Source of the DNA: Lacrimispora celerecrescens
GTDB lineage: Bacteria > Bacillota > Clostridia > Lachnospirales > Lachnospiraceae
Reading direction: 5' to 3'
Assembly (NCBI RefSeq): GCF_000732605.1
Contig: NZ_JPME01000002.1
Coordinates: 186,001-250,000 of the forward strand
DNA length: 64,000 bases
The number at the start of each line of letters is the position of its first letter. Within the stretch, counting starts at the first letter, position 1. This document shows positions 1 through 64,000 of the stretch, in pieces. The notes under the pieces were generated by a model. The model did no database searches, had not been told where the DNA came from, and was given only the letters and a program-made list of their open reading frames with translations. The translations under genes were made by a program, and so were the position numbers.

Positions 1-1
1 A

Positions 2-340
2 TTCAGTTTTGGTGATACACAATGCCATCTGACAGTGATTGGCACCAAAACTGATCTAGCTGTAAACGGAGTGTTTCAGGGCAGTGGAGAACCATATGAA
101 CCACTTGGCAGAACCCCTTCATGGGTCTATGTGATGCTGGCAATTAATATTATTGGGCCGTTTATTTTTGGTGGTGGAATCTTTGGTGCACTGGTTGGTG
201 TTATATTTGGTACCAAGTATACACAAAGTGCTTTACGGAAAAAAACAGGGGTGGCGATTGGTGTATTTATTGGCTGTGTTGTTATTCAGATTTTGCTTGC
301 TTTCTTTGTTGTCGGCGCATACATTGCCTTCCTGAATTAA
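2..340 (+). CDS. C-terminal part of a membrane protein (cut by window edge)
   Basis: The reading frame is open back to the left edge, so only the C-terminal ~112 residues are visible. A GTG at 35 could start a 101-residue protein, but the frame continues upstream of it and no ribosome-binding site is seen there. The visible part has a short polar stretch followed by two strongly hydrophobic, glycine-rich segments that should be membrane helices, separated by a short basic loop (SALRKKTG). I do not recognise the family. No function is assigned. Confidence 0.5.
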   Translation, partial: FSFGDTQCHLTVIGTKTDLAVNGVFQGSGEPYEPLGRTPSWVYVMLAINIIGPFIFGGGIFGALVGVIFGTKYTQSALRKKTGVAIGVFIGCVVIQILLAFFVVGAYIAFLN

Positions 341-829
341 TATAAACTATCTTAGAACTGAAGTAGAAACAGTGGAAAGATTTTGATAGCAGTAGATGGA
401 GATCCATTGCGTTTGTGGTAGATTATAAAGAACATTTCGGTGATACATAAAGGTAGGTATATTTAGTCTGGTAATCAAGCAGAAAAAGAAATCCCCAGGG
501 TGCATTTTGGAAAAATGAGCAATGGCTGTCTAATGGCGGCCCTTGCTTAGCAATAAATAATATGAAAATAAAGAATCTCTCGGTATCGCAATGCAGGGAG
601 CTTTTTTAATTGGTATATATTATAGTTTGATTTCTGTTCTGGACATTCTTTCGTCCTCTGTTTCGACTTCCTTAATCTCTAGCATATTAGTCGATTTCAC
701 GCTTCATTATTATTTCACCCTATTACATCTTACCGTTCACCTTTATACTTTGTATATGATTACACACATCATATACATAACTTAATTAAATCTAATTATT
801 GTGCTTTTCACGAAATTCTATTTTGGACA
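341..829. other. AT-rich gene-free stretch
   Basis: About 490 bases with no convincing gene. The only notable structure is a weak 5-bp hairpin (ctctc/gggag) followed by six T near 578-607, which could be a poor terminator on the plus strand. Base composition is visibly more AT-rich than the metabolic regions further right. Confidence 0.5.
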
Positions 830-858
830 TTGTAATGAAATAAAAATAGTGTTAAAAT
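830..858 (+). promoter_or_regulatory. Putative sigma-A promoter of the UvrA-like gene
   Basis: TTGTAA at 830-835 and TAAAAT at 853-858 are separated by 17 bases, about 55 bases before the UvrA-like start codon. Assignment rests on sequence match only. Confidence 0.45.
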
Positions 859-913
859 ATAATTAACCCACTCATATATTAACTGCGTCATATAAAAACA
901 ACGAGGTAAAAGT

Positions 914-3175
914 ATGTCTGATAATTATATTCAGGTATCAGGTGCAAGGGAACGAAATCTAAAAAATATAAATGTTCTGATACCCAAAAAAGAAATTACG
1001 GTTTTTACAGGTGTTTCTGGTTCAGGAAAATCATCTTTGGTATTTGATACAATAGCAGCAGAATCGCAAAGACAATTAAATGAAACTTACACCAGTTTTA
1101 TACGTCATCGTATGCCACATTACGGAAAACCCGATGTGGACACTATCGAAAATTTATCCGTAGCCTTTATTATCAATCAAAAACGATTAGGCGGTAATGC
1201 CCGTTCAACGGTTGGGACAATTACAGATATTTATTCTGTATTACGTTTATTGTTTTCCCGAATTGGAGAACCATTTGTAGGTTATTCAGATGTTTTTTCG
1301 TTCAACAATCCGTCCGGAATGTGTGAACATTGTGCGGGCTTGGGAAAAATTGAAACCATTGATATTGAAAGGCTGTTAGATAAAAATAAATCCTTAAATG
1401 AGGGGGCTATCCGTTTTCCAACTTTTGACCCCGTTGGTTGGCGATTAACCCGCTATATTCATTCAGGTTTTTTTGATAACAATAAAAAATTGAAAGACTA
1501 TTCTTCGGAGGAATTGGAACTGTTACTTTACGCTGACGGAATTAAGGTTAAAAATCCCACCCCAGAATGGCATAAAACCTCATTGTATGAGGGTTTGATA
1601 CCACGCATCGAGCGGAGTTTTCTTAAAAAAGAAGATGGGGAAAAGGTCAGATATGGAAAAGAAATCGAGCGGTTTGTTGTAAAACAGGACTGTCCCCATT
1701 GTCACGGAACACGTTTAAATGATAAAGTGTTGTCTTGTATAGTGAATGGTAAAAATATTGCGGAATGTGCAGATATGCAAATTAATGAGCTTTTGGATTT
1801 TGTTCAATCCGTTCATGCTCCCGTTGCCGCTACAATTGTTTCGGAACTTGTGAATAGGATTCAGCACATGGTATCCATAGGACTGGGCTATTTGTGTTTA
1901 AGCAGAGAAACCTCTACACTTTCAGGCGGAGAATCTCAAAGAATTAAAATGGTTAGCCAACTTGGCAGTAGCTTGAATGACCTCACTTACATTTTCGATG
2001 AACCCAGTATGGGACTACACCCGCATGACATAAGCAAAATTAATGAGCTTATGAGGTTGTTGCGTGATAAGGGGAATACTGTTCTGATTATAGAGCATGA
2101 CCCAGACATGATAAAAATTGCAGACCATATTATTGATATGGGACCAGGTGCGGGAACCAATGGAGGGGAAGTTGTATATCAAGGGGATTTAGATGGGCTG
2201 AAAACAGCGGGTACTCTCACAGGAAAATATTTATCAAACTGCCCCGAACTAAAACGTAATACCCGTGCCCCGAAAGGTTGGCTTTCTATTCAAAATGCAT
2301 CCATGCATAATTTGAAGAGCCTTTCGGTTGATATACCCAAAGGAGTAATGACTGTTGTAACCGGGGTTGCCGGTTCAGGAAAAAGTACGCTCATTAATGG
2401 GGTATTGCCTCGGTTATATCCTGAAACTGTTTTTATTGACCAGAAAGGGATTCAAGCGTCCAAACGTTCCAACATTGCGACCTTTACAGGTATCTTTGAC
2501 ATTATCAGAAAATTATTTGCAAAGAGGAACGGTGTAAGCGCATCCCTATTCAGTTTCAATTCACAAGGTGCTTGTCCTGCCTGCAAAGGTTTAGGAGTTA
2601 CTTATACAGATTTGGCTTTTATGGATACAATCGTTACGGTATGTGAGGAATGTCACGGAAACCGTTATACGGACGAAGTGCTTGCCTATCAGCTAAGAGG
2701 AAAAAACATTGCCGATGTTCTTAAAATGACAGTTATGGAAGCCTTAGAATATTTTCAGGAAAAAGAAATCGTAACGGTACTGAAACGGCTTTCGGACGTT
2801 GGCATTACTTATGTTACTTTGGGGCAACCACTAAGTACGCTTTCAGGTGGTGAGTTGCAACGAATTAAACTTGCTTCCGAACTTGAAAATTGTGGTCAGA
2901 TTTATGTTTTGGACGAACCGTCAACAGGTTTGCATATGGCTGATATAAAACAGTTGATCGGTGTAATGAATCGCCTTGTAGAACAAAATTCTACTCTTAT
3001 TGTCATAGAACACAATTTGGATATTATCTGTCAAGCAGATTGGATTATTGATATAGGCCCATTTGCAGGACAAAATGGTGGCAAAATTATGTTTACAGGA
3101 TTGCCGAAAGATTTAATCAACTGTCAAGATTCTTTAACTGGAAAATACCTAAAAAAGTATATTAATGAAAAATAG
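914..3175 (+). CDS. UvrA-like ABC ATPase, short form
   Basis: A 753-residue tandem ABC ATPase of the UvrA family. Walker A motifs lie at residues 33-41 (GVSGSGKSS) and from 484 (GVAGSGKST). ABC signatures lie at about 336 (LSGGESQR) and 643 (LSGGELQR), each followed by a Walker B of the DEPSxGLH type. Paired CxxC zinc-finger motifs occur near 137, 260, 555 and 577. Housekeeping UvrA is about 940 residues; the deficit falls between the first Walker A and the first signature, where the UvrB-binding domain normally sits. It is therefore probably not the excision-repair UvrA but one of the short paralogues linked to drug or DNA-damage resistance (known for DrrC-type proteins; inferred here). A MarR gene follows after 12 bases, suggesting a two-gene operon. 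The gene is AT-rich with codon use unlike the region beyond 6 kb, consistent with acquisition by transfer. Confidence 0.85.
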   Translation: MSDNYIQVSGARERNLKNINVLIPKKEITVFTGVSGSGKSSLVFDTIAAESQRQLNETYTSFIRHRMPHYGKPDVDTIENLSVAFIINQKRLGGNARSTVGTITDIYSVLRLLFSRIGEPFVGYSDVFSFNNPSGMCEHCAGLGKIETIDIERLLDKNKSLNEGAIRFPTFDPVGWRLTRYIHSGFFDNNKKLKDYSSEELELLLYADGIKVKNPTPEWHKTSLYEGLIPRIERSFLKKEDGEKVRYGKEIERFVVKQDCPHCHGTRLNDKVLSCIVNGKNIAECADMQINELLDFVQSVHAPVAATIVSELVNRIQHMVSIGLGYLCLSRETSTLSGGESQRIKMVSQLGSSLNDLTYIFDEPSMGLHPHDISKINELMRLLRDKGNTVLIIEHDPDMIKIADHIIDMGPGAGTNGGEVVYQGDLDGLKTAGTLTGKYLSNCPELKRNTRAPKGWLSIQNASMHNLKSLSVDIPKGVMTVVTGVAGSGKSTLINGVLPRLYPETVFIDQKGIQASKRSNIATFTGIFDIIRKLFAKRNGVSASLFSFNSQGACPACKGLGVTYTDLAFMDTIVTVCEECHGNRYTDEVLAYQLRGKNIADVLKMTVMEALEYFQEKEIVTVLKRLSDVGITYVTLGQPLSTLSGGELQRIKLASELENCGQIYVLDEPSTGLHMADIKQLIGVMNRLVEQNSTLIVIEHNLDIICQADWIIDIGPFAGQNGGKIMFTGLPKDLINCQDSLTGKYLKKYINEK

Positions 3176-3187
3176 GAGGTTGACTGA

Positions 3188-3610
3188 ATGGCTATAAAAG
3201 AATTAGAGGAAAGTTATGTTCCCTTTCAATGCATGATTGTATCAGATTCAAATCGATTCAATGTTGAGGGTGTTTCAACGGCACAATACTATATACTAGA
3301 TACATTGAATAAGCAGGGGGCGAAAACCACAAAAGAACTTGCTGAAATGAGAGGTATCTCACAATCCGGCATTTCTAAATTAACAAAGCGTTTGCTGGAA
3401 AAAAAGTATATTATTCAGGAAAGGCAGACGAATGACCGCCGCTCTTACAATATTGTGCTTACCAAAGAGGGGGAAGCCTTTTTAAATCGTGTTGAGGATT
3501 TTGGAAATGAAATTATGAACCTAATTGAAGAAGCATTAACAGCGGAAGAAGTACACGCTTTTTCCATGATGTGCAAAAGGATTACAAGCTTATGCGCAAA
3601 AAAGCAGTAG
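3188..3610 (+). CDS. MarR-family transcriptional regulator
   Basis: A 140-residue winged-helix protein. The central part (about residues 45-95) carries the typical MarR pattern: a helix-turn-helix (GISQSGISKLTKRL) followed by the wing with the conserved DRRSYNIVLTKEG stretch. The start ATG has an upstream AGGAGG (3176-3181). It lies 12 bases after the UvrA-like gene and almost certainly shares its transcript. MarR proteins usually repress their own operon and respond to small ligands, so control of the UvrA-like gene is likely but inferred. Confidence 0.85.
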   Translation: MAIKELEESYVPFQCMIVSDSNRFNVEGVSTAQYYILDTLNKQGAKTTKELAEMRGISQSGISKLTKRLLEKKYIIQERQTNDRRSYNIVLTKEGEAFLNRVEDFGNEIMNLIEEALTAEEVHAFSMMCKRITSLCAKKQ

Positions 3611-3701
3611 ACATACTTAGTCGAATATAAGAAAACACCTGCCCAGTCCGACGCAGGAAAAGAAAAAGGTGATAAAGAAGCAGTTCCTAAAGAGAAAAAG
3701 A

Positions 3702-3734
3702 AAACCCGCGTAAATCATTGATTTACGCGGGTTT
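3702..3734 (-). terminator. Intrinsic terminator of tRNA-Ser
   Basis: A near-perfect 14-16 bp inverted repeat (AAACCCGCGTAAAT and its complement). On the minus strand it is followed by a T-rich tract (TCTTTTTCTC). It lies immediately 3' of the tRNA, so it should end its transcript. The plus-strand flank is not T-rich enough to serve the MarR gene. Confidence 0.75.
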
Positions 3735-3742
3735 GTTGTTGA

Positions 3743-3828
3743 CGGAAGCGGTGGGATTCGAACCCACGTGCCCTTGCGGACAACCGCATTTCGAGTGCGG
3801 CTCGTTATGACCACTTCGATACGCTTCC
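3743..3828 (-). tRNA. tRNA-Ser (anticodon CGA)
   Basis: An 86-nt class II tRNA. The 7-bp acceptor stem GGAAGCG/CGCTTCC closes it, the anticodon loop reads CTCGAAA (anticodon CGA, decoding UCG), there is a long variable arm, and the T-arm contains GGGTTCGAATCCC. CCA is not encoded. The 3' end points left toward the AT-rich UvrA/MarR stretch, which makes this a possible integration target, although no second copy of the 3' end is seen inside the window. Confidence 0.93.
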
Positions 3829-3850
3829 ATGTAAAAAATATGTTGTTTGT

Positions 3851-3910
3851 ATGCGGAGATTACGTGATTTCAAATCAGGTCCATAATGGCCGCTTCGTAT
3901 ATGCTTCGCC
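3851..3910 (-). pseudogene. Degenerate tRNA-Ser remnant (UGA-like)
   Basis: On the minus strand this 60-nt segment aligns with the 5' two thirds of the neighbouring tRNA-Ser: the D-arm (CGAAGCGGCCATTATGG against CGAAGTGGTCATAACGA), the anticodon arm with loop TTTGAAA in place of CTCGAAA (anticodon would be TGA), and a variable-arm end CTCCGCA. The acceptor pairing and the whole T-arm are missing, so it cannot form a functional tRNA. A TATAAT-like sequence at 3934-3939 (minus) suggests it may be transcribed ahead of the intact tRNA. Confidence 0.5.
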
Positions 3911-4118
3911 TTATGAAAAAGACGAACGATACAATTATACACGAGAAATCTAATTTTGTGTAGTACTTTTAGTAAAATTTTCATTTTTTCCCGTATAAGC
4001 ACCAGTGCTATGGAAATAATAGGAACATATAAGAAAAAGTGCATATTTTTGTGCAAAAAATCTATTTGTTTTTGTTAAAAAGACACACAAAAAAACATCA
4101 AAAAAGGAGGTGCCAGAG

Positions 4119-4340
4119 ATGAGGAATCTGAAACATACATTTTCTACGGTGGAAGATCTGGTTGCATTTGTAGTAAGAGCGGAAAGATGCAGCTTTGATA
4201 TTGATGTCGTTTACAACCAGCTGGTTATTGACGGAAAATCGCTGATGGGAGTTATGCTCATCGGCATTGGAAAACAGGTTGAGATCGTTTGCCACAATGC
4301 AGCAGCTTCTCCTGAAGAATTAGTAGGCCATGCCGCCTAA
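4119..4340 (+). CDS. HPr-like protein lacking the active-site histidine
   Basis: A 73-residue protein starting at ATG 4119, which has AGGAGG at 4105-4110; the in-frame GTG at 4110 overlaps that site and is not used. The C-terminal half matches the HPr fold, including the regulatory-serine region (DGKSLMGVMLIGIGKQVEI). The N-terminal half lacks the GxHARPA phosphorylation-site histidine of true PTS HPr. It therefore cannot act as a normal phosphocarrier but keeps the serine surface, as in Crh-like or HPr-domain small proteins. Its role here is unknown. It is monocistronic and followed by a clear terminator. Confidence 0.75.
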   Translation: MRNLKHTFSTVEDLVAFVVRAERCSFDIDVVYNQLVIDGKSLMGVMLIGIGKQVEIVCHNAAASPEELVGHAA

Positions 4341-4381
4341 ATACTGGAATATTAGAGCATCAGGCAGGAACAGAAAAGAAG

Positions 4382-4420
4382 AAGCCGGTCCCATCTTTTA
4401 AAGGAAAAGGGGACCGGCTT
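4382..4420 (+). terminator. Intrinsic terminator after HPr-like gene
   Basis: An 11-bp stem (AAGCCGGTCCC/GGGACCGGCTT) with a 17-base loop, followed by a pyrimidine-rich tail (TCCCTGTTTG). It ends the HPr-like transcript before the amidase gene. Confidence 0.7.
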
Positions 4421-4598
4421 TCCCTGTTTGTTTCCCTGACCATTGCCATGACAGCGGTCTGCAGTCTGCAAGGCAAGACCCGGTCTGTTAATATTTAATT
4501 CATAAGAGATTTAATTTACAGTTTTAGCCTGTTTTTGATTGACTTTATCCTAAGGAAAGACGTAAACTTAGTAAAAGGGAAAATCAGGAGTTTGGGAT

Positions 4599-5336
4599 AT
4601 GACGAATCAGACAAAAGAAAGCTATGACGAGCTGGAACGCCGCCGCCGTGCCAGAGTAAGGCGGCAAAAGCAAAAAAAGCAGCAGAAACGAAGGCGGATT
4701 ATCTACATAGTGGTCAGAATATTCATTCTGTCCATATTCCTGGCTGGTATCGTATGGGGGATTAGCCTGCTGTTTTTCAAAAATTATGTGGATTTAAGGA
4801 AGGTTTCCATGCCAGATTGGGTGGAAGAGGATTTTATTGAGCCAAATCCTTACTCAAGACCTGGGACCGAAATGAAACGAGCTGATGGAATTGTGGTTCA
4901 TTATGTGGCCAATCCGGGTACCACGGCCAAACAGAACTTGAATTATTTTGACAGCCTGAAGAACCAGACGGGAGATAAGAAGATTTCCGCCAGCAGCCAT
5001 TTTATGATTGGGCTGGAGGGAGAAATACTTCAGGGAATCCCTATTTATGAGGTGGCCTATGCCACATCCAAAGAAAAAAATGTGGATACGGTTTCCATTG
5101 AATGCTGCCACCCTGATGAGACAGGGAAATTTAACGAAGCAACTTATGATTCTCTGGTAAAGCTGACGGCCTGGCTTTGCAGGAATCTGGGATTAACAGA
5201 AAAAGATGTCATCAGACATTACGATGCCACAGGAAAGGATTGTCCTAGGTACTTTGTAGCACACGAAGATGCATGGAAGAAATTCCTTTCCGATGTGAAA
5301 ACGGCCAGAAAGCAGCCAGATGAGGGGGAACGGTAA
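4599..5336 (+). CDS. Membrane-anchored N-acetylmuramoyl-L-alanine amidase (Amidase_2)
   Basis: A 245-residue protein. A very basic N-terminus (about residues 14-33, RRRRAR...KQQKRRR) precedes one membrane helix (about 34-60), so the rest should face outside. The outer domain is an amidase_2/PGRP zinc amidase: the first His ligand in VVHYVAN near residue 106, SSHFMIG, and the C-terminal RHYDATGKDCP motif, which supplies the second His, the catalytic Lys region and the Cys ligand. It should cleave the amide between muramic acid and the peptide stem in peptidoglycan turnover. It appears to be a single gene. A TTGACT/TAAACT pair (4539-4568, 18-base spacing) is a possible promoter. Confidence 0.88.
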   Translation: MTNQTKESYDELERRRRARVRRQKQKKQQKRRRIIYIVVRIFILSIFLAGIVWGISLLFFKNYVDLRKVSMPDWVEEDFIEPNPYSRPGTEMKRADGIVVHYVANPGTTAKQNLNYFDSLKNQTGDKKISASSHFMIGLEGEILQGIPIYEVAYATSKEKNVDTVSIECCHPDETGKFNEATYDSLVKLTAWLCRNLGLTEKDVIRHYDATGKDCPRYFVAHEDAWKKFLSDVKTARKQPDEGER

Positions 5337-5350
5337 GGATAAAGAAAAAG

Positions 5351-5386
5351 AATCTCCAATAGGCCTTGTCAGGCTTATTGGAGGTT
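5351..5386 (-). terminator. Intrinsic terminator (minus strand; may also stop the amidase gene)
   Basis: A 15-bp stem with two G-T pairs (AATCTCCAATAGGCC paired with GGCTTATTGGAGGTT). On the minus strand it is followed by CTTTTTCTTT, so it mainly ends the C-GCAxxG-C-C gene. It also lies between that gene and the convergent amidase gene. Confidence 0.7.
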
Positions 5387-5399
5387 CTCCATGCGTAAG

Positions 5400-5825
5400 T
5401 TATTCTTCTCCAAATAATTCGTGGTCTATGATTCTTACTGCATCTGCGATGCAGTCATTGCAGGAACGGAGGACTGTTCCGGTTTCTATTCCCTTTAAAT
5501 CCTTGCAGATCACGCTTTTATTTTGTTCCTTAAATTCGGACAAGCACTTTTTGGATGCCTCATGGGAGCTCCTCTTGGAATCTGGCTTGTCCAGGCGGGC
5601 GGAACTGTTCTTCAGACCGGAAAGTACGGCAGCAGCGCTGATGGCTCCGCAGGTACCTTCCATGCCTCCCATACCAAGGCCCATTCCTTCCGTAAAGCGG
5701 AACATGGTTTCCTCTTCAATGCCTGTTTTATCACAGAAAGCACAGGATACTGACTGTGCGCAATTGTAACCCTTTGCATGCTTGTTAAGAGCTTCTTCCA
5801 CTCTTTTTGATGTTGTGTCTGACAT
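5400..5825 (-). CDS. C-GCAxxG-C-C family protein
   Basis: A 141-residue protein with the Cys pattern of the C_GCAxxG_C_C family: YNCAQSV near residue 21, the glycine-rich core MGLGMGGMEGTCGAISAA, and Cys-containing C-terminal pieces (ICKDLKG, CNDCI). The family is common in anaerobes, probably binds a metal or redox centre, and has no established reaction. The start ATG at 5825 has an AGGAGG nine bases upstream on the minus strand. It lies 44 bases downstream of the YwaF-like gene and may be co-transcribed with it. Confidence 0.85.
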   Translation of the reverse strand: MSDTTSKRVEEALNKHAKGYNCAQSVSCAFCDKTGIEEETMFRFTEGMGLGMGGMEGTCGAISAAAVLSGLKNSSARLDKPDSKRSSHEASKKCLSEFKEQNKSVICKDLKGIETGTVLRSCNDCIADAVRIIDHELFGEE

Positions 5826-5869
5826 ATCATGATTCCTCCTGAAGTGATGATCTCCATTGTAATGCCCGT

Positions 5870-6646
5870 CTAAGTGTCAGTCCGGGCGGAGAATAAGTGA
5901 ACTTTATGAAATATAACGTGAAACAGAAAGCCGCCCAGGCAGGTGGCAAGCAGATAGACCGCATTCCCTATGGAGATGCCGTATTTTAGCGCAATTTCAT
6001 GGAAGACAATTTGAGCCGACGGGTAATAGGGTGAAATGTAGAACATATCTGCCTGACCCAAAGGCTTTGCCGTCCGATTTATGATAGAAGCTATGATGCA
6101 GCAGATGAGAAACAGAGGAAGCGTCCGCACGAATCCCAAAAACGAAGTATCGGAAAGGCGGGAAAATGCGATGACCAACCCTATAAAAATCAAAAGCAGG
6201 TGCCAGATCAGCCCGTGAAGGGTTAAAAACCAATAAGGATGAAAAAGCCCGGATGGTTCTGCCAGTGCCATGATGCCTCCTAAAAGGTTAAAATCCTGCA
6301 TAAAGGTGCAGAGTACCCTTTGCCCATCCCTAGAAGGGACCAGCGGCAGAATGAGGCAGAGATACATGGGAAGGCTGCAAAGCTGAAATGGAAAATACCA
6401 CCAGTTGTAGGTCTGCTCATTTACCACATAATATAAAAAAAGCTGTTTCCAGCACTCGGTGGCAGCCAGAAGAAGACCGCAGAAAAAAAGCAGCTGCGGA
6501 AGTCTGGAGTTCTTTACTTTTCTGGTCGTGTAATAAGCCAGAAAAACCACAGAGGCAAGCCCTACGGCAATAAATATGATGTGGAACAAGGAATAAGGAG
6601 CCGGAGGATTCATAGGCCATGCAGTTTTTTCAATGAGTTCCTTCAT
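5870..6646 (-). CDS. YwaF-type (TIGR02206) integral membrane protein
   Basis: A 258-residue protein made of about seven hydrophobic segments. It carries the family signature near residue 83 (WWYFPFQLCSLPMYL) and a His-containing helix near the middle (LTLHGLIWHLL). The family includes Bacillus YwaF and has no assigned function. It starts on ATG at 6646 and is divergent from the amino-acid transporter operon. Confidence 0.8.
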   Translation of the reverse strand: MKELIEKTAWPMNPPAPYSLFHIIFIAVGLASVVFLAYYTTRKVKNSRLPQLLFFCGLLLAATECWKQLFLYYVVNEQTYNWWYFPFQLCSLPMYLCLILPLVPSRDGQRVLCTFMQDFNLLGGIMALAEPSGLFHPYWFLTLHGLIWHLLLIFIGLVIAFSRLSDTSFLGFVRTLPLFLICCIIASIINRTAKPLGQADMFYISPYYPSAQIVFHEIALKYGISIGNAVYLLATCLGGFLFHVIFHKVHLFSARTDT

Positions 6647-6766
6647 AGCTATTACCGACCTCTCTTTCTTACTTCTGATTAAGCTATATTATATAGGATT
6701 GCCTGAAATCATGCAAGGTAAATGAAAATTCCCAGGAAAAATAAGAATCTTCTTTTTATTAAGTAC

Positions 6767-6794
6767 TTGATTAATTCCGAAAATGCTATATAAT
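6767..6794 (+). promoter_or_regulatory. Sigma-A promoter of the amino-acid ABC operon
   Basis: TTGATT (6767-6772) and a perfect TATAAT (6789-6794) with a 16-base spacer, about 60 bases before the binding-protein start. Confidence 0.7.
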
Positions 6795-6855
6795 GTATAA
6801 CTAGCACTTTATTTAATAATTATGCATATTTGTGTATATAAGAGGAGGAATCATT

Positions 6856-7629
6856 ATGAAAAAGAATGTAATTGCAATTGCAGGTGTCGTATGCATGGCA
6901 GCTTTATTAACTGCTTGTGCAGGCTCCGGAACAAAGACAGAAACAACTGCGGCTGGACAGCAAGAAGCCGCCGGAAAGCTGGTTATGGTTACTAACGCAG
7001 AATTTCCGCCCTATGAATATTATGACAATAACAAAGTCGTTGGAATCGATGTGGATATCGCAAGTGCAATCGCTGATAAGATGGGCGTGGAGCTGGATGT
7101 ACAGGATATGGCCTTTGATTCTTTAATTCCGGCTGTTCAGTCCGGAAAGGCGGACTTTACTGCTGCCGGTATGACCGTAAACGAAGACAGAATGAAAAAT
7201 GTTGACTTTACCGATACCTATGCAGAAGCAGCCCAGGTCATCATTGTAAAAGAAGGCAGCGAGATCAAAACACCGGATGATTTATCTGGAAAGAAGATCG
7301 GAGTACAGACCGGAACTACTGGTGATATTTATGCAGATGATATTGAGGAAGCAAACGTACAGCGCTTCAATAAGGGAATGGAAGCAGTTATGGCCCTTTC
7401 TCAGGGGAAAATTGATGCAGTCATCATTGACCGTGAGCCTGCGAAGGTATTTGTAAAAGAAAATGCCGGACTGGCGATCCTTGACGAAGCATTTACCGAA
7501 GAAGAGTACGCTATCGCTATTAAAAAGGGCAACACAGAGCTGTTAGATAAGATGAACAGTGCCATTAAGGAATTAAAGGAATCCGGTGAATTAAAGAAGA
7601 TCGTAGATAAATATATCACCGCAGAATAA
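6856..7629 (+). CDS. Polar amino-acid ABC transporter, substrate-binding lipoprotein
   Basis: A 257-residue lipoprotein. The start is ATG 6856, with AGGAGG at 6843-6848, rather than the in-frame upstream ATG at 6832. A signal peptide ends in the lipobox LLTAC with Cys21 as the lipidated residue. The mature part is a family-3 solute-binding protein (SBP_bac_3) with the usual opening EFPPYEYYDNNKVVGIDVDIA and the domain-2 motif GKKIGVQTGTTGD. The exact amino acid cannot be read from sequence. It is the first gene of a binding protein-permease-ATPase operon. Confidence 0.9.
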   Translation: MKKNVIAIAGVVCMAALLTACAGSGTKTETTAAGQQEAAGKLVMVTNAEFPPYEYYDNNKVVGIDVDIASAIADKMGVELDVQDMAFDSLIPAVQSGKADFTAAGMTVNEDRMKNVDFTDTYAEAAQVIIVKEGSEIKTPDDLSGKKIGVQTGTTGDIYADDIEEANVQRFNKGMEAVMALSQGKIDAVIIDREPAKVFVKENAGLAILDEAFTEEEYAIAIKKGNTELLDKMNSAIKELKESGELKKIVDKYITAE

Positions 7630-7646
7630 GAAAAAGGAAGAGTGCT

Positions 7647-8339
7647 ATGTGGGAAAAGCTAAGAGATGATTTTTATCAGAATTTTATCGTAGATGACCGT
7701 TGGAAATACATTACCGGGGGCCTGCAAAACACGTTAAAAATCACGTTTTTTGCAGTTTTAATCGGTATTGTGCTGGGATTTCTGGTTGCAATCATACGTT
7801 CAACCTATGAAAATACCCATAAGCTGAAACTATTAAATGCGGTTTGCAGCGTTTATCTGACGGTGATCCGCGGGACACCGGTGGTTGTACAGTTGATGAT
7901 CATGTATTTTGTCATCTTTGCATCCACGGATCCGGGCCAGGTGCCAACAGCGATTCTGGCATTTGGAATCAACTCTGGCGCCTATGTGGCAGAAATCTTC
8001 CGGAGCGGTATCAGTTCCATTGAAAAAGGTCAGTTTGAGGCCGGCCGCAGCCTGGGCTTTAATTACGCCCAGACCATGTGGTTCATCGTTATGCCTCAGG
8101 CCTTTAAAAACGTGGTGCCTACTCTTGCGAATGAATTTATCGTCCTTTTAAAGGAGACTTCTGTAGCAGGATACATAGGGCTGCAGGATTTGACCAAGGG
8201 CGGCGATATCATCAAGAGCCGTACGTATTCTGCGTTTATGCCCCTGATTGCAGTGGCCGTTATTTATCTGGTTATGGTTATGGTATTTTCATATCTCGTA
8301 AAATTACTGGAGAGGAGGCTGCACAGAAGTGAGCATTAA
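7647..8339 (+). CDS. Amino-acid ABC transporter permease
   Basis: A 230-residue permease of the HisM/GlnP family with about five membrane segments. The cytoplasmic EAA loop, which docks the ATPase, reads [20 protein letters not shown]. The N-terminal [12 protein letters not shown] and the VIRGTP motif are typical. One permease gene is present, so a homodimer is likely. It lies 17 bases after the binding protein and overlaps the ATPase gene by 11 bases. Confidence 0.9.
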
Positions 8340-9078
8340 TAGAATGGAAAACCCCCTGATTCAGGTACAGAATCTGGGTAAGAAGTTTGGTGACGTAGAA
8401 GTGCTTAAGGACATTTCCGTTGATATTTATAAAGGCGATGTGGTATGCGTGATCGGGCCTTCGGGTTCAGGAAAGAGTACATTTCTCCGCTGTTTAAACC
8501 GTCTGGAGGAACCTACCGGAGGACATATCCTGTTTGAAGGTGTGGACATTGTAGATAAGAAAACCGACATTGATAAGCACCGTCAGAAGATGGGAATGGT
8601 GTTCCAGCAATTTAATCTGTTTCCCCATATGACGATTCTCAAGAATTTGACTCTTGCTCCCATGAAACTTCAGGGACGCAGCAGGAAGGAAGCGGAAGAG
8701 CAGGCATTAGGACTGCTTCATAAGGTGGGCCTTGCAGACCGGGCAGATTCCTATCCCAATCAGTTATCCGGCGGGCAAAAACAGCGTATTGCCATTGTTC
8801 GGGCCCTGTGCATGAATCCGGATGTCATGCTGTTTGATGAACCAACCTCTGCGCTTGATCCTGAGATGGTAGGAGAGGTGTTAAATGTAATGCGGGAGCT
8901 GGCTGACGAAAAGATGACCATGGTCGTGGTCACTCATGAAATGGGCTTTGCCAGAGAAGTGGCAACCCGGGTCATGTTTATGGACGGCGGTTACTTCCTG
9001 GAAGAAAATGAACCAAATGAGTTCTTTTCCAATCCTCAAAATGAAAGATTAAAGCTATTTTTAAGCAAAGTACTTTAA
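8329..9078 (+). CDS. Amino-acid ABC transporter ATP-binding protein (GlnQ family)
   Basis: A 249-residue ATPase. Walker A is GPSGSGKST at about 43-51, the Q-loop is in [12 protein letters not shown], the signature LSGGQKQR is at about 146, and Walker [13 protein letters not shown] is near 168. A GTG start at 8329 is chosen because AGGAGG (8313-8318) lies ten bases upstream; the in-frame ATG at 8344 would be too far. It energises the import system encoded by the two preceding genes. Confidence 0.9.
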
Positions 9079-9082
9079 CCGA

Positions 9083-9240
9083 ATCAAGTAAGTCCCCCAC
9101 TTCAAATGCGAAAAGCATTAAGTGGTGGGTAGGGACATACTTGTGTCAGGTGGAGTATAAGCTCCACCTGACAAGCAGCGATAGCTGCTATTCGGTTATG
9201 AGCAAGTAGCGAAGCGGATTGCGAATATCCCATTGACTAG
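9083..9240. repeat. Structured non-coding element resembling an IS200/IS605 end or omegaRNA-like relic
   Basis: There is no ORF but four consecutive hairpins. The first (9092-9136) has nested stems GTCCC/GGGAC, CCACTT/AAGTGG and AATGC/GCATT with a one-sided bulge, much like the imperfect terminal palindromes recognised by IS200/IS605 transposases. The second (9144-9173) is a perfect 12-bp stem (TGTCAGGTGGAG). The third (9174-9189) is AGCAGC-GATA-GCTGCT. The fourth (about 9190-9226) is closed by ATTCG/CGAAT. No tnpA or tnpB is nearby. It could be a MITE-like remnant or a solitary TnpB-type guide RNA; both readings are inference from structure. Confidence 0.4.
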
Positions 9241-9241
9241 G

Positions 9242-9279
9242 CAGCGCCCCTGGTGATTGTATCATGACCAGGGGCGCTG
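9242..9279. terminator. GC-rich hairpin without U-tract
   Basis: A perfect 13-bp stem (CAGCGCCCCTGGT and its complement) with a 12-base loop. No T-run follows on either strand, so it is either a transcript-stabilising hairpin or a weak terminator. It sits between the structured element and the strong terminator at 9299. Confidence 0.4.
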
Positions 9280-9298
9280 TTAGATTTAGCGAACACAA

Positions 9299-9332
9299 AA
9301 TAAGCCAAGTTGTTACTTGGCTTATTTTTTTT
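9299..9332 (+). terminator. Strong intrinsic terminator
   Basis: A 12-bp stem (AATAAGCCAAGT/ACTTGGCTTATT) with a 4-base loop followed by eight T (9325-9332). It ends transcription from the amino-acid transporter or the structured element, and insulates the 4-hydroxybutyrate operon. Confidence 0.88.
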
Positions 9333-9379
9333 GCGTTTTCATTCAAAAATCCTATCATAAGCAATCAATTATTAGTATT

Positions 9380-9407
9380 TTTCAATAAAAATGAAATGTG
9401 TTAAAAT
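9380..9407 (+). promoter_or_regulatory. Possible promoter of the 4-hydroxybutyrate operon
   Basis: TTTCAA (9380-9385) and TAAAAT (9402-9407) with a 16-base spacer, about 45 bases before the sucD start. The match is only moderate, so an activator such as the nearby LysR protein may be needed. Confidence 0.35.
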
Positions 9408-9452
9408 AAAAACAAGAATGTTAAAAAAATAACTAGAAGGGAGTAACAAAGG

Positions 9453-10811
9453 ATGGGTTCGTATGTTCATACATTGGTGGAGCGGTCCAGAAGAGCGCAG
9501 GAGATACTGGCCACCTATGACCAGGCTAAAACAGATGAGATTGTAAAGATGTTCGCAAAGGTGGTTTTCGACCATGCTGAGCCACTGGCAAAGCTGGCTG
9601 TAGAGGAGAGCCGCATGGGAGTTTATGAAGACAAGATTTTAAAAAACAAAGGGAAGTCCAGAATTATCTGGAATGCCATGAAAGGCAGGAAATCGGTTGG
9701 AATCTTAGGAAGGGATGAAGAGGCAGGGATTATTGAGATGGCAAAGCCAATGGGCATCATTGCGGCAGCAACGCCCTGTACGAATCCGGTGGTCACGCCC
9801 ATGTGCAATGCCATGTTCGCCATCAAGTGCCAAAATGCCATTATCATCGCTCCTCATCCCAGGGGCAGGAAATGCGCAGCTGCAGTAGCAGATCTGTATT
9901 ATAAGGAATTAGACCGGATGGGAGTGCCAAGAGATATCTTTCTTGTTATGGAAGAACCCAGTGTAGAACGGACCACAGAACTTATGGCAGCCTGTGACGC
10001 AGTGATTGCGACCGGTGGTATGGCAATGGTGAAGTCCGCATATTCCAGCGGAAAGCCCAGTTATGGCGTTGGACCCGGCAATGTGCAGGGATTGATAGAC
10101 GAAGGAATCAATTACAAAGAGGCTGCAGGCCGTATGATTGCCAGCCGTATCTTTGACAATGGCATCATCTGTTCCGGTACCCAGAGCATCATCGCCCCGG
10201 AGAAGGATTATGAAGAGATCTTGAAGGAGTTCGAGGATCAGGGGGCCTATGTGATTGACGATCCAGACGTGACGGCTAAGCTGGCAAAAGTGGTGTTCCC
10301 GGGTGGAGCCATCAGTAAGCATGTGGTAGGCCAGTCCGTGCAGGCTATAGCAGGGATGGCAGGGATTTCTATTCCTGAGGACAGGAAGGTGATTGTTGTC
10401 AAACCGGAAAGGTATGGAGCAGGGATTGTGTGGAGCAAGGAGAAAATGTGTCCTATAATGGCCGCCTACAGCTACAAAACCTGGGAGGAAGCCGTAGAGA
10501 TTGCTCACCAGAATTTATTGGTGGAAGGGGAAGGTCATTCTGCAGATATTCAGTCGGACAATCGGACGCACATCGAATATGCAGGTGTCAAGCTTCCCGT
10601 AAGCCGGGTAATGGTCAACCAGATCAGTTCCAGCATGGCAGGCGGGGCCTTTGCCAATTCTTTAAATCCTACCACGACCCTGGGCTGCGGAAGCTGGGGC
10701 AATAATGCCATCAGCGAAAACCTGTTTTATACCCATCTGATGAATAAGAGCAGGATCGTTCTGGTTAAGAAGAACTGGAAGCAGCCGTCGGATGAAGAGA
10801 TATTTTCATAG
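9453..10811 (+). CDS. sucD: CoA-acylating succinate-semialdehyde dehydrogenase
   Basis: A 452-residue aldehyde dehydrogenase of the CoA-acylating group (AdhE N-terminal/EutE/SucD type). It reduces succinyl-CoA with NAD(P)H to succinate semialdehyde and CoA. The catalytic Cys is Cys240 in GIICSGTQS; the segment ATPCTNPVVTP near residue 110 and the glycine-rich YGVGPGNVQ are typical of the group. SucD rather than acetaldehyde dehydrogenase is chosen because the next genes are 4-hydroxybutyrate dehydrogenase and 4-hydroxybutyryl-CoA dehydratase, the order known from succinate/4-aminobutyrate fermenting clostridia. The ATG has GAAGGGAG upstream. It is the first gene of a five-gene operon. Confidence 0.88.
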   Translation: MGSYVHTLVERSRRAQEILATYDQAKTDEIVKMFAKVVFDHAEPLAKLAVEESRMGVYEDKILKNKGKSRIIWNAMKGRKSVGILGRDEEAGIIEMAKPMGIIAAATPCTNPVVTPMCNAMFAIKCQNAIIIAPHPRGRKCAAAVADLYYKELDRMGVPRDIFLVMEEPSVERTTELMAACDAVIATGGMAMVKSAYSSGKPSYGVGPGNVQGLIDEGINYKEAAGRMIASRIFDNGIICSGTQSIIAPEKDYEEILKEFEDQGAYVIDDPDVTAKLAKVVFPGGAISKHVVGQSVQAIAGMAGISIPEDRKVIVVKPERYGAGIVWSKEKMCPIMAAYSYKTWEEAVEIAHQNLLVEGEGHSADIQSDNRTHIEYAGVKLPVSRVMVNQISSSMAGGAFANSLNPTTTLGCGSWGNNAISENLFYTHLMNKSRIVLVKKNWKQPSDEEIFS

Positions 10812-10822
10812 GGAGAGCAGCC

Positions 10823-11938
10823 ATGACAGAATTAATATTAAAAACTCAAATCTCTTACTACGATTCCTGCGCCGAATTTGCAAAGGAATTTAAACTCGGT
10901 AGAGGCGATCTGGTATTAACCAATGAATACATATATAATCCCAGTTTTGGAAATCTGGGGCTGGAGGTGCAGACGATTTTCCAGGAAGAATATGGCAGCG
11001 GGGAACCAACGGACGTTATGGTGGACCAGATCCTTGAGGCAGCGGAGAGAAGGGATTGCCAAAGGATTATTGCCATAGGAGGCGGTACGGTGATCGACAT
11101 AGCCAAAGTGCTGGCTGTCTCTTCAGGTGATTCCTTAGATTCCCTTTACAAGGACCCGGCTTCCGCGAAAAAGAGAAGGAAACTGGTGATTCTTCCGACT
11201 ACCTGTGGGACCGGCAGCGAGGTAACTAATATTTCCATTATCAACAGAACCAGGCTGGGAACGAAAATGGGCCTGGTATCGCCCGCTATGTATGCGGACG
11301 ATGCGGTATTGGTCCCGGAGCTTTTAAACGGACTTCCCTTTGGCGTATTTGCAGCCAGTTCCATTGATGCTCTGGTCCACGCCGTGGAATCCAGTTTATC
11401 TCCCAAGGCAACGCCGTATTCGAAGCTGTTCGGATACAAAGCCATTGAAATGATCATTAAGGGGTATCAGAAAATTGCGGCTTACGGTAGTGAAGCGTTA
11501 AAGCCTCTGATGAAAGATTTCCTGATTGCCAGCAATTACGCAGGAATTGCTTTTGGGACTGCCGGCTGTGCGGCAGTTCATGCCACCAGCTACCCTCTGG
11601 GAGGCAGTTATCATGTGGCTCATGGGGAAAGCAATTATGCCATGTTTACCGGAGTGCTGAAAAACTATATGGAAATACGCAGGGACGGGGAAATTGCAGT
11701 CTTAAACCAGTGCTTTTCTGAACTTTTGGGTTGCGGCGAGGAAGATGTCTATGAAAAGCTGGATGAACTGCTGGGAACGGTTCTTCCCAAGAAGCCCCTG
11801 CATGAATACGGGGTAAAGCCGGAGGAGCTTCCGGTGTTTGCTAAGAGCGTTATGGAGCGTCAGGGGAGGCTTATGGCCAACAATTTCGTTCCCCTGGACG
11901 AAGCGCGGGTTTTGAAAATTTACAGGGAACTTTATTGA
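10823..11938 (+). CDS. 4hbD: 4-hydroxybutyrate dehydrogenase
   Basis: A 371-residue iron-containing (type III) alcohol dehydrogenase. It reduces succinate semialdehyde to 4-hydroxybutyrate with NAD(P)H. The nucleotide-binding GGGTVIDIAK lies at about residues 86-96, followed by PTTCGTGSEVTN. Metal-binding His residues are expected in DALVHAVES and the GGSYHVAHGESN region. The gene starts 11 bases after sucD. Iron-ADH specificity is hard to read from sequence alone; the assignment leans on the neighbours. Confidence 0.87.
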   Translation: MTELILKTQISYYDSCAEFAKEFKLGRGDLVLTNEYIYNPSFGNLGLEVQTIFQEEYGSGEPTDVMVDQILEAAERRDCQRIIAIGGGTVIDIAKVLAVSSGDSLDSLYKDPASAKKRRKLVILPTTCGTGSEVTNISIINRTRLGTKMGLVSPAMYADDAVLVPELLNGLPFGVFAASSIDALVHAVESSLSPKATPYSKLFGYKAIEMIIKGYQKIAAYGSEALKPLMKDFLIASNYAGIAFGTAGCAAVHATSYPLGGSYHVAHGESNYAMFTGVLKNYMEIRRDGEIAVLNQCFSELLGCGEEDVYEKLDELLGTVLPKKPLHEYGVKPEELPVFAKSVMERQGRLMANNFVPLDEARVLKIYRELY

Positions 11939-11965
11939 ATTCGTATCAAAAAGGAGGAAGTAGCA

Positions 11966-13414
11966 ATGGCATTGATGACAGGGGAAGAGTATGTGGAAAG
12001 CATGCGCAAAATGAATTTAAATGTTTATATGTTTGGGGAGAAAATTGACGATCCGGTTGACAACCCGGTTTTGCGTCCATCTCTTAACTCGGTAAAAGCG
12101 ACCTATGATTTGGCACAGATGCCTGAATATGAAGATCTGATGACCGTGACTTTAGAGGATGGCCGGAAGATCAACCGTTTTGCCAACATTCACAGGAATA
12201 CGGATGATTTAATAAAAAAAGTAAAGATGCAGAGGCTCTGCGGCCAGAAGACCGCATCCTGTTTTCAGCGGTGCGTGGGTATGGATGCATTTAATGCAGT
12301 ATGGTCTACCACCTATGAGATTGATAAAAAGTACTCCACGAACTACCATGAGAATTTCAAAAGTTACCTACGCATGGTCCAGGACCGTGACTTTACAGTG
12401 GATGGCGCAATGACTGACCCAAAGGGCGACAGAAGTCTGGCACCTCACGCTCAGCCAGATTTGGATTTGTATCTTCGGGTGGTGGAGCAGCGGGAGGATG
12501 GGATCGTAGTCAGAGGGGCAAAGGCCCATCAGACGGGCATCATCAATTCCCAGGAAGTAATTGTCATGCCTACCGTAGCCATGGGGCCGGAAGATAAGGA
12601 TTTTGCCGTATCGTTTGCCGTGCCGACGGATGCAGAAGGAATTACCATGATAATCGGCAGGCAGTCCTGCGATACCAGAAAGCTGGAAGGCTCTTCCATG
12701 GATGTTGGTAACAGTGAATTCGGAGGCGTGGAGGCCCTGGTTGTGTTTGATGATGTGTTCGTACCCAATGACAGGATTTTCTTAAATGGGGAATATGAGT
12801 TTGCAGGCATGCTGGTGGAACGCTTTGCAGGCTACCACAGACAGTCCTATGGCGGCTGCAAGGTGGGAGTGGGAGATGTTTTGATCGGTGCCGCTGCATT
12901 GGCCGCAGATTATAATGGAGTGCCAAAAGCTTCCCATATTAAGGATAAACTCATCGAAATGGTCCATTTAAATGAGACTCTCTATTGCTGCGGAATTGCC
13001 TGTTCCGCGGAAGGAAAGCCTACGGAATCCGGAAATTATCTGATCGATCTTTTGCTTGCTAACGTCTGCAAGCAGAATGTTACCAGATACCCCTATGAGA
13101 TTGCGCGGCTGGCGGAAGACATTGCTGGGGGCTTTATGGTGACGGCACCTTCTGAAAAGGATTTAAGAAGCCCGGTCGTCGGCCCCATGGTGGAGAAATA
13201 CTTAAAGGGAACGGCTGGAGTTTCTACGGAAAACCGCCTTAAGATTCTGCGCCTGATTGAGAATCTGACCCTTGGAACCGCAGCAGTGGGGTACCGGACA
13301 GAATCCATGCATGGAGCCGGTTCTCCCCAGGCCCAGAGGATCATGATTTCCCGCCAGGGCAGCATAGGAAAGAAGAAAGAGCTTGCAAAAGAAATTGCAA
13401 AGATCCGGGATTAA
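11966..13414 (+). CDS. abfD: 4-hydroxybutyryl-CoA dehydratase / vinylacetyl-CoA isomerase
   Basis: A 482-residue flavin and [4Fe-4S] enzyme that converts 4-hydroxybutyryl-CoA to crotonyl-CoA by a radical mechanism. Cluster ligands match the characterised clostridial enzyme: Cys99 and Cys103 (ASCFQRCVGMD), then His291 and Cys298 (GYHRQSYGGCKVG). The length is that of the family. It is preceded by AAGGAGG and lies between the dehydrogenase and the two CoA-transferase genes. This is the diagnostic gene of the pathway and the strongest single evidence for the cluster's function. Confidence 0.95.
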   Translation: MALMTGEEYVESMRKMNLNVYMFGEKIDDPVDNPVLRPSLNSVKATYDLAQMPEYEDLMTVTLEDGRKINRFANIHRNTDDLIKKVKMQRLCGQKTASCFQRCVGMDAFNAVWSTTYEIDKKYSTNYHENFKSYLRMVQDRDFTVDGAMTDPKGDRSLAPHAQPDLDLYLRVVEQREDGIVVRGAKAHQTGIINSQEVIVMPTVAMGPEDKDFAVSFAVPTDAEGITMIIGRQSCDTRKLEGSSMDVGNSEFGGVEALVVFDDVFVPNDRIFLNGEYEFAGMLVERFAGYHRQSYGGCKVGVGDVLIGAAALAADYNGVPKASHIKDKLIEMVHLNETLYCCGIACSAEGKPTESGNYLIDLLLANVCKQNVTRYPYEIARLAEDIAGGFMVTAPSEKDLRSPVVGPMVEKYLKGTAGVSTENRLKILRLIENLTLGTAAVGYRTESMHGAGSPQAQRIMISRQGSIGKKKELAKEIAKIRD

Positions 13415-13453
13415 AGCGGGCTTAAATAGATTTCAACAGGGAGGTTTGGGAGT

Positions 13454-14770
13454 GTGAACTGGAAAGAACTATATGCGTCAAAGCTTAAAACAATAGAAGA
13501 GGCAGTAAAAATCATCAAGTCCGGTGACCGGGTGGTCATCAGCCATGCGGTGGGAGAACCGGTGAAACTGGTGGATGCCATGGTGGACTATGTTGTAAAA
13601 ATGGATTTGAGAGACATTGAGATCAATCAGCAGATCGATATGGGGCACTCTCTTTATGCCCGGCCGGGAATGGAAAAACATTTCAGGCAGAACAGTTTTT
13701 TTGTGGGGACCAATACCAGGGACTGTGTCAACAGCGGCCGGGGAGATTTTACCCCCTGTTTCTTCTACCAGATACCGGATTTGTTCCGTTCTTTCTTAAA
13801 GCCGGATGTGCTTTTAGCAACCTTTTCCCTGCCGGATGAGCATGGTTACTGCAGCTTTGGTGTGGCCTGTGATTATACCAAACCGGCTGCGGAGATCGAG
13901 GGAGTTAAGGTAATTGGGGTATTAAACCCCACCATGCCAAGGACTCACGGAGACTGCTTTATCCATATCAGGGACATAGACGTGATCGTAGAAGACGATA
14001 CGCCGGTGACGGAGTTGTTAATACCTGAGAGCGGGGACGTGGAACTTGCTATTGGGGAGCATATTGCTTCTTTAATAAAAGATGGGGACTGCTTGCAGCT
14101 TGGAATCGGGGGGATTCCTGATGCTGTTTTAAAATTCCTGGGAGGTAAGAAAAACCTGGGGATCCATTCAGAAATGCTGTCTGACGGCATCGTGGATTTA
14201 TATGAGAAAGGCGTTGTTAATTGCAGTGCCAAAAATTTTAATCCGGATAAGATGGTGGTGTCCTTCCTTATGGGAACCAGGCGGCTGTACGATTTTGCAG
14301 ATAACAATCCCTGCATTTATATGGCTCCGGTGGATTATGTCAATAACCCCGGGATCATTGGGCGCAATGATAACATGGTATCCATCAATTCATCTTTGCA
14401 AGTGAATTTAATGGGAGAGGCCTGTTCGGAGGCTATGGGCCTTAAGCAGTTTTCCGGAATCGGCGGGCAGGTGGACTTTATCCGGGGAGCTGCATTCTCG
14501 AAAGGCGGGCGTTCCATCCTTGCATTTTCCTCCACTGCCAAAAAGGGAACCATTTCAAGGATTGTCCCCTATTTGACCTATGGAGCGACTGTGACCACGT
14601 GCAGAAACGACGTGGACTATGTTGTGACGGAATATGGGATTGCAAGGATGAAGGGGCGTACCTTAAGAGACAGAGCCCGTCAGTTGATCCGGATCGCTGC
14701 TCCTCAGTTTAGGGAAGAGCTTTCGTTGGAATTTGAAAAACGTTTTGCTGAAAAATACCTGGAGGTGTAG
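13454..14770 (+). CDS. abfT: 4-hydroxybutyrate CoA-transferase, copy 1
   Basis: A 438-residue family I CoA-transferase of the 4-hydroxybutyrate/butyrate group (Cat2/AbfT). It moves CoA from acetyl-CoA or butyryl-CoA to 4-hydroxybutyrate through a glutamyl-CoA thioester. The probable catalytic Glu is Glu240 in GIHSEMLSDGIVDLY, preceded by the CoA-loop LGIGGIPDAVL. A GTG start at 13454 is used, with GGGAGG upstream. The 3' end lies five bases before the start of a close paralogue. Specificity between 4-hydroxybutyrate, succinate and butyrate cannot be decided from sequence. Confidence 0.9.
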   Translation: MNWKELYASKLKTIEEAVKIIKSGDRVVISHAVGEPVKLVDAMVDYVVKMDLRDIEINQQIDMGHSLYARPGMEKHFRQNSFFVGTNTRDCVNSGRGDFTPCFFYQIPDLFRSFLKPDVLLATFSLPDEHGYCSFGVACDYTKPAAEIEGVKVIGVLNPTMPRTHGDCFIHIRDIDVIVEDDTPVTELLIPESGDVELAIGEHIASLIKDGDCLQLGIGGIPDAVLKFLGGKKNLGIHSEMLSDGIVDLYEKGVVNCSAKNFNPDKMVVSFLMGTRRLYDFADNNPCIYMAPVDYVNNPGIIGRNDNMVSINSSLQVNLMGEACSEAMGLKQFSGIGGQVDFIRGAAFSKGGRSILAFSSTAKKGTISRIVPYLTYGATVTTCRNDVDYVVTEYGIARMKGRTLRDRARQLIRIAAPQFREELSLEFEKRFAEKYLEV

Positions 14771-14774
14771 GAGT

Positions 14775-16082
14775 ATGGACTGGAGAAAAATTTATGCCTC
14801 AAAGTTAAAAACGCCGGAGGAGGCTGTGAAGGAGATTCATTCCGGAGATACGGTACTGATCGCCCATGCGGCTTCAGAACCCGGGATTCTAGTAAATGCC
14901 ATGGTGGATTATGCGGTTCGGCAGGACTTGAGGAACATACGCATTGTCCAGCAGCACGATCTGGGACCATGTAAGTATTTAGGGCCTGGAATGGAGCGGC
15001 ATTTCAGCTTTAACAACTTATTTGTAGGCCCTGCCAGCAGAAACCACATTGCGGCGGGAAAAGGGGATTATACGCCCTGTTTCTTTTATCAGATTCCGGA
15101 TTATGTGGTAAATGTGGAGCCCGCGGATGTATTTTTAGTCACCTTATCTCCGCCGGATGAGCATGGTTTTTGCAGCTATGGAATTTCCTGTGATTTTGCA
15201 AAGGAAGTGGGGCAAAATCCAAAGACCAGGGTGATTGGGTCTGTGAATCCCAATATGCCAAGGGTTATGGGGGATAATTTTATCCATGTCAGCAGGCTGG
15301 CGGTCATTGTGGAAAGTAATGAGCCGGTCCTTGAACATGGAAATTCCGTAATAGGCGAAACAGAGGCTTCCATTGGAAGGCACATTGCTTCCCTTGTACG
15401 GGATGGAGACTGCCTCCAGCTTGGAATCGGAGCCATACCGGATGCGGTTTTAAGGTGTCTGGACGATAAAAAGGATCTGGGAATCCATTCCGAGATGGTA
15501 TCTGACGGAGTGGTTGATTTGTATGAAAAAGGAGTCATTACAGGAAAAAGAAAGAACATTGATAAAGGGAAAATGGTCGTTACCTTTATGCTTGGTACAA
15601 GAAGGCTGTATGACTTTGTAAATGACAATCCGGCCGTGTCTTTAATGCCTGTGAGTTATGTAAATGATCCCTTTATCATAAGCCAAAATGACAACGTGGT
15701 ATCCATCAATTCTGCGCTGCAGATCGACTTGATGGGGCAGGTGTGTGCAGAGGCCATTGGTTTAAAGCAATATTCCGCAGTGGGAGGACAGGTGGATTTT
15801 GTGAGAGGTGCAGCTGCGTCTAAGGGCGGACGTTCCATTATAGCATTCCCTTCTGTCACAAAGGGGGGAAGCGTATCGAAAATCGTTCCTTTCCTTTCGG
15901 AAGGAGCAGCCGTGACTACCAGCAGAAATGATGTGGATTATATTGTGACGGAACAGGGCATTGCCCGTATGAAGGGAAAGACGTTAAGGGAACGGGCCAG
16001 AGCACTGGTTAAGATTGCCCATCCGGACTTTCAGGAAGGGCTTAAAGAGGAATTTGAAAGACGTTTTTCGGAGCCTTACTAA
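14775..16082 (+). CDS. 4-hydroxybutyrate CoA-transferase, copy 2 (tandem paralogue)
   Basis: A 435-residue paralogue of the preceding gene, alignable almost throughout and with the catalytic Glu at the same number (Glu240, GIHSEMVSDGVVDLY). ATG 14775 is preferred over the upstream in-frame ATG at 14733, because that one lies inside the previous gene and GGAGGTGTAGGAGT immediately precedes 14775. The two copies differ clearly in the middle, so the duplication is not recent. One copy may serve 4-hydroxybutyrate activation and the other succinate activation or butyrate release; this is inference. Confidence 0.88.
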   Translation: MDWRKIYASKLKTPEEAVKEIHSGDTVLIAHAASEPGILVNAMVDYAVRQDLRNIRIVQQHDLGPCKYLGPGMERHFSFNNLFVGPASRNHIAAGKGDYTPCFFYQIPDYVVNVEPADVFLVTLSPPDEHGFCSYGISCDFAKEVGQNPKTRVIGSVNPNMPRVMGDNFIHVSRLAVIVESNEPVLEHGNSVIGETEASIGRHIASLVRDGDCLQLGIGAIPDAVLRCLDDKKDLGIHSEMVSDGVVDLYEKGVITGKRKNIDKGKMVVTFMLGTRRLYDFVNDNPAVSLMPVSYVNDPFIISQNDNVVSINSALQIDLMGQVCAEAIGLKQYSAVGGQVDFVRGAAASKGGRSIIAFPSVTKGGSVSKIVPFLSEGAAVTTSRNDVDYIVTEQGIARMKGKTLRERARALVKIAHPDFQEGLKEEFERRFSEPY

Positions 16083-16154
16083 TGCGGAAAAGCCTTGTAT
16101 TATCATGAGATATATGGTATGTAAGAAATACCGGGTCCCTGCAGAGATGCCCGG

Positions 16155-16189
16155 TTCCCGGTCCGGACAGATATCATCCGGACCGGGAA
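16155..16189. terminator. Long GC-rich hairpin between convergent genes
   Basis: A perfect 12-bp stem (TTCCCGGTCCGG and its complement) with an 11-base loop, between the end of the CoA-transferase operon and the convergent NFU-like gene. A second GC stem (ACCGGG/CCCGGT) lies just upstream and overlaps it. No T-run follows on either strand, so this is at best a non-canonical terminator. Confidence 0.4.
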
Positions 16190-16203
16190 GGTATCACATG
16201 TCA

Positions 16204-16491
16204 TTAAGAAGATAGCCCCAGCAGTTTCCTTGCCTCATCCAGTAATTCCTGGCTGGTTTCCTCTACCAGGATAACATCTGTGACAGAGGGGATTGCGGCT
16301 TTGATTTGGGCCGCAATCAGTTCTTCGCTGGTGTGGCTGGCAGCGGGACAGCCGGAACATTTGCCGGTTAACCGGACTTTTAAAATGTTATGTTCCAGGC
16401 TCAGTACCGTGACATTGCCTTCGTGTTCGGCCAATGCCGGGCGTACCTTCTTATTGAGGATCATTTCAATCTGCTCTCTTGTTCCTGTCAT
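16204..16491 (-). CDS. NFU-domain iron-sulfur scaffold-like protein
   Basis: A 95-residue protein matching the NifU C-terminal (NFU) domain, with the CxxC pair in KCSGCPAA near residue 50 that binds a [4Fe-4S] cluster between two subunits. The start is placed at ATG 16491, which has AAGGAGG upstream; the longer in-frame extension runs into the divergent LysR promoter region and is not protein-like. It may help supply clusters to AbfD and other Fe-S enzymes nearby; that link is inferred from position. It is divergent from the LysR gene. Confidence 0.8.
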   Translation of the reverse strand: MTGTREQIEMILNKKVRPALAEHEGNVTVLSLEHNILKVRLTGKCSGCPAASHTSEELIAAQIKAAIPSVTDVILVEETSQELLDEARKLLGLSS

Positions 16492-16545
16492 GGCAAACCC
16501 TCCTTTTGAAACAGTGTAACAGCAGGAAGGAGCCTTTGTCAATCC

Positions 16546-16579
16546 GGATACCGATACGAATATCTGATGGATACCGATA
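16546..16579. promoter_or_regulatory. Direct repeat, possible LysR operator
   Basis: The 11-mer GGATACCGATA occurs twice (16546-16556 and 16569-16579), 23 bases start to start. It lies between the divergent NFU-like and LysR genes. The spacing of about two helical turns fits cooperative binding of a LysR tetramer, but binding is inferred. Confidence 0.45.
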
Positions 16580-16612
16580 GGAAAAAACAATAAAAGAAAA
16601 GAGGGAACCGGT

Positions 16613-17506
16613 ATGTCGGCCAATTTTGAACATTACAAAGTTTTTTATTATGTTGCTAAGTATAAGAATTTCACAAGGGCTGCCAATGCTCTTTTAACCA
16701 GTCAGCCTTCTGTGACCTGCTATATACAGAACCTTGAAAACGTGCTGGGCTGCAAGCTGTTTATACGGTCGAAAAAGGGCGTTGTCCTAACCAGTGAAGG
16801 AGAGCTGCTTTACAGCTATGTGGCCCCTGCCTGTATGCAGTTTATGCAGGGCGAGGAAGCCTTAAAGGAGAGGCTTGGGAAACAGATTGAGCAGATCAAC
16901 GTGGGAGCTACCCAGATGGCTATGCATTCCTATCTGCTGGCTGGGCTTCATCAGTTTAAAGAACAATTTCCTCACGTCAGGTTAAACATCTTCACCTATA
17001 ACACGCCCCAGACATTAAGTGAACTGAAGGCAGGGAAAATTGATTTGGGAATTATTACAACACCGTTTTACTGCGATGAGAACATAAAGTCAGTCAAGGT
17101 AAAGACCTTTTGCAGTCTTCTGGCAGGGGGTAAGAAGTATGAGGAATACAGCGGAAAAACCAGTTACCTTTCGGAACTTTCCACACTTCCGTTAATAACC
17201 ATGTCAAACGTCACAACGACCTTTGCCTTTTTCCAGGAGTTCTACCATACCTGCGGCCTGGTCATGCAGCCGGCCATAGAAGTGGCAGGAATTGACTTGA
17301 TTCTTCCGGTAATCGTGCAGAACTTAGGAATTGGATTTGTTCCCGAAGAACTGGCCCGGCCGGCCCTTGAAAAGGGAGAGATCGTAGAAATAAAGCTGCA
17401 TGAACAGATACCGGAACGAAGTATCTGCATTGTCAGCGACAGCCGCCGGCCCTTAAGCTCGGCTGCAAAGCAGCTTCAGCAGATGTTAGAAGGCGACTGC
17501 CCGTGA
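16613..17506 (+). CDS. LysR-family transcriptional regulator
   Basis: A 297-residue regulator. The N-terminal helix-turn-helix (about residues 18-60; FTRAANALLTSQPSVTCYIQ, LENVLGCKLF) is followed by the usual two-lobed ligand-binding domain (from about 90). It is encoded between the 4-hydroxybutyrate operon and bcd-etfBA, in the same direction as both, and is the obvious candidate to control them. Its own promoter region holds a paired 11-bp repeat. The effector is unknown; a pathway acid or acyl-CoA would be a reasonable guess. Confidence 0.88.
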   Translation: MSANFEHYKVFYYVAKYKNFTRAANALLTSQPSVTCYIQNLENVLGCKLFIRSKKGVVLTSEGELLYSYVAPACMQFMQGEEALKERLGKQIEQINVGATQMAMHSYLLAGLHQFKEQFPHVRLNIFTYNTPQTLSELKAGKIDLGIITTPFYCDENIKSVKVKTFCSLLAGGKKYEEYSGKTSYLSELSTLPLITMSNVTTTFAFFQEFYHTCGLVMQPAIEVAGIDLILPVIVQNLGIGFVPEELARPALEKGEIVEIKLHEQIPERSICIVSDSRRPLSSAAKQLQQMLEGDCP

Positions 17507-17575
17507 GCTCGCTAAACAGTAGGTTCTGTGAGCTTCACTGCGGACTTAAGGTATAAAAAATGAAGGAGCATAAGC

Positions 17576-18727
17576 ATGGATTTTAATTTATCAAAAAAAC
17601 ATCTTCTCGCAAGAAGCCTGTTCCGGCAGTTTGCTGAAAAAGAAGCAAAGCCTCTGGCACAGGAGACCGACGAGACGGAAATATTTCCAAAATCAACCGT
17701 TGAAAAAATGGCAAAAAACGGATTCCTGGGAATACCGGTTCCCAGGGAATACGGCGGCCAGGGCTGTGATCCCCTTACATACGTTATGTGCGTGGAGGAA
17801 CTTGCCAAAGCATGTGCGGCAACTGCCGTCATTGTATCCGCCCACACTTCTCTTTGTATTGATCCCATACTTACCTATGGAAGCGAAGCCCAGAAGCAAA
17901 AGTACATCCCAGACCTTGCTTCCGGAAAGAAGCTTGGTGCTTTTGGACTGACGGAGGCCGGGGCCGGCACAGATGCCCAGGGACAGCAGACAAAGGCAGT
18001 ACTGGATGGAGACCACTGGGTAATAAATGGTTCCAAGTGCTTTATCACCAATGGAAAAGAAGCCGATGTTTACGTCATTATCGCTGTGACCGGCACGGTG
18101 GAAAAGCACGGGAAAAAGTTAAAGGAAATCTCTGCCTTTTTAGTGGAGAAGGGGACTCCTGGCTTTTCTTTCGGGACAAAGGAGAAGAAAATGGGGATCA
18201 GAGGTTCTTCTACCTATGAATTAATTTTCACGGATTGCCGAATCCCGAAGGAAAACTTACTTGGAATCCAGGGAAAGGGATTTCAGATCGCCATGCATAC
18301 CTTAGACGGAGGAAGGATCGGCATTGCTGCCCAGGCCCTTGGCATCGCGGAAGGAGCCTTTGATTCCACGGTAAAATACGTTAAGGAAAGAAAGCAGTTT
18401 GGCCGCAGCATCGGCCAGTTCCAGAATACCCAGTTTCAGTTGGCAGATATGGCAACCAGAATTGAAGCAGCCAGGCTGCTGGTATATAAGGCTGCTATGG
18501 CAAAAGCCACGCAAAAGAACTACAGCGTGGAAGCAGCCATGGCAAAGCTATATGCGGCGGAGGCCGCCATGGATGTGACCACAAAAGCGGTACAGCTCCA
18601 TGGTGGTTACGGATATATCAGGGAATACGAGGTGGAACGCATGATGCGGGATGCAAAAATCACGGAGATATACGAGGGAACCTCGGAGGTGCAGCGCATG
18701 GTCATATCCGGGAATATTTTAAAATAA
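17576..18727 (+). CDS. bcd: Butyryl-CoA dehydrogenase
   Basis: A 383-residue FAD acyl-CoA dehydrogenase. The catalytic base is Glu367 in IYEGTSEVQRM, as in short-chain enzymes. It also has the FGLTEAGAGTDA flavin-binding segment and a C-terminal QLHGGYGYIREYEVERMMRD stretch. With EtfB and EtfA, encoded directly downstream, it should reduce crotonyl-CoA to butyryl-CoA, and in clostridia this complex couples NADH oxidation to ferredoxin reduction by flavin-based bifurcation. It would act on the crotonyl-CoA made by AbfD, encoded about 4 kb upstream. No thiolase, crotonase or hydroxybutyryl-CoA dehydrogenase is present here, which fits a 4-hydroxybutyrate-fed route. Confidence 0.93.
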   Translation: MDFNLSKKHLLARSLFRQFAEKEAKPLAQETDETEIFPKSTVEKMAKNGFLGIPVPREYGGQGCDPLTYVMCVEELAKACAATAVIVSAHTSLCIDPILTYGSEAQKQKYIPDLASGKKLGAFGLTEAGAGTDAQGQQTKAVLDGDHWVINGSKCFITNGKEADVYVIIAVTGTVEKHGKKLKEISAFLVEKGTPGFSFGTKEKKMGIRGSSTYELIFTDCRIPKENLLGIQGKGFQIAMHTLDGGRIGIAAQALGIAEGAFDSTVKYVKERKQFGRSIGQFQNTQFQLADMATRIEAARLLVYKAAMAKATQKNYSVEAAMAKLYAAEAAMDVTTKAVQLHGGYGYIREYEVERMMRDAKITEIYEGTSEVQRMVISGNILK

Positions 18728-18739
18728 GGAGGGCTTGTT

Positions 18740-19522
18740 GTGAAAATAGTAGTCTGTATCAAACAGGTACCTGATACAAAAAACGGGGTAAAATTCAAAC
18801 CGGACGGCACTCTGGACCGGGGAGCCATGGCAAGTGTCATGAACCCGGACGACAAAGCCGGACTGGAAGCAGCCCTTCGCCTAAAGGACTTACATGGCGG
18901 GGAAGTGACTGTTGTCACCATGGGACTTCCCAAAGCGGAAGAGGTATTGCGGGAGGCCCTGGCCATGGGAGCGGATCAGGCAATTCTAATAACAGACCGG
19001 GTGCTGGGAGGAGCCGATACGTGGGCAACTTCCTCTACATTGGCCGGAGCAGTCAGAAATCTGGAATACGATCTGATTATTACAGGACGTCAGGCCATTG
19101 ACGGGGATACCGCTCAGGTTGGGCCCCAGCTTTCCGAACATTTAGGCATTCCGGTGATTTCCTATGCCCAGAAGATCCGGGTAGAGGGAGACTGTGTGAT
19201 TGCAGAGCGTCAGTTTGAGGACCGGTATCACGTTTTAAAGGCAAAGCTTCCCTGCCTGATTACAGCGCTTTCTGAGCTTAACGAGCCCCGTTATATGACG
19301 CCGGGCGGGATCTTTGATGCGTTTGATGCGGATATTACGGTATGGGGGAGAGGGGATTTAAAAGACGTAGCGGATACGGACATCGGACTAAAAGGCTCTC
19401 CCACCCAGATCGCAAAGGCTTCCGATAAGGTGAAAAAGGGAACGGGAGATATGATTAATGGAACCCCTGTGGAATCTGCTGCATTTATTGTGGAAAAGTT
19501 AAAGGAAAGACATGTTATTTAG
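18740..19522 (+). CDS. etfB: Electron transfer flavoprotein subunit beta
   Basis: A 260-residue ETF beta subunit. It opens with KIVVCIKQVPDTKNGVKF and contains the ETF beta signature region (ATSSTLAGAVRNLEYDLIITGRQ near 95-115; DGDTAQVGPQL). The GTG start at 18740 has AAGGAGGG upstream. It lies 12 bases after bcd and 24 bases before etfA. In the Bcd-Etf complex the beta subunit carries the bifurcating FAD with EtfA. Confidence 0.93.
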   Translation: MKIVVCIKQVPDTKNGVKFKPDGTLDRGAMASVMNPDDKAGLEAALRLKDLHGGEVTVVTMGLPKAEEVLREALAMGADQAILITDRVLGGADTWATSSTLAGAVRNLEYDLIITGRQAIDGDTAQVGPQLSEHLGIPVISYAQKIRVEGDCVIAERQFEDRYHVLKAKLPCLITALSELNEPRYMTPGGIFDAFDADITVWGRGDLKDVADTDIGLKGSPTQIAKASDKVKKGTGDMINGTPVESAAFIVEKLKERHVI

Positions 19523-19546
19523 CGGAAGAGAGGGGAGACAGGCAAT

Positions 19547-20587
19547 ATGAATTTGGAAGAATACAAAGGGATCTGCGTTTTTGCACAGCAGACAGATCAC
19601 CGGTTAAACAGCATTGCTTTTGAATTGCTTGGAAAAGGAAAAGAACTTGCGAAGGATTTAAAGACAGATGTGACCGCAGTGCTCATTGGTTATGAAATCA
19701 TGGGATTGGCGGACGAACTTGCCGCATATGGTGCTGACAGGGTGATCGTCGTGGATGGACCGGAGTTCAAAGAATACCGTGCGGAGCCCTATACCCATGC
19801 ACTTGCTTCTGCAATCGGGAAATACAAGCCGGAAATCGTTCTCATAGGCGCAACTGCTGTGGGAAGAGAGTTAGGGCCCAAGGTGTCGGCCAGAATTGCA
19901 ACAGGGCTCACTGCGGATTGTACAAAGCTGGAAATTGGGGATTTTCCGTTACATACAGTTCCGGATAAGGAGCAGAAGCATAATCAGCTTTTGATGACCC
20001 GCCCCGCATTCGGCGGCAATACCATAGCGACCATCGCCTGCCCCAATCATCGCCCCCAGATGGCCACAGTCCGTCCGGGAGTAATGCGTACCGCCGGTAA
20101 GCTTCAGGGCAGAAAGGCTTTGATTGAGGAATTCAATCCTGGCTATTATAGCAGGAAGGATACAGAGATCCTGGAGATTGTGAAAGCCGTAAATGAAACA
20201 GCTGACATTATGGACGCTAAAATACTGGTGTCAGGGGGACGTGGCATAGGCGGTCCGGAAAACTTCCACCTTCTGAAGGAGCTTGCAGATGCACTGGGCG
20301 GAGAGGTAAGCTGCTCAAGGGCCGTTGTGGACGCAGGCTGGAAGCCTAAGGACCTACAGGTGGGCCAGACCGGAAAGACCGTTCGTCCCAATGTGTATTT
20401 TGCCGTTGGAATCTCCGGGGCAATCCAGCATGTGGCAGGTATGGAAGAGTCTGATCTGATCATTGCAATCAATAAAGATGAAAGCGCCCCCATTTTTGAG
20501 GTCGCAGATTACGGGATTACCGGTGACTGGAAGAAAATCGTTCCGGAACTGACCAGGCAGCTTCAGGCAGTCAGGGACGGAATATAG
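19547..20587 (+). CDS. etfA: Electron transfer flavoprotein subunit alpha
   Basis: A 346-residue ETF alpha subunit. The C-terminal FAD-binding signature begins near residue 229 (SGGRGIGGPENFHLL) and continues through VGQTGKTVRPNVYFAVGISGAIQH. It is the last gene of the bcd-etfB-etfA operon and partners EtfB in electron transfer to Bcd. No ferredoxin-like N-terminal extension is present. Confidence 0.93.
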   Translation: MNLEEYKGICVFAQQTDHRLNSIAFELLGKGKELAKDLKTDVTAVLIGYEIMGLADELAAYGADRVIVVDGPEFKEYRAEPYTHALASAIGKYKPEIVLIGATAVGRELGPKVSARIATGLTADCTKLEIGDFPLHTVPDKEQKHNQLLMTRPAFGGNTIATIACPNHRPQMATVRPGVMRTAGKLQGRKALIEEFNPGYYSRKDTEILEIVKAVNETADIMDAKILVSGGRGIGGPENFHLLKELADALGGEVSCSRAVVDAGWKPKDLQVGQTGKTVRPNVYFAVGISGAIQHVAGMEESDLIIAINKDESAPIFEVADYGITGDWKKIVPELTRQLQAVRDGI

Positions 20588-20608
20588 GGATTTGGGCCGG
20601 ATTCGTTA

Positions 20609-20637
20609 TTGAAATAGAGTTTATGGTATGTTATAAT
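20609..20637 (+). promoter_or_regulatory. Near-consensus promoter ahead of the response regulator
   Basis: TTGAAA (20609-20614), a 17-base spacer, and TATAAT (20632-20637) with an extended TG at 20629-20630. Transcription should start near 20644, leaving a leader of about 125 bases before the response-regulator start. Confidence 0.75.
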
Positions 20638-20664
20638 AATATATATCAGTCCAGAGAGAATGAG

Positions 20665-20709
20665 AGCGCAGCAGGACAACTGAAAAGTTGTCTTTTGGTG
20701 CGCTTTTTT
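20665..20709 (+). terminator. Intrinsic terminator inside the response-regulator leader
   Basis: A two-tier hairpin: outer AGCGCA/TGCGCT (20665-20670, 20699-20704) and inner GACAACT-GAAA-AGTTGTC (20675-20692), followed by T6. It lies downstream of a strong promoter (20609-20637) and upstream of the gene. It could end read-through from etfA or act as an attenuator of the regulator gene. Confidence 0.7.
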
Positions 20710-20767
20710 GTTGGATGAAAAAAGGGATCTTATTTGAAACCATTATTTTCAGGAGGGGTTGAAAAAT

Positions 20768-21460
20768 ATGTATCAGACAATCATCATTGAAGATGACCCA
20801 ATCGTTGCTTCTATTAACCGTCATTTTGTAGAATTAAATAAAGATATGGAAGTATGCGGTTGTTTTAGCAATGGACAGGATGCTCTGAATTATCTGGAGG
20901 AGCATTCGGTAGATTTGGCCATCACGGAACTGTATATGCCGAAAATGGATGGAATGGAGCTTCTGCGGGAGATCCGGAGACAGGAGAAGGATCTGGATGT
21001 CATCGTAGTAAGTTCCGCCAATGATGTAAAGCATGTTAAGAAATTTCTTTCGCTTGGAATTATCGACTATCTGATAAAGCCATTTGAATATACCAGGTTT
21101 AATCATGCTTTGGAGAAGTTCACGAAAAGCCAGGAATTGCTGAAACCCCGTAATTTCTCCCAGTCCCAATTAGATAAGCTTTTTTACATCTCTTCTTTGC
21201 CCCTGGCAGAAGAAAACAGCAAGGGAATCCAGGAAGCTACCTTAAGCAGTATATTGGATTATATGAAGATGCACCAGCTGGATCCAATGACAAGCGATAT
21301 GATTGCCAAAGAGGTCCGGTTGTCCAGTGTGACGGTCAGAAGGTACATGAACTATCTGTTGGAAAAACAGAGGGTTATCAGTGACATTGATTATAATACT
21401 GGAGGAAGGCCCAGTGTTATTTACCGTTACATAATCGAAGAGGAGTGCCTGGCAGAGTGA
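20768..21460 (+). CDS. Orphan response regulator (CitB/DctR type) with Glu at the phosphorylation site
   Basis: A 230-residue protein. Residues 1-120 form a receiver domain: acidic pocket EDDP (8-11), the conserved SSAND serine, and the KPFEY lysine. The phosphoacceptor position 54 is Glu (LAITELYMPKMDG), not Asp. The C-terminal half contains a helix-turn-helix (TSDMIAKEVRLSSVTVRRYM) like those of CitB/DctR regulators. ATG 20768 is chosen because AGGAGG (20751-20756) is 11 bases upstream; the TTG at 20759 would be too close. No histidine kinase is adjacent. Glu commonly mimics the phosphorylated state, so the protein may be constitutively active; this is inference. Confidence 0.85.
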   Translation: MYQTIIIEDDPIVASINRHFVELNKDMEVCGCFSNGQDALNYLEEHSVDLAITELYMPKMDGMELLREIRRQEKDLDVIVVSSANDVKHVKKFLSLGIIDYLIKPFEYTRFNHALEKFTKSQELLKPRNFSQSQLDKLFYISSLPLAEENSKGIQEATLSSILDYMKMHQLDPMTSDMIAKEVRLSSVTVRRYMNYLLEKQRVISDIDYNTGGRPSVIYRYIIEEECLAE

Positions 21461-21467
21461 GAAAAGT

Positions 21468-21503
21468 GCCGGAAACACTTGGCAGGTGTTCCGGCCTTTT
21501 CTT
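21468..21503. terminator. Shared terminator of the response regulator and glpF
   Basis: The stem GCCGGAAACAC/GTGTTCCGGC with one bulged base is followed by TTTTCTT on the plus strand, and by TTTTCTC on the minus strand. It can end both convergent transcripts. Confidence 0.65.
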
Positions 21504-21536
21504 ATTGGTCACATTTACAGGATAGCAAAGGAATAT

Positions 21537-22247
21537 TTATGCCCAGGGGATCGCGCTGTAGAGAAGCACTGCAGCTAAGGCACCGATCAGAGGCCCGAAT
21601 AACACGATGGGAGCATATTTCCAATTGGAACTGCCTTTATCCTTGATGGGAAGGACGGCGTGAGCAAGCCTGGGGCCTAAATCCCTGGCAGGATTGATGG
21701 CGTATCCGGTTAAACCTCCAAGGGACATACCGATGGAAACAATGATTCCAAACACAAAAAGGTTACTAAGTCCAGGAACCGCTCCTGTCTGTCCGATGCC
21801 TTTAATGGCAAATACAAGAACGAATGTTCCGATAGCTTCGCTTAACAGGTTGCGGCCGGTGTTGGGAATCGCAGGTGAAGTACAGAAAACACCTCGTTTC
21901 GTGGCCTGGCTCTCCGTTGCGTCAAGCTGATCCTTAAACAATAAGTAAACCAGGACGGCACCGGTAAATGCTCCTGCGAATTGTGCGATCACATATCCCG
22001 GAACAAGGTCCCATGGAAGGCTTCCGTCTGCTGCCAGGGCTACGGTAACAGCCGGATTAAAATGGGCTCCGGAAGCTGCACCGAAGATGAAAGCAGGAAT
22101 CATAACCGCGAACCCCCATGCAAAGGAGACCTGGATGGAACCTCCACCCTTCATACCGGACTTATCCAGGTTAACATTGGCGACTACGCCATCTCCAAGC
22201 AAAATCAAAATCATAGTTCCTAAAAATTCTGCTATATACATTAACAT
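21537..22247 (-). CDS. glpF: Glycerol uptake facilitator (aquaglyceroporin)
   Basis: A 236-residue MIP-family channel with six membrane segments. Both pore motifs are present: NPA at 64-66 (HFNPAVTV) and NPA at 185-187 followed by Arg188-Asp189 (NPARDLGPR). The Arg-Asp pair is typical of glycerol-conducting members rather than strict water channels. It is encoded 32 bases downstream of glpK on the same strand, forming a glpKF operon for glycerol entry and phosphorylation. Confidence 0.93.
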   Translation of the reverse strand: MLMYIAEFLGTMILILLGDGVVANVNLDKSGMKGGGSIQVSFAWGFAVMIPAFIFGAASGAHFNPAVTVALAADGSLPWDLVPGYVIAQFAGAFTGAVLVYLLFKDQLDATESQATKRGVFCTSPAIPNTGRNLLSEAIGTFVLVFAIKGIGQTGAVPGLSNLFVFGIIVSIGMSLGGLTGYAINPARDLGPRLAHAVLPIKDKGSSNWKYAPIVLFGPLIGALAAVLLYSAIPWA

Positions 22248-22279
22248 ACGTTTCCTCCCTGAAACTTTTATTTAGTTTT

Positions 22280-23903
<1,624 letters not shown>

Positions 23904-23987
23904 GTGTTCAATACTTTCCAATGATTCCGCTCACTTCTGATATATGATAAATTATTATCAATGTAAGAGGTTGGGAGGTTTTATACA

Positions 23988-24788
23988 ATGGTTTACAGCT
24001 ATTATCCGGGCTGCACATTGAAGACAAAGGCGAAGAAGCTGGACCGCTATGCCAGAGATTGTGCCCAAATATTTGAGATTGAGCTGGAAGAGATAGAAGA
24101 CTGGCAATGCTGCGGAGGCGTCTACCCTGGTATGGCAGACGAACTGGCTACACGCCTTTCTCCTGTGCGCGCATTAAGAGAGGCCGGGGATAAAAAGCAG
24201 GATCTGGTGACTGTATGCTCTGCATGTCACCACGTGATAAAAAGAGTTAATGAGGATGTAAAGACCTCCGGAGAAATCAGAAGGAAGATCAACGCTTATC
24301 TGGAACCTGAGAATGGTTATGAAGGCGAGACAAAGGTGATCCACTACTTAGAACTGCTTCGCGACCGTATAGGCTTTGACCGGATCAGGGAAAAAGTAAA
24401 ACAACCTCTTAATGGAAAGAAGATAGCTCCTTATTATGGCTGCCTGCTTTTAAGGCCTTACGATGTAATGAATTTTGACGATCCGGAAAATCCATCGATT
24501 ATGGAAGAGTTTCTTCTTGCAATCGGTGCCAAACCGGTTCACTACGCTTTAAAAAACGAGTGCTGCGGCGGGTATGTGACCATGGAAGATGAGGAATTTG
24601 CTTCTAAAAAAAGTTCCTCTATTATGGAAGCTGCTATGGACCAGGGAGCGGAAAGCATGATTACTGCCTGTCCCCTATGTAAATACAATCTGGAAAACAG
24701 CGGTCTTAAAAATGGAATTCCGGTCTACTATTTTACGGAACTTTTGGCAGAAGCTCTGGGAGTGAAAGAACAGGAGGAAGGAACGTGA
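23988..24788 (+). CDS. hdrB: Heterodisulfide reductase subunit B homologue
   Basis: A 266-residue HdrB-family protein with two complete CCG domains. The first has Cys9, Cys41-Cys42 and Cys77/Cys80 (spacings 31 and 34). The second has C-x39-CC-x34-CxxC ending in TACPLCK. In HdrB these bind non-cubane [4Fe-4S] clusters that cleave a disulfide. Both being intact argues for a catalytic disulfide site rather than a degenerate LdpD/SdhE-type copy. It is the first gene of a dense operon and overlaps hdrC by 4 bases. The disulfide substrate in a non-methanogen is unknown. Confidence 0.9.
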   Translation: MVYSYYPGCTLKTKAKKLDRYARDCAQIFEIELEEIEDWQCCGGVYPGMADELATRLSPVRALREAGDKKQDLVTVCSACHHVIKRVNEDVKTSGEIRRKINAYLEPENGYEGETKVIHYLELLRDRIGFDRIREKVKQPLNGKKIAPYYGCLLLRPYDVMNFDDPENPSIMEEFLLAIGAKPVHYALKNECCGGYVTMEDEEFASKKSSSIMEAAMDQGAESMITACPLCKYNLENSGLKNGIPVYYFTELLAEALGVKEQEEGT

Positions 24789-25156
24789 GGGAAGAAATTT
24801 TAAGAATCAGCGGTGTGAATCCCTTAAAATGTATGAAATGCGGAAAATGTACCGCTTCCTGCCCTGCATTTGAAAAGATGGAATATCACCCGCATCAATT
24901 TGTGGAAATGGTTCAAAACAATCATATCACTCCTCTTTTGGAATCGGAATCCCAGTATTACTGTATGTCCTGTCTGGTCTGTGAGGAGCGGTGCCCCAGA
25001 GGGGTGAAGCCCCAGAAACTCATAGAAGCCGTCCAGGTTTTAAAGTTAAGGGCGTCGGAGGGCAACCGGCTGAAACCACAGGATGTGGCAAACCGGCTGG
25101 ATCCTTCGCTTCCTCAGCAGGCCCTTATGGCGGCATTCAGAAAGTACAGCAGGTGA
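24785..25156 (+). CDS. hdrC: Heterodisulfide reductase subunit C homologue
   Basis: A 123-residue ferredoxin-like protein with two classical [4Fe-4S] motifs: CMKCGKCTASCP near residue 16 and CMSCLVCEERCP near residue 60. This is the HdrC pattern, wiring HdrA to HdrB. A GTG start at 24785 overlaps the end of hdrB, with AGGAGG about 6 bases upstream. It is not a general ferredoxin, judging by its position between hdrB and hdrA and its C-terminal tail. Confidence 0.9.
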   Translation: MREEILRISGVNPLKCMKCGKCTASCPAFEKMEYHPHQFVEMVQNNHITPLLESESQYYCMSCLVCEERCPRGVKPQKLIEAVQVLKLRASEGNRLKPQDVANRLDPSLPQQALMAAFRKYSR

Positions 25157-25178
25157 CAAAAGAAAGGAAGGGAAGAAT

Positions 25179-27167
25179 TTGCAGAAAATAGGAGTTTTTG
25201 TCTGTTGGTGCGGAAGCAACATTGCGGCTACTGTGGATGTAAGCAAGGTCGCAGGAGCTGTGAAGGAAGAACCAGACGTTATTTTTGCATCTGATTATTC
25301 CTACATGTGCTCGGAAGCCGGCCAGCTTATGATCCAAAATGCCATAAAGGAAAAAGGACTGACCGGAATTGTGGTGTGTTCCTGCTCCCCGCGCATGCAT
25401 GAGGCCACATTCCGCAAAGCTGCACAGGCTGCGGGTCTGAATCCTTACATGGTGGAAATCGCCAATATCAGGGAGCAATGCTCCTGGATCCATAAAGATA
25501 AAGAAGAAGGAACGAAAAAAGCAATTCTCTTGGCAAAGGCGGCAATTGCCAAGGTCCGGTTTAACGAACCGCTGACAGCGGGAGAAACCCCGGTGACAAA
25601 GCGGGCTCTGGTGATCGGAGGAGGAATTGCGGGAATCCAGACGGCTCTTGATATCGCGGATGCAGGATTTGAAGTTGACATTGTAGAGAAGTCACCGACC
25701 ATAGGCGGAAAAATGGCTCAGCTTGATAAGACGTTTCCCACTTTGGACTGTGCGGCCTGTATCCTCACACCTAAGATGGTGGACGCAGCAGCTCATGAGA
25801 AGATCCGTTTGTTTACCTACAGTGAAGTGGAGAAGGTAAAAGGATTTGTGGGGAATTTCACCGTTGATATCCGGAAAAAAGCCAGAAGCATACAGGAAGA
25901 GAAGTGCACGGGCTGCGGTGCGTGTATGGAAAAGTGCCCTTCCAGAAAAACAGGAAACGAATTTAATGAAAGGCTGGATAACCGGACTGCCATTTATATT
26001 CCTTTTGCCCAGGCAATCCCAAATATACCGTCCATTGACAGGGAAGCCTGCATTCATTTTAAAACCGGCAAATGCGGCATATGCCAAAAGACCTGCGGCG
26101 TTGGAGCCATTGATTTCGACCAGCAGGATGAGAGGATCACCAGGAAATACGGAGCCATTGTGGCTGCCACAGGGTTTCAGCCCATCTCCCTGGAACGGTT
26201 TGACGAATTCCAGTATTCCAAAAGTCCCGATGTCATCACTTCCTTAGAACTGGAACGGCTGATGAATGCCGCCGGCCCCACAAAAGGAGAACTGGTAAAG
26301 CCCTCCAGCCGTAAACATCCAAGCGATATGGTATTTGTCCAGTGCGTCGGCTCCCGGGGGGAATCCTGCAGGGAGAAGAGTTACTGCTCCAAGATCTGCT
26401 GTATGTACACTGCCAAACATGCCATGATGATCCGTGATAAATATCCGGACATCAATGTTCATGTATTTTACATTGACGTACGCACACCGGGAAAGAATTT
26501 CGACGAATTTTACCGCAGGGCAGTGGAAGATTACGGCGTTGATTACCGGAAAGGTATGGTGGGTAAGGTCATGGAGCAAAAGGACGGCAGGCTGTTAGTA
26601 CAGGCCTCCGATTTACTGACCGGAGAACAGCTTCTGTTACATACGGATATGGTGGTATTGGCAACGGCCATAGAGCCGGATAAATCGGCCAGGGCTCTGG
26701 CTACGATGCTCACGGCAAGCATGGACACCAACGACTTTTTTACGGAGGCCCATCCCAAGCTGAGGCCCGTGGAAAGTCCCACTGCAGGAATATTCTTATC
26801 AGGAACCTGTCAGGGTCCCAAAGATATTCCGGAGACAGTGGCCCAGGCAGGAGCAGCCGCAGCAAAGGTCATCGGTCTTTTAAGCAGAGAGAAGCTTTTA
26901 AATAACCCTCAAGTGGCAAAGGCAGAGGAACGTTTGTGCAGCGGGTGTTCGGGCTGTTCCAAAGTCTGTCCATACGGAGCGATTGACTACGAAGTGAGAG
27001 AGATCTGGGATCATGGGGTCAGGAAAACGCGGAGGATAGCTGTGGTAAACGAGGCGGTGTGCCAGGGCTGCGGAGCCTGTACGGTGACCTGCCCATCCGG
27101 AGCCATGGACTTAAAGGGATTTACTGCAAAACAGATTATGGCGGAGGTAGATGCGATATGCAGATAG
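25179..27167 (+). CDS. hdrA: Heterodisulfide reductase subunit A homologue (flavin electron-bifurcating type)
   Basis: A 662-residue HdrA. The N-terminus has IGVFVCWCGSNI; the Rossmann FAD motif GGGIAGIQTALDIADAG begins near 146; TLDCAACILTPKM and a CTGCGACMEKCP cluster lie near 243; and two C-terminal ferredoxin motifs (CSGCSGCSKVCP near 587, CQGCGACTVTCP near 628) complete the set. HdrA carries the FAD that splits electron pairs between ferredoxin and a lower-energy acceptor. A TTG start at 25179 with GGAAGGGA upstream gives the family length; the ATG at 25083 would add 32 residues that lie inside hdrC. Confidence 0.92.
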   Translation: MQKIGVFVCWCGSNIAATVDVSKVAGAVKEEPDVIFASDYSYMCSEAGQLMIQNAIKEKGLTGIVVCSCSPRMHEATFRKAAQAAGLNPYMVEIANIREQCSWIHKDKEEGTKKAILLAKAAIAKVRFNEPLTAGETPVTKRALVIGGGIAGIQTALDIADAGFEVDIVEKSPTIGGKMAQLDKTFPTLDCAACILTPKMVDAAAHEKIRLFTYSEVEKVKGFVGNFTVDIRKKARSIQEEKCTGCGACMEKCPSRKTGNEFNERLDNRTAIYIPFAQAIPNIPSIDREACIHFKTGKCGICQKTCGVGAIDFDQQDERITRKYGAIVAATGFQPISLERFDEFQYSKSPDVITSLELERLMNAAGPTKGELVKPSSRKHPSDMVFVQCVGSRGESCREKSYCSKICCMYTAKHAMMIRDKYPDINVHVFYIDVRTPGKNFDEFYRRAVEDYGVDYRKGMVGKVMEQKDGRLLVQASDLLTGEQLLLHTDMVVLATAIEPDKSARALATMLTASMDTNDFFTEAHPKLRPVESPTAGIFLSGTCQGPKDIPETVAQAGAAAAKVIGLLSREKLLNNPQVAKAEERLCSGCSGCSKVCPYGAIDYEVREIWDHGVRKTRRIAVVNEAVCQGCGACTVTCPSGAMDLKGFTAKQIMAEVDAICR

Positions 27168-27607
27168 AAGATAACAGCAACAAGGAGTTCCGGCCTCTCA
27201 TCCTGGCTTTTTGCTGCAACTGGTGCAGCTATGCAGGGGCCGATCTGGCAGGATCCAGCCGCTCTTCCTATCCGGCAGAAGTAAAGATTATCCGGGTTCC
27301 CTGTTCCTGCAGGGTGAATCCCCTATTCCTTCTAAGGGCCTTTGAAAAGGGGGCAGATGGTGTGATCTTAGCCGGCTGTCATCCGGGTGACTGCCATTAT
27401 TCCACAGGCAATTACTATACCAGAAGAAGGATGGCTCTTTTGTTTGACATGTTGGATTACCTGGGAATCGAAAGGGAGAGAACCAGGGTGGAGTGGATTT
27501 CCGCAGCAGAGGGTGCCAAGTTCTCTACGACCATGAATGCCTTCACCCAGACAATTAAAGAACTGGGACCAAACAGAAAGCTGAGGGATTTACGATGCAT
27601 GCCATAG
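27158..27607 (+). CDS. flxD: FlxD / MvhD-type iron-sulfur protein
   Basis: A 149-residue protein of the MvhD/FlpD family. It carries the family Cys set LAFCCNWCSYAGAD near residue 19, VPCSCR, and GCHPGDCHY near 75, for a [2Fe-2S] centre linking an NADH or hydrogenase module to HdrA. ATG 27158 overlaps hdrA by 10 bases and has GGAGGT upstream. With no hydrogenase genes nearby and an FAD/NAD subunit downstream, FlxD is a better name than MvhD. Confidence 0.87.
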   Translation: MQIEDNSNKEFRPLILAFCCNWCSYAGADLAGSSRSSYPAEVKIIRVPCSCRVNPLFLLRAFEKGADGVILAGCHPGDCHYSTGNYYTRRRMALLFDMLDYLGIERERTRVEWISAAEGAKFSTTMNAFTQTIKELGPNRKLRDLRCMP

Positions 27608-28476
27608 AAGAAACCATAAAAGAAACATGTAAAAAGCTCTGGGATGATGGAGAAGTAAACCGGATTCTGGCATGGGAAAAAGGACTCTTTGACCATGACG
27701 CGGCTCCCGCCCTGTTCCGGAGCCGGGAACGTATTTCTCATCTGGTTTACAATGAGCACTGCGGGGGAAACTTAAGCAAATTCCTGATAAAAGAAATGGA
27801 AAAAGAAGGAAAGGTACTGGTCCTTTTAAAGCCCTGCGATACCTATGGATTTAACCAGCTTTTATCGGAGAATCGGATAAACCGGGAAAAGGTTTACATT
27901 CTGGGCGTTCCCTGCGGCGGAATGAGGGATGAAAGGGGCCTTCTCTTCAAATGCCTTTCCTGTAAGGGCAATGATTTCAAAGCCTCCGACCAGATCATAG
28001 AATCGGATCTTTCCGTTCCGGCTCCTGTCCCTTCCGGGGAAGAAGAGAAATTAAACAAGATGACTGCAGAAGAACGTTTTGCTTTTTGGCGTGGACAGCT
28101 TTCCAAATGCATCCGCTGCAATGCCTGCCGCAACGTATGTCCTGCCTGCAGCTGTATCAAATGTGTGTTTGACAACCGGGATTCCGGAATAGAGACCAAG
28201 GCCAATTCTGATGCTTTTGAGGAAAATCTGTTTCATATTATAAGGGCCTTCCACGTGGCGGGAAGGTGCACAGACTGTGGGGAGTGCAGCCGGGTCTGCC
28301 CCCAGAACATTCCTCTCTATTTGCTTAACAGGAAAATGATTGAGGAGATGAATGAACGGTACGGAACCTATCAGGCAGGAGAAAATCCCGAAGCTAAGTC
28401 TCCCTTAACGGAGTTTAAGGAGTCTGATCCGGAAATTTCGGCCGAATACGGGAAAGGCGGTGTGTCTTCATGTTAA
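27595..28476 (+). CDS. Flx-module iron-sulfur protein (FlxC-like)
   Basis: A 293-residue protein. An N-terminal domain like the F420-hydrogenase beta/FrhB N-lobe (VYNEHCGGNLSKF, VLLKPCDTYGF, LGVPCGG) is followed by two [4Fe-4S] motifs: CIRCNACRNVCPAC near residue 172 and CTDCGECSRVCPQN near 225. It overlaps flxD by 13 bases and the next gene by 7. The position between FlxD and an FAD/NAD oxidoreductase matches the Flx module known from sulfate reducers, where these subunits pass electrons from NAD(P)H to Hdr. The exact letter assignment (FlxB or FlxC) is uncertain. Confidence 0.78.
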   Translation: MHAIEETIKETCKKLWDDGEVNRILAWEKGLFDHDAAPALFRSRERISHLVYNEHCGGNLSKFLIKEMEKEGKVLVLLKPCDTYGFNQLLSENRINREKVYILGVPCGGMRDERGLLFKCLSCKGNDFKASDQIIESDLSVPAPVPSGEEEKLNKMTAEERFAFWRGQLSKCIRCNACRNVCPACSCIKCVFDNRDSGIETKANSDAFEENLFHIIRAFHVAGRCTDCGECSRVCPQNIPLYLLNRKMIEEMNERYGTYQAGENPEAKSPLTEFKESDPEISAEYGKGGVSSC

Positions 28477-29516
28477 AAATGCCATTGAAATGTCTTGATG
28501 CGCTTTTTTTGGAACTATCAAAGGAGCACCAGGTTTTTGCTCCCATGGAAAAGGCGGGGAGTGTCTCCTTCTTTCCATGGAAAGAGGGCGACACCGTATG
28601 TCTTGATACTCTTTTAACAGATCATTCACCTAAGTCCTTTTTCTTTCCCCAGTCGGAAACGTTATACCGTGCCAGGAGAGAAGAGGGAAGTCTTTCCATT
28701 GTTCCAGAAGAAGCGGAGGAAATCAGCTCTGTTTATTTTGGTGTAAGAGCCTGTGACCGGAGAAGCTTTGAGATCTTGGACCGGGTATTCCTAAGCACGC
28801 CCTGTGATTCCTGCTATGAGTCCAAAAGAAGGAATGGGTATGTGGTAACACTGGCCTGTGAGAATCCGGAAGATACCTGTTTTTGCCAAACTTTTGGCAT
28901 CGACCCTGCCTGGCCGGGAGGAGATGTGTCCGTCTGGATCGCAGACGGAGACCTTTACTGGAAAAGCCTGACCGAAAAGGGAGAAGCATTAACGGAATTA
29001 GTCGAAGGGTTGTTTGAGGCGGGAGACCACGAAAAGGCAGAGGAGGAGAAAGCAAAGATCCGGAAGAAGCTGGAAGCTCTGCCCCTTAAGGATTTGAGTC
29101 TTGGACGGTTTGAACATCCGGATTCCGCCATGGATTTATTTGAGTCAGAACAATGGGAAACCTTATCTGACACCTGCCTCGGCTGCGGGATCTGTACGTT
29201 TCTATGCCCCACCTGCCAGTGCTATGATATATGCGACTATGACACAGGCCATGAAATCAGGAAGTTCCGCTGCTGGGATTCCTGCATGTATCCGGGTTTT
29301 ACGGAGATGTCCCATGGAAATAACAGAAACAGCCAAATGCAGCGGTTCCGTCAGAGATTCATGCATAAGCTGGTTTATTTTCCGGAAAACAACGGCGGAG
29401 TATATTCCTGTGTGGGTTGCGGAAGGTGTCTGCGCAAATGTCCGTCTTCCTTAAATATTGTCAGGGTGATAAAAGCGATAGGAGAGTCAGATGCCGAAGG
29501 AGGAAACGATGAGTAA
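28470..29516 (+). CDS. Flx-module dicluster iron-sulfur protein (FlxB / AsrA-like)
   Basis: A 348-residue protein of the hydrogenase-beta/anaerobic sulfite reductase A group. The N-terminal 200 residues contain GVRACDRRSFEILDRVF and several Cys (CDSC, CFC). The C-terminal part carries [4Fe-4S] motifs CLGCGICTFLCP from Cys236, with extra Cys in CQCYDIC, and CVGCGRCLRKCP from Cys314. It should relay electrons from the flavin subunit encoded next. It overlaps that gene by 8 bases, indicating tight translational coupling. Confidence 0.78.
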   Translation: MLKMPLKCLDALFLELSKEHQVFAPMEKAGSVSFFPWKEGDTVCLDTLLTDHSPKSFFFPQSETLYRARREEGSLSIVPEEAEEISSVYFGVRACDRRSFEILDRVFLSTPCDSCYESKRRNGYVVTLACENPEDTCFCQTFGIDPAWPGGDVSVWIADGDLYWKSLTEKGEALTELVEGLFEAGDHEKAEEEKAKIRKKLEALPLKDLSLGRFEHPDSAMDLFESEQWETLSDTCLGCGICTFLCPTCQCYDICDYDTGHEIRKFRCWDSCMYPGFTEMSHGNNRNSQMQRFRQRFMHKLVYFPENNGGVYSCVGCGRCLRKCPSSLNIVRVIKAIGESDAEGGNDE

Positions 29517-30342
29517 CAGAACCAATGTATTGATTCCGGGGATCGGCGTGATTACAGATGTAAGAAGGGATACACCGGACGTGAAAACCTTCCGTGTAAA
29601 TGGGCTGGAGGGCAGAAAACCCTTTGAACATATGCCGGGTCAATGTGCCATGCTATCGATTCCGGGAGTTGGGGAAGCCATGTTTTCCATCACTTCCTCA
29701 CCAACCAACCGGGATTACATGGAGTTTTCCATTAAAAAATGCGGCTGCCTCACAGACTGGCTTCACCAGATGGAAAAGGGGCAGGAAATTGCCCTGCGAG
29801 GACCTTATGGCAATTATTTTCCAGTAGATACGGATTTAAAAGGTAAGAACCTGCTCTTTATCGCCGGAGGGATCGGAATCGCACCTCTGCGGTCTGTGAT
29901 TCATTACGTCATTGATCACCGGGGGGATTACGGCCAGGTGGATATTGTTTACGGAGCCCGTTCGGCAGAGGACCTGGTGGATTTAGAAGAGATGAGGAAG
30001 GACTGGTCAAATGTGGAGGGCTTTCGTGTACATCTGACCATTGACCGGGCAGAAGAAGGCTGGGATGGGAATGTGGCCTTTGTGCCTGATTATGTCAGGG
30101 AACTGAAATTTTCAAATGACAGAACCGCTTTGGTTTGCGGTCCGCCTGTAATGATAAAATTTGTGCTTCAGGCACTGGAAGAAATGGGATTTGCCGGTAC
30201 TGAAATCTATACGACCATGGAGCTTAAGATGAAATGCGGAGTGGGCAAATGCGGGCGCTGTAACATAGGCTCTAAGTACGTCTGCAAGGATGGACCGGTG
30301 TTCCGTTATGATGAATTGGGCGTCCTGCCCTCTGAATATTAG
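29509..30342 (+). CDS. flxA: FlxA-like FAD/NAD(P)-binding oxidoreductase
   Basis: A 277-residue ferredoxin-reductase-like subunit. It has an FAD-binding barrel (MFSITSSP near residue 58), an NAD(P) fold with FIAGGIGIAPLRSVIHY near 115, a VYGARS segment, and a C-terminal [2Fe-2S] Cys set MKCGVGKCGRCNIG near 243, as in PyrK and AsrB. ATG 29509 is preferred because AAGGAGG (29497-29503) lies before it; the upstream ATG at 29491 lacks a site. It is the likely NADH entry point of the Flx-Hdr complex. Confidence 0.85.
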   Translation: MSNRTNVLIPGIGVITDVRRDTPDVKTFRVNGLEGRKPFEHMPGQCAMLSIPGVGEAMFSITSSPTNRDYMEFSIKKCGCLTDWLHQMEKGQEIALRGPYGNYFPVDTDLKGKNLLFIAGGIGIAPLRSVIHYVIDHRGDYGQVDIVYGARSAEDLVDLEEMRKDWSNVEGFRVHLTIDRAEEGWDGNVAFVPDYVRELKFSNDRTALVCGPPVMIKFVLQALEEMGFAGTEIYTTMELKMKCGVGKCGRCNIGSKYVCKDGPVFRYDELGVLPSEY

Positions 30343-30353
30343 GAGGTTGACCA

Positions 30354-31028
30354 ATGAATGACATGATTACTGTTTATCTGTTCGGTAAAAAATACACGGT
30401 TCCGTCCAACTTAACCATAATGGGAGCAATGGAGTACGCAGGATACCAGCTTGTGCGGGGCTGCGGCTGCAGGTGCGGCTTCTGCGGAGCCTGTGCCACG
30501 ATTTACCGAATCAAGGGAGACAGGGAATTAAAGACCTGCCTGGCCTGCCAGACCCAGGTCCGGGAAAATATGTATGTAGCCACCCTTCCCTTTTTCCCTC
30601 TGGTAAAAGAGGTTTATGACATAAATGAAGTTCCGGTCAATGAACAGGTCATGATGGAGCTGTATCCGGAAATCTACAAATGCATCGGGTGTGCGGCCTG
30701 TACCAAGAGCTGTCCCCAGGGACTGGACACCATGCAGTACATCGCATATGCCCAGAGAGGGGAATTGGAAAAATGTGCCGAAGAGTCCTTTGACTGTGTA
30801 ATGTGCGGAATCTGTTCATCCAGGTGTCCAGCCGGGATTTCCCATCCCCAGGTGGGTCTTTTAGCCAGGCGGATCACCGGAAAATATCTGGCTCCGGAGG
30901 CAAGGCACTTAACCAACCGGGTAAGAGAGGTAGAGGCCGGTGATTTTACGGAGCTGATCGAAGCGATCATGGCAAAACCCCTGGAAGAACTGAAGAACCT
31001 TTATAATACCAGGGAAATCGAAAAGTAG
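30354..31028 (+). CDS. Fumarate reductase iron-sulfur subunit-like protein
   Basis: A 224-residue FrdB/SdhB-type protein. The N-terminal [2Fe-2S] domain has a Cys-rich loop (GCGCRCGFCGAC near residue 36) and TCLAC. Two ferredoxin motifs follow: CIGCAACTKSCPQG near 110 and CVMCGICSSRCPAG near 149. Typical FrdB has one [2Fe-2S], one [4Fe-4S] and one [3Fe-4S]; here both C-terminal motifs have four Cys, more like TfrB or HdrC. It lies 11 bases after flxA and 11 bases before the flavoprotein. No membrane anchor genes are present, so the enzyme should be soluble. Confidence 0.82.
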   Translation: MNDMITVYLFGKKYTVPSNLTIMGAMEYAGYQLVRGCGCRCGFCGACATIYRIKGDRELKTCLACQTQVRENMYVATLPFFPLVKEVYDINEVPVNEQVMMELYPEIYKCIGCAACTKSCPQGLDTMQYIAYAQRGELEKCAEESFDCVMCGICSSRCPAGISHPQVGLLARRITGKYLAPEARHLTNRVREVEAGDFTELIEAIMAKPLEELKNLYNTREIEK

Positions 31029-31039
31029 GAGGAATAGAC

Positions 31040-32641
31040 ATGTTTACAGCCAAGATGATGGATTCCGTAAAAAAGGTCGAGGCCACCAGAAAAGAGCGGA
31101 TGGAGACAGAGCCCCGGAGAATGACGGCCGAAGAAAAGGAAAAGCTGCTGAAAGCCTATCATCCGGATTATAAAGAGGAAGAGTTTGTCATACTGAAGGC
31201 AGGTCCTAATAAGGGAGAAAAGGTGCCCAGAGAACTGGGAGTCCTTTTGCAGGCCAGAAGCCGGATCAAAGACACTGATGTGGATTTATCATCTCCGGAT
31301 TATGATACGGACGTTCTGATCATCGGGGGAGGGGGAGCAGGCTGTGCAGCTGCCATTGAGGCTTCTAGGGCAGGAGCAGAGGTATTGATCGTCACGAAGC
31401 TCCGTCTGGGGGATGCCAACACCATGATGGCGGAAGGCGGAATCCAGGCTGCTGACAAAGAGAATGATTCCCCCCAGATCCACTACTTAGACGCCCTGGG
31501 AGGGGGACATTTTGCCAACCGTCCCCAGCTTTTAAAGAAACTGGTCATGGAAGCTCCGGGGGCCCTTAAATGGTTAAATGAGCTGGGAGTGATGTTTGAC
31601 AAGGACAAAGACGGGAACATGATCACCACTCACGGCGGCGGCACTTCCAGAAAGCGGATGCACGCTGCGGCTGACTATACGGGTGCGGAGATCATGAGAG
31701 TGCTCCGGGATGAAGTATTAAACCTCCCGATTTCCTTAGCTGATTATACCTCTGCCATTGAACTCATTTTAGATGAGGAGGGAAGAGCGGCGGGAGCAGT
31801 TCTTATGAATATGGAAACAGGAGAGCTTTTAACAGCCAGGGCAAAGACCGTAATCCTGGCCACAGGGGGAGCCGGACGGCTCCACTATCAGGGATTTCCT
31901 ACCTCCAACCACTACGGGGCCACGGCCGACGGCCTGGTTTTGGCTTACCGGGCAGGGGCAAAGCTTCTCTACCAGGACACCCTTCAGTACCATCCCACGG
32001 GGGTGGCTTTTCCGGAACAGATTTATGGGGCTCTGGTCACAGAAAAGGTCCGTTCCCTAGGCGCCATGCTGGTCAATGCTGGAGGAGAGGCTTTCATGCA
32101 CCCATTGGAGACCAGAGATGTGTCCGCCGCCTCCATTATCAGAGAGTGTGCAAACGGGAAAGGGGTTGTCACACCACTTGGGAAGGGGATCTGGCTGGAT
32201 ACTCCCATGATCGATTTGATACATGGGAAAGGAACCTTGGAAAAGCGTCTTCCCGGAATGCTTCGCATGTATTTAAAATACGAAATTGATATGAGAAAAA
32301 CACCTATATTGATCTATCCAACCCTTCATTACCAAAACGGCGGAATCGAGATCGGCGCGGATTGCCAGAGTACCATAGAGAACTTATTTGTGGCAGGAGA
32401 AGCGGTGGGAGGGATTCACGGAAGGAACCGTCTTATGGGAAATTCTCTTCTGGATATTATTGTTTTTGGCCGCAATGCCGGAACATGTGCGGCCAGACGC
32501 GTGAAAGACATACATACAGGGAAGCTTACTTTGGCACATATCAGAGAGATGGAAGAGGAGTGCCAAAGGGCCGGTATTGTTACGGATAAAATTTCCCCGC
32601 TGCTTTTGCCAAAGTATGCCAGAACAGCGGGGCAGCTATAA
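31040..32641 (+). CDS. Fumarate reductase flavoprotein subunit-like protein
   Basis: A 533-residue FrdA/SdhA-family flavoprotein. After an unusual charged N-terminal extension of about 85 residues comes the FAD motif LIIGGGGAGCAAAIEA near 92. The GDANTMMAEGGIQAA segment, LQYHPTGVAF near 316, ETRDVSAA, and the C-terminal GGIHGRNRLMGNSLLDIIVFG match the family's substrate and flavin residues. It should reduce fumarate to succinate. The C-terminal helical domain is shorter than in membrane-bound enzymes. Its placement directly after Flx-Hdr and before fumarase supports fumarate as substrate. Confidence 0.85.
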   Translation: MFTAKMMDSVKKVEATRKERMETEPRRMTAEEKEKLLKAYHPDYKEEEFVILKAGPNKGEKVPRELGVLLQARSRIKDTDVDLSSPDYDTDVLIIGGGGAGCAAAIEASRAGAEVLIVTKLRLGDANTMMAEGGIQAADKENDSPQIHYLDALGGGHFANRPQLLKKLVMEAPGALKWLNELGVMFDKDKDGNMITTHGGGTSRKRMHAAADYTGAEIMRVLRDEVLNLPISLADYTSAIELILDEEGRAAGAVLMNMETGELLTARAKTVILATGGAGRLHYQGFPTSNHYGATADGLVLAYRAGAKLLYQDTLQYHPTGVAFPEQIYGALVTEKVRSLGAMLVNAGGEAFMHPLETRDVSAASIIRECANGKGVVTPLGKGIWLDTPMIDLIHGKGTLEKRLPGMLRMYLKYEIDMRKTPILIYPTLHYQNGGIEIGADCQSTIENLFVAGEAVGGIHGRNRLMGNSLLDIIVFGRNAGTCAARRVKDIHTGKLTLAHIREMEEECQRAGIVTDKISPLLLPKYARTAGQL

Positions 32642-32754
32642 GAGGGAGGAAGCCCCCTGCGGGGATACCTATATGCCCTCGGGATTCGCGCTTTAGAGGG
32701 GCGCTTACCCTGGGGTAGGCTCTGCCCAAAAAGCATGGGCAAGAAGGAGGAAAT
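32642..32754. repeat. GC-rich palindromic spacer between frdA-like and fumarase genes
   Basis: A 113-base insert of hairpin-prone sequence (CCCCTGCGGGG, GCGC...GCGC, GCCC-AAAAAGCAT-GGGC) with no T-run. It interrupts an otherwise closely packed operon. A short ribosome-binding stretch (AAGGAGG) sits at its end. It may be a dispersed repeat or an RNA-processing spacer. Confidence 0.4.
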
Positions 32755-33597
32755 ATGAGAGAAATATCAGTAAAGACATTGATCGATGTAGTAGAAAAGC
32801 TGTGCATTGATGCAAATCAGTACTTACCGGAAGATGTGAAGAAGGCAATCAAAACCTGCCGTGCCTGTGAGGACTGGGACATTGCCGCCGGGGTTCTTGA
32901 CAATATTATCGAGAACTTTGAAATTGCAGAAAGGGAAGATGTTCCCATCTGTCAGGATACGGGCATGGCCTGTGTGTTTCTGGAGATCGGCCAGGATGTC
33001 CACCTTGTGGACGGCGACTTGACCGAAGCAATCAATGAAGGCGTGCGCAGAGGCTACGAAAAGGGATTTTTAAGAAAATCCGTCGTAAAAGACCCGGTAA
33101 GGCGAGGAAATACAGGGGATAACACTCCGGCTTTAATCTATACGGAAATCGTTCCGGGAGACCAGGTGAAAATTACGGTAGGACCCAAAGGCTTTGGAAG
33201 CGAGAACATGAGCGCACTCCGCATGTTCAAGCCTTCAGCGGGTCTCCAGGGAATCAAGGATTTTATTCTGGAAACCGTATCCGCCGCAGGTCCCAATCCC
33301 TGTCCTCCCGTTGTAGTGGGCGTAGGGATTGGAGGCAGCTTTGACAAGGCAGCCCTATTGGCGAAAAAGGCTTTGATGAGAGATTTGGATTCCTCCAATC
33401 CGGATCCTTACTATGCGGATCTGGAAAAAGAGATGCTGGAAAAGATCAACCTTCTGGGAATCGGTCCCCAGGGCTTTGGCGGAAAGACCACTGCCATTGG
33501 AGTAAACATTGAAACCATGCCTACCCATATCGCAGGCATGCCCTGTGCCATCAATATCAACTGTCATGTGACACGCCATAAAACGGAAGTAGTCTGA
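32755..33597 (+). CDS. Class I fumarase / tartrate dehydratase-type alpha subunit
   Basis: A 280-residue alpha subunit of the two-subunit Fe-S hydro-lyases. Cys66 in PICQDTGMAC is the conserved N-terminal cluster ligand; further conserved Cys occur in NPCPPVVVG and MPCAININCH. Together with the next gene it should interconvert malate and fumarate, using an oxygen-sensitive [4Fe-4S] cluster. L-tartrate dehydratase is the main alternative; the neighbouring fumarate reductase and malate dehydrogenase genes favour fumarase. Confidence 0.9.
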   Translation: MREISVKTLIDVVEKLCIDANQYLPEDVKKAIKTCRACEDWDIAAGVLDNIIENFEIAEREDVPICQDTGMACVFLEIGQDVHLVDGDLTEAINEGVRRGYEKGFLRKSVVKDPVRRGNTGDNTPALIYTEIVPGDQVKITVGPKGFGSENMSALRMFKPSAGLQGIKDFILETVSAAGPNPCPPVVVGVGIGGSFDKAALLAKKALMRDLDSSNPDPYYADLEKEMLEKINLLGIGPQGFGGKTTAIGVNIETMPTHIAGMPCAININCHVTRHKTEVV

Positions 33598-33688
33598 ATG
33601 TTTTAGAAAGACTCAAACGGTGAAAGACGCACGCCGCAGTTCCTTACTTTTTCGTGCCGCAGGCGTCAGCGGCGGATTGGAGATAAAA

Positions 33689-34246
33689 ATGATAAAGCAT
33701 ATTACACTGCCTTTGACAAGAGAATTGTCTAAAACCCTTCACGCAGGAGATACGGTTTATCTGACCGGTGATATCTACACTTCCAGGGACGCCGGGCATA
33801 AGCGTATGTGTGAGACCCTTGCAAAAGGGGAAAAGCTGCCCTTTGATCCCATGGATGCCACGATTTATTACGTGGGTCCTACGCCTGCAAAGCCGGGTCA
33901 GGTAATTGGGTCCGCGGGCCCTACTACCAGCGGCCGGATGGACGCCTATGCTCCCACTATGATATCTGTTGGAGCCAGGGGAATGATAGGAAAAGGAGCC
34001 AGGCAGCCGGACGTGGTGGAAGCCATAAAGAAGTATGACGGTGTTTATTTTGGCGCCATCGGGGGAGCAGGAGCGTTGCTTGCCAAATGCATCAAAAAGC
34101 TGGAACCCATCGCTTATGAGGATTTGGGAGCAGAAGCTTTGTGCAGACTTTATGTAGAAGAAATGCCTTTGGTGGTTGTTATTGATTGTGAAGGAAATAA
34201 TCTCTATGAAGATGGGAAGAATGCTTATTTAAAGTCAAGAAAGTGA
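33689..34246 (+). CDS. Class I fumarase-type beta subunit
   Basis: A 185-residue beta subunit of the same hydro-lyase. It has LTGDIYTSRDAGHKRM, YYVGPTPAKPGQVIGSAGPTTSGRMD and FGAIGGAGALLAK, all typical of the fumarase beta lobe. ATG 33689 opens the recognisable family sequence; the longer frame from 33620 would translate the palindromic spacer. The ribosome-binding site is weak (TTGGAG), so translation may be coupled or low. Confidence 0.9.
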   Translation: MIKHITLPLTRELSKTLHAGDTVYLTGDIYTSRDAGHKRMCETLAKGEKLPFDPMDATIYYVGPTPAKPGQVIGSAGPTTSGRMDAYAPTMISVGARGMIGKGARQPDVVEAIKKYDGVYFGAIGGAGALLAKCIKKLEPIAYEDLGAEALCRLYVEEMPLVVVIDCEGNNLYEDGKNAYLKSRK

Positions 34247-34343
34247 TAGAAGTGACATGAAGAGCCTATTGATGAAAAAACAGCGGTTTCTGTTATATAG
34301 GAACTAATGTTTTTAAATAAATTAAAAAATACAGGAGGTAATT

Positions 34344-35456
34344 ATGGGAACCAAAACAAACATTGTGGATTGGAAGACAATTACGGATTTTGTAGTGGAT
34401 GCATTTAAGGGGTATGGGATTCCGGAAGAAGATGCGAAAGTCTGTGCGGCTGTATTGCTGGAGTCTGACAAGAGGGGAATTGAATCACATGGGGTAAACC
34501 GCTTTAAGCCCATTTATCTAGACCGTATCAAAGCAGGTATCCAAAACCCGGTAACAAATTTTGAGATTGTAAAGGAAACAAAAACCACAGCAGTAGTGGA
34601 CGGCCATGACGGCATGGGCCAGGTAATCGGCGTAAAATCCATGAATATGGCCATTGAGAAAGCCAAAGAATATGGCATGGGCATGGTGGTTGCCCGCAAT
34701 TCCACCCACTACGGCATTGCAGGCTATTATGCGACCATGGCTTCCCAGGCAGGCTGTATCGGAATTACAGGAACCAACGCAAGGCCTTCCATCGCTCCTA
34801 CCTTTGGAGTGGAAAATATGCTGGGAACAAACCCTCTTACCTTTGGTATGCCTACGGATGAAGAATTCCCCTTTGTGCTGGACTGTGCGACTTCCATCAC
34901 CCAGAGAGGCAGAATCGAATACTATTCCCGTATCGGCAAGTCCACTCCTTCCGGGATGGTAATCGGACGGGATGGCCAGCCTCAGACGAATTCAGACCAG
35001 ATTCTTTCTGACTTAAATACAGGAAAAGCGGCCCTTGCACCTTTAGGCGGAATCGGTGAAGAACTGGCAGGTTACAAGGGATACGGCTATGCAACTGTGG
35101 TAGAAATTCTTTCCGCAGCTTTGCAGCAGGGTAATTTCTTAAGAGCTTTAACCGGCATTGGGGAAAATGGAGAAAAGGTTCCCTTCCACTTAGGCCACTT
35201 CTTCATTGCCATTGATACGGAAGCCTTTATGGGCCTGGATTCCTTTAAAAAGACATGCGGCGATATTCTTCGGGATCTTCGCGGTTCTGTCAAAGCTCCA
35301 GGGGAAGACCACATTTATACGGCAGGTGAAAAGGAGTATCTGGTATGGCAGGAGCGCAAAAACAGCGGAGTGCCGATCAATGATGCAGTGCAGAAAGAGC
35401 TTATTAAGATCAGGGATGAACTGGGACTAAGCCAGTACCGGTTCCCATTTGAATAA
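34344..35456 (+). CDS. Malate/L-lactate dehydrogenase family (Ldh2) oxidoreductase
   Basis: A 370-residue NAD(P)-dependent dehydrogenase of the Ldh_2/MDH family, unrelated to classical Rossmann malate dehydrogenase. It has LLESDKRGIESHGVNR near residue 45, catalytic His122 in NSTHYGIAGYY, and GTNPLTFGMP near 170. Next to fumarase, oxidation or reduction of the malate/oxaloacetate pair is the likely job, but the family also includes ureidoglycolate, sulfolactate and lactate enzymes. AGGAGG precedes the ATG. It is the last gene of the hdr-flx-frd-fum group and is followed by a strong terminator. Confidence 0.85.
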   Translation: MGTKTNIVDWKTITDFVVDAFKGYGIPEEDAKVCAAVLLESDKRGIESHGVNRFKPIYLDRIKAGIQNPVTNFEIVKETKTTAVVDGHDGMGQVIGVKSMNMAIEKAKEYGMGMVVARNSTHYGIAGYYATMASQAGCIGITGTNARPSIAPTFGVENMLGTNPLTFGMPTDEEFPFVLDCATSITQRGRIEYYSRIGKSTPSGMVIGRDGQPQTNSDQILSDLNTGKAALAPLGGIGEELAGYKGYGYATVVEILSAALQQGNFLRALTGIGENGEKVPFHLGHFFIAIDTEAFMGLDSFKKTCGDILRDLRGSVKAPGEDHIYTAGEKEYLVWQERKNSGVPINDAVQKELIKIRDELGLSQYRFPFE

Positions 35457-35478
35457 AAAGTATTGCCATTTGATTATT

Positions 35479-35540
35479 TGCCCCCTTTCAGGCAGATGAG
35501 TGTAATAGTAAAACTCGTTTGCCTGGAAGGGGGCATTTTT
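35479..35540 (+). terminator. Strong intrinsic terminator after the malate dehydrogenase gene
   Basis: A 16-bp stem (TGCCCCCTTTCAGGCA / TGCCTGGAAGGGGGCA), an internal GAGT/ACTC pair in the loop, then T5. It ends the long operon that begins at hdrB. Confidence 0.88.
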
Positions 35541-35570
35541 GCTTAAACCGATGGACCCTTGAATGTCTGG

Positions 35571-35600
35571 TTGCTCTTTTCTGTCTTCCTATGTTAGAAT
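35571..35600 (+). promoter_or_regulatory. Possible promoter of the tetrapyrrole operon
   Basis: TTGCTC (35571-35576) and TAGAAT (35595-35600), 18-base spacer, about 50 bases before hemA. Moderate match. Confidence 0.4.
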
Positions 35601-35648
35601 AGGTAGGAGTTTTTATTAACTGATTCTAAGGATAAGAAAGCTGGAAGA

Positions 35649-36812
35649 ATGATGTATTGTATGAGTGTAAGCCATAAAAAGGCTTCTGTGAATATCCGGG
35701 AACGGTTCGCCTTCAGCGAAGAAGAGAAGGTAGAATTTGTAGAACGGCTGATGAAGAAAGAAGCGGTGACCGGTGTAGTTGTGCTTTGCACCTGTAACCG
35801 AAGTGAGATTTATGTTTCAGGAACTAAGCAAGCAATCGGGGAACTACAGCGGGAAGCTGCTGATTTTAAAGGAATCCGGTTGGAGGAGCTGCTGAAATAC
35901 TTAAATATCTACAGCGGGGAAAGTGCCATCGGACATTTATTTAAGGTTGCCTGCGGATTTGATTCCATGGTTCTTGGAGAAGATGAGATATTAGGGCAGG
36001 TAAAATCGGCATATGAGATTTCTAAGGATCAGGGAGCGGTGGATTATGAAATGAATGTGCTGTTCCAAAGGGCGTTTGCCTGTGCCAAACGGATCAAGAC
36101 GGATACTAATTTATCCAGGACGCCTCTCTCCATTGCAACTTTAGTAGCCAATGAGGTGTTCCGCTTTGAAAAAGAGGGCGGAGAAAAGAATGTAATGGTG
36201 ATCGGCATGACCGGTAAAATGGGAAACACGATAACAAAAAATATATTAAGCAAGCCTGGAATCCATGTCACCGGCACAGTCAGAAGCCATAAGTCCGATC
36301 TGACGATGGAGGTAAAGGGGGACCGGGTAAAGGTTGTGGATTACAGAGACCGCTATCAGTACATGGATGAGATGGACATTGTTATCAGTGCCACTTCGGG
36401 CCCTCATTACACGGTAACCTGTGAAGAACTGTCAGAGCAAGTGACTCCGGGAAAAAGGAGGCTGTTTATGGATGTGGCCGTTCCTGTGGACATGGACCCT
36501 AAGATTGAGGAAGTGGAAGGGCTGACTCTTTATAACATCGACTATTTTGAAACACTTTCAAAAAATAACACGGAAATAAAATTAAAGGAACTGGACCGGG
36601 CAAACGTGATTATGAAAGAGGACTTAGATGGAGCCATCAAGGAGGTGGTGTTCCATCCATATATCCGGAGAATGGAAGAGCTTAAGAAAACATTTGCGGG
36701 AAAACGTCTGGATACGCTTCTTTTTGAAATCCGGGATCATGTATCTAGTGAGGAGTTAAAGGTGGTACTTAAAACCCTGGATGGCCTGGAAAGCTGGATT
36801 AAGGAGGGATGA
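35649..36812 (+). CDS. hemA: Glutamyl-tRNA reductase
   Basis: A 387-residue enzyme that makes glutamate-1-semialdehyde from glutamyl-tRNA(Glu), the first committed step of tetrapyrrole synthesis. The nucleophilic Cys is Cys49 in LCTCNRSEIY. GFDSMVLGEDEILGQVK and the NADPH domain (VMVIGMTGKMGNT) are present. The N-terminal His of the usual SHK motif is kept (SVSHKKASV). It is slightly short of the ~415-450 typical length at the C-terminal dimerisation domain. It overlaps or abuts the next gene. Confidence 0.93.
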   Translation: MMYCMSVSHKKASVNIRERFAFSEEEKVEFVERLMKKEAVTGVVVLCTCNRSEIYVSGTKQAIGELQREAADFKGIRLEELLKYLNIYSGESAIGHLFKVACGFDSMVLGEDEILGQVKSAYEISKDQGAVDYEMNVLFQRAFACAKRIKTDTNLSRTPLSIATLVANEVFRFEKEGGEKNVMVIGMTGKMGNTITKNILSKPGIHVTGTVRSHKSDLTMEVKGDRVKVVDYRDRYQYMDEMDIVISATSGPHYTVTCEELSEQVTPGKRRLFMDVAVPVDMDPKIEEVEGLTLYNIDYFETLSKNNTEIKLKELDRANVIMKEDLDGAIKEVVFHPYIRRMEELKKTFAGKRLDTLLFEIRDHVSSEELKVVLKTLDGLESWIKEG

Positions 36813-36814
36813 CC

Positions 36815-37453
36815 GTGGCTTATTTCCCATTTTTTGTTGATATTGAGGGGAAAGGGTGCTTGATTGCAGGCGGAGGAACGGTCGCCTGCCGCAAGGCTTT
36901 GACACTTATGGATTATGGCCCGGATATTATTGTTGTATCTCCCCAGGTGACTTCCGAGATGGAACGGCTGATAAAGGAGAGTGGGGGAAAGCTCACATGG
37001 AGATGCCGGGAATTTGAAGAATCCGATCTGGAGAACATGGATTTTGTAATAGCAGCAACTTCCGATGAAGGATTAAACCGGCAGATATCCATCTGGTGCA
37101 GGGAACGGAAGATTCCGGTCAATGTGGCAGACATTCAGGAGGAGTGCAGCTTTATCTTTCCGGCTCTTATAAAAGATGGGGGGATCACGGTGGGGATTTC
37201 CACGGGAGGAAGCGCTCCGGCCCTTGCCCATTATCTAAAAGAGAAGCTTAAGGAAGCCATACCAAAGGGACTTGGCGGCCTGGCTAATCAGCTAGGCTCT
37301 TATAGGGAAATGGTAAGAGAACGGGTGAATTCCCACCATGTCAGAAGGTCAATCTTTAGAACTATGACAGAAGAGGGGATCCGCCAGGGAAAATATACCA
37401 GAGAACAGGCAGAAGAACTGATAGAAAGGAAGCTGGCGGAGCATGAGAAGTAA
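36815..37453 (+). CDS. Precorrin-2 dehydrogenase / siroheme synthase N-domain protein
   Basis: A 212-residue NAD-binding protein of the SirC/Met8/CysG-N family. It oxidises precorrin-2 to sirohydrochlorin and may also chelate. It shows CLIAGGGTVACRKA near residue 17, FVIAATSDEGLNR near 75 and ISTGGSAPALAHYLKEKL near 120. A GTG start at 36815 is chosen because AGGAGG (36802-36807) is 7 bases upstream; the ATG at 36809 overlaps the site. It overlaps hemC by 11 bases. Confidence 0.9.
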   Translation: MAYFPFFVDIEGKGCLIAGGGTVACRKALTLMDYGPDIIVVSPQVTSEMERLIKESGGKLTWRCREFEESDLENMDFVIAATSDEGLNRQISIWCRERKIPVNVADIQEECSFIFPALIKDGGITVGISTGGSAPALAHYLKEKLKEAIPKGLGGLANQLGSYREMVRERVNSHHVRRSIFRTMTEEGIRQGKYTREQAEELIERKLAEHEK

Positions 37454-38345
37454 TACCATTCGCATTGGAACAAGAAAAAGCGCTTTGGCCGTAGCCCAGG
37501 CAAACCTGGTAGCTGAGGCTCTTAAAAGGACAGGTACCGGTCTGTCGGCAGAATTGGTATTAAAGCAGACAGAAGGAGACCGGATTCTTGACAAGCCGCT
37601 TTTGGAATTTGGAGGAAAAGGCGTGTTTGTAACGGAATTTGAGCAGGCCCTTTTGCGTGGTGAGATTGATTTCGCAGTCCACAGCGCCAAAGATCTGCCC
37701 ATGGAGCTGGAAGAGGGACTGGGAATTGTGGCAGTTTTAGAGCGGGGAGATCCCAGGGATGTACTGGTGACACCTGCTTCCAGCGATCTTTCCGGAAAAA
37801 AGGAAATCATAATCGGAACCTCCAGCTTAAGAAGGAAGATACAGATAGAAGAGATCGGAACGGCCATGTGGCCGGGAGCTTTGGTTCGCTGCGAGAATCT
37901 AAGAGGAAATGTGCAGACCAGGCTTTCAAAGCTCATGGAAGGCTCTTATGACGGCATTCTATTGGCAGCTGCCGGTTTAAAGCGGCTGGGACTTTGGGGA
38001 GATAGCCGGTATGATTACCATTGTTTTGATTGTCAGACCTTTATTCCGGCCGGGGGCCAGGGGATACTAGCAGTGGAAGGACGGCTGGATTCCGGTCTTG
38101 AAGCGGTGGTAAAGCATATTGAGGATGAAGAAGCCAGGATGTGCCTTTCTTTAGAACGGAAAATATTAAGGCATTTAAATGCCGGCTGTCATGAACCCAT
38201 CGGCGTGTATTCCAGAATCAAAGGCGGGGATATGGAAATTCTTGGAATCAGCAGAAGAGGGGAAGAAATCAAGCGGATTCATCTTTGGGGAGAAATCGGG
38301 GAACTTGACAGGCTGGCGCGGCTGGCCGCCGATGGTCTTGCGTAA
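37443..38345 (+). CDS. hemC: Porphobilinogen deaminase (hydroxymethylbilane synthase)
   Basis: A 300-residue enzyme that joins four porphobilinogens into hydroxymethylbilane. The dipyrromethane cofactor is attached to Cys249 in LNAGCHEPIG. IRIGTRKSALAVAQ, the catalytic Asp region VHSAKDLPME and the GTSSLRRK loop are present. It requires the product of HemB, whose gene is not in this operon. Confidence 0.94.
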   Translation: MRSNTIRIGTRKSALAVAQANLVAEALKRTGTGLSAELVLKQTEGDRILDKPLLEFGGKGVFVTEFEQALLRGEIDFAVHSAKDLPMELEEGLGIVAVLERGDPRDVLVTPASSDLSGKKEIIIGTSSLRRKIQIEEIGTAMWPGALVRCENLRGNVQTRLSKLMEGSYDGILLAAAGLKRLGLWGDSRYDYHCFDCQTFIPAGGQGILAVEGRLDSGLEAVVKHIEDEEARMCLSLERKILRHLNAGCHEPIGVYSRIKGGDMEILGISRRGEEIKRIHLWGEIGELDRLARLAADGLA

Positions 38346-38358
38346 TAAGGAGGATGCT

Positions 38359-39867
38359 ATGAAGGAAACAGGAGTCGTCTATCTGGTAGGGGCAGGTCCC
38401 GGAGATCCGGGGCTCATTACTGAAAAAGGGTTATCAAGGCTGCGGATATGCGACGCAGTGGTTTATGATTCCCTTCTTTCTCCCCGTCTTCTTGATGAGG
38501 TACCGGAGCAATGCCGGAAAATATATGTAGGAAAACGCTCTGGGTGTCATTCCATGAAGCAGGAGGAAATTAATCAGCTTCTGGTAGAACTGGCAAGGGA
38601 AGGCCTTTCGGTGGTGAGGCTAAAGGGAGGGGATCCCTTTGTGTTTGGCAGAGCAGGGGAAGAGATCATGGCTCTTTCTGATGCCGGGATCCCTTATGAG
38701 GTAGTTTCGGGGGTTACCTCTGCGGTCGCAGCCCTGGCAAGTGCCGGGATCCCGGTAACCCACCGGGCGGTCAGCAGAAGCTTTCATGTTATGACCGGAC
38801 ACACTCTTTCAGAAGAAGGATCACTTCCGGCTGACTTTAATGAATTTGCCAGACTTTCCGGCACATTGGTTTTTCTTATGGGACTTCATAACTTATCCCT
38901 CATCGTAAAGGGTCTTTTAAACCAGGGAAAACCAGGGGAGACGCCGGCTGCGGTCATTCAAAACGGAACTCTTCCCGGAGAGAGAACCGTCCGCGGGACC
39001 ATAGAGAATATTGAGGAAAAGGTGCTGGAGGCCGGTATAGAAAGCCCTGCCATTATTGTAGTGGGAGAGGTGGCTTCCCTTGACTTTTCGGCTACGTTAA
39101 AACAGCCCCTGGAGGGATGCCGGATTGGAGTAACAGGAACAGACTCCTTTACTGGAAGGCTGAGAAAACAGCTGGAATCTCTTGGAGGAATTTCGGAAAA
39201 CATTTTAAGCCTTTTGGTGGAATCCCACCGAAAGGGAGAGGAAATGAAGGAAGCATATAAAAAGCTGCCGTCCTACACTTGGATCGTATTTACCAGTGCC
39301 AATGGAGTAAGGGAATTTTTCCGTGGGCTTATGGAATGGGGGTATGATTACCGGTCTGTGGGTCATGTAAAATTTGCCGCGGTGGGAAGGGGAACAGCCG
39401 ATGAACTGCTGCGGCACGGTTTTACAGCGGATTACATTCCGGAGAAATATCAGGTACAAGATCTGGCGGCAGGCTTAAAAGGATTGATTTCAGGAAAAGA
39501 CAGGCTTTTGATCCCCAGGTCCTTGAGGGGATCTAAGGAACTGAATGAGATTCTTGATGAAACCGGGGTCTCTTATGATGACATTGTGCTCTATGATGTG
39601 GCCATAGCAGGTCTGGAGTCGGAGGGAAGGGCGGAAGCTTTAAAGAATTTGGACTATCTGACCTTTTCAAGCGCTTCCGGCGTAGAAGCCTTTTTCCGGG
39701 AGGCAGATGAGGAGATAAAGGAAGCACTGGAAGGCCTTAAAGTGGTCTGCATCGGGGACATTACAGCAAAAGCCCTTATAGAGCATGGGAGAAAGGCAGA
39801 TATCATTGCCGGGGTTTACAGCATTCAGGGATTAACGGAAGCCATTTGCCGGGACTTGAAAGAGTAA
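38359..39867 (+). CDS. Fused uroporphyrinogen-III methyltransferase / uroporphyrinogen-III synthase
   Basis: A 502-residue two-domain protein. Residues 1-245 are a SUMT/CobA methyltransferase (VYLVGAGPGDPGLIT at the start, RLKGGDPFVFGRAGEE near 93), which makes precorrin-2. Residues 260-502 are a HemD-type synthase (VFTSANGVREFF, VGRGTADELLRHG, YDDIVLYDV). The fusion is common in clostridia. ATG 38359 has AAGGAGG upstream. With SirC it directs uroporphyrinogen III toward siroheme and cobalamin. Confidence 0.92.
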   Translation: MKETGVVYLVGAGPGDPGLITEKGLSRLRICDAVVYDSLLSPRLLDEVPEQCRKIYVGKRSGCHSMKQEEINQLLVELAREGLSVVRLKGGDPFVFGRAGEEIMALSDAGIPYEVVSGVTSAVAALASAGIPVTHRAVSRSFHVMTGHTLSEEGSLPADFNEFARLSGTLVFLMGLHNLSLIVKGLLNQGKPGETPAAVIQNGTLPGERTVRGTIENIEEKVLEAGIESPAIIVVGEVASLDFSATLKQPLEGCRIGVTGTDSFTGRLRKQLESLGGISENILSLLVESHRKGEEMKEAYKKLPSYTWIVFTSANGVREFFRGLMEWGYDYRSVGHVKFAAVGRGTADELLRHGFTADYIPEKYQVQDLAAGLKGLISGKDRLLIPRSLRGSKELNEILDETGVSYDDIVLYDVAIAGLESEGRAEALKNLDYLTFSSASGVEAFFREADEEIKEALEGLKVVCIGDITAKALIEHGRKADIIAGVYSIQGLTEAICRDLKE

Positions 39868-39882
39868 GTAGGAGATAATTCA

Positions 39883-40695
39883 TTGGATACATCAATAAAG
39901 AATGCAGAATTGAAGAATAAGAATCGGTTTTTAGGATTTGTGGATGTCTATGATCAGGCCAGGCCGGAAATGCCGGAATATCCGATCGAAATCATAACGA
40001 AATATTTAAATAGAAAAGCCGGCATTGTCGTTGACTTAGGCTGCGGTTCAGGCTTATCAACCACTGCATGGAAAGACCATTGTGAGGCCGTCATCGGTAT
40101 TGAACCAAGTGATGATATGTTCCGGATTGCCAATAAAAAAACAGACAAAGCCATTTCGTTTAAGAAGGCTTTCGCCCATGAGACAGGTTTAAGCAGTGAT
40201 TGTGCTGATGTTGCAATATGTTCCCAGTCCTTTCATTGGATGAACCCGGAATTAACTCTGGCAGAAGTAAACCGCATCCTAAAGGCCGGCGGTATATTTG
40301 CTACGGTCGATTACGACTGGCCTCCTGTCTGCAAATGGGAGGCTGAAGCCGCCCACAAGCAACTATTTTATAAAGTCAGCTGCCTGGAGGACGAACATAA
40401 GGATTTGAAGGATGCTTATATCAGATGGGATAAAAATAAACATTTGTCTAATATCGAAAGAAGCGGCTATTTTCGTTATCAAAGAGAAATTGTTTTTGCA
40501 AACAGGGAGCTTTGTGATGCCCAACGATTGATCAGCATGACTTTAAGCCAAAGCGGACTCCAGAGTATCATAAAACATAAGCCTCATCTAATTAAGAGTC
40601 CCCTGGATGAATACGTTGAGACGATACAGCGATTGTTTGCCGGTGATACGATGGAAGTGGACTTTTGTTATCGCATGCGCCTGGGTATTAAATAA
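39883..40695 (+). CDS. Class I SAM-dependent methyltransferase
   Basis: A 270-residue methyltransferase of the Methyltransf_11/25 type: motif I VVDLGCGSGLSTT near residue 49, the acidic motif II IGIEPSDDM, and SQSFHWM, a motif seen in trans-aconitate and cyclopropane-like groups. A TTG start at 39883 is used, with GGAGA upstream. It sits between cobA-hemD and hemL, where clostridial operons usually carry hemB. Codon use looks more AT-rich than in its neighbours. The substrate is unknown; a tetrapyrrole role is not supported by any motif. Confidence 0.8.
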   Translation: MDTSIKNAELKNKNRFLGFVDVYDQARPEMPEYPIEIITKYLNRKAGIVVDLGCGSGLSTTAWKDHCEAVIGIEPSDDMFRIANKKTDKAISFKKAFAHETGLSSDCADVAICSQSFHWMNPELTLAEVNRILKAGGIFATVDYDWPPVCKWEAEAAHKQLFYKVSCLEDEHKDLKDAYIRWDKNKHLSNIERSGYFRYQREIVFANRELCDAQRLISMTLSQSGLQSIIKHKPHLIKSPLDEYVETIQRLFAGDTMEVDFCYRMRLGIK

Positions 40696-40750
40696 TCATG
40701 TTTAACCGGTAACGAAACCTGTCTGCCGGATTGGAAAGGAGTCAGTTAGA

Positions 40751-42028
40751 ATGAAAATAGAAGAATCCAAAGTATTATTTGAAGAATCAAGGGAGTATTT
40801 CCCGGGCGGGGTCAACAGCCCGGTTCGTGCTTTTGGCTCCGTGGGAGGAGTGCCGGTCTTTGTAAAACGGGCGTCAGGCTCTCATATTTACGATGAGGAT
40901 GGAAATGAATACATTGATTACGTGAATTCATGGGGACCATCCATTCTTGGGCACGCCTATGGACCGGTAGTGGATGCGGTGAGAGAGGCCTGTCTTGACG
41001 GCTTATCTTTTGGTGCGCCTACCAGAAAGGAGCTGGTTCTGGGAACGCTTATCAGGGAGTGTATGCCTTCCATGGAAATGATGCGTATGGTAAGTTCAGG
41101 AACAGAAGCGGTCATGAGTGCGATCCGCGCGGCAAGAGGCTATACGGGAAGAGATAAGATTGTTAAGTTTATTGGCTGCTATCATGGACATTCCGACGGA
41201 CTTTTGGTTAAGGCTGGATCCGGTGCTTTGACGGAATCTGCACCGGACAGTGCCGGTGTACCGGCCTCCTATATCGAACACACCTTATTAGCCAGGTATA
41301 ATGATGAGGATTCTGTCAAAAAGCTGTTTTCGGAATTTCCCGATGAAATCGGAGCACTCGTGGTGGAGCCGGTGGCAGCCAATATGGGGCTTGTTCCGCC
41401 AAAACCTGGTTTTCTGGAATTTTTAAGGGAAATCACGGCAAAGTATGGAGCGGTTCTCATCTTTGATGAAGTCATTACCGGATTTCGTATGGGGCTTGGA
41501 GGAGCGCAGGGATATTACGGTGTTGTTCCTGATATGACAGCCCTCGGTAAGATTGCGGGCGGAGGAATGCCCATGGGAGTGTATGGAGGAAAAAAGGAGA
41601 TCATGGAGGTGGTTTCTCCTTTGGGGAAGGTTTACCAGGCCGGAACCCTTTCCGGCAATCCTATTGCAACGGCAGCCGGAATCGCAACCATTAAGACCCT
41701 GATGGAGAAGCCGGAAATCTATCCCACTCTGGAAGAAAAGGCAGGAAAGCTTGTAAAAGCCCTGAAGGAAACTCTTCCGGAAACCTGGGTGAATCAGGCT
41801 GGTTCTCTTTTCAGCGTATTTTTCACAAAAGACCAGGTGGTGGATTATGATACAGCTCTGGCTTCCGACACGGTTAAGTATGGTACTTATTTTCATTATC
41901 TATTGGAGCATGGCATTTACACGGCTCCATCCCAGTTTGAAATTTTGTTTCTTTCTGCGGCACATACGGATGAGGATATTGAAAAAACCTGCGGCATCAT
42001 AAAGGCGGCAGCCGGAATTATTTCCTAA
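40751..42028 (+). CDS. hemL: Glutamate-1-semialdehyde 2,1-aminomutase
   Basis: A 425-residue PLP enzyme that converts glutamate-1-semialdehyde to 5-aminolevulinate. The PLP Lys is Lys267 in TALGKIAGGGMPMG. FPGGVNSPVRAF near the N-terminus, MVSSGTEAVMSAIRAAR and IFDEVITGFR are diagnostic. It is the last gene of the tetrapyrrole operon and is followed by a terminator. Confidence 0.95.
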   Translation: MKIEESKVLFEESREYFPGGVNSPVRAFGSVGGVPVFVKRASGSHIYDEDGNEYIDYVNSWGPSILGHAYGPVVDAVREACLDGLSFGAPTRKELVLGTLIRECMPSMEMMRMVSSGTEAVMSAIRAARGYTGRDKIVKFIGCYHGHSDGLLVKAGSGALTESAPDSAGVPASYIEHTLLARYNDEDSVKKLFSEFPDEIGALVVEPVAANMGLVPPKPGFLEFLREITAKYGAVLIFDEVITGFRMGLGGAQGYYGVVPDMTALGKIAGGGMPMGVYGGKKEIMEVVSPLGKVYQAGTLSGNPIATAAGIATIKTLMEKPEIYPTLEEKAGKLVKALKETLPETWVNQAGSLFSVFFTKDQVVDYDTALASDTVKYGTYFHYLLEHGIYTAPSQFEILFLSAAHTDEDIEKTCGIIKAAAGIIS

Positions 42029-42040
42029 AAACGGTAAAAT

Positions 42041-42083
42041 AAAGCTTTGGAATAGCTGGGTAACAGCAGTTCCAAAGCTTTTT
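42041..42083 (+). terminator. Intrinsic terminator after hemL
   Basis: A 12-bp stem (AAAGCTTTGGAA/TTCCAAAGCTTT) with a small inner AGCTG/CAGC pair, followed by a run of T overlapping the stem end (42079-42083). Confidence 0.8.
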
Positions 42084-42165
42084 CAATTTTTAAAGGGATA
42101 ACCGTGCATTTTACCATATAGATTCTAAAAGTTACATAAATTGTATTAACATTTTCCGCAATCGC

Positions 42166-42194
42166 TTGATAAATAGCTAGATTTGGTATATTTT
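42166..42194 (+). promoter_or_regulatory. Putative promoter of the flavodoxin-like gene
   Basis: TTGATA (42166-42171) with TATTTT (42189-42194) at 17 bases, or TATATT at 15 bases. About 25 bases before the start codon. Confidence 0.45.
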
Positions 42195-42216
42195 AATCTC
42201 ATAGGAGGCTGAATGT

Positions 42217-42720
42217 ATGGACTATTTAGTTGTATATACAAGTAATACTGGAAATACCCAGAAGGTAGCTATGAAAATATTTGAAACCCTTCCCGGGAAA
42301 TCCAAGGATATTGTCAGTCTGGAGGAACTGCACGGAGAAGAAGCAGATACTTATTTTGTAGGATTCTGGAATAACCGCGGAACCTGTAAAACAGAAGTGC
42401 TTGACCTTCTTTCGGATCTCCACGGCAAACGGGTGGCTTTGTTTGGAACCTGCGGGCTTTCTGGAAATAAAGAATATTTTAAACAGGTGGAAAAGCAGGT
42501 TTCTGTATTCCTGCCTGATGATAATGAATATCTTGGCTGCTTTATGTGCGGTGGAAAGATGGCTCCCCAGATTCTTGAAAAGTACAGGCAGATGCAGGCG
42601 ATCCACGATACTCCCCAGATCAGGGCCATGATATCCGCATATGAAGATGGGATGCTGCATCCCAACGAACAGGATTTTAAGGACGCGGAAGAATTTGTAA
42701 AATCGGTCCTCAGAGAGTAA
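42217..42720 (+). CDS. Flavodoxin-family protein (BilS-like)
   Basis: A 167-residue flavodoxin fold. The FMN phosphate loop is YTSNTGNTQKVA at residues 7-18, followed by YFVGFWNNRGTC near 46 and VALFGTCGLSGNKEYF near 71. It resembles the short flavodoxins annotated as BilS partners of bilirubin reductase, but no reductase gene is adjacent, so the electron partner is unknown. It lies 22 bases before ftsH and may share its transcript. Confidence 0.8.
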   Translation: MDYLVVYTSNTGNTQKVAMKIFETLPGKSKDIVSLEELHGEEADTYFVGFWNNRGTCKTEVLDLLSDLHGKRVALFGTCGLSGNKEYFKQVEKQVSVFLPDDNEYLGCFMCGGKMAPQILEKYRQMQAIHDTPQIRAMISAYEDGMLHPNEQDFKDAEEFVKSVLRE

Positions 42721-42741
42721 CAAAAGAAAAGGAGGAGCATT

Positions 42742-44622
42742 ATGGGTTTGAAAGATGATGGCAATTCACAAAAAAATCAGAAAAAACCGTTTATATTTTA
42801 TTACGTAATTGTTTTATTAGTTATGATATTGTTCAATGCATTGACGGTTCCCTGGATCCAATCCAAGTCCGTGACTGAGGTTCCCTACAGCACGTTTCTT
42901 GATATGGTGGACCAGGGGAAAGTTCAGGCAGTTGCAAAGACGGAAACGGAGATCCAGTTTAAATCCGATACCGGTAAAAAGGACTGGGAAGGCAAGCCTG
43001 TGTACGATGTATATAAGACCGGCCTGTGGCAGGATGAAACACTTACCGAACTGCTGAGAGCCCATGACGTTTCCTTTGAAAAGGCGATTGTAGAGCAGAT
43101 GTCCCCCTTGCTTTCCTTTTTGCTCACATGGATCATTCCGATCCTGATCTTTGTATTCCTGGGGAATTTTCTGTCCGGGCAGATACAAAAGAGGATGGGC
43201 GGCGGAAATGCCATGACCTTTGGTAAATCAAATCCGAAGATTTATGCGGAATCCGAGACCGGGAAGACCTTCCGGGATGTGGCAGGCCAGGAGGAGGCCA
43301 AGGAAGCGTTAAAGGAGATTGTGGACTTTCTTCATAATCCTCAGAAATATGCGGATATCGGCGCCTCCCTTCCCAAGGGTGCCCTGTTAGTAGGCCCTCC
43401 CGGAACCGGTAAGACACTTCTTGCCAGAGCAGTTGCAGGGGAAGCACATGTTCCGTTTTTTTCCATATCAGGTTCCGAATTCGTGGAAATGTTTGTGGGT
43501 ATGGGTGCGGCAAAGGTCAGGGACTTATTTAAGCAGGCCAATGAAAAGGCCCCCTGTATCGTATTTATTGATGAGATTGATACCATAGGTAAAAAACGTG
43601 ACGGAGGCGGTTTTAGTGGAAATGACGAGCGGGAACAGACTTTAAACCAGCTTTTAGCTGAAATGGATGGATTTGACGGAAAGAAAGGTGTTGTCATATT
43701 GGCTGCCACCAACCGTCCGGATTCTCTGGATAAAGCCCTTTTAAGGCCGGGCCGGTTTGACCGCAGGATCCCTGTGGAGCTTCCTGATCTTAATGGCCGT
43801 GAAGCCATATTAAAGGTCCACGGAAAAAATGTAAAACTTTACGATGATGTAGATTTTCGCGGAATAGCACTTGCCACGGCCGGGTCCAGCGGCGCGGAGC
43901 TTGCAAACATCGTAAATGAGGCGGCGCTCAGGGCAGTCCGGCTGGGAAGAAAGACCGTAACTCAGAGAGATTTAGAGGAAAGCGTAGAGGTTGTAATTGC
44001 CGGATACCAGAAAAAGGACGCCTCTGTCAATTCCAAGGAAAGGAAGATCATTGCCTATCATGAGGTAGGACATGCGCTGGTCGCTGCCTGCCAGAACCAT
44101 TCGGCGCCTGTTCATAAGATCACCATTATTCCAAGAACTTCCGGCGCACTGGGTTATACCATGCAGGTGGATGAAGAAGAACGCCACCTGTTGACAAAGG
44201 AGGCTGCCTTAAGTAAGATCGCCACCTTTACCGGAGGAAGAGCGGCAGAAGAGCTGGAATTTGATACGGTCACCAGCGGTGCTTCCAATGATATCGAACA
44301 AGCCACCAGGATTGCCAGGGCTATGGTTACCCGCTACGGCATGAGCGATGAGTTTGATATGGTGGCCCTTGAGACCGTGACCAACCAGTATCTGGGCGGA
44401 GACACCACCCTTGCCTGTTCCCCTGAAACTGCAAAGCAGATCGATGATTCGGTAATCAGAATTGTAAAGGAGCAGCACCAGAAGGCCTTAAATATACTTA
44501 AGGACAATGAATCAAAGCTCCATGAGATCGCAGAATATCTTCTGGAACGGGAAACCATAACAGGAGAAGAGTTTATGAAAATCGCAGGATTTGATTCCGC
44601 TGAAAACAAGGAAAGTGAATAG
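42742..44622 (+). CDS. ftsH: ATP-dependent zinc metalloprotease FtsH
   Basis: A 626-residue membrane AAA+ protease. Two N-terminal membrane helices (about 16-36 and 120-142) flank an outside domain. Walker A is GPPGTGKT at 218-225, Walker B is IVFIDEID, the second region of homology is ATNRPDSLDKALLRPGRFDR, and the zinc site is HEVGH at 440-444. It degrades membrane and regulatory proteins. An 8-bp hairpin without a T-run (44621-44649) follows the stop codon. Confidence 0.95.
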   Translation: MGLKDDGNSQKNQKKPFIFYYVIVLLVMILFNALTVPWIQSKSVTEVPYSTFLDMVDQGKVQAVAKTETEIQFKSDTGKKDWEGKPVYDVYKTGLWQDETLTELLRAHDVSFEKAIVEQMSPLLSFLLTWIIPILIFVFLGNFLSGQIQKRMGGGNAMTFGKSNPKIYAESETGKTFRDVAGQEEAKEALKEIVDFLHNPQKYADIGASLPKGALLVGPPGTGKTLLARAVAGEAHVPFFSISGSEFVEMFVGMGAAKVRDLFKQANEKAPCIVFIDEIDTIGKKRDGGGFSGNDEREQTLNQLLAEMDGFDGKKGVVILAATNRPDSLDKALLRPGRFDRRIPVELPDLNGREAILKVHGKNVKLYDDVDFRGIALATAGSSGAELANIVNEAALRAVRLGRKTVTQRDLEESVEVVIAGYQKKDASVNSKERKIIAYHEVGHALVAACQNHSAPVHKITIIPRTSGALGYTMQVDEEERHLLTKEAALSKIATFTGGRAAEELEFDTVTSGASNDIEQATRIARAMVTRYGMSDEFDMVALETVTNQYLGGDTTLACSPETAKQIDDSVIRIVKEQHQKALNILKDNESKLHEIAEYLLERETITGEEFMKIAGFDSAENKESE

Positions 44623-44703
44623 GCAAACTTTTGGAAAGAGTGTTTGCCTGCCTGGTGGTTATAAAATAATTGTAAAAATGTTACAAAAAAAATGAAAAAT
44701 TGT

Positions 44704-44731
44704 TTTACATTTTGGTAGATTATGGTATAAT
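44704..44731 (+). promoter_or_regulatory. Promoter of chemoreceptor gene 1
   Basis: TTTACA (44704-44709) and TATAAT (44726-44731) with a 16-base spacer, about 35 bases before the start. Confidence 0.65.
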
Positions 44732-44769
44732 CCCCGTAAAGGTTGTAACTTACAGAGGGGGATTATACA

Positions 44770-46959
44770 ATGAAGGTACAGTTTTTGAGTAAATGGAGGA
44801 AGCGTGGTTTAAGAAACAGAGGGATATCATGGTTAAAGAATAAGGGGGCAGGGAAATTTAAACTTTCAACCAGGATTGCATTTATCGCAGGAGTCATGCT
44901 GGTGGTTGTTTTTACAGCTTTGATCGGATTTACTTCAAGAATGACAAAAGACGCCATGAAGCAGTCAGCTTTCAGGGAGCTAAAGACTTTGGCATCTGAG
45001 AACGGAAAGGTGATTCAGCAGACACTTGATGAGGCAAGGCAGGTATCAGACAATATTACGTATTATCTTGAGAATTCAGCGGCTAACCGAAAGGTCCTCC
45101 AGGGACTGAGGATTAAGTCAGGACCTTCGGCCGAACCGCTGTATAAGAGCCAGGTATTTGATAAAGTCACTTTGGACGGCTATGGTATGAAAATGGAAGA
45201 TTACATGCTGACGACCATCAAGTCCACGGTTCTCTATTCCAAAGATATTGTAGGAGCCGGTATTCTGTTTGAACAGTATGCCATGAGTTCTGCGGCCAGA
45301 AGTTATGGCCTGTTTGCCGGCAAGGATGGAGCGGTTAAGGACTGCGGGCTGTATGAGGATTACTCTTCTTCGGATTATTTCATAAAGGTGATGGAAGAAA
45401 AGGCTCAGATCATAACACTTCCATATGAATCAAATGGAATGATGATCATTACCATGGCGGTGCCTGTGATCGTCAACGACAGAGTGCTGTGCGTGGTTGC
45501 AATTGATGTGGATTTGGATCGTTTCAGCCAGATGAAAACGGCAGGTTCTTCCTACCCAAGCATGCAAACCTTCATTTTAAATGAAACTGGTACAATCATT
45601 TCAGAAAGCACGGGAAGCGGTCTCGTTGGAACCAGTGTTTCTGATTTCGTAAACAGCGGGACATGCAGAGAGAAGATAAATACCGGAATTGCCTCAGGAT
45701 CCGACTTTTATACCGTGGATCCAGGTAAAAAAGGAGATACCTATTACTTCTTTGAGCCAATTCAGCTAAATGGCTCCAGCTGGTATTCCGTTACGGCGGT
45801 GGAAGCCAGGGATATGAACCGGGAAGCAGACCGGATGTCATCTTTGATGATCGTTATTTCCATCATTGCCATGATCGTTATTCTTTTTATCATCGCATTT
45901 ATCATAAGAAAGCAGTTAAAACCGATTCATAAGATCGTTGCGGCTGCCGGGCAGATTGCGGAAGGGGATTTAAGTGTCTTAATTGATGTGGAATCAAACG
46001 ATGAAATCGGCCTTGTGGCAGCTTCCTTTGAACGAATGACTGTTAACTTAAAAGAGGTAATTGACCGCATTTCCTTTACCCTGAAGGAAGTTGCGGATAA
46101 CCATTTGGACTTAGATGTGGAACTGGGTCTTAAGGGAGACTTTTCCCAGCTTGAAAAAGCGGTAAAGCAAATCGTAATGAATTTAAATTCAGTAATGAAT
46201 GAAGTCAACCAGGCAGCAGCCCAGGTAGCGGTAAGCTCCGGACAGGTTGCAAGCGGTTCCCAGCTACTGGCAAACGGTGCGGAGGAGCAGGAAAGAACCG
46301 TTGAAATGTTATCCGGTTCCATCAGCCAGGTTGCAGATAAAGTAAGACGTCTGGCTGAAAAAGCAGGAGAGGTTTCCTTACAGGTTCAGATGACCGGCAC
46401 AGAAGTGGTAAACTGCGACATGTCCATGCAGAACCTTTCCAATGCCATGAATGAAATTCATGCCTCTTCCGGTGAGATCGGTAAGATCATCAAGGTAATT
46501 GAAGACATTGCATTCCAGACCAATATCCTGGCATTAAATGCTGCGATAGAGGCTGCAAGGGCAGGAGAGTCTGGAAGAGGATTCGCAGTGGTTGCCGGTG
46601 AAGTACGGAATCTGGCTGCAAAGAGCTCTGAAGCAGCGAAGAACACCACAGCATTAATCAGGGATTCTATAAATGCGGTGGAAAAGGGCAACGAGATATT
46701 GGATGAGACCGTTCAGTCCATGATGAAGGTTTTGGAGGATTCCGCTCTGGCAGTGGATTCTGTGGATACCATATCAAACATAGCCTCTCAGGAAGCAAGG
46801 GCAGTAGAAGACGTGACAAAGGAACTTGGAAGAATCTCTTCTGTGGTTCAGAACAATGCTGCGGCTGCGGAAGAAAGCGCGGCTTCCAGTGAAGAACTAT
46901 CCCAGCAGGCCCAGCTTTTGCGTGAACTGGTAAAGAGCTTCCGCTTAAGAGAGGAATAG
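44770..46959 (+). CDS. Methyl-accepting chemotaxis protein (dCACHE type)
   Basis: A 729-residue chemoreceptor. A basic N-terminus precedes TM1 (about 34-56); a large outside domain of about 300 residues has the double-CACHE pattern (FILNETGTIISES near 275); TM2 is about 358-378; HAMP is about 379-431; and the cytoplasmic signalling domain has the hairpin-tip region [20 protein letters not shown] near 577. GAGGGG precedes the ATG. The ligand is unknown. No che genes are nearby, so it must use a chemotaxis system encoded elsewhere. Confidence 0.9.
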   Translation: MKVQFLSKWRKRGLRNRGISWLKNKGAGKFKLSTRIAFIAGVMLVVVFTALIGFTSRMTKDAMKQSAFRELKTLASENGKVIQQTLDEARQVSDNITYYLENSAANRKVLQGLRIKSGPSAEPLYKSQVFDKVTLDGYGMKMEDYMLTTIKSTVLYSKDIVGAGILFEQYAMSSAARSYGLFAGKDGAVKDCGLYEDYSSSDYFIKVMEEKAQIITLPYESNGMMIITMAVPVIVNDRVLCVVAIDVDLDRFSQMKTAGSSYPSMQTFILNETGTIISESTGSGLVGTSVSDFVNSGTCREKINTGIASGSDFYTVDPGKKGDTYYFFEPIQLNGSSWYSVTAVEARDMNREADRMSSLMIVISIIAMIVILFIIAFIIRKQLKPIHKIVAAAGQIAEGDLSVLIDVESNDEIGLVAASFERMTVNLKEVIDRISFTLKEVADNHLDLDVELGLKGDFSQLEKAVKQIVMNLNSVMNEVNQAAAQVAVSSGQVASGSQLLANGAEEQERTVEMLSGSISQVADKVRRLAEKAGEVSLQVQMTGTEVVNCDMSMQNLSNAMNEIHASSGEIGKIIKVIEDIAFQTNILALNAAIEAARAGESGRGFAVVAGEVRNLAAKSSEAAKNTTALIRDSINAVEKGNEILDETVQSMMKVLEDSALAVDSVDTISNIASQEARAVEDVTKELGRISSVVQNNAAAAEESAASSEELSQQAQLLRELVKSFRLREE

Positions 46960-46991
46960 AGGATACATAGATCATTTAATAAAAAGCCATG

Positions 46992-47035
46992 GAAACAGAG
47001 TTAAGTGAAGCAGTTCTTTAACTCTGTTTCTTTTT
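46992..47035 (+). terminator. Intrinsic terminator after chemoreceptor 1
   Basis: A perfect 13-bp stem (GAAACAGAGTTAA/TTAACTCTGTTTC) with a 13-base loop, then T5. Confidence 0.85.
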
Positions 47036-47177
47036 GTTTATAGACAAAAAGTATATAATTTTTGAATTAAAGCAAAAATATATTATTGAATAATATGACG
47101 AAAAATAATATAAATTCTAAATAATTGCATACAATTTAAAAATTGACAAATAATATGTAAAAATGAGTAAAACAGTA

Positions 47178-47206
47178 TTGACAAATAGGAACTTGTACGC
47201 TATAAT
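47178..47206 (+). promoter_or_regulatory. Perfect consensus promoter with no gene behind it
   Basis: TTGACA (47178-47183), 17 bases, TATAAT (47201-47206). The 11-mer ATTGACAAATA covering the -35 also occurs 35 bases upstream (47142-47152). The nearest plus-strand protein gene is more than 1.3 kb away and separated by a terminator, so this promoter should serve the RNA candidate at 47213. Confidence 0.8.
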
Positions 47207-47212
47207 AAAGCC

Positions 47213-47589
47213 ATAACAAAAAGTAATCCAATCTAACGAAAGGAGGTACAGTCCACCAGAACATATCGTCTGGCTTCGTTTATAACAATAAATGAAGCAA
47301 AGGAAAAACCAATCTGCCGATGTTAAAAGCCAATCTTTGAAGCAATGATAAATCAATCATGAGAATAGAGCGAATTCATGACGAGTAACTGTAGAGCAAA
47401 GCCCATGAATCTGGTGTATAACAACGGAGAGCGGAAAAATTAATATAGATCATGCTGAGGAACGTGTACCATGTACAAAGAAACAGACATGAGAGAGAAA
47501 CGAGGTATCAAGACCAATGGAAGTAATAATATAGAAACGGGTATCGATGGTATAAAATCTAAATCGGTATCCGTTTCTATCTGTTTTTT
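47213..47589 (+). ncRNA. Candidate structured non-coding RNA, about 375 nt
   Basis: The transcript is predicted from a consensus promoter (47178-47206) and a strong terminator (47531-47589). Between them there is no gene-like ORF. Visible local stems are CCAGA/TCTGG (47256-47273), GCTTCGTTTA/TAAATGAAGC (47273-47298, one mismatch) and ATTCATG/CATGAAT (47374-47410), with purine-rich linkers. AAAGGAGGTAC at 47239-47249 looks like a ribosome-binding site but no start codon follows at the right distance. I could not match it to tmRNA, RNase P RNA, 6S RNA or a c-di-GMP riboswitch. Family and function are unknown. Confidence 0.5.
47531..47589 (+). terminator. Strong intrinsic terminator of the RNA candidate
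   Basis: An 18-bp stem with G-T pairs (ATAGAAACGGGTATCGAT against ATCGGTATCCGTTTCTAT), a 14-base loop, then T6 at 47584-47589. The T-run is on the plus strand, although the hairpin also lies just past the 3' end of the minus-strand radical SAM gene. Confidence 0.85.
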
Positions 47590-47590
47590 A

Positions 47591-48499
47591 TTAAAAGATC
47601 CCTTCCAAATTAAAGGGCGGCGTGTATTCTTCTTTAGCGCTGCTTTTTTCCTGCATAAATCCCTGATCCAACCCAAGTCTGATGGCTTCATCCACCACTT
47701 TTCCATATTCATAAGAAGTAATTCTCCGGTTGATTTCCGGAAAACTTTCACTCCGGTAGAATGGGGTATACTGGCTCAAAAGACTGATGTAATACATTCC
47801 TTCCGGCAATTCATCCTTCATCCAGTGAAGCAGGCGGATTGAATCTTTGTAAGCACCTGGAAGTACCATATGGCGTATGATGACTCCCTTTTTCATAAGG
47901 ACCCCATCCGAATCAAACTGGGGAGCCCCGGTCTGGCGTATCATTTGTTTTATAGCCTTTGAGGCAGCATCAAAATAATCGGAAGCTTTGCTGTAGCGTA
48001 AGGATAGTTCCGAACTGAAATATTTTAAATCAGGAAGCCATATATCGATGTATGAGGCCAGCTCCTTTATGATATCTTCCGATTCATATCCACCGCAGTT
48101 ATAAACCACAGGAATGGAAAGTTTTGATTTTATAAGATCCAATGCCTTTAAAACGGAGGGGAGATACTGCGTGGCCGTAACCAGATTAATGTTGTGGGCC
48201 CCTTCTTCCTGAAGCCTTAAGAAAATCTGCGCCAGCTCTTTGCTTGTAATTTCCTTTCCGAAATTTTCCTGGCTGATGGTATAATTTTGACAAAAGCAGC
48301 AGCCCAGGGTACAGCCGGAAAAAAATACGGTACCGCTTCCCCGGCTTCCGCTGATACAGGGCTCCTCCCAGGGGTGGAGTGCAGCCCGGGCCGCTTTTAT
48401 GGTATCGCCGCATCCGCAAAAACCGGTGCTTACATGGCGGTTTATCCCGCAGTTTCTGGGGCAGAGGCTGCAGGATTCATAGATATGATCAAGGTTCAT
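47591..48499 (-). CDS. Radical SAM protein, PflX family (COG1313)
   Basis: A 302-residue radical SAM enzyme. The cluster motif is Cys63-x3-Cys67-x2-Cys70 (SGCTLGCCFCQNY). An N-terminal Cys set (Cys10, 13, 17, 28, 30) resembles an extra metal or Fe-S site. The family is related to pyruvate formate-lyase activases but its substrate is not established. ATG 48499 is used, with AGGAG 8 bases upstream on the minus strand, rather than the in-frame start at 48529. It is divergent from azlC. Confidence 0.85.
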   Translation of the reverse strand: MNLDHIYESCSLCPRNCGINRHVSTGFCGCGDTIKAARAALHPWEEPCISGSRGSGTVFFSGCTLGCCFCQNYTISQENFGKEITSKELAQIFLRLQEEGAHNINLVTATQYLPSVLKALDLIKSKLSIPVVYNCGGYESEDIIKELASYIDIWLPDLKYFSSELSLRYSKASDYFDAASKAIKQMIRQTGAPQFDSDGVLMKKGVIIRHMVLPGAYKDSIRLLHWMKDELPEGMYYISLLSQYTPFYRSESFPEINRRITSYEYGKVVDEAIRLGLDQGFMQEKSSAKEEYTPPFNLEGIF

Positions 48500-48516
48500 T
48501 TGAGAAACTCCTAATA

Positions 48517-48545
48517 TTGACAAAGTCACTTTTGTGCATTAATAT
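48517..48545 (+). promoter_or_regulatory. Promoter of azlCD
   Basis: TTGACA (48517-48522), 17 bases, TAATAT (48540-48545), about 58 bases before the azlC start. Confidence 0.7.
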
Positions 48546-48603
48546 ATTAAACAAAATACGGAAAAATTGCAAGATAAAGATGATATACAAAGGAAAGGTG
48601 CCA

Positions 48604-49311
48604 ATGAGTAAAAAGAAAAAGCTTGCTGCTCTTTGCTATGCATTTCCCAGGACAATGCCGGTGATGGCCGGTTATCTGGTTTTAGGAGCAGCGTACGGGA
48701 TACTTATGAATGTCAACGGGTTTGGGATCTGGTGGGCCTTGCTTATCAGTGTATTTGTCTATGCAGGGAGCCTGCAGTACCTTGGAATCACATTCTTTGT
48801 TGCGGCGGTGAATCCATGGTACGCCTTTTTTATGTCCTTAATGCTCAATGCAAGACATTTATTTTACGGACTTTCGATGCTGGACAAATATAAGGATGCA
48901 GGAAGACTAAAGCCCTATCTGGTATTTTCTCTGACGGATGAAACATTTTCTGTTTTGTGTAATGAGGAGCCGCCGGAAGGTATTCCAAAGTACTGGGTGT
49001 ATTTTTTCGTATCTGTCCTGGATCAGCTTTACTGGGTGACAGGAGCTGTGATCGGTGCATTAGCCGGAACTATGATAACCTTTAGCACGGCTGGAATGGA
49101 CTTTGCGCTGACGGCACTTTTTGTGGTGATCTTTATCGACCAGTGGAAATCAGGAAAGGGACATCAAGCCGCATTTGTGGGTGTATGTGCCTCTGCTCTT
49201 TGCGTGGTGGTCTTTGGCCAGAGCGTTTTCATCGTTCCGGCCATGATCCTTATTCTGGTTATTATTACAGCCGGATATTTTATGGAAAAGAGAAAGGAGG
49301 AGCAGCCTTGA
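48604..49311 (+). CDS. azlC: AzlC-family branched-chain amino-acid exporter large subunit
   Basis: A 235-residue membrane protein with about six helices. The family signature begins AFPRTMPVMAGYLVLGAAYG near residue 14 and includes LNARHLFYGLSM near 81. It works with AzlD to export branched-chain amino acids or analogues. The ATG at 48604 has AAAGGTG upstream; longer in-frame sequence overlaps the divergent promoter and is not used. Its stop overlaps the azlD start. Confidence 0.9.
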   Translation: MSKKKKLAALCYAFPRTMPVMAGYLVLGAAYGILMNVNGFGIWWALLISVFVYAGSLQYLGITFFVAAVNPWYAFFMSLMLNARHLFYGLSMLDKYKDAGRLKPYLVFSLTDETFSVLCNEEPPEGIPKYWVYFFVSVLDQLYWVTGAVIGALAGTMITFSTAGMDFALTALFVVIFIDQWKSGKGHQAAFVGVCASALCVVVFGQSVFIVPAMILILVIITAGYFMEKRKEEQP

Positions 49312-49643
49312 ATGAAAATATTGTAGGTTATGGCCTGATCACAGGAGTCATGGTGCTTGCTACCGTGATCACTCGTTTCCTTCCCTTCCTTTTGTTTCCG
49401 GCAGGGAAGGAGACTCCCAAATACATACTCTATCTGGGACAGACTCTTCCATATGCCACCATTGGACTTTTGGTGGTCTACTGTTTAAGAGGGCTTCAAT
49501 TCCTTTCTTACCCTCATGGACTTCCGGAGCTTATCTCCATTGGCGCCATTACAGGGCTTCATTTGTGGAAGGGAAATTCCCTGTTAAGCATTGGTGCGGG
49601 AACGATTCTTTATATGGTACTCATTCAGAGTGTATTCCCCTAA
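49308..49643 (+). CDS. azlD: AzlD-family branched-chain amino-acid exporter small subunit
   Basis: A 111-residue protein with three to four membrane helices. The family motif TRFLPFLLFP near residue 21 and YLGQTLPYATIGLLVVYCL are present. A TTG start at 49308 overlaps the azlC stop (TTGA) and has AGGAGG six bases upstream. It is the partner of AzlC. It ends 18 bases from the convergent AraC-type gene with no clear terminator between them. Confidence 0.88.
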   Translation: MNENIVGYGLITGVMVLATVITRFLPFLLFPAGKETPKYILYLGQTLPYATIGLLVVYCLRGLQFLSYPHGLPELISIGAITGLHLWKGNSLLSIGAGTILYMVLIQSVFP

Positions 49644-49660
49644 TAAGAAATGAAGCGGTA

Positions 49661-50539
49661 TCAATACCCTTTTGGCAGAACGGCCTGCTCCCGAAATTCT
49701 TTGGGAGAAAGGCCGAATTCTTTTTTAAAGGCCCTGTAAAAGCTGGTATAATCCGAAAAGCCGTACTGATGATACAGCTCTCCAAAAGGGATGCCGGAGA
49801 GGATACCGTTTTTGCTTGCCTGCAGTCGTTTTTTTAGGATGTACTGGTGAAGGGATATCCCCATGTTATCCTTGAATACATGGGAAATGTGATATTTGCT
49901 GGCATAAAAAAAGGAGGCCAGATGGTCCAGGGACAGATTTTCTTCCAAGTGGTTGTTAATATAATCACAAAGATTTAAATAAAGCACATTTTCATAGACA
50001 GCAGGTACCTGATGGAGCATGTCATAAGTGATCCGGTTTAACAGAAGCATGAAGGAATGGATCTGCAGCTCTGAATTAAGCTTATGAAATGCCTTATTTC
50101 CGTGTATTTCTTCCAATAAATCCAAGAGTCGACCCTGAATATTCTGAAATGTGACAAAATCCCTGCGGAAATGGTAATGATTGTTCTCTGATACATAACG
50201 AAAACTGTATGAGAAGTCCTCTGACCAGGAACACATGGTCTCAAAATAGTTCCGGCTGATCCAAAGTACAATCCGCTGATAGGTTTTTCCGGTGGAATGG
50301 AAAATGGGGTGGTGCTTTACTTCAGGTGGGATCAACAGGTAATCTCCGTACTGTAAAGGATACTGTTTCCCTTCCACATCATAAGTTACATCTCCGTTTA
50401 AGAAAAAATACACTTCATAATAAGAATGACTGTGGTCCACAACATGATTCAAGTCCAGATCTTTATAAAAAAACACTTCAAATTCTCCTGAATTCATATA
50501 CTGCCGCTCATTAAAGCCGGTAGACAATTCTTTTCTCAT
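49661..50539 (-). CDS. AraC-family transcriptional regulator
   Basis: A 292-residue regulator. The N-terminal cupin-like sensing domain (about 20-120; HSHSYYEVYFFLNGDVTYDVEG, PPEVKHHP) is followed by two helix-turn-helix units at about 190-285 (LSLDHLASFFYASKYHISHVFK; YQYGFSDYTSFYRAFKKEFG type). It is divergent from uxuA and the SDR gene, which suggests control of hexuronate use in response to a sugar acid. The effector is not known. Confidence 0.88.
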   Translation of the reverse strand: MRKELSTGFNERQYMNSGEFEVFFYKDLDLNHVVDHSHSYYEVYFFLNGDVTYDVEGKQYPLQYGDYLLIPPEVKHHPIFHSTGKTYQRIVLWISRNYFETMCSWSEDFSYSFRYVSENNHYHFRRDFVTFQNIQGRLLDLLEEIHGNKAFHKLNSELQIHSFMLLLNRITYDMLHQVPAVYENVLYLNLCDYINNHLEENLSLDHLASFFYASKYHISHVFKDNMGISLHQYILKKRLQASKNGILSGIPFGELYHQYGFSDYTSFYRAFKKEFGLSPKEFREQAVLPKGY

Positions 50540-50600
50540 TTTATAATTCCCTTTCCTGTTTTTTCATGTTTTTATAACATTATAAGCCATGACCGCAAGT

Positions 50601-50620
50601 TTTGCAATGTGAACGGCAAA
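50601..50620. promoter_or_regulatory. Possible AraC-type operator
   Basis: TTTGC (50601-50605) and GCAAA (50616-50620) form an inverted repeat with 10-base spacing in the gap between the divergent AraC-type gene and uxuA. A short match, low certainty. Confidence 0.25.
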
Positions 50621-50711
50621 TTAATCCATGGTAATAAGACGCCATTTTGATTATACTGAGTCCACAAGGTAGGAAAAGAAACTTATTTTATGATTGTTAA
50701 GGAGGTATTTT

Positions 50712-51767
50712 ATGAAATTATCATTCAGATGGTATGGAGACGATGACAAGGTAACCTTACAGAATATCCGTCAGATTCCAGGCATGTATTCCATCGTAAC
50801 GGCAGTTTATGATGTTCCGGTAGGGGAAGTGTGGAGCAGAGAAAGCATTGCACATTTAAAAGAGGAAACAGAGAAGGCGGGGCTTGCCTTTGAAGTGATC
50901 GAGAGTATTCCGGTTCATGAGGATATTAAGTTAGGAAAGCCAACCAGAGACAAATACATTGCAAATTATTGTGAGAACATCAGACGGGTGGCGGAAGCAG
51001 GAATTAAGTGCATCTGCTATAACTTCATGCCGGTGTTTGACTGGACCAGGACCCAGCTTGATCATGTGCTGGAGGATGGCTCTACCTCTCTGGTTTATTA
51101 TCAGGATCAGGTGGACAAGGTTAATCCTCTGGAAAGCGAAAGCGACTTAACCCTTCCTGGCTGGGATTCCAGCTATACAAGAGATGAGCTTAAGCAGATT
51201 GTAGGCGAGTACAATTCCATGTCAGAGGATAACCTTTGGGATAATTTAAAATATTTCTTAGAGGCGATCATTCCTGTTGCAGCAGAATGTGACGTGAATA
51301 TGGCGATCCATGAGGATGACCCATGCTGGAGCATCTTTGGACTTCCAAGAATTATTACCTGCGAGGAGAACTTAGACCGTTTCTTAAAGCTTGTAGATGA
51401 TAAGCACAATGGTATCACCCTTTGTACCGGTTCTTTAGGCTGCTCCAATAAAAATGACGTGGTGAAGATGGCTGCCAAATATGCGGCTATGGGACGTATT
51501 CACTTTGTACATGCAAGAAATGTGGCTATCCTGGAAGATAACCAGGGCTTTGAAGAGCGTGCTCATTTATCAACATGCGGTTCTCTGGACATGTTTGCCA
51601 TCTTAAAAGCTCTTCATGACAATGGTTTTGAAGGCTATATGCGTCCGGACCACGGCCGTATGATCTGGGGTGAGACAGGCAGAGCTGGTTATGGACTTTA
51701 TGACCGGGCACTTGGCGCAACCTATTTAAATGGTCTTTGGGAAGCAATTGAAAAAACGAGCAAATAG
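50712..51767 (+). CDS. uxuA: Mannonate dehydratase
   Basis: A 351-residue UxuA. It dehydrates D-mannonate to 2-keto-3-deoxygluconate in glucuronate breakdown. It opens with the family stretch [13 protein letters not shown], and has [14 protein letters not shown] near residue 100, MAIHEDDP near 197, LCTGSLG near 238 and the metal-binding MRPDHGRM near 314. ATG 50712 with AAGGAGG upstream is chosen over 50694. It forms an operon with the SDR gene. Confidence 0.94.
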
Positions 51768-51783
51768 GAAAGAGGGTAATCAT

Positions 51784-52632
51784 ATGTCATTATCATTTGG
51801 TACGGATTTAAGCGGCAAGGTAGCAGTTGTAACAGGAGCGGGCGGAGTATTATGCGGTATGTTCGCAAAGACTCTTGCAGAAGCAGGTGCAAAGGTTGCG
51901 GTTCTGGATTTAAATGAAAGTGCCGCAGAGGGAATTGCAGCTTCTATTAATGAAGCGGGCTATAAGGCAAAGGCTTACAAGGCCAACGTTCTGGAACGGG
52001 CAAGCCTTGAGGAAGTTCATGCAAAGGTTTTGGCAGAGCTTGGTCCCTGCGACATTCTGATAAACGGAGCAGGCGGTAATAACGCAAGAGCCAATACAGA
52101 TAAGGAATATTTCGAGATGGGAGACATTGAAGCGGATACAAAATCCTTCTTTGATCTGGATCAGTCCGGGGTTGAATTTGTTTTCAACTTAAATTTCCTA
52201 GGAACCCTGCTTCCCTGCCAGATTTTTGCAAAGGACATGATTGGCAGAGAGGGATGCAGCATTTTGAATATTTCATCCATGAATGCCTTTACCCCACTTA
52301 CGAAAATACCGGCATACAGCGGTGCAAAAGCTGCCATCAGCAACTTTACCCAGTGGCTTGCCGTTCATTTTTCCAAGGTTGGTATCCGTGTAAATGCGAT
52401 CGCACCAGGCTTTTTCGTTACAGCACAGAATGTGAAGCTTCTGTTTAACGAAGATGGCTCTCCTACACCAAGAACCAACAAGATCCTGTCTGCAACTCCC
52501 ATGGGACGTTTTGGAGAAGCAGAGGAATTAAACGGAGCTCTTTTATTCCTTTTGAATCATGCGGCAGCAGGTTTCATCACCGGCGTGGTATTGCCTATTG
52601 ACGGCGGATTCTCCGCTTATTCCGGAGTATAA
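51784..52632 (+). CDS. SDR-family D-mannonate oxidoreductase (fructuronate reductase)
   Basis: A 282-residue short-chain dehydrogenase: the NAD(P) motif TGAGGVLCGMFAKTL near residue 18, NNAGG-type INGAGGNNAR near 92, catalytic Ser in ISSMNAFTP near 160, and YSGAKAA with the Tyr and Lys. Its place 16 bases after uxuA matches the Bacillus YjmF-type D-mannonate oxidoreductase, which reduces fructuronate to mannonate. Another sugar-acid substrate is possible. Confidence 0.85.
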   Translation: MSLSFGTDLSGKVAVVTGAGGVLCGMFAKTLAEAGAKVAVLDLNESAAEGIAASINEAGYKAKAYKANVLERASLEEVHAKVLAELGPCDILINGAGGNNARANTDKEYFEMGDIEADTKSFFDLDQSGVEFVFNLNFLGTLLPCQIFAKDMIGREGCSILNISSMNAFTPLTKIPAYSGAKAAISNFTQWLAVHFSKVGIRVNAIAPGFFVTAQNVKLLFNEDGSPTPRTNKILSATPMGRFGEAEELNGALLFLLNHAAAGFITGVVLPIDGGFSAYSGV

Positions 52633-52650
52633 TCAGAATATAAAAAATAT

Positions 52651-52708
52651 CAGCCTCTTCCATAGGATTGCAGTGGGCAGCAACCAGGTCGGGAAGGGGC
52701 TGTTTTTT
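52651..52708 (+). terminator. Intrinsic terminator after the uxuA operon
   Basis: An 11-bp stem with one G-T pair (CAGCCTCTTCC/GGAAGGGGCTG), a 30-base loop, then T6. Confidence 0.75.
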
Positions 52709-52807
52709 GCATCCATGGATTTTCACTGGAGAAAAAAGAAAATACACCCTGTTTTAATTTCTTTTTAAAGAAAATTCGACAAAATTCGTTTCCATTTTCT
52801 GGAAGCG

Positions 52808-52837
52808 TTGACAAATGGTTACAAAATATTGTATAAT
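52808..52837 (+). promoter_or_regulatory. Promoter of chemoreceptor gene 2
   Basis: TTGACA (52808-52813) and TATAAT (52832-52837) with an 18-base spacer. Confidence 0.7.
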
Positions 52838-52903
52838 GAGTAAAACCATGATCAAAGTGTTATGGTTAACATTTACCAAAGACGAGACGAGGAGCATGAG
52901 GCA

Positions 52904-54943
52904 ATGAAGACATCGGGGGAAAAGAAACGAAACCTGAAAGCATTACTAGGGACGAAGAAAGTGAAGCCGGAAAAAAACGGAAGTAAGAGTACATTCCTGA
53001 AATCATTGAAGATGAAGATGCTGGCATTCATTATCGCAATTATTTTGGGATTGACTGTGACCAACATGGTGATCAGTATTACAGTCAGTTACAAAGGGAT
53101 TACAGATGTTGTGAAAAATGATTTGGAATCAACGGGTAAACTTGTAAACAGTCTGGTAGTACAGAACTTAAATCAGATGAAACTAAGCATTGAAGCCAGT
53201 TCACAGGGCGGAAGCTTGAAATCCATTAATTCCAGGGTTGTGACAGAATATCTTTCCAACCAGTGTAAGCTTTACGGATACAAAGAACTTGAAGTGATCA
53301 GTATGGATGGTACCGTTACCCGCAGCGCAAGCGGAGAGAATATCGGAGAGAAATATGAAGTCACAGGTTATCTGGAAAAGGCCTTAAATGGTGAGACCAG
53401 CATTTCTACCACGGAATATAATAACAACAAGGAACTTGTGATCCGTGTTGCGGCTCCTTATGAATATGGAGTTCTCTTAGGAACTTATGATGGCTCTATT
53501 TTAAGCGATTTAATCAGCGACCTTCGGATTGGTGAGAGCGGCAATGCTTTTATTATTGACAATACAGGAACCATGATCGCCAATATCTCACCGGAACTGG
53601 TTCTTAACCGCCAGAACTTTGTTGAGCTTTCCAAGTCCGATAAATCCTATACTTCTATAGGCCGTATGCTCCAGACCATGCTGGGTGGAAAAGCGGGAGT
53701 TGGAAATTACGTATACAAAGGAGACAACCGTTTTTGCTATTACAGCCCGGTAACAGGCAGTGACGGCTGGGCTTTGGGTGTAGCGGCATCGGTTAAGGAA
53801 ACCACCGTTTCCATCTACCTGGTAGTATTTGCAATGGGTGTGTTTGCCATTGTATCAATCGTTCTTGGTTGTTTCCTGGCATTTTGGTTTGCAGGATCCA
53901 TTGCAGGTCCGGTATCAGCCATAGCAGCAAGAATGAAGCTCTTTACAGAAGGTGATTTATCCAGTGAAGTTCCGGTTGTTAAGCGCAGAGATGAGATCGG
54001 TCAGCTTGCTGATGAAATCACCAGCTCCGTACATAGTGTTAAATCTTATATCACTGAAATCGCAGCTGTATTGGAAAATATCGCATCCGGAGATTTCAGC
54101 CGGTCCGTTGGGATGGAATTCCAGGGTGATTTCAAGGTGATTCAGGAATCCATTGACAGAGCGGAAGACTTACTTTCAAAAACGATGGAAACGATCAGCA
54201 TTTCTTCCGATGAAGTGGCAAAGGGCAGTGCCCAGGTGTCCCAGGGAGCACAGAATTTAAGCCAGGGTGCTGTGGAACAGGCAGCTTCTGTAGAAGAGTT
54301 ATCTTCCTCAGTAAATGAGATCTCCAGCAGTCTTATGAGTACAGCTAAGGCTGTGGAAGATGTGAATAAGCAGGCAGGACGGGTAGGAGAAGCCATGGAA
54401 AGCGGCAATGCCCAGATGCACGAAATGATGCAGTCCATGGATCAGATCAACAAAAAGTCCAAGGAAATTGAAAAAGTCAATAAACTCATCGAAGATATTG
54501 CCTTCCAGACAAACATCCTTGCGCTTAATGCCGCTGTCGAGGCAGCCAGGGCAGGCGAGGCCGGAAAAGGTTTCGCAGTTGTTGCAGATGAGGTCCGCAA
54601 TCTTGCAGGCAAGAGTGCCAATGCGGCAAAGGATACCTCCAGTCTGGTTGCAGATACCATTGCAGCTGTTAATACGGGAACCGGTATTGCGGCATCTACA
54701 GGGGAAACATTAAACGGAGTTCTTTCAGAAACCAAGAGCATGGTTTCCGCCATTCGCAGATCCGCAGAGGAGCTGCAAGAGCAAAGTGAAAAGGTTACTC
54801 AGGTAACTTATGGAATTGAGCAGATTTCTTCCGTAGTTCAGAACAACTCTGCTACCGCAGAGGAAAGTGCTGCGGCCAGCGAGGAACTTTCTGGTCAGGC
54901 AGAAGGTTTACGGGAATTAATGAGTAAATTTCGGCTCCGTTAA
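52904..54943 (+). CDS. Methyl-accepting chemotaxis protein (CACHE type)
   Basis: A 679-residue chemoreceptor: basic N-terminus, TM1 (about 39-60), an outside CACHE domain of about 240 residues ([24 protein letters not shown]), TM2 (about 303-330), HAMP (about 331-383), and a signalling domain with [20 protein letters not shown] near 530. ATG 52904 is chosen because AGGAG lies nine bases upstream; the ATG at 52862 has no site. Ligand unknown. It is not a recent duplicate of the receptor at 44.8 kb, as the outside domains differ. Confidence 0.9.
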
Positions 54944-54963
54944 GATTTGCCGATGATATAAGA

Positions 54964-55002
54964 AAACAAGAAGGTCCTATGAAGGGGCCTTCTTGTTTTT
55001 TA
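54964..55002. terminator. Bidirectional terminator
   Basis: The stem AACAAGAAGGTCC pairs with GGGCCTTCTTGTT (one G-T) and is followed by T6 on the plus strand. On the minus strand it is followed by TTTTCTT. It serves the chemoreceptor and the convergent small gene. Confidence 0.78.
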
Positions 55003-55011
55003 ATCATTTCC

Positions 55012-55215
55012 TTATTCTTTATCCACATTCTTTGCATGAGGCATGTAGGGATAAAGATCTTCATATGCTTCCAGTTCCGCTTCTGACTGCGGTGCCGCGG
55101 GAATAAGTCCCGTACAATCCATGGTGGAACAAGTCTGAATATCAATATCATAATTATTCTTGGAGGTTGTTGATTCCGTCTTTCCTTTTTTTGATTCTTT
55201 TTTTTCTGATTTCAT
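55012..55215 (-). CDS. Small unknown protein, Lys-rich N-terminus, acidic C-terminus
   Basis: A 67-residue protein starting at ATG 55215, with AAGGAG upstream on the minus strand. The first 15 residues are rich in Lys, Glu and Ser; the rest contains two Cys (TCSTMDCTG), proline-alanine (IPAAPQSEAE) and a C-terminal LYPYMPHAKN. No signal peptide or membrane segment is seen. I do not recognise the family. The clean start site, terminator and distinct composition support a real gene. Confidence 0.6.
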   Translation of the reverse strand: MKSEKKESKKGKTESTTSKNNYDIDIQTCSTMDCTGLIPAAPQSEAELEAYEDLYPYMPHAKNVDKE

Positions 55216-55394
55216 TTCATTTTCTCCTTCCGGCAGTCTTTTAGGAACCGTTACTTTTAGTTTGAGGAAAAACATCATAATTATTCGCTGCCTGCATGAT
55301 CTCTTTTTTTGCGTTATAAATTTTATTAAAAATCGTTATATAGGATGTGGGCAGCATCGTCCAAGAGTAATGTGTGATCACAGGGGGGACTTAA

Positions 55395-55916
55395 ATGAGG
55401 ATTGCTATTTTTACAAATGAAGAACAGACGCCGGAACTTAAAAAGGCCTGTCCCTGCAGACAGAACAACCGATTACAGATTGATTATTTTTCTATAAAGG
55501 AAGGACGTCTTTTCACATTGGAGCGCGCTTTGTATGATATGATTGTCATTTCACCAAAAGGAAATATAACCTTATTCCAGACAAAATATTCCGTGTACTT
55601 TAACGGTCAGTTCTGCGTCCTGGATATCACGGATATTCTTTATCTGGAATCCTATTACCGGAAAACCAGTGTGGTGGCAGGCAGCGGAAGTATGCGGATC
55701 CGGGCAAGGCTTGATGAAGAGGAAGAAAAGCTTCCAAAAGACCGGTTTGTCAGAATCAACAGGCATAACATCATTAATATGCAATACGTAAGGAGTGTAA
55801 AGGGAGAAGCAGTCGAGATGCAGAACGGACAGGTTTTGTATGTAAATAGCGGGAGAAGAAAGAAGTTTGAAAAAAGTTACAGGGACTTTTTAAAAGAGAA
55901 TTGTATGACATTGTAG
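55395..55916 (+). CDS. LytTR-domain DNA-binding regulator without a full receiver domain
   Basis: A 173-residue protein. The C-terminal 100 residues are a LytTR DNA-binding domain (DITDILYLESYYRKTSVVAG; FVRINRHNIINMQYVRSV). The N-terminal ~70 residues are too short for a receiver and lack its Asp motifs, so signal input, if any, is not by classical phosphorylation. GGGGGAC precedes the ATG. It is monocistronic, with a terminator after it. The target is unknown; the divergent small gene at 55012 is one candidate. Confidence 0.82.
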   Translation: MRIAIFTNEEQTPELKKACPCRQNNRLQIDYFSIKEGRLFTLERALYDMIVISPKGNITLFQTKYSVYFNGQFCVLDITDILYLESYYRKTSVVAGSGSMRIRARLDEEEEKLPKDRFVRINRHNIINMQYVRSVKGEAVEMQNGQVLYVNSGRRKKFEKSYRDFLKENCMTL

Positions 55917-56053
55917 AGATATTTCAAAAAAACGCAACAATTAGATTAAAAAGTGCAAACTGTCTTGCCTTGGGTAAGAGACCATGGTATTGTATGTTTC
56001 AATAATCGGCAGCTCACATCTAAACACATTCTATATAATCTGTAAAATCAGGA

Positions 56054-56093
56054 CAGGCAGCGAAAATCAGCCGATATCGCTGCCTGCCTTTTT
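56054..56093 (+). terminator. Intrinsic terminator between convergent genes
   Basis: A perfect 10-bp stem (CAGGCAGCGA/TCGCTGCCTG) with a 13-base loop, then T5 after GCC. Serves the LytTR gene; it may also help the convergent mutarotase gene. Confidence 0.75.
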
Positions 56094-56097
56094 ATCG

Positions 56098-56979
56098 TTA
56101 AAGAACTCCTATAGAAAGACCATAGCTTTTTGCAGTTCCGGGACTTAAGGTCTGCACATGGTTCTTATGGGTGAATTCATCATCTTCTGTAGCATAGATT
56201 GCAGAACCGTTCCATGGCTCCACACAGACAAATGGTGCTTTTGCAGGATAAGGGGTCCAGAAAGCTACGGTTTCAAAGCCTGGGAAGGAAACTTCCACCC
56301 CCCGGCCGGTATTTCTGTTTACAATCGAAACTTTTCTGGACTGTAAATCGTCAAAATAGATGGCATCATCTTTAAATATTTCACGGTTTAAAGAAAGAGT
56401 ACGGCTTCTCTTCAGCTGTTCGATCCGGTTGTCAGGATTAAATTCCAGATGTTCAGAATCATATACCATACTGGATATGGTTTCAGCCTTTTCAAACACC
56501 AGATCATAATCTTCAAATACGGCGTTATCCTCCATGGGGCAGTTAAAGCCAGGATGAGCGCCCAGACAGTAATGTATGGTCCGATCATCGGTGTTTGTTA
56601 CCCGGTATTCCATGAATATGGTACCGTCTGTGAGAGTATAGGCAAGACTCAAACGGAAGGAATAGGGATAAATCTTCTTTGTATCTTCCGTATCCCGGAT
56701 TTCAAAGGTCACGGAAGTGTTTGTCTGTTCAGAGACATAAAAATCCATTTCCCGGCAAAAACCATGTTTCGGGATTTTCCATGTCTGGCCTTCCAGAATG
56801 GTCTGGTCGTTCCGGCAGTTTCCCACGATAGGAAAAAGAAGAGGAGAGCATTTGTTCCAGAACTGGGGATCTCTCTGCCATATGTATTCTGAGTCGTCAG
56901 AATCTTTGAATGAAATGAGCTGGGCACCGATGGAATCGATGACAGCTGTAGCTTTTGAATCTTTTAGTGTAACCAGCAT
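56098..56979 (-). CDS. Aldose 1-epimerase family protein (LacX-like)
   Basis: A 293-residue beta-sandwich protein of the galactose mutarotase superfamily. Family segments include GAQLISFKD near residue 18, PLLFPIVGNCRND near 46, KHGFCREMDF near 71, LGAHPGFNCP near 143 and CVEPWNGSA near 246. It resembles LacX-type hexose-6-phosphate or aldose epimerases; the sugar is not known. It is a single gene. Confidence 0.82.
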   Translation of the reverse strand: MLVTLKDSKATAVIDSIGAQLISFKDSDDSEYIWQRDPQFWNKCSPLLFPIVGNCRNDQTILEGQTWKIPKHGFCREMDFYVSEQTNTSVTFEIRDTEDTKKIYPYSFRLSLAYTLTDGTIFMEYRVTNTDDRTIHYCLGAHPGFNCPMEDNAVFEDYDLVFEKAETISSMVYDSEHLEFNPDNRIEQLKRSRTLSLNREIFKDDAIYFDDLQSRKVSIVNRNTGRGVEVSFPGFETVAFWTPYPAKAPFVCVEPWNGSAIYATEDDEFTHKNHVQTLSPGTAKSYGLSIGVL

Positions 56980-56999
56980 TTTGAAATTACCTCGTTTCT

Positions 57000-57306
57000 T
57001 TGTTCAGTTGTTTTAGCTTTTTAAATGGCCGTTCTCAGGCTTAACTTAAGATAAGTATACTAAATATAAAAAGAAAATTCTATGGGTTTTGCAAATAAAT
57101 TAAGCATGCCGGTTCTTGCCGGTTTTTCCCATCCTTTCATTAATTTGTAAGAACTGGTAAGGGTTTTGTCAGAACTTGTCCGAAAGCTTTAGGGAAATAT
57201 AAGGAATTATTCCTATTTTTAGTTGGACTCTATGATACAATTATATCATAATCATAATATATCATATAACTAAAATCCCTTACAGGGATAATATATGCCC
57301 AAAGAT
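57000..57306. other. AT-rich intergenic region
   Basis: About 300 bases between divergent genes with no ORF. It contains TCATAATCATAATATATCATATA-like AT stretches around 57244-57268 that could hold promoters for either side. No clear structured RNA was seen. Confidence 0.4.
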
Positions 57307-57349
57307 CATGGGCGAATAAGAGGAAACAGCATGGGCGAATAAGAGGAAA
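57307..57349 (+). repeat. Tandem 20-bp repeat in the leader of the transglycosylase gene
   Basis: CATGGGCGAATAAGAGGAAA occurs at 57307-57326 and 57330-57349. Each copy contains ATG-GGC-GAA-TAA, a three-codon mini-ORF, followed by a purine-rich stretch like a ribosome-binding site. The second copy runs into the AAAGGAGG that serves the gene at 57365. Confidence 0.6.
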
Positions 57350-57364
57350 GGAGGCAGTGAATCT

Positions 57365-58081
57365 ATGAGAATTGGAACATTTATAAGAAGAACTTTATTT
57401 TTGCTGATGACGGTATGTCTTTTGACCGGATTCACTGTGGCATATAAAGGGTATGAAATGTACCGGGAGGCCCTCCAGGAAACCAGTCTGCAGGACCGGG
57501 TAGAAGCTATCCGTGATAAGGAAGGTTATACGGAGTACGAGAGCTTGCCACAGATTTATGTGAACGCAGTCATATCCGTTGAGGATCACCGTTTTTACCG
57601 CCATAACGGAATTGATCTGATTGCCATTGCCAGAGCAGCTGCAAACGATATCATTGCCGGCAGTTTTGTGGAAGGCGGCAGCACCATAACCCAGCAGCTT
57701 GCTAAGAACTTATATTTTGACCAGGACAAAGAGATTGCCAGAAAAGCGGCTGAGGTGTTCATGGCCTATGACATTGAGAGGAATTATACCAAGGATGAAA
57801 TTTTTGAACTATATGTAAACTGCATTTATTTTGGAGACGGATATTACAGTGTGGGCGATGCCAGCGAGGGTTACTTTAAAAAGGGACCGGAAGATATGAC
57901 GGAGTATGAGAGCACTCTCTTAGCCGGTGTTCCGAATGCCCCTTCCAAATATGCACCGTCGAAAAATCCTGCTCTGGCGGAGAAAAGACAGATGAAGGTC
58001 CTTCAAAGAATGGAGAAGTGCGGATATTTTTCTGCGGAAGAGGCGGAGACTGTAGCGGAGCAGATGGTGGCTATCCGTTGA
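57365..58081 (+). CDS. Monofunctional peptidoglycan transglycosylase (GT51)
   Basis: A 238-residue membrane-anchored glycosyltransferase: an N-terminal helix (about 10-27), then a GT51 domain with catalytic Glu73 in SVEDHRFYRHNGID, EGGSTITQQLAKN at 103-115, the helix motif RKAAEVFMAYDIE, and the second acidic motif EIFELYVNCIYFG near 146. No transpeptidase domain follows, so it is MtgA-like and polymerises lipid II only. The ATG at 57365 has AAAGGAGG upstream. Confidence 0.9.
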   Translation: MRIGTFIRRTLFLLMTVCLLTGFTVAYKGYEMYREALQETSLQDRVEAIRDKEGYTEYESLPQIYVNAVISVEDHRFYRHNGIDLIAIARAAANDIIAGSFVEGGSTITQQLAKNLYFDQDKEIARKAAEVFMAYDIERNYTKDEIFELYVNCIYFGDGYYSVGDASEGYFKKGPEDMTEYESTLLAGVPNAPSKYAPSKNPALAEKRQMKVLQRMEKCGYFSAEEAETVAEQMVAIR

Positions 58082-58088
58082 TTTTTGC

Positions 58089-58117
58089 TTGATGAATGAA
58101 AGGTTAGAGGGTATAAT
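58089..58117 (+). promoter_or_regulatory. Promoter of the exonuclease gene
   Basis: TTGATG (58089-58094), 17 bases, TATAAT (58112-58117). Confidence 0.7.
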
Positions 58118-58164
58118 GGAGATGTTACATATACTCTTTATCGTACAAAAGAATGGAGGAATCT

Positions 58165-58833
58165 ATGGCCACCAGACAATTCACAGGCAGACGTTTAGAC
58201 CAATATGCAGAGAATTACGTGGTATTTGATTTGGAAACAACAGGCATCAGCGCTGGGGAAGATTCCATTATAGAGATTTCCGCGATCAAGGTGAAAGGAC
58301 ATGAGCCTGTCGCCGAATTTAATACACTGGTTAATCCTGGGACCCATATTCCAGCCGGTGCTACTAATGTAAATGGAATAACAGATGATATGGTGAGGAA
58401 GGCGCCTGGACTAAAGGAGGTTCTGCCGGAGTTTTTATCCTTTATTGAAGGGGAAATTCTGGTAGGTCATAATATTCAGTCCTTTGACCTTCTTTTCCTA
58501 TACAGGGCAGCAGAGGAGCTTTTGGGAAAAAAGGTGGAAAATGATTACATTGACACCCTTTTTATGGCGAAAGCCTGCTTGCCTCAACTAAACCGCTATC
58601 GTCTGACGGATATTTCGGCATATTTCCAAATTGATACAGAGGGAGCCCACCGGGCACTAGCTGATTGTGTTATGAACCAGAGGTGTTATGAGCATATGGG
58701 AAAGCTGCAACAGAAAGAGGAAGTTGAAATCTGCCCCCAGTGCGGCGGAATACTTAGGCGCCGCAGCGGGAAATTCGGGGAATTTTATGGCTGTTCTAAT
58801 TTTCCTCAGTGCCGTTTTACAAGGAATGTTTGA
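58165..58833 (+). CDS. DnaQ-like 3'-5' exonuclease with C-terminal zinc ribbon
   Basis: A 222-residue protein. Residues 15-175 form a DEDDh exonuclease: VFDLETTG (ExoI), VGHNIQSFD (ExoII) and HRALADC (ExoIII). The C-terminal 40 residues are a topoisomerase-type zinc ribbon (CPQCGG...GCSNFPQC). The combination fits single-strand or structured DNA repair or processing rather than a polymerase proofreading subunit. ATG 58165 is preferred because GGAGG sits five bases upstream and overlaps the alternative ATG at 58153. Confidence 0.87.
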   Translation: MATRQFTGRRLDQYAENYVVFDLETTGISAGEDSIIEISAIKVKGHEPVAEFNTLVNPGTHIPAGATNVNGITDDMVRKAPGLKEVLPEFLSFIEGEILVGHNIQSFDLLFLYRAAEELLGKKVENDYIDTLFMAKACLPQLNRYRLTDISAYFQIDTEGAHRALADCVMNQRCYEHMGKLQQKEEVEICPQCGGILRRRSGKFGEFYGCSNFPQCRFTRNV

Positions 58834-58917
58834 GCAGCAGGTTAGGAATGTTAGCAGGAATTCAGGCATCCGCAGGATGCATAGATTTATTACATAATGC
58901 AAGAAAGGGGAAACGGT

Positions 58918-59133
58918 ATGGAGGATAAAAATTTGTATAATAAGATCATGCTGATTGTACTTTGCTTGATCGCAGTTTTGCTTTGTGCAGGTATGTACAG
59001 CTGGTTTCATGAAGGGAGTGCCCCGCTTGAAATGGAAGTGCCAAAGGTCCAGGTCCTTCAACTTGAATTCCGGGAGTCGGGAAGGCTTCCGGAGTCTGTC
59101 GTTTTGGAGGAAGACGGAATATGCAATTTTTAA
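58918..59133 (+). CDS. Small single-helix membrane protein
   Basis: A 71-residue protein with one hydrophobic helix (about 10-29, IMLIVLCLIAVLLCAGMYS) after a short charged N-terminus, and a Glu/Val-rich outside tail. No family recognised. ATG 58918 follows AAGGGGAAAC. It overlaps the GNAT gene by 13 bases, so the two are probably co-translated. Confidence 0.6.
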   Translation: MEDKNLYNKIMLIVLCLIAVLLCAGMYSWFHEGSAPLEMEVPKVQVLQLEFRESGRLPESVVLEEDGICNF

Positions 59134-59639
59134 TCGAGAGGGCAGTCCCGGATGATTATCTGATTGTTGCTGACGTGATTCAATCGGTATGGCAGCAAAT
59201 ACAGCAAAAGGACTGGTTTGTCGCCGATGATTCGGAGTACACCTGCCGTACACTTAAAGAGGGAAACGGAATCGGGTATAAGGCTTTTGAAAAGGATTCC
59301 GGGGCCCTGGCAGGTGTTTTTCTTGCTGCTTTGCCGGGAAACGGGGAAGAAAATCTTGGCCGGGACATCGGCCTTCCCGAAATGGAACTGGGAAAAGTCG
59401 CCCATATGGAGTCGATCGCCATCCTTTCTGAATATCGGGGAAACGGCCTTCAGCATTCCATGATGAAGACCGCAGAAGAAGAACTTAGAAAACAGGGCTA
59501 TCGGTATCTGATGTGTACGGTTCATCCGGAAAATAGATACAGCAAAAACAACATAATAAAACAAGGCTATCAGGTTGTCCTGACCAAAGAAAAGTACGGA
59601 GGATATGTAAGAGATATATTATTAAAGAAACTTTCTTAA
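59121..59639 (+). CDS. GNAT-family N-acetyltransferase
   Basis: A 172-residue acetyltransferase. The acetyl-CoA-binding region is AHMESIAILSEYRGNGLQHSM near residue 93, followed by YLMCTVHPENRYSKNNIIKQGY, typical of the fold. The substrate is unknown. It starts inside the end of the small membrane-protein gene (ATG 59121, with GGAGG upstream). Confidence 0.85.
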   Translation: MQFLIERAVPDDYLIVADVIQSVWQQIQQKDWFVADDSEYTCRTLKEGNGIGYKAFEKDSGALAGVFLAALPGNGEENLGRDIGLPEMELGKVAHMESIAILSEYRGNGLQHSMMKTAEEELRKQGYRYLMCTVHPENRYSKNNIIKQGYQVVLTKEKYGGYVRDILLKKLS

Positions 59640-59653
59640 AATACCGGATTTTC

Positions 59654-59665
59654 GCAAACGTTTGC
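59654..59665. promoter_or_regulatory. LacI/CcpA-type operator (cre-like)
   Basis: GCAAACGTTTGC is a perfect 12-bp palindrome. With flanks it matches the cre consensus TGNAANCGNTNNCA at 13 of 14 positions. It lies 11 bases upstream of the -35 of the transporter promoter, a position compatible with activation or with repression by a LacI-family protein. Confidence 0.55.
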
Positions 59666-59676
59666 ATAAAAAAACG

Positions 59677-59705
59677 TTGACGTTTGGGTTAATTTTACGT
59701 ATACT
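59677..59705 (+). promoter_or_regulatory. Promoter of the nickel/peptide-type ABC operon
   Basis: TTGACG (59677-59682), 17 bases, TATACT (59700-59705). Transcription should begin near 59712, giving a leader of about 170 bases. Confidence 0.65.
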
Positions 59706-59708
59706 TTT

Positions 59709-59835
59709 TCCTAAGGGCTGACAGAAGTCACCAACTAATAGGATGAATAAACAAAACAATATTTAAGAACAGATACCAGGAAGGTATGGGTATTCCCAAG
59801 GAATACGTATGGCTGTTTCTGGTATCTGTTTTTTT
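59709..59835 (+). promoter_or_regulatory. Structured leader ending in an intrinsic terminator (attenuator or riboswitch-like)
   Basis: A first element pairs TCCTA (59709-59713) with TAGGA (59739-59743) around a small hairpin TGAC-AGAA-GTCA (59719-59730). It is followed by a terminator: outer stem AACAGATACCA/TGGTATCTGTT (59768-59778, 59820-59830), inner stem GTATTCC/GGAATAC (59790-59806), and T7 to 59835. ATACC (59774-59778) could pair instead with GGTAT (59783-59787), which would open the outer stem. The promoter lies upstream and the gene downstream, so premature termination is likely regulated. No known riboswitch class was recognised. Confidence 0.5.
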
Positions 59836-59882
59836 GCAGAAATACCGGACAGGGTGATAATCACTTATGGAGGAGAAGAACG

Positions 59883-61517
59883 ATGAGAAAGTATAGATGG
59901 GGGATTGCTGCAGCTTTGGTACTGTCTGCCGTGGTTATGAGTGGCTGCGGAAAGGCTGACGGGAAGCAGACACAGGCGGTTTCAGAGTCGGGCGCAGCAG
60001 ACAATATTGGGAAAGACGACAGGGTCGTCGTGGTAATGGGCGTCAGCTCAGAGCCTGAAGCAGGATTTGATCCGGCTTATGGCTGGGGAGCCGGGGAACA
60101 CGTCCATGAGCCTTTGATTCAAAGCACACTTACGGTCACGGATAAGGATTTAAACATCGGCTATGATCTGGCAACGGATTTAAAGGTCAGCAGCGACGGT
60201 TTGACCTGGAACGTAAAGATCCGGGATGACGTGTTCTTTACGGATGGGAAAAAACTGACCGGGAAGGATGTAGCATTTACTTATAATACCTTACGAGATA
60301 CCAGCTCTGTGAATGATTTCACAATGCTGGACAGGGCAGAGGCAGTGGATGACACGACCGTGGTGTTTCATATGAAGCATCCCTATTCCATCTGGCCATA
60401 CACCATGGCTGTGACAGGAATCGTACCGGAACATGCATATGGACCGGATTATGGGGAACATCCCATCGGATCCGGCAGATACATATTAAAGCAATGGGAC
60501 AGAGGGCAGCAGGTGATCCTGGAAGCAAATCCGGACTATTATGGAGAAGCACCAAAGATGAAACGGGTTACGGTCCTCTTCATGGAAGAAGATGGGGCTT
60601 TGGCGGCGGTCCAGTCCGGGCAGGCGGATATTGCATATACGGCTGCTTCCTATTCGGATCTTACGGTACCCGGGTATGGTCTTTTGGACTGCAAAACCGT
60701 GGATAACCGTGGATTTAACCTTCCGGCCATTCCCTCCGGAAGCGTATCGGAAGAGGGAGTTCCTTTGGGAAATGACTTTACCAGTGAAGTAAAGGTCAGA
60801 AGAGCGATCAACATCGGAATCGACCGGGAAGAGATGATAAATAACGTGCTGAATGGTTACGGCAGTCCCGCTTACAGCGTCTGTGACAAAATGCCATGGT
60901 ATGAGCCTTCCGCAAAGACAGAATATGACCCGGAAGGGGCAAAGGCTTTGCTTGATGAGGCAGGCTGGAAACTGGGCAGCGACGGAATCAGAGTGAAGGA
61001 CGGGAAACGGGCAGAACTCAAATTCCTTTATCCTGCAGGAGATTCTGTAAGGCAGGCCCTTGCGGCAGACACCATCAATCAGCTTAAAGAGCTGGGAATT
61101 GACGGACAGATGGAAGGCGCAAGCTGGGATACCGCCTATGACAGAGCCTATTCACAGCCTTTGATCTGGGGCTGGGGCGCTCATACTCCCATGGAGCTTT
61201 ATAATATTTACCATACCATGGAGGAAACCGGGCTTGCAGCCTATTCCCCTTATGCCAATCAAAAGCTGGACCAGTACATGGATGAAGCTCTGGCAGAAAG
61301 TGATCTGGAAAAATCCTATGAGCTGTGGAAAAAAGCCCAGTGGGATGGGGAAACAGGCATTACCCAAAGCGGTGACATTCCCTGGATCTGGCTTGTAAAT
61401 ATTGATCATTTATATTGGGTAAGGGATGGCTTAAAGGTTGCGGACCAGAAGCTTCACCCCCATGGCCACGGTTGGTCCATTGTAAATAACGTGGATCAGT
61501 GGAGCTGGGAGCCATGA
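59883..61517 (+). CDS. Nickel/peptide-type ABC transporter substrate-binding lipoprotein
   Basis: A 544-residue family-5 solute-binding protein (OppA/NikA type). The signal peptide ends in VVMSGC with lipid Cys22. The mature part shows LTWNVKIRDDVFFTDGKKLTGKDVAFTY near 110 and RRAINIGIDREEMINNVL near 305. A C-terminal HPHGHGW cluster and several surface His/Trp are reminiscent of NikA/CntA-like metal or metallophore binders, but peptide substrates are possible. GGAGGAG precedes the ATG. It is the first gene of an operon. Confidence 0.87.
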   Translation: MRKYRWGIAAALVLSAVVMSGCGKADGKQTQAVSESGAADNIGKDDRVVVVMGVSSEPEAGFDPAYGWGAGEHVHEPLIQSTLTVTDKDLNIGYDLATDLKVSSDGLTWNVKIRDDVFFTDGKKLTGKDVAFTYNTLRDTSSVNDFTMLDRAEAVDDTTVVFHMKHPYSIWPYTMAVTGIVPEHAYGPDYGEHPIGSGRYILKQWDRGQQVILEANPDYYGEAPKMKRVTVLFMEEDGALAAVQSGQADIAYTAASYSDLTVPGYGLLDCKTVDNRGFNLPAIPSGSVSEEGVPLGNDFTSEVKVRRAINIGIDREEMINNVLNGYGSPAYSVCDKMPWYEPSAKTEYDPEGAKALLDEAGWKLGSDGIRVKDGKRAELKFLYPAGDSVRQALAADTINQLKELGIDGQMEGASWDTAYDRAYSQPLIWGWGAHTPMELYNIYHTMEETGLAAYSPYANQKLDQYMDEALAESDLEKSYELWKKAQWDGETGITQSGDIPWIWLVNIDHLYWVRDGLKVADQKLHPHGHGWSIVNNVDQWSWEP

Positions 61518-62524
61518 AAAGCCGCCGGTCTGAAGGGAAAATCCTTAGGTTTTTACTGAAGCAGATTATACGGATGGCAGTCCTCCTTTTTCTGGTTAGT
61601 GCAGCCGCCTTTTTTCTGGTATCGGTTTCCCCCATAGATCCTTTAAAGGTCAATGTAGGCCAGGTAGCTCTTGGCTCCATGAGCCAGGAGCAGATCGCAA
61701 AGCTTTCGGAGTACTGGGGAACCAACTTACCGCCGGCAGAACGATTTCTTTCCTGGGCAGGCGACTTTTTAAAGGGAGATATGGGAACTTCTCTTTTATA
61801 CCGCCAGCCGGTTTCCCATGTAATTGGAATGAAGCTGTCAAATTCCCTGTGGCTGATGGCAGTTTCCTGGCTGGTTTCCGGAGGAATCGGTTTTGCCCTG
61901 GGAACTCTTGCTGGCGCGAACAAGGGAAAAGCGGTGGATAAGGTGATCTCCGCTTATGCTCTTATAACTGCAAGCACTCCGGCCTTCTGGCTGGCGCTGG
62001 TGTTTTTGATGGTGTTTGCTGTCTGGCTTAAGATGCTTCCCATTGGGCTAAGCGTTCCCATAGGAATGGAAGCGGCAGAGGTCACTTTAAAGGATCGGGT
62101 GGTGCATGGAATCTTGCCCTGCCTGACCCTTTCCATTACCGGAATGTCTAATATTCTTCTCCATACAAGGGGGAAAATGATCCAGGTCATGGAAAGTGAT
62201 TATGTCCTTTTTGCAAGAGCAAGAGGAGAGTCCAAAAGCCGGATTGTCTTTCGGCACGGAATCAGGAATATTCTCCTGCCTGCCCTGACCCTTCAGCTGG
62301 CTTCAGTCAGCGAAATCTTTGGAGGCTCGGTTTTGGTAGAACAAGTATTTTCCTATCCGGGACTGGGCCAGGCGGCTGTGACGGCCGGACTTGGCGGTGA
62401 TATCCCTTTGCTTCTGGGAATCACGGTTATTAGTGCGGCTATTGTATTTACAGGAAATTTTATTGCAAACGTACTTTACGGCGTGGTGGACCCAAGAATG
62501 AGGAAAGGGAGGAAGGTCGCATGA
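61514..62524 (+). CDS. ABC transporter permease (NikB/DppB type)
   Basis: A 336-residue permease with about six helices. It begins LRFLLKQIIRMAVLLFLVSAAAFF, and carries the EAA-type loop YVLFARARGESKSRIVFRHG and the C-terminal GLGGDIPLLLGITVI typical of DppB/NikB. ATG 61514 overlaps the binding-protein stop (ATGA). It pairs with the next gene. Confidence 0.9.
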   Translation: MKSRRSEGKILRFLLKQIIRMAVLLFLVSAAAFFLVSVSPIDPLKVNVGQVALGSMSQEQIAKLSEYWGTNLPPAERFLSWAGDFLKGDMGTSLLYRQPVSHVIGMKLSNSLWLMAVSWLVSGGIGFALGTLAGANKGKAVDKVISAYALITASTPAFWLALVFLMVFAVWLKMLPIGLSVPIGMEAAEVTLKDRVVHGILPCLTLSITGMSNILLHTRGKMIQVMESDYVLFARARGESKSRIVFRHGIRNILLPALTLQLASVSEIFGGSVLVEQVFSYPGLGQAAVTAGLGGDIPLLLGITVISAAIVFTGNFIANVLYGVVDPRMRKGRKVA

Positions 62525-63345
62525 AACTATGGAATGGCCGGAAGTCCATGGTATGCCTCCTGGTGCTTTTCATCTCCCTTTTGGCAGCTGTGACCATTGC
62601 CGGGCAGCTTTATAAAACAGAGGCCCTTGTCACTGATTTTTCCAGAAAAAATATGCCGCCCTGTTTTTCTCACCCCTTTGGAACAGACTGGATGGGACGG
62701 GATATGTTTGCGCGGACCTTGACCGGTCTATCCATGAGCATCCGCATTGGTCTTCTCACAGCAGCAGTCAGCACAACGTTTGCTTTTTTACTAGGACTTT
62801 TTGCAGCGTCCATGGGAAAGGCAGCGGATGGGCTTGTGGTTGGGCTCATCGATCTTGTCATGGGAATCCCCCATATCCTCCTGCTGGTTTTGATCTCCTT
62901 TGCTTTGGGGAAAGGCTTTAAGGGTGTTGTAGTGGGAATTTCTTTGACTCACTGGACCTCCCTTGCCAGGCTGATCAGGGGAGAGGTTCTTCAGCTTAAG
63001 GAGAGCCAGTACATAAAGATTGCCCGTAAGCTTGGCCACGGCGGATTTGAAACAGCCCTTAAGCATATGACGCCTCATTTGATTCCCCAGCTTCTGGTGG
63101 GGCTTGTACTGTTATTTCCCCATGCCATTCTTCATGAGGCCAGCATCACGTTCCTGGGCTTTGGGCTTTCTTCTGAGCAGCCGGCCATCGGCGTGATCCT
63201 GTCAGAGAGCATGAAATACCTGGCAATGGGAAAATGGTGGCTGGCGCTGTTTCCGGGAGCATTTCTGGTTGTTGTTGTTTTGCTGTTTCATCTAACAGGA
63301 GAGATGGTGGGCAGGCTTATGGACCCGGGTGCTCTGCATCAGTAG
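62521..63345 (+). CDS. ABC transporter permease (NikC/DppC type)
   Basis: A 274-residue permease. The N-terminal HPFGTDWMGRDMFARTLTG motif near residue 57 is characteristic of the DppC/NikC family. The EAA loop is YIKIARKLGHGGFETALKHM near 161, and the C-terminus has the usual GLSSEQPAIGVILSES-type segment. It overlaps the previous gene by four bases. Confidence 0.9.
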   Translation: MKLWNGRKSMVCLLVLFISLLAAVTIAGQLYKTEALVTDFSRKNMPPCFSHPFGTDWMGRDMFARTLTGLSMSIRIGLLTAAVSTTFAFLLGLFAASMGKAADGLVVGLIDLVMGIPHILLLVLISFALGKGFKGVVVGISLTHWTSLARLIRGEVLQLKESQYIKIARKLGHGGFETALKHMTPHLIPQLLVGLVLLFPHAILHEASITFLGFGLSSEQPAIGVILSESMKYLAMGKWWLALFPGAFLVVVVLLFHLTGEMVGRLMDPGALHQ

Positions 63346-63356
63346 GAGGAAATGGA

Positions 63357-64000
63357 TTGGAAGAGAAGAAAACGGTTCTGTCGGTAAAAAACCTGTCAGT
63401 ATCATTTACCCAATATGAACGATGGATCAAAAGGACCACTCTTTTGGCCGTCAAGGACGTTAGCCTGACCGTAAGAGAAGGAGAACTGGTGGCTGTGGTG
63501 GGTTCCAGCGGTTCGGGAAAAAGTCTTCTGGCCCATGGCGTGCTGGGAATCCTGCCTTATAATGCGGCCTGGTCCGGAGAAATCTCTTATTATGGGGAGA
63601 AGCTTACTGAGAAACGGATGGGGCAGCTTCGGGGAAAGGAGATCGTTTTGGTCCCTCAAAGCGTTTCCTATCTGGATCCCCTAATGAAGGCAGGGGCTCA
63701 GATCAGAAATGGAAAACGAGATCAGGGGAGCATGGGCGAAAGCCTTAAAACCCTTAAGCGGTATGGACTTGATGAAACTGTGGAAAAGCTTTATCCCTTT
63801 GAGTTGTCGGGGGGAATGACCAGAAGGATCCTGATTTCCACAGCTGTCATGGAAAAGCCTAAGCTGGTAATAGCAGATGAGCCTACACCGGGCCTTCATC
63901 TGGAAGCGGCAAAGCGGGTGTTGTCCCATTTTCGGGAAATGGCTGATGAAGGAGCCGGTGTACTTCTCATCACTCATGACCTGGAGCTGGCATTGGAGGT
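63357..64000 (+). CDS. ABC transporter ATP-binding protein (NikD/OppD type), 3' end cut by window
   Basis: The frame is open from TTG 63357 to the right edge (about 214 residues visible). TTG is chosen because AGGAGGA (63344-63350) is six bases upstream; the ATG at 63353 leads to an early stop. Walker A is VGSSGSGKSLL near residue 44, the signature is ELSGGMTRRIL near 150, and Walker B is LVIADEPTPGLH near 172. The signature has TRR where OppD proteins usually have RQR, and Walker B ends PGLH rather than TALD. A second ATPase gene is expected beyond the window. Confidence 0.88.
   Translation, partial: MEEKKTVLSVKNLSVSFTQYERWIKRTTLLAVKDVSLTVREGELVAVVGSSGSGKSLLAHGVLGILPYNAAWSGEISYYGEKLTEKRMGQLRGKEIVLVPQSVSYLDPLMKAGAQIRNGKRDQGSMGESLKTLKRYGLDETVEKLYPFELSGGMTRRILISTAVMEKPKLVIADEPTPGLHLEAAKRVLSHFREMADEGAGVLLITHDLELALE

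What the first reader, a model, noticed from the sequence alone, without database searches (positions are those of the whole stretch)
23988..32641. A complete Flx-Hdr complex encoded in line with a soluble fumarate-reductase-like pair
hdrB, hdrC, hdrA, flxD, two Fe-S subunits and flxA overlap or nearly touch, and are followed after 11 bases by an FrdB-like and an FrdA-like gene. HdrB has both CCG cluster motifs intact. No hydrogenase, dsrC or methanogenesis gene is nearby. The arrangement suggests that NADH oxidation at FlxA is split by HdrA between ferredoxin and fumarate, either directly or through a dithiol made at HdrB. Flx-Hdr and Tfr-type fumarate reductases are known separately; their joining in one clostridial operon is what I would look at first.
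Basis: partly seen in the sequence, partly recalled or inferred. Interest (0 to 1): 0.82.

Follow-up and report, generated by a model that had tools for sequence, protein, structure and literature searches.

The report
NADH-driven soluble fumarate reductase operon
A Clostridium-like bacterium carries, in one gene run, an enzyme set that probably uses NADH to reduce fumarate to succinate and saves part of the energy as reduced ferredoxin; the same gene set is common in related bacteria and had already been proposed in print, and I found no biochemical test of it.

Summary
hdrB, hdrC, hdrA, flxD, flxC, flxB, flxA, frdB-like and frdA-like genes lie head to tail at 23988-32641, followed by both fumarase subunits and a malate-dehydrogenase-type gene (to 35456). 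The order is not chance: of 80 relatives with FrdA at least 70% identical, 52 hold all nine genes in order, 22 are cut by a contig end but show what remains, and 6 end before flxA. Ilyobacter has the nine beside aspartase. FrdA keeps every fumarate-site residue checked; HdrB keeps all ten cluster cysteines. The genome has Rnf, PFOR and a PEPCK match, no DsrC, and no MenD over cut-off. Best reading: 2 NADH are bifurcated by Flx-HdrA to ferredoxin and, through HdrC/HdrB and FrdB, to fumarate. Direct transfer is favoured over a free dithiol: FrdB lacks TfrB's thiol-site domain, and nearly all frd-linked HdrBs form their own clade, including HdrCB-FrdBA units without adjacent HdrA. Novelty is limited: the arrangement is described for Pseudoclostridium thermosuccinogenes (PMC7282089, citing a 2019 preprint), and a flx-hdr/tfr interspersion for tubeworm symbionts (PMC6315080). 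FrdAB also occurs without Flx-Hdr. No biochemistry was done here.

The parts
23988..24788 (+). hdrB: CCG-domain subunit, two noncubane-cluster motifs; proposed electron exit to FrdB
   Evidence: PF02754 twice; ten cysteines kept in 80 of 80 HdrBs from frd loci; aligns with solved HdrB chains
24785..25156 (+). hdrC: 2[4Fe-4S] subunit
   Evidence: Fer4_8; TIGR03290 matched below its cut-off
25179..27167 (+). hdrA (TTG start): FAD subunit, proposed bifurcation site
   Evidence: NF040770 793.6 bits, below its cut-off of 1100; aligns over its length with 5odc_A, E 9.3e-197, and keeps the QCVGSR...YCS..CC segment
27158..27607 (+). flxD (FlpD/MvhD-like)
   Evidence: PF02662 185 bits; the only FlpD match in the genome
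27595..28476 (+). flxC: dicluster Fe-S subunit
   Evidence: Fer4_8; order conserved
28470..29516 (+). flxB: sulfhydrogenase-beta / AsrA-like Fe-S subunit
   Evidence: Fer4_22; NF040829 below cut-off; 9nez_B E 2e-32
29491..30342 (+). flxA: FAD/NAD(P)-binding subunit, proposed NADH entry (alternative ATG at 29509)
   Evidence: NAD_binding_1, FAD_binding_6, DHODB Fe-S
30354..31028 (+). frdB-like: N-terminal 2Fe-2S domain plus two [4Fe-4S] motifs, no CCG domain, no [3Fe-4S]-type motif
31040..32641 (+). frdA-like: fumarate reductase flavoprotein with an 88-residue N-terminal extension and no C-terminal helical domain
   Evidence: PF00890 246 bits; active-site residues kept; best fold match E. coli FrdA 1kf6_A
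32755..33597 (+). fumarase alpha (two-subunit type)
   Evidence: PF05681 398.7 bits
33620..34246 (+). fumarase beta
   Evidence: PF05683 191.6 bits
34344..35456 (+). Ldh_2-family dehydrogenase, probably malate dehydrogenase (substrate inferred from context)
   Evidence: PF02615 405.6 bits
35520..35535 (+). terminator-like hairpin after the last gene; such hairpins are no commoner here than in shuffles

Best explanation
The operon encodes a soluble, electron-bifurcating NADH:fumarate/ferredoxin oxidoreductase that needs no quinone. FlxA oxidises NADH. Electrons pass through FlxB, FlxC and FlxD to the FAD of HdrA, which sends one of each pair to ferredoxin. The other goes through HdrC and the noncubane clusters of HdrB to FrdB and then to the probably non-covalent FAD of FrdA, where fumarate becomes succinate: 2 NADH + fumarate + oxidised ferredoxin -> 2 NAD+ + succinate + ferredoxin reduced by two electrons. 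The fumarase and the malate-dehydrogenase-type gene in the same run supply fumarate from oxaloacetate or malate. Rnf can turn the reduced ferredoxin into an ion gradient, so fumarate reduction would conserve energy without a membrane fumarate reductase. Shown here by sequence: the gene set, its conservation, intact cofactor and active-site residues, and the presence of Rnf and PFOR genes. Inferred: that the subunits form one complex, the direction, bifurcation itself, and direct HdrB-to-FrdB transfer.
For: Of 80 loci with FrdA at least 70% identical, 52 show all nine genes in order and 22 show the part the contig holds; the other 6 end before flxA. Most titles are clostridial MAGs, with one Treponema and one Planctomycetaceae MAG. 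The Ilyobacter polytropus megaplasmid has the nine genes between aspartase and an aspartate aminotransferase. Six fumarate-site positions are kept in 65 of 65 family members (T or S at one). Best structural match E. coli FrdA. All ten HdrB cluster cysteines in 80 of 80. HdrB: 38 of 39 frd-linked rows, plus two rows from genomes whose frd lies elsewhere, are split at 100/98 from 12 of 12 HdrBs of FlpD loci without frd in the fetched stretch; the frd side holds four HdrCB-FrdBA units without HdrA in the stretch. FrdB lacks the CCG domain of TfrB. RnfC, PFOR and a PEPCK match are over cut-off; DsrC none; MenD none over cut-off. Standard-potential sum -33 to -53 kJ per fumarate (potentials recalled except the ferredoxin range, read in PMC12773636).
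Against: FrdBA of the same family lies without Hdr genes beside it in 18 of 40 places, and four genomes (G123, G127, G329, G404; FrdA 62-66% identical) have no FlpD match at all, so FrdAB can be fed otherwise. In the HdrB tree L058 (frd-linked) falls among the free ones. The four genomes with HdrCB-FrdBA units have 4 to 8 FlpD matches elsewhere, so an HdrA could serve them in trans. The HdrA tree separates free from other rows only at 78/92. The menaquinone test covers MenD only; the futalosine route was not searched. The 4-hydroxybutyrate genes nearby could make succinate a substrate as well as a product. No expression or biochemical evidence for this genome; no solved Flx-Hdr-Frd complex turned up for the five subunits searched.
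Confidence: 0.65

Rival explanations
1. HdrB reduces a small disulfide and the resulting dithiol, not HdrB itself, reduces FrdAB.
For: HdrB keeps both noncubane clusters' cysteines, as in disulfide-reducing HdrABC; Tfr enzymes use thiols as donor (recalled; Heim 1998 seen only as a reference in PMC6315080).
Against: FrdB has no CCG domain, so FrdAB has no known thiol-oxidising site; DsrC is absent from the genome; HdrCB sits with FrdBA even without HdrA beside it in four loci, which fits a shared electron path.
Confidence: 0.12
2. Flx-Hdr and FrdBA are co-transcribed but independent: FrdBA takes electrons from ferredoxin, another flavoprotein or NADH, while Flx-Hdr acts on something else.
For: FrdBA in four genomes without a FlpD match; a Pseudoroseomonas plasmid has FrdBA with a NuoF-like gene (annotation).
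Against: Fixed order in all 74 near-clade loci long enough to show flx genes, bar one extra weak hit in L123; an HdrB clade that tracks frd, including two genomes where frd lies elsewhere.
Confidence: 0.12
3. It runs in reverse: succinate oxidation is driven by reduced ferredoxin while NAD+ is reduced (confurcation).
For: Some other family members lie beside what look, by eye, like succinyl-CoA synthetase or 2-oxoacid:ferredoxin oxidoreductase genes (L053, L054, L058).
Against: This window has fumarase and a malate-dehydrogenase-type gene downstream and a PEPCK match in the genome, as in the reductive branch; fumarate is the thermodynamically favoured acceptor.
Confidence: 0.08
4. FrdA reduces another enoate, not fumarate.
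For: Relatives of FrdA vary in substrate (urocanate, methacrylate reductases; seen only in the listing).
Against: All six fumarate-site positions checked are kept in 65 of 65, T or S at one; fumarase or aspartase in the neighbourhood.
Confidence: 0.03

Closest known systems
'Succinate operon' of Pseudoclostridium thermosuccinogenes (PMC7282089; abstract and passages read)
   Same: Fumarase, seven-gene Flx-Hdr and two-gene fumarate reductase in one operon; ferredoxin-coupled fumarate reduction assumed, citing the 2019 preprint of Koendjbiharie and van Kranenburg (title seen only as a reference)
   Different: There the fumarase is at the other end and a possible transporter follows; here fumAB and an Ldh_2-family gene follow frdA. 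Sequences were not compared
flxABCD-hdrABC interspersed with tfrAB and korABCD in tubeworm symbionts and Thioflavicoccus (PMC6315080; passages read)
   Same: Flx-Hdr with a fumarate reductase; direct electron shuttling suggested
   Different: rTCA carbon-fixation cluster in Gammaproteobacteria, with korABCD
FlxABCD-HdrABC of Desulfovibrio (Ramos 2015; seen only as a citation, content recalled)
   Same: Same seven kinds of subunit
   Different: Electrons there are thought to go to DsrC or another disulfide (recalled); here FrdBA is attached and DsrC is absent
Thiol:fumarate reductase TfrAB of methanogens
   Same: FrdA-like flavoprotein; TfrA is the best-scoring NCBIfam family
   Different: TfrB carries its own CCG domain and uses CoM-SH/CoB-SH (recalled); window FrdA scores 348.9 against a cut-off of 718 and FrdB has no CCG domain
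HdrABC-MvhAGD and formate dehydrogenase complexes of methanogens
   Same: HdrA aligns over its length with 5odc_A; HdrB aligns with solved HdrB chains
   Different: Donor is NADH via Flx, not H2 or formate; acceptor fumarate instead of CoM-S-S-CoB

Membership tests
FlxABCD-HdrABC | All seven subunits together | tested here: met
   NCBIfam HdrA/B/C equivalogs matched, none over its cut-off
FlxABCD-HdrABC | NAD(P)H/FAD domain in FlxA and flavin domain in HdrA | tested here: met
   PF00175 and PF00970 in FlxA; HdrA aligns to 5odc_A
FlxABCD-HdrABC | HdrB with two intact five-cysteine motifs | tested here: met
FlxABCD-HdrABC | NADH-dependent bifurcating ferredoxin reduction | not testable with these tools
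   needs enzyme
Thiol:fumarate reductase (Tfr) | TfrA equivalog score over the curated cut-off | tested here: not met
   348.9 against 718 bits
Thiol:fumarate reductase (Tfr) | CCG domain fused in TfrB | tested here: not met
   FrdB-like is 224 aa and has no PF02754 match
Complex II / quinol:fumarate reductase | Covalent-FAD histidine | tested here: not met
   Asn in the window and in 64 of 65 family members
Complex II / quinol:fumarate reductase | Membrane anchor genes beside frdAB | tested here: not met
   frdA is followed by fumarase, frdB preceded by flxA
Complex II / quinol:fumarate reductase | [3Fe-4S] motif as third cluster | tested here: not met
   C148/C151/C154/C158, a full four-cysteine motif
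Fumarate reductase flavoprotein superfamily | Dicarboxylate-binding and proton-donor residues | tested here: met
   positions H232, E245, R287, H355, R390 in 65 of 65, T or S at 244 (E. coli numbering and roles recalled)
L-aspartate oxidase (NadB) | NadB equivalog score over the cut-off | tested here: not met
   269.5 against 452.75 bits
P. thermosuccinogenes-type succinate operon | Fumarase + Flx-Hdr + FrdBA in one gene run | tested here: met
   gene content as described in PMC7282089
P. thermosuccinogenes-type succinate operon | Sequence relationship of the FrdAB proteins | not tested
   that genome was not identified among the loci held

The most novel reading that the evidence does not exclude
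FrdBA plus a dedicated HdrB/HdrC pair is a general plug-in: a soluble fumarate reductase in which the HdrB noncubane clusters act as a direct electron port into FrdB rather than as a disulfide reductase. It is mounted on different electron inputs (Flx-HdrA, tandem HdrA, or none encoded nearby). In gut Clostridia it would perform fumarate respiration in the cytoplasm, coupled to ion pumping through ferredoxin and Rnf (about 0.56 extra ATP per succinate at the stoichiometries used in PMC12773636). In this genus it feeds an adjacent 4-hydroxybutyrate-to-butyrate pathway.
Probability: 0.4. Interest if true: 0.75.

Novelty: new member of a known kind. Interest (0 to 1): 0.5.

Why it matters
If right, many gut Clostridia would conserve energy when they make succinate, without needing a membrane fumarate reductase. 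In the window's family 49 of 396 sampled genomes carry this FrdA. It would add fumarate to the high-potential acceptors of HdrA-type bifurcation and change energy budgets. For example, the 2026 Blautia luti study reports 0.83 succinate per glucose in resting cells, high frdAB transcription and viologen-linked fumarate reductase activity, budgets for an NADH-dependent fumarate reductase, and a search of its main text found no word beginning with 'Hdr' or 'Flx' (PMC12773636, passages). Its relative Blautia glucerasea has all nine genes plus fumarase (L114); B. luti itself could not be checked here. It also offers a test of what noncubane HdrB clusters do when no disulfide substrate is known.

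Tried and rejected
Tfr membership: rejected on score and missing CCG domain. A terminator or structured stretch between frdA and fumA: no + strand terminator-like site there, and the fold is no better than shuffles (z -0.16). FrdB fold search: weak (TM by query length at most 0.34 in the 50 rows shown), best to NADH-linked, Rnf and HdrC Fe-S proteins; not informative beyond domain type. FrdA fold search: canonical Frd/Sdh. That the link between flx-hdr and frd is universal: rejected. That every frd-linked HdrB is of one lineage: one exception, L058. A search around G390 found this FrdA in 8 of 41 genomes; the three new loci (L194-L196) were not examined. Literature: seven searches in the held PMC library only; the 2019 preprint and most subscription papers could not be read, so biochemical work may exist.

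Caveat on the trees: rows were picked, not all loci. FrdA: 65 family rows plus 5 canonical (15 of the 80 genome-contig loci; L046, L088 and L092 left out). HdrB: 53 rows (13 of the 80). HdrA: 43 rows. Of the 19 usable FlpD stretches, L198, L199, L208, L212 and L213 showed no HdrB hit and are not in the HdrB tree. Five HdrB rows (L099, L117, L125, L143, L156), one FrdA row (L153) and one stray frdB hit (L210) contained stop signs, probably because the tblastn hit ran past a gene end; of these only the L099 HdrB entered a tree, with the sign dropped, while the five HdrBs entered the cysteine count.
Full report
WHAT IS THERE. The nine genes stand as described, all on the + strand, overlapping or at most 22 bases apart. 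hdrA most likely begins at a TTG at 25179, because the ATG listed at 25083 lies within hdrC. The run continues: after 113 bases come fumarase alpha and beta and an Ldh_2-family dehydrogenase, ending at 35456. No + strand terminator-like site falls in the frdA-fumA gap and one lies just after the last gene, but such sites are not commoner than in shuffles. Upstream, a glycerol-kinase-type (FGGY) and an aquaporin-type (MIP) gene are divergent (read as glpK and glpF).

SUBUNITS. FlxA has FAD and NAD domains, FlxB is sulfhydrogenase-beta-like, FlxC a dicluster protein, FlxD a full FlpD. HdrA aligns over its length with 5odc_A (E 9.3e-197) and keeps the QCVGSR...YCS..CC segment (its role as an unusual cluster site is recalled). 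HdrB keeps C9, C41, C42, C77, C80, C152, C192, C193, C228 and C231, identical in 80 of 80 HdrBs taken from frd loci.

THE FRDAB PAIR IS ITS OWN FAMILY. FrdA has an 88-residue N-terminal extension and ends where canonical proteins begin their C-terminal helical domain (TfrA profile matched 6-419 of 546; alignment). All 40 places match from residue 1-6 of the window protein, while the six canonical hits align only from residue 82-91 onward. The canonical FAD-histidine is Asn in 64 of 65, so FAD is probably not covalently bound; the six substrate-site positions are kept in 65 of 65, with T or S at one (numbering and roles recalled). The model (mean pLDDT 84) matches E. coli FrdA best (1kf6_A, E 7.4e-35). 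FrdB has one 2Fe-2S-type site and two full four-cysteine motifs, no CCG domain and no [3Fe-4S]-type motif.

DISTRIBUTION. In 398 genomes of the window's phylum (unnamed; Bacillota by the titles of its relatives), 39 hold this FrdA in 40 places; six further genomes matched only through canonical FrdA/SdhA. In the window's family it is in 49 of 396, in its genus in 5 of 25. Around the 40 places, within the fetched stretches: hdrBCA-flxDCBA-frdBA 2, frdBA-hdrBCA-flxDCBA 4, hdrC/hdrB with hdrA (often several) and flxD then frdBA 11 (two of them, L065 and L079, cut before hdrB), hdrCB-frdBA without HdrA or Flx 4, fumarase-malic enzyme-frdBA 7, fumB-unidentified gene-frdBA 1, no Hdr set seen 10 (two with a weak hdrC-like hit), undetermined at a contig end 1. 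Eight further relatives with FrdA 71-99% identical all have the nine-gene order (in L046 frdA is cut by the contig end). Ilyobacter polytropus has the same nine genes on a megaplasmid between aspartase and an aspartate aminotransferase, with a TAXI-TRAP transporter behind: a separate pointer to fumarate.

TREES. On the FrdA tree complete Flx-Hdr linkage appears in three separate places: the window clade, L083, and the frd-first clade; rows without Hdr (L049-L052) lie inside or beside the window clade. Gains and losses cannot be told apart. On the HdrB tree 38 of 39 frd-linked rows plus two rows from genomes whose frd lies elsewhere are split from 12 free ones with 100/98 support; L058 is the exception. 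The frd side includes the four HdrCB units that have no HdrA beside them; their genomes do hold FlpD genes elsewhere. The HdrA tree splits free from the rest only at 78/92. I read this as HdrB being the FrdB-specific partner; it is correlation, not contact.

AGAINST A STRICT LINK. G123, G127, G329 and G404 carry frdBA of this family (FrdA 62-66% identical) and no FlpD match at all. Of 39 genomes with this FrdA 35 have a FlpD somewhere, against 122 of 359 without it. FrdBA also occurs in aerobes: Pseudoroseomonas has it with a NuoF-like gene (annotation), Cupriavidus records at 47-48% identity. So the pair can be fed by other donors.

MECHANISM. Own genome: RnfC 533 bits, over cut-off; PFOR over cut-off; a PEPCK match over cut-off but weak and partial, 67 bits; DsrC none; MenD only two matches below cut-off, with the futalosine route not searched; one FlpD; one FrdA at E 1e-60. 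With standard potentials the 1:1 split of two NADH between ferredoxin and fumarate releases 33 to 53 kJ per fumarate; with rough physiological guesses 12 to 28. Direct HdrB-FrdB transfer is preferred because FrdB lacks the thiol-handling domain of TfrB, DsrC is absent, and HdrCB goes with FrdBA even where no HdrA is beside it.

PRIOR WORK. PMC7282089 (abstract and passages) describes the P. [quoted passage not shown] PMC6315080 (passages) proposes a complex of Flx-Hdr with Tfr and Kor. PMC12773636 (passages) gives the B. luti data. PMC8578096, PMC6037941 and PMC10238741 were looked at in passages, where I saw no such fumarate reductase. In the seven library searches I saw no report of the purified enzyme. 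Hence: known kind, new member; the wide distribution, an frd-tracking HdrB lineage and HdrCB-FrdBA units are additions that I did not see in the passages read.

NEIGHBOURHOOD. 9453-20587 encodes an acylating-aldehyde-dehydrogenase-like protein, an Fe-ADH, a protein close to 4-hydroxybutyryl-CoA dehydratase (1u8v, E 1.2e-235), two CoA-transferases (the second: 3gk7, E 1.4e-147), an acyl-CoA dehydrogenase and EtfBA: probably succinate or 4-hydroxybutyrate to butyrate. A response regulator and the divergent glycerol genes lie between. All five genus members with frd share this layout, while the dehydratase is in 20 of 25 genus members, so the butyrate genes do not depend on frd.

Noticed in passing
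9453-20587: Probable 4-hydroxybutyrate/succinate-to-butyrate cluster: acylating aldehyde dehydrogenase, Fe-ADH, 4-hydroxybutyryl-CoA dehydratase, two CoA-transferases, LysR, acyl-CoA dehydrogenase, EtfBA. Same neighbourhood in all five frd-bearing members of the genus; one of them (G002) has a second dehydratase copy elsewhere.
   Followed up: partly
20759-21460: Response regulator with a DpiA-like HTH (below Pfam cut-off), a type recalled to answer citrate or C4-dicarboxylates, between the butyrate cluster and the frd operon; I named no sensor kinase gene beside it.
   Followed up: no
21537-23809: glpF- and glpK-type genes are divergent from hdrB in all five genus members with frd, which hints at glycerol as the reduced substrate.
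   Followed up: partly
   Followed up: no
L098 (Pseudoroseomonas plasmid), L097 and L193 (Cupriavidus): The same FrdBA family at about 46-48% FrdA identity in aerobes; in L098 next to a NuoF-like gene, suggesting a simple NADH-linked version.
   Followed up: partly
L067, L071, L075, L059: HdrC-HdrB-FrdB-FrdA units without HdrA or Flx in the fetched stretch, three of them behind fumarase; possible minimal fumarate reductase or succinate dehydrogenase with HdrB as port.
   Followed up: partly
L049, L050, L051: frdBA without Hdr in genomes with no FlpD match; in L049 directly behind a 1144-residue gene that looks by eye like pyruvate carboxylase. The electron donor is unknown.
   Followed up: no
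L054, L086, L087: Dicluster-type Fe-S proteins (by eye) flank frdBA where no Hdr set is present; they may be substitute electron inputs. The family check failed on wrong coordinates.
   Followed up: no
35649-39867: Tetrapyrrole genes follow the operon: a hemA-like gene (by eye), NAD_binding_7/Sirohm, porphobilinogen deaminase, and a tetrapyrrole methylase-HemD fusion.
   Followed up: no
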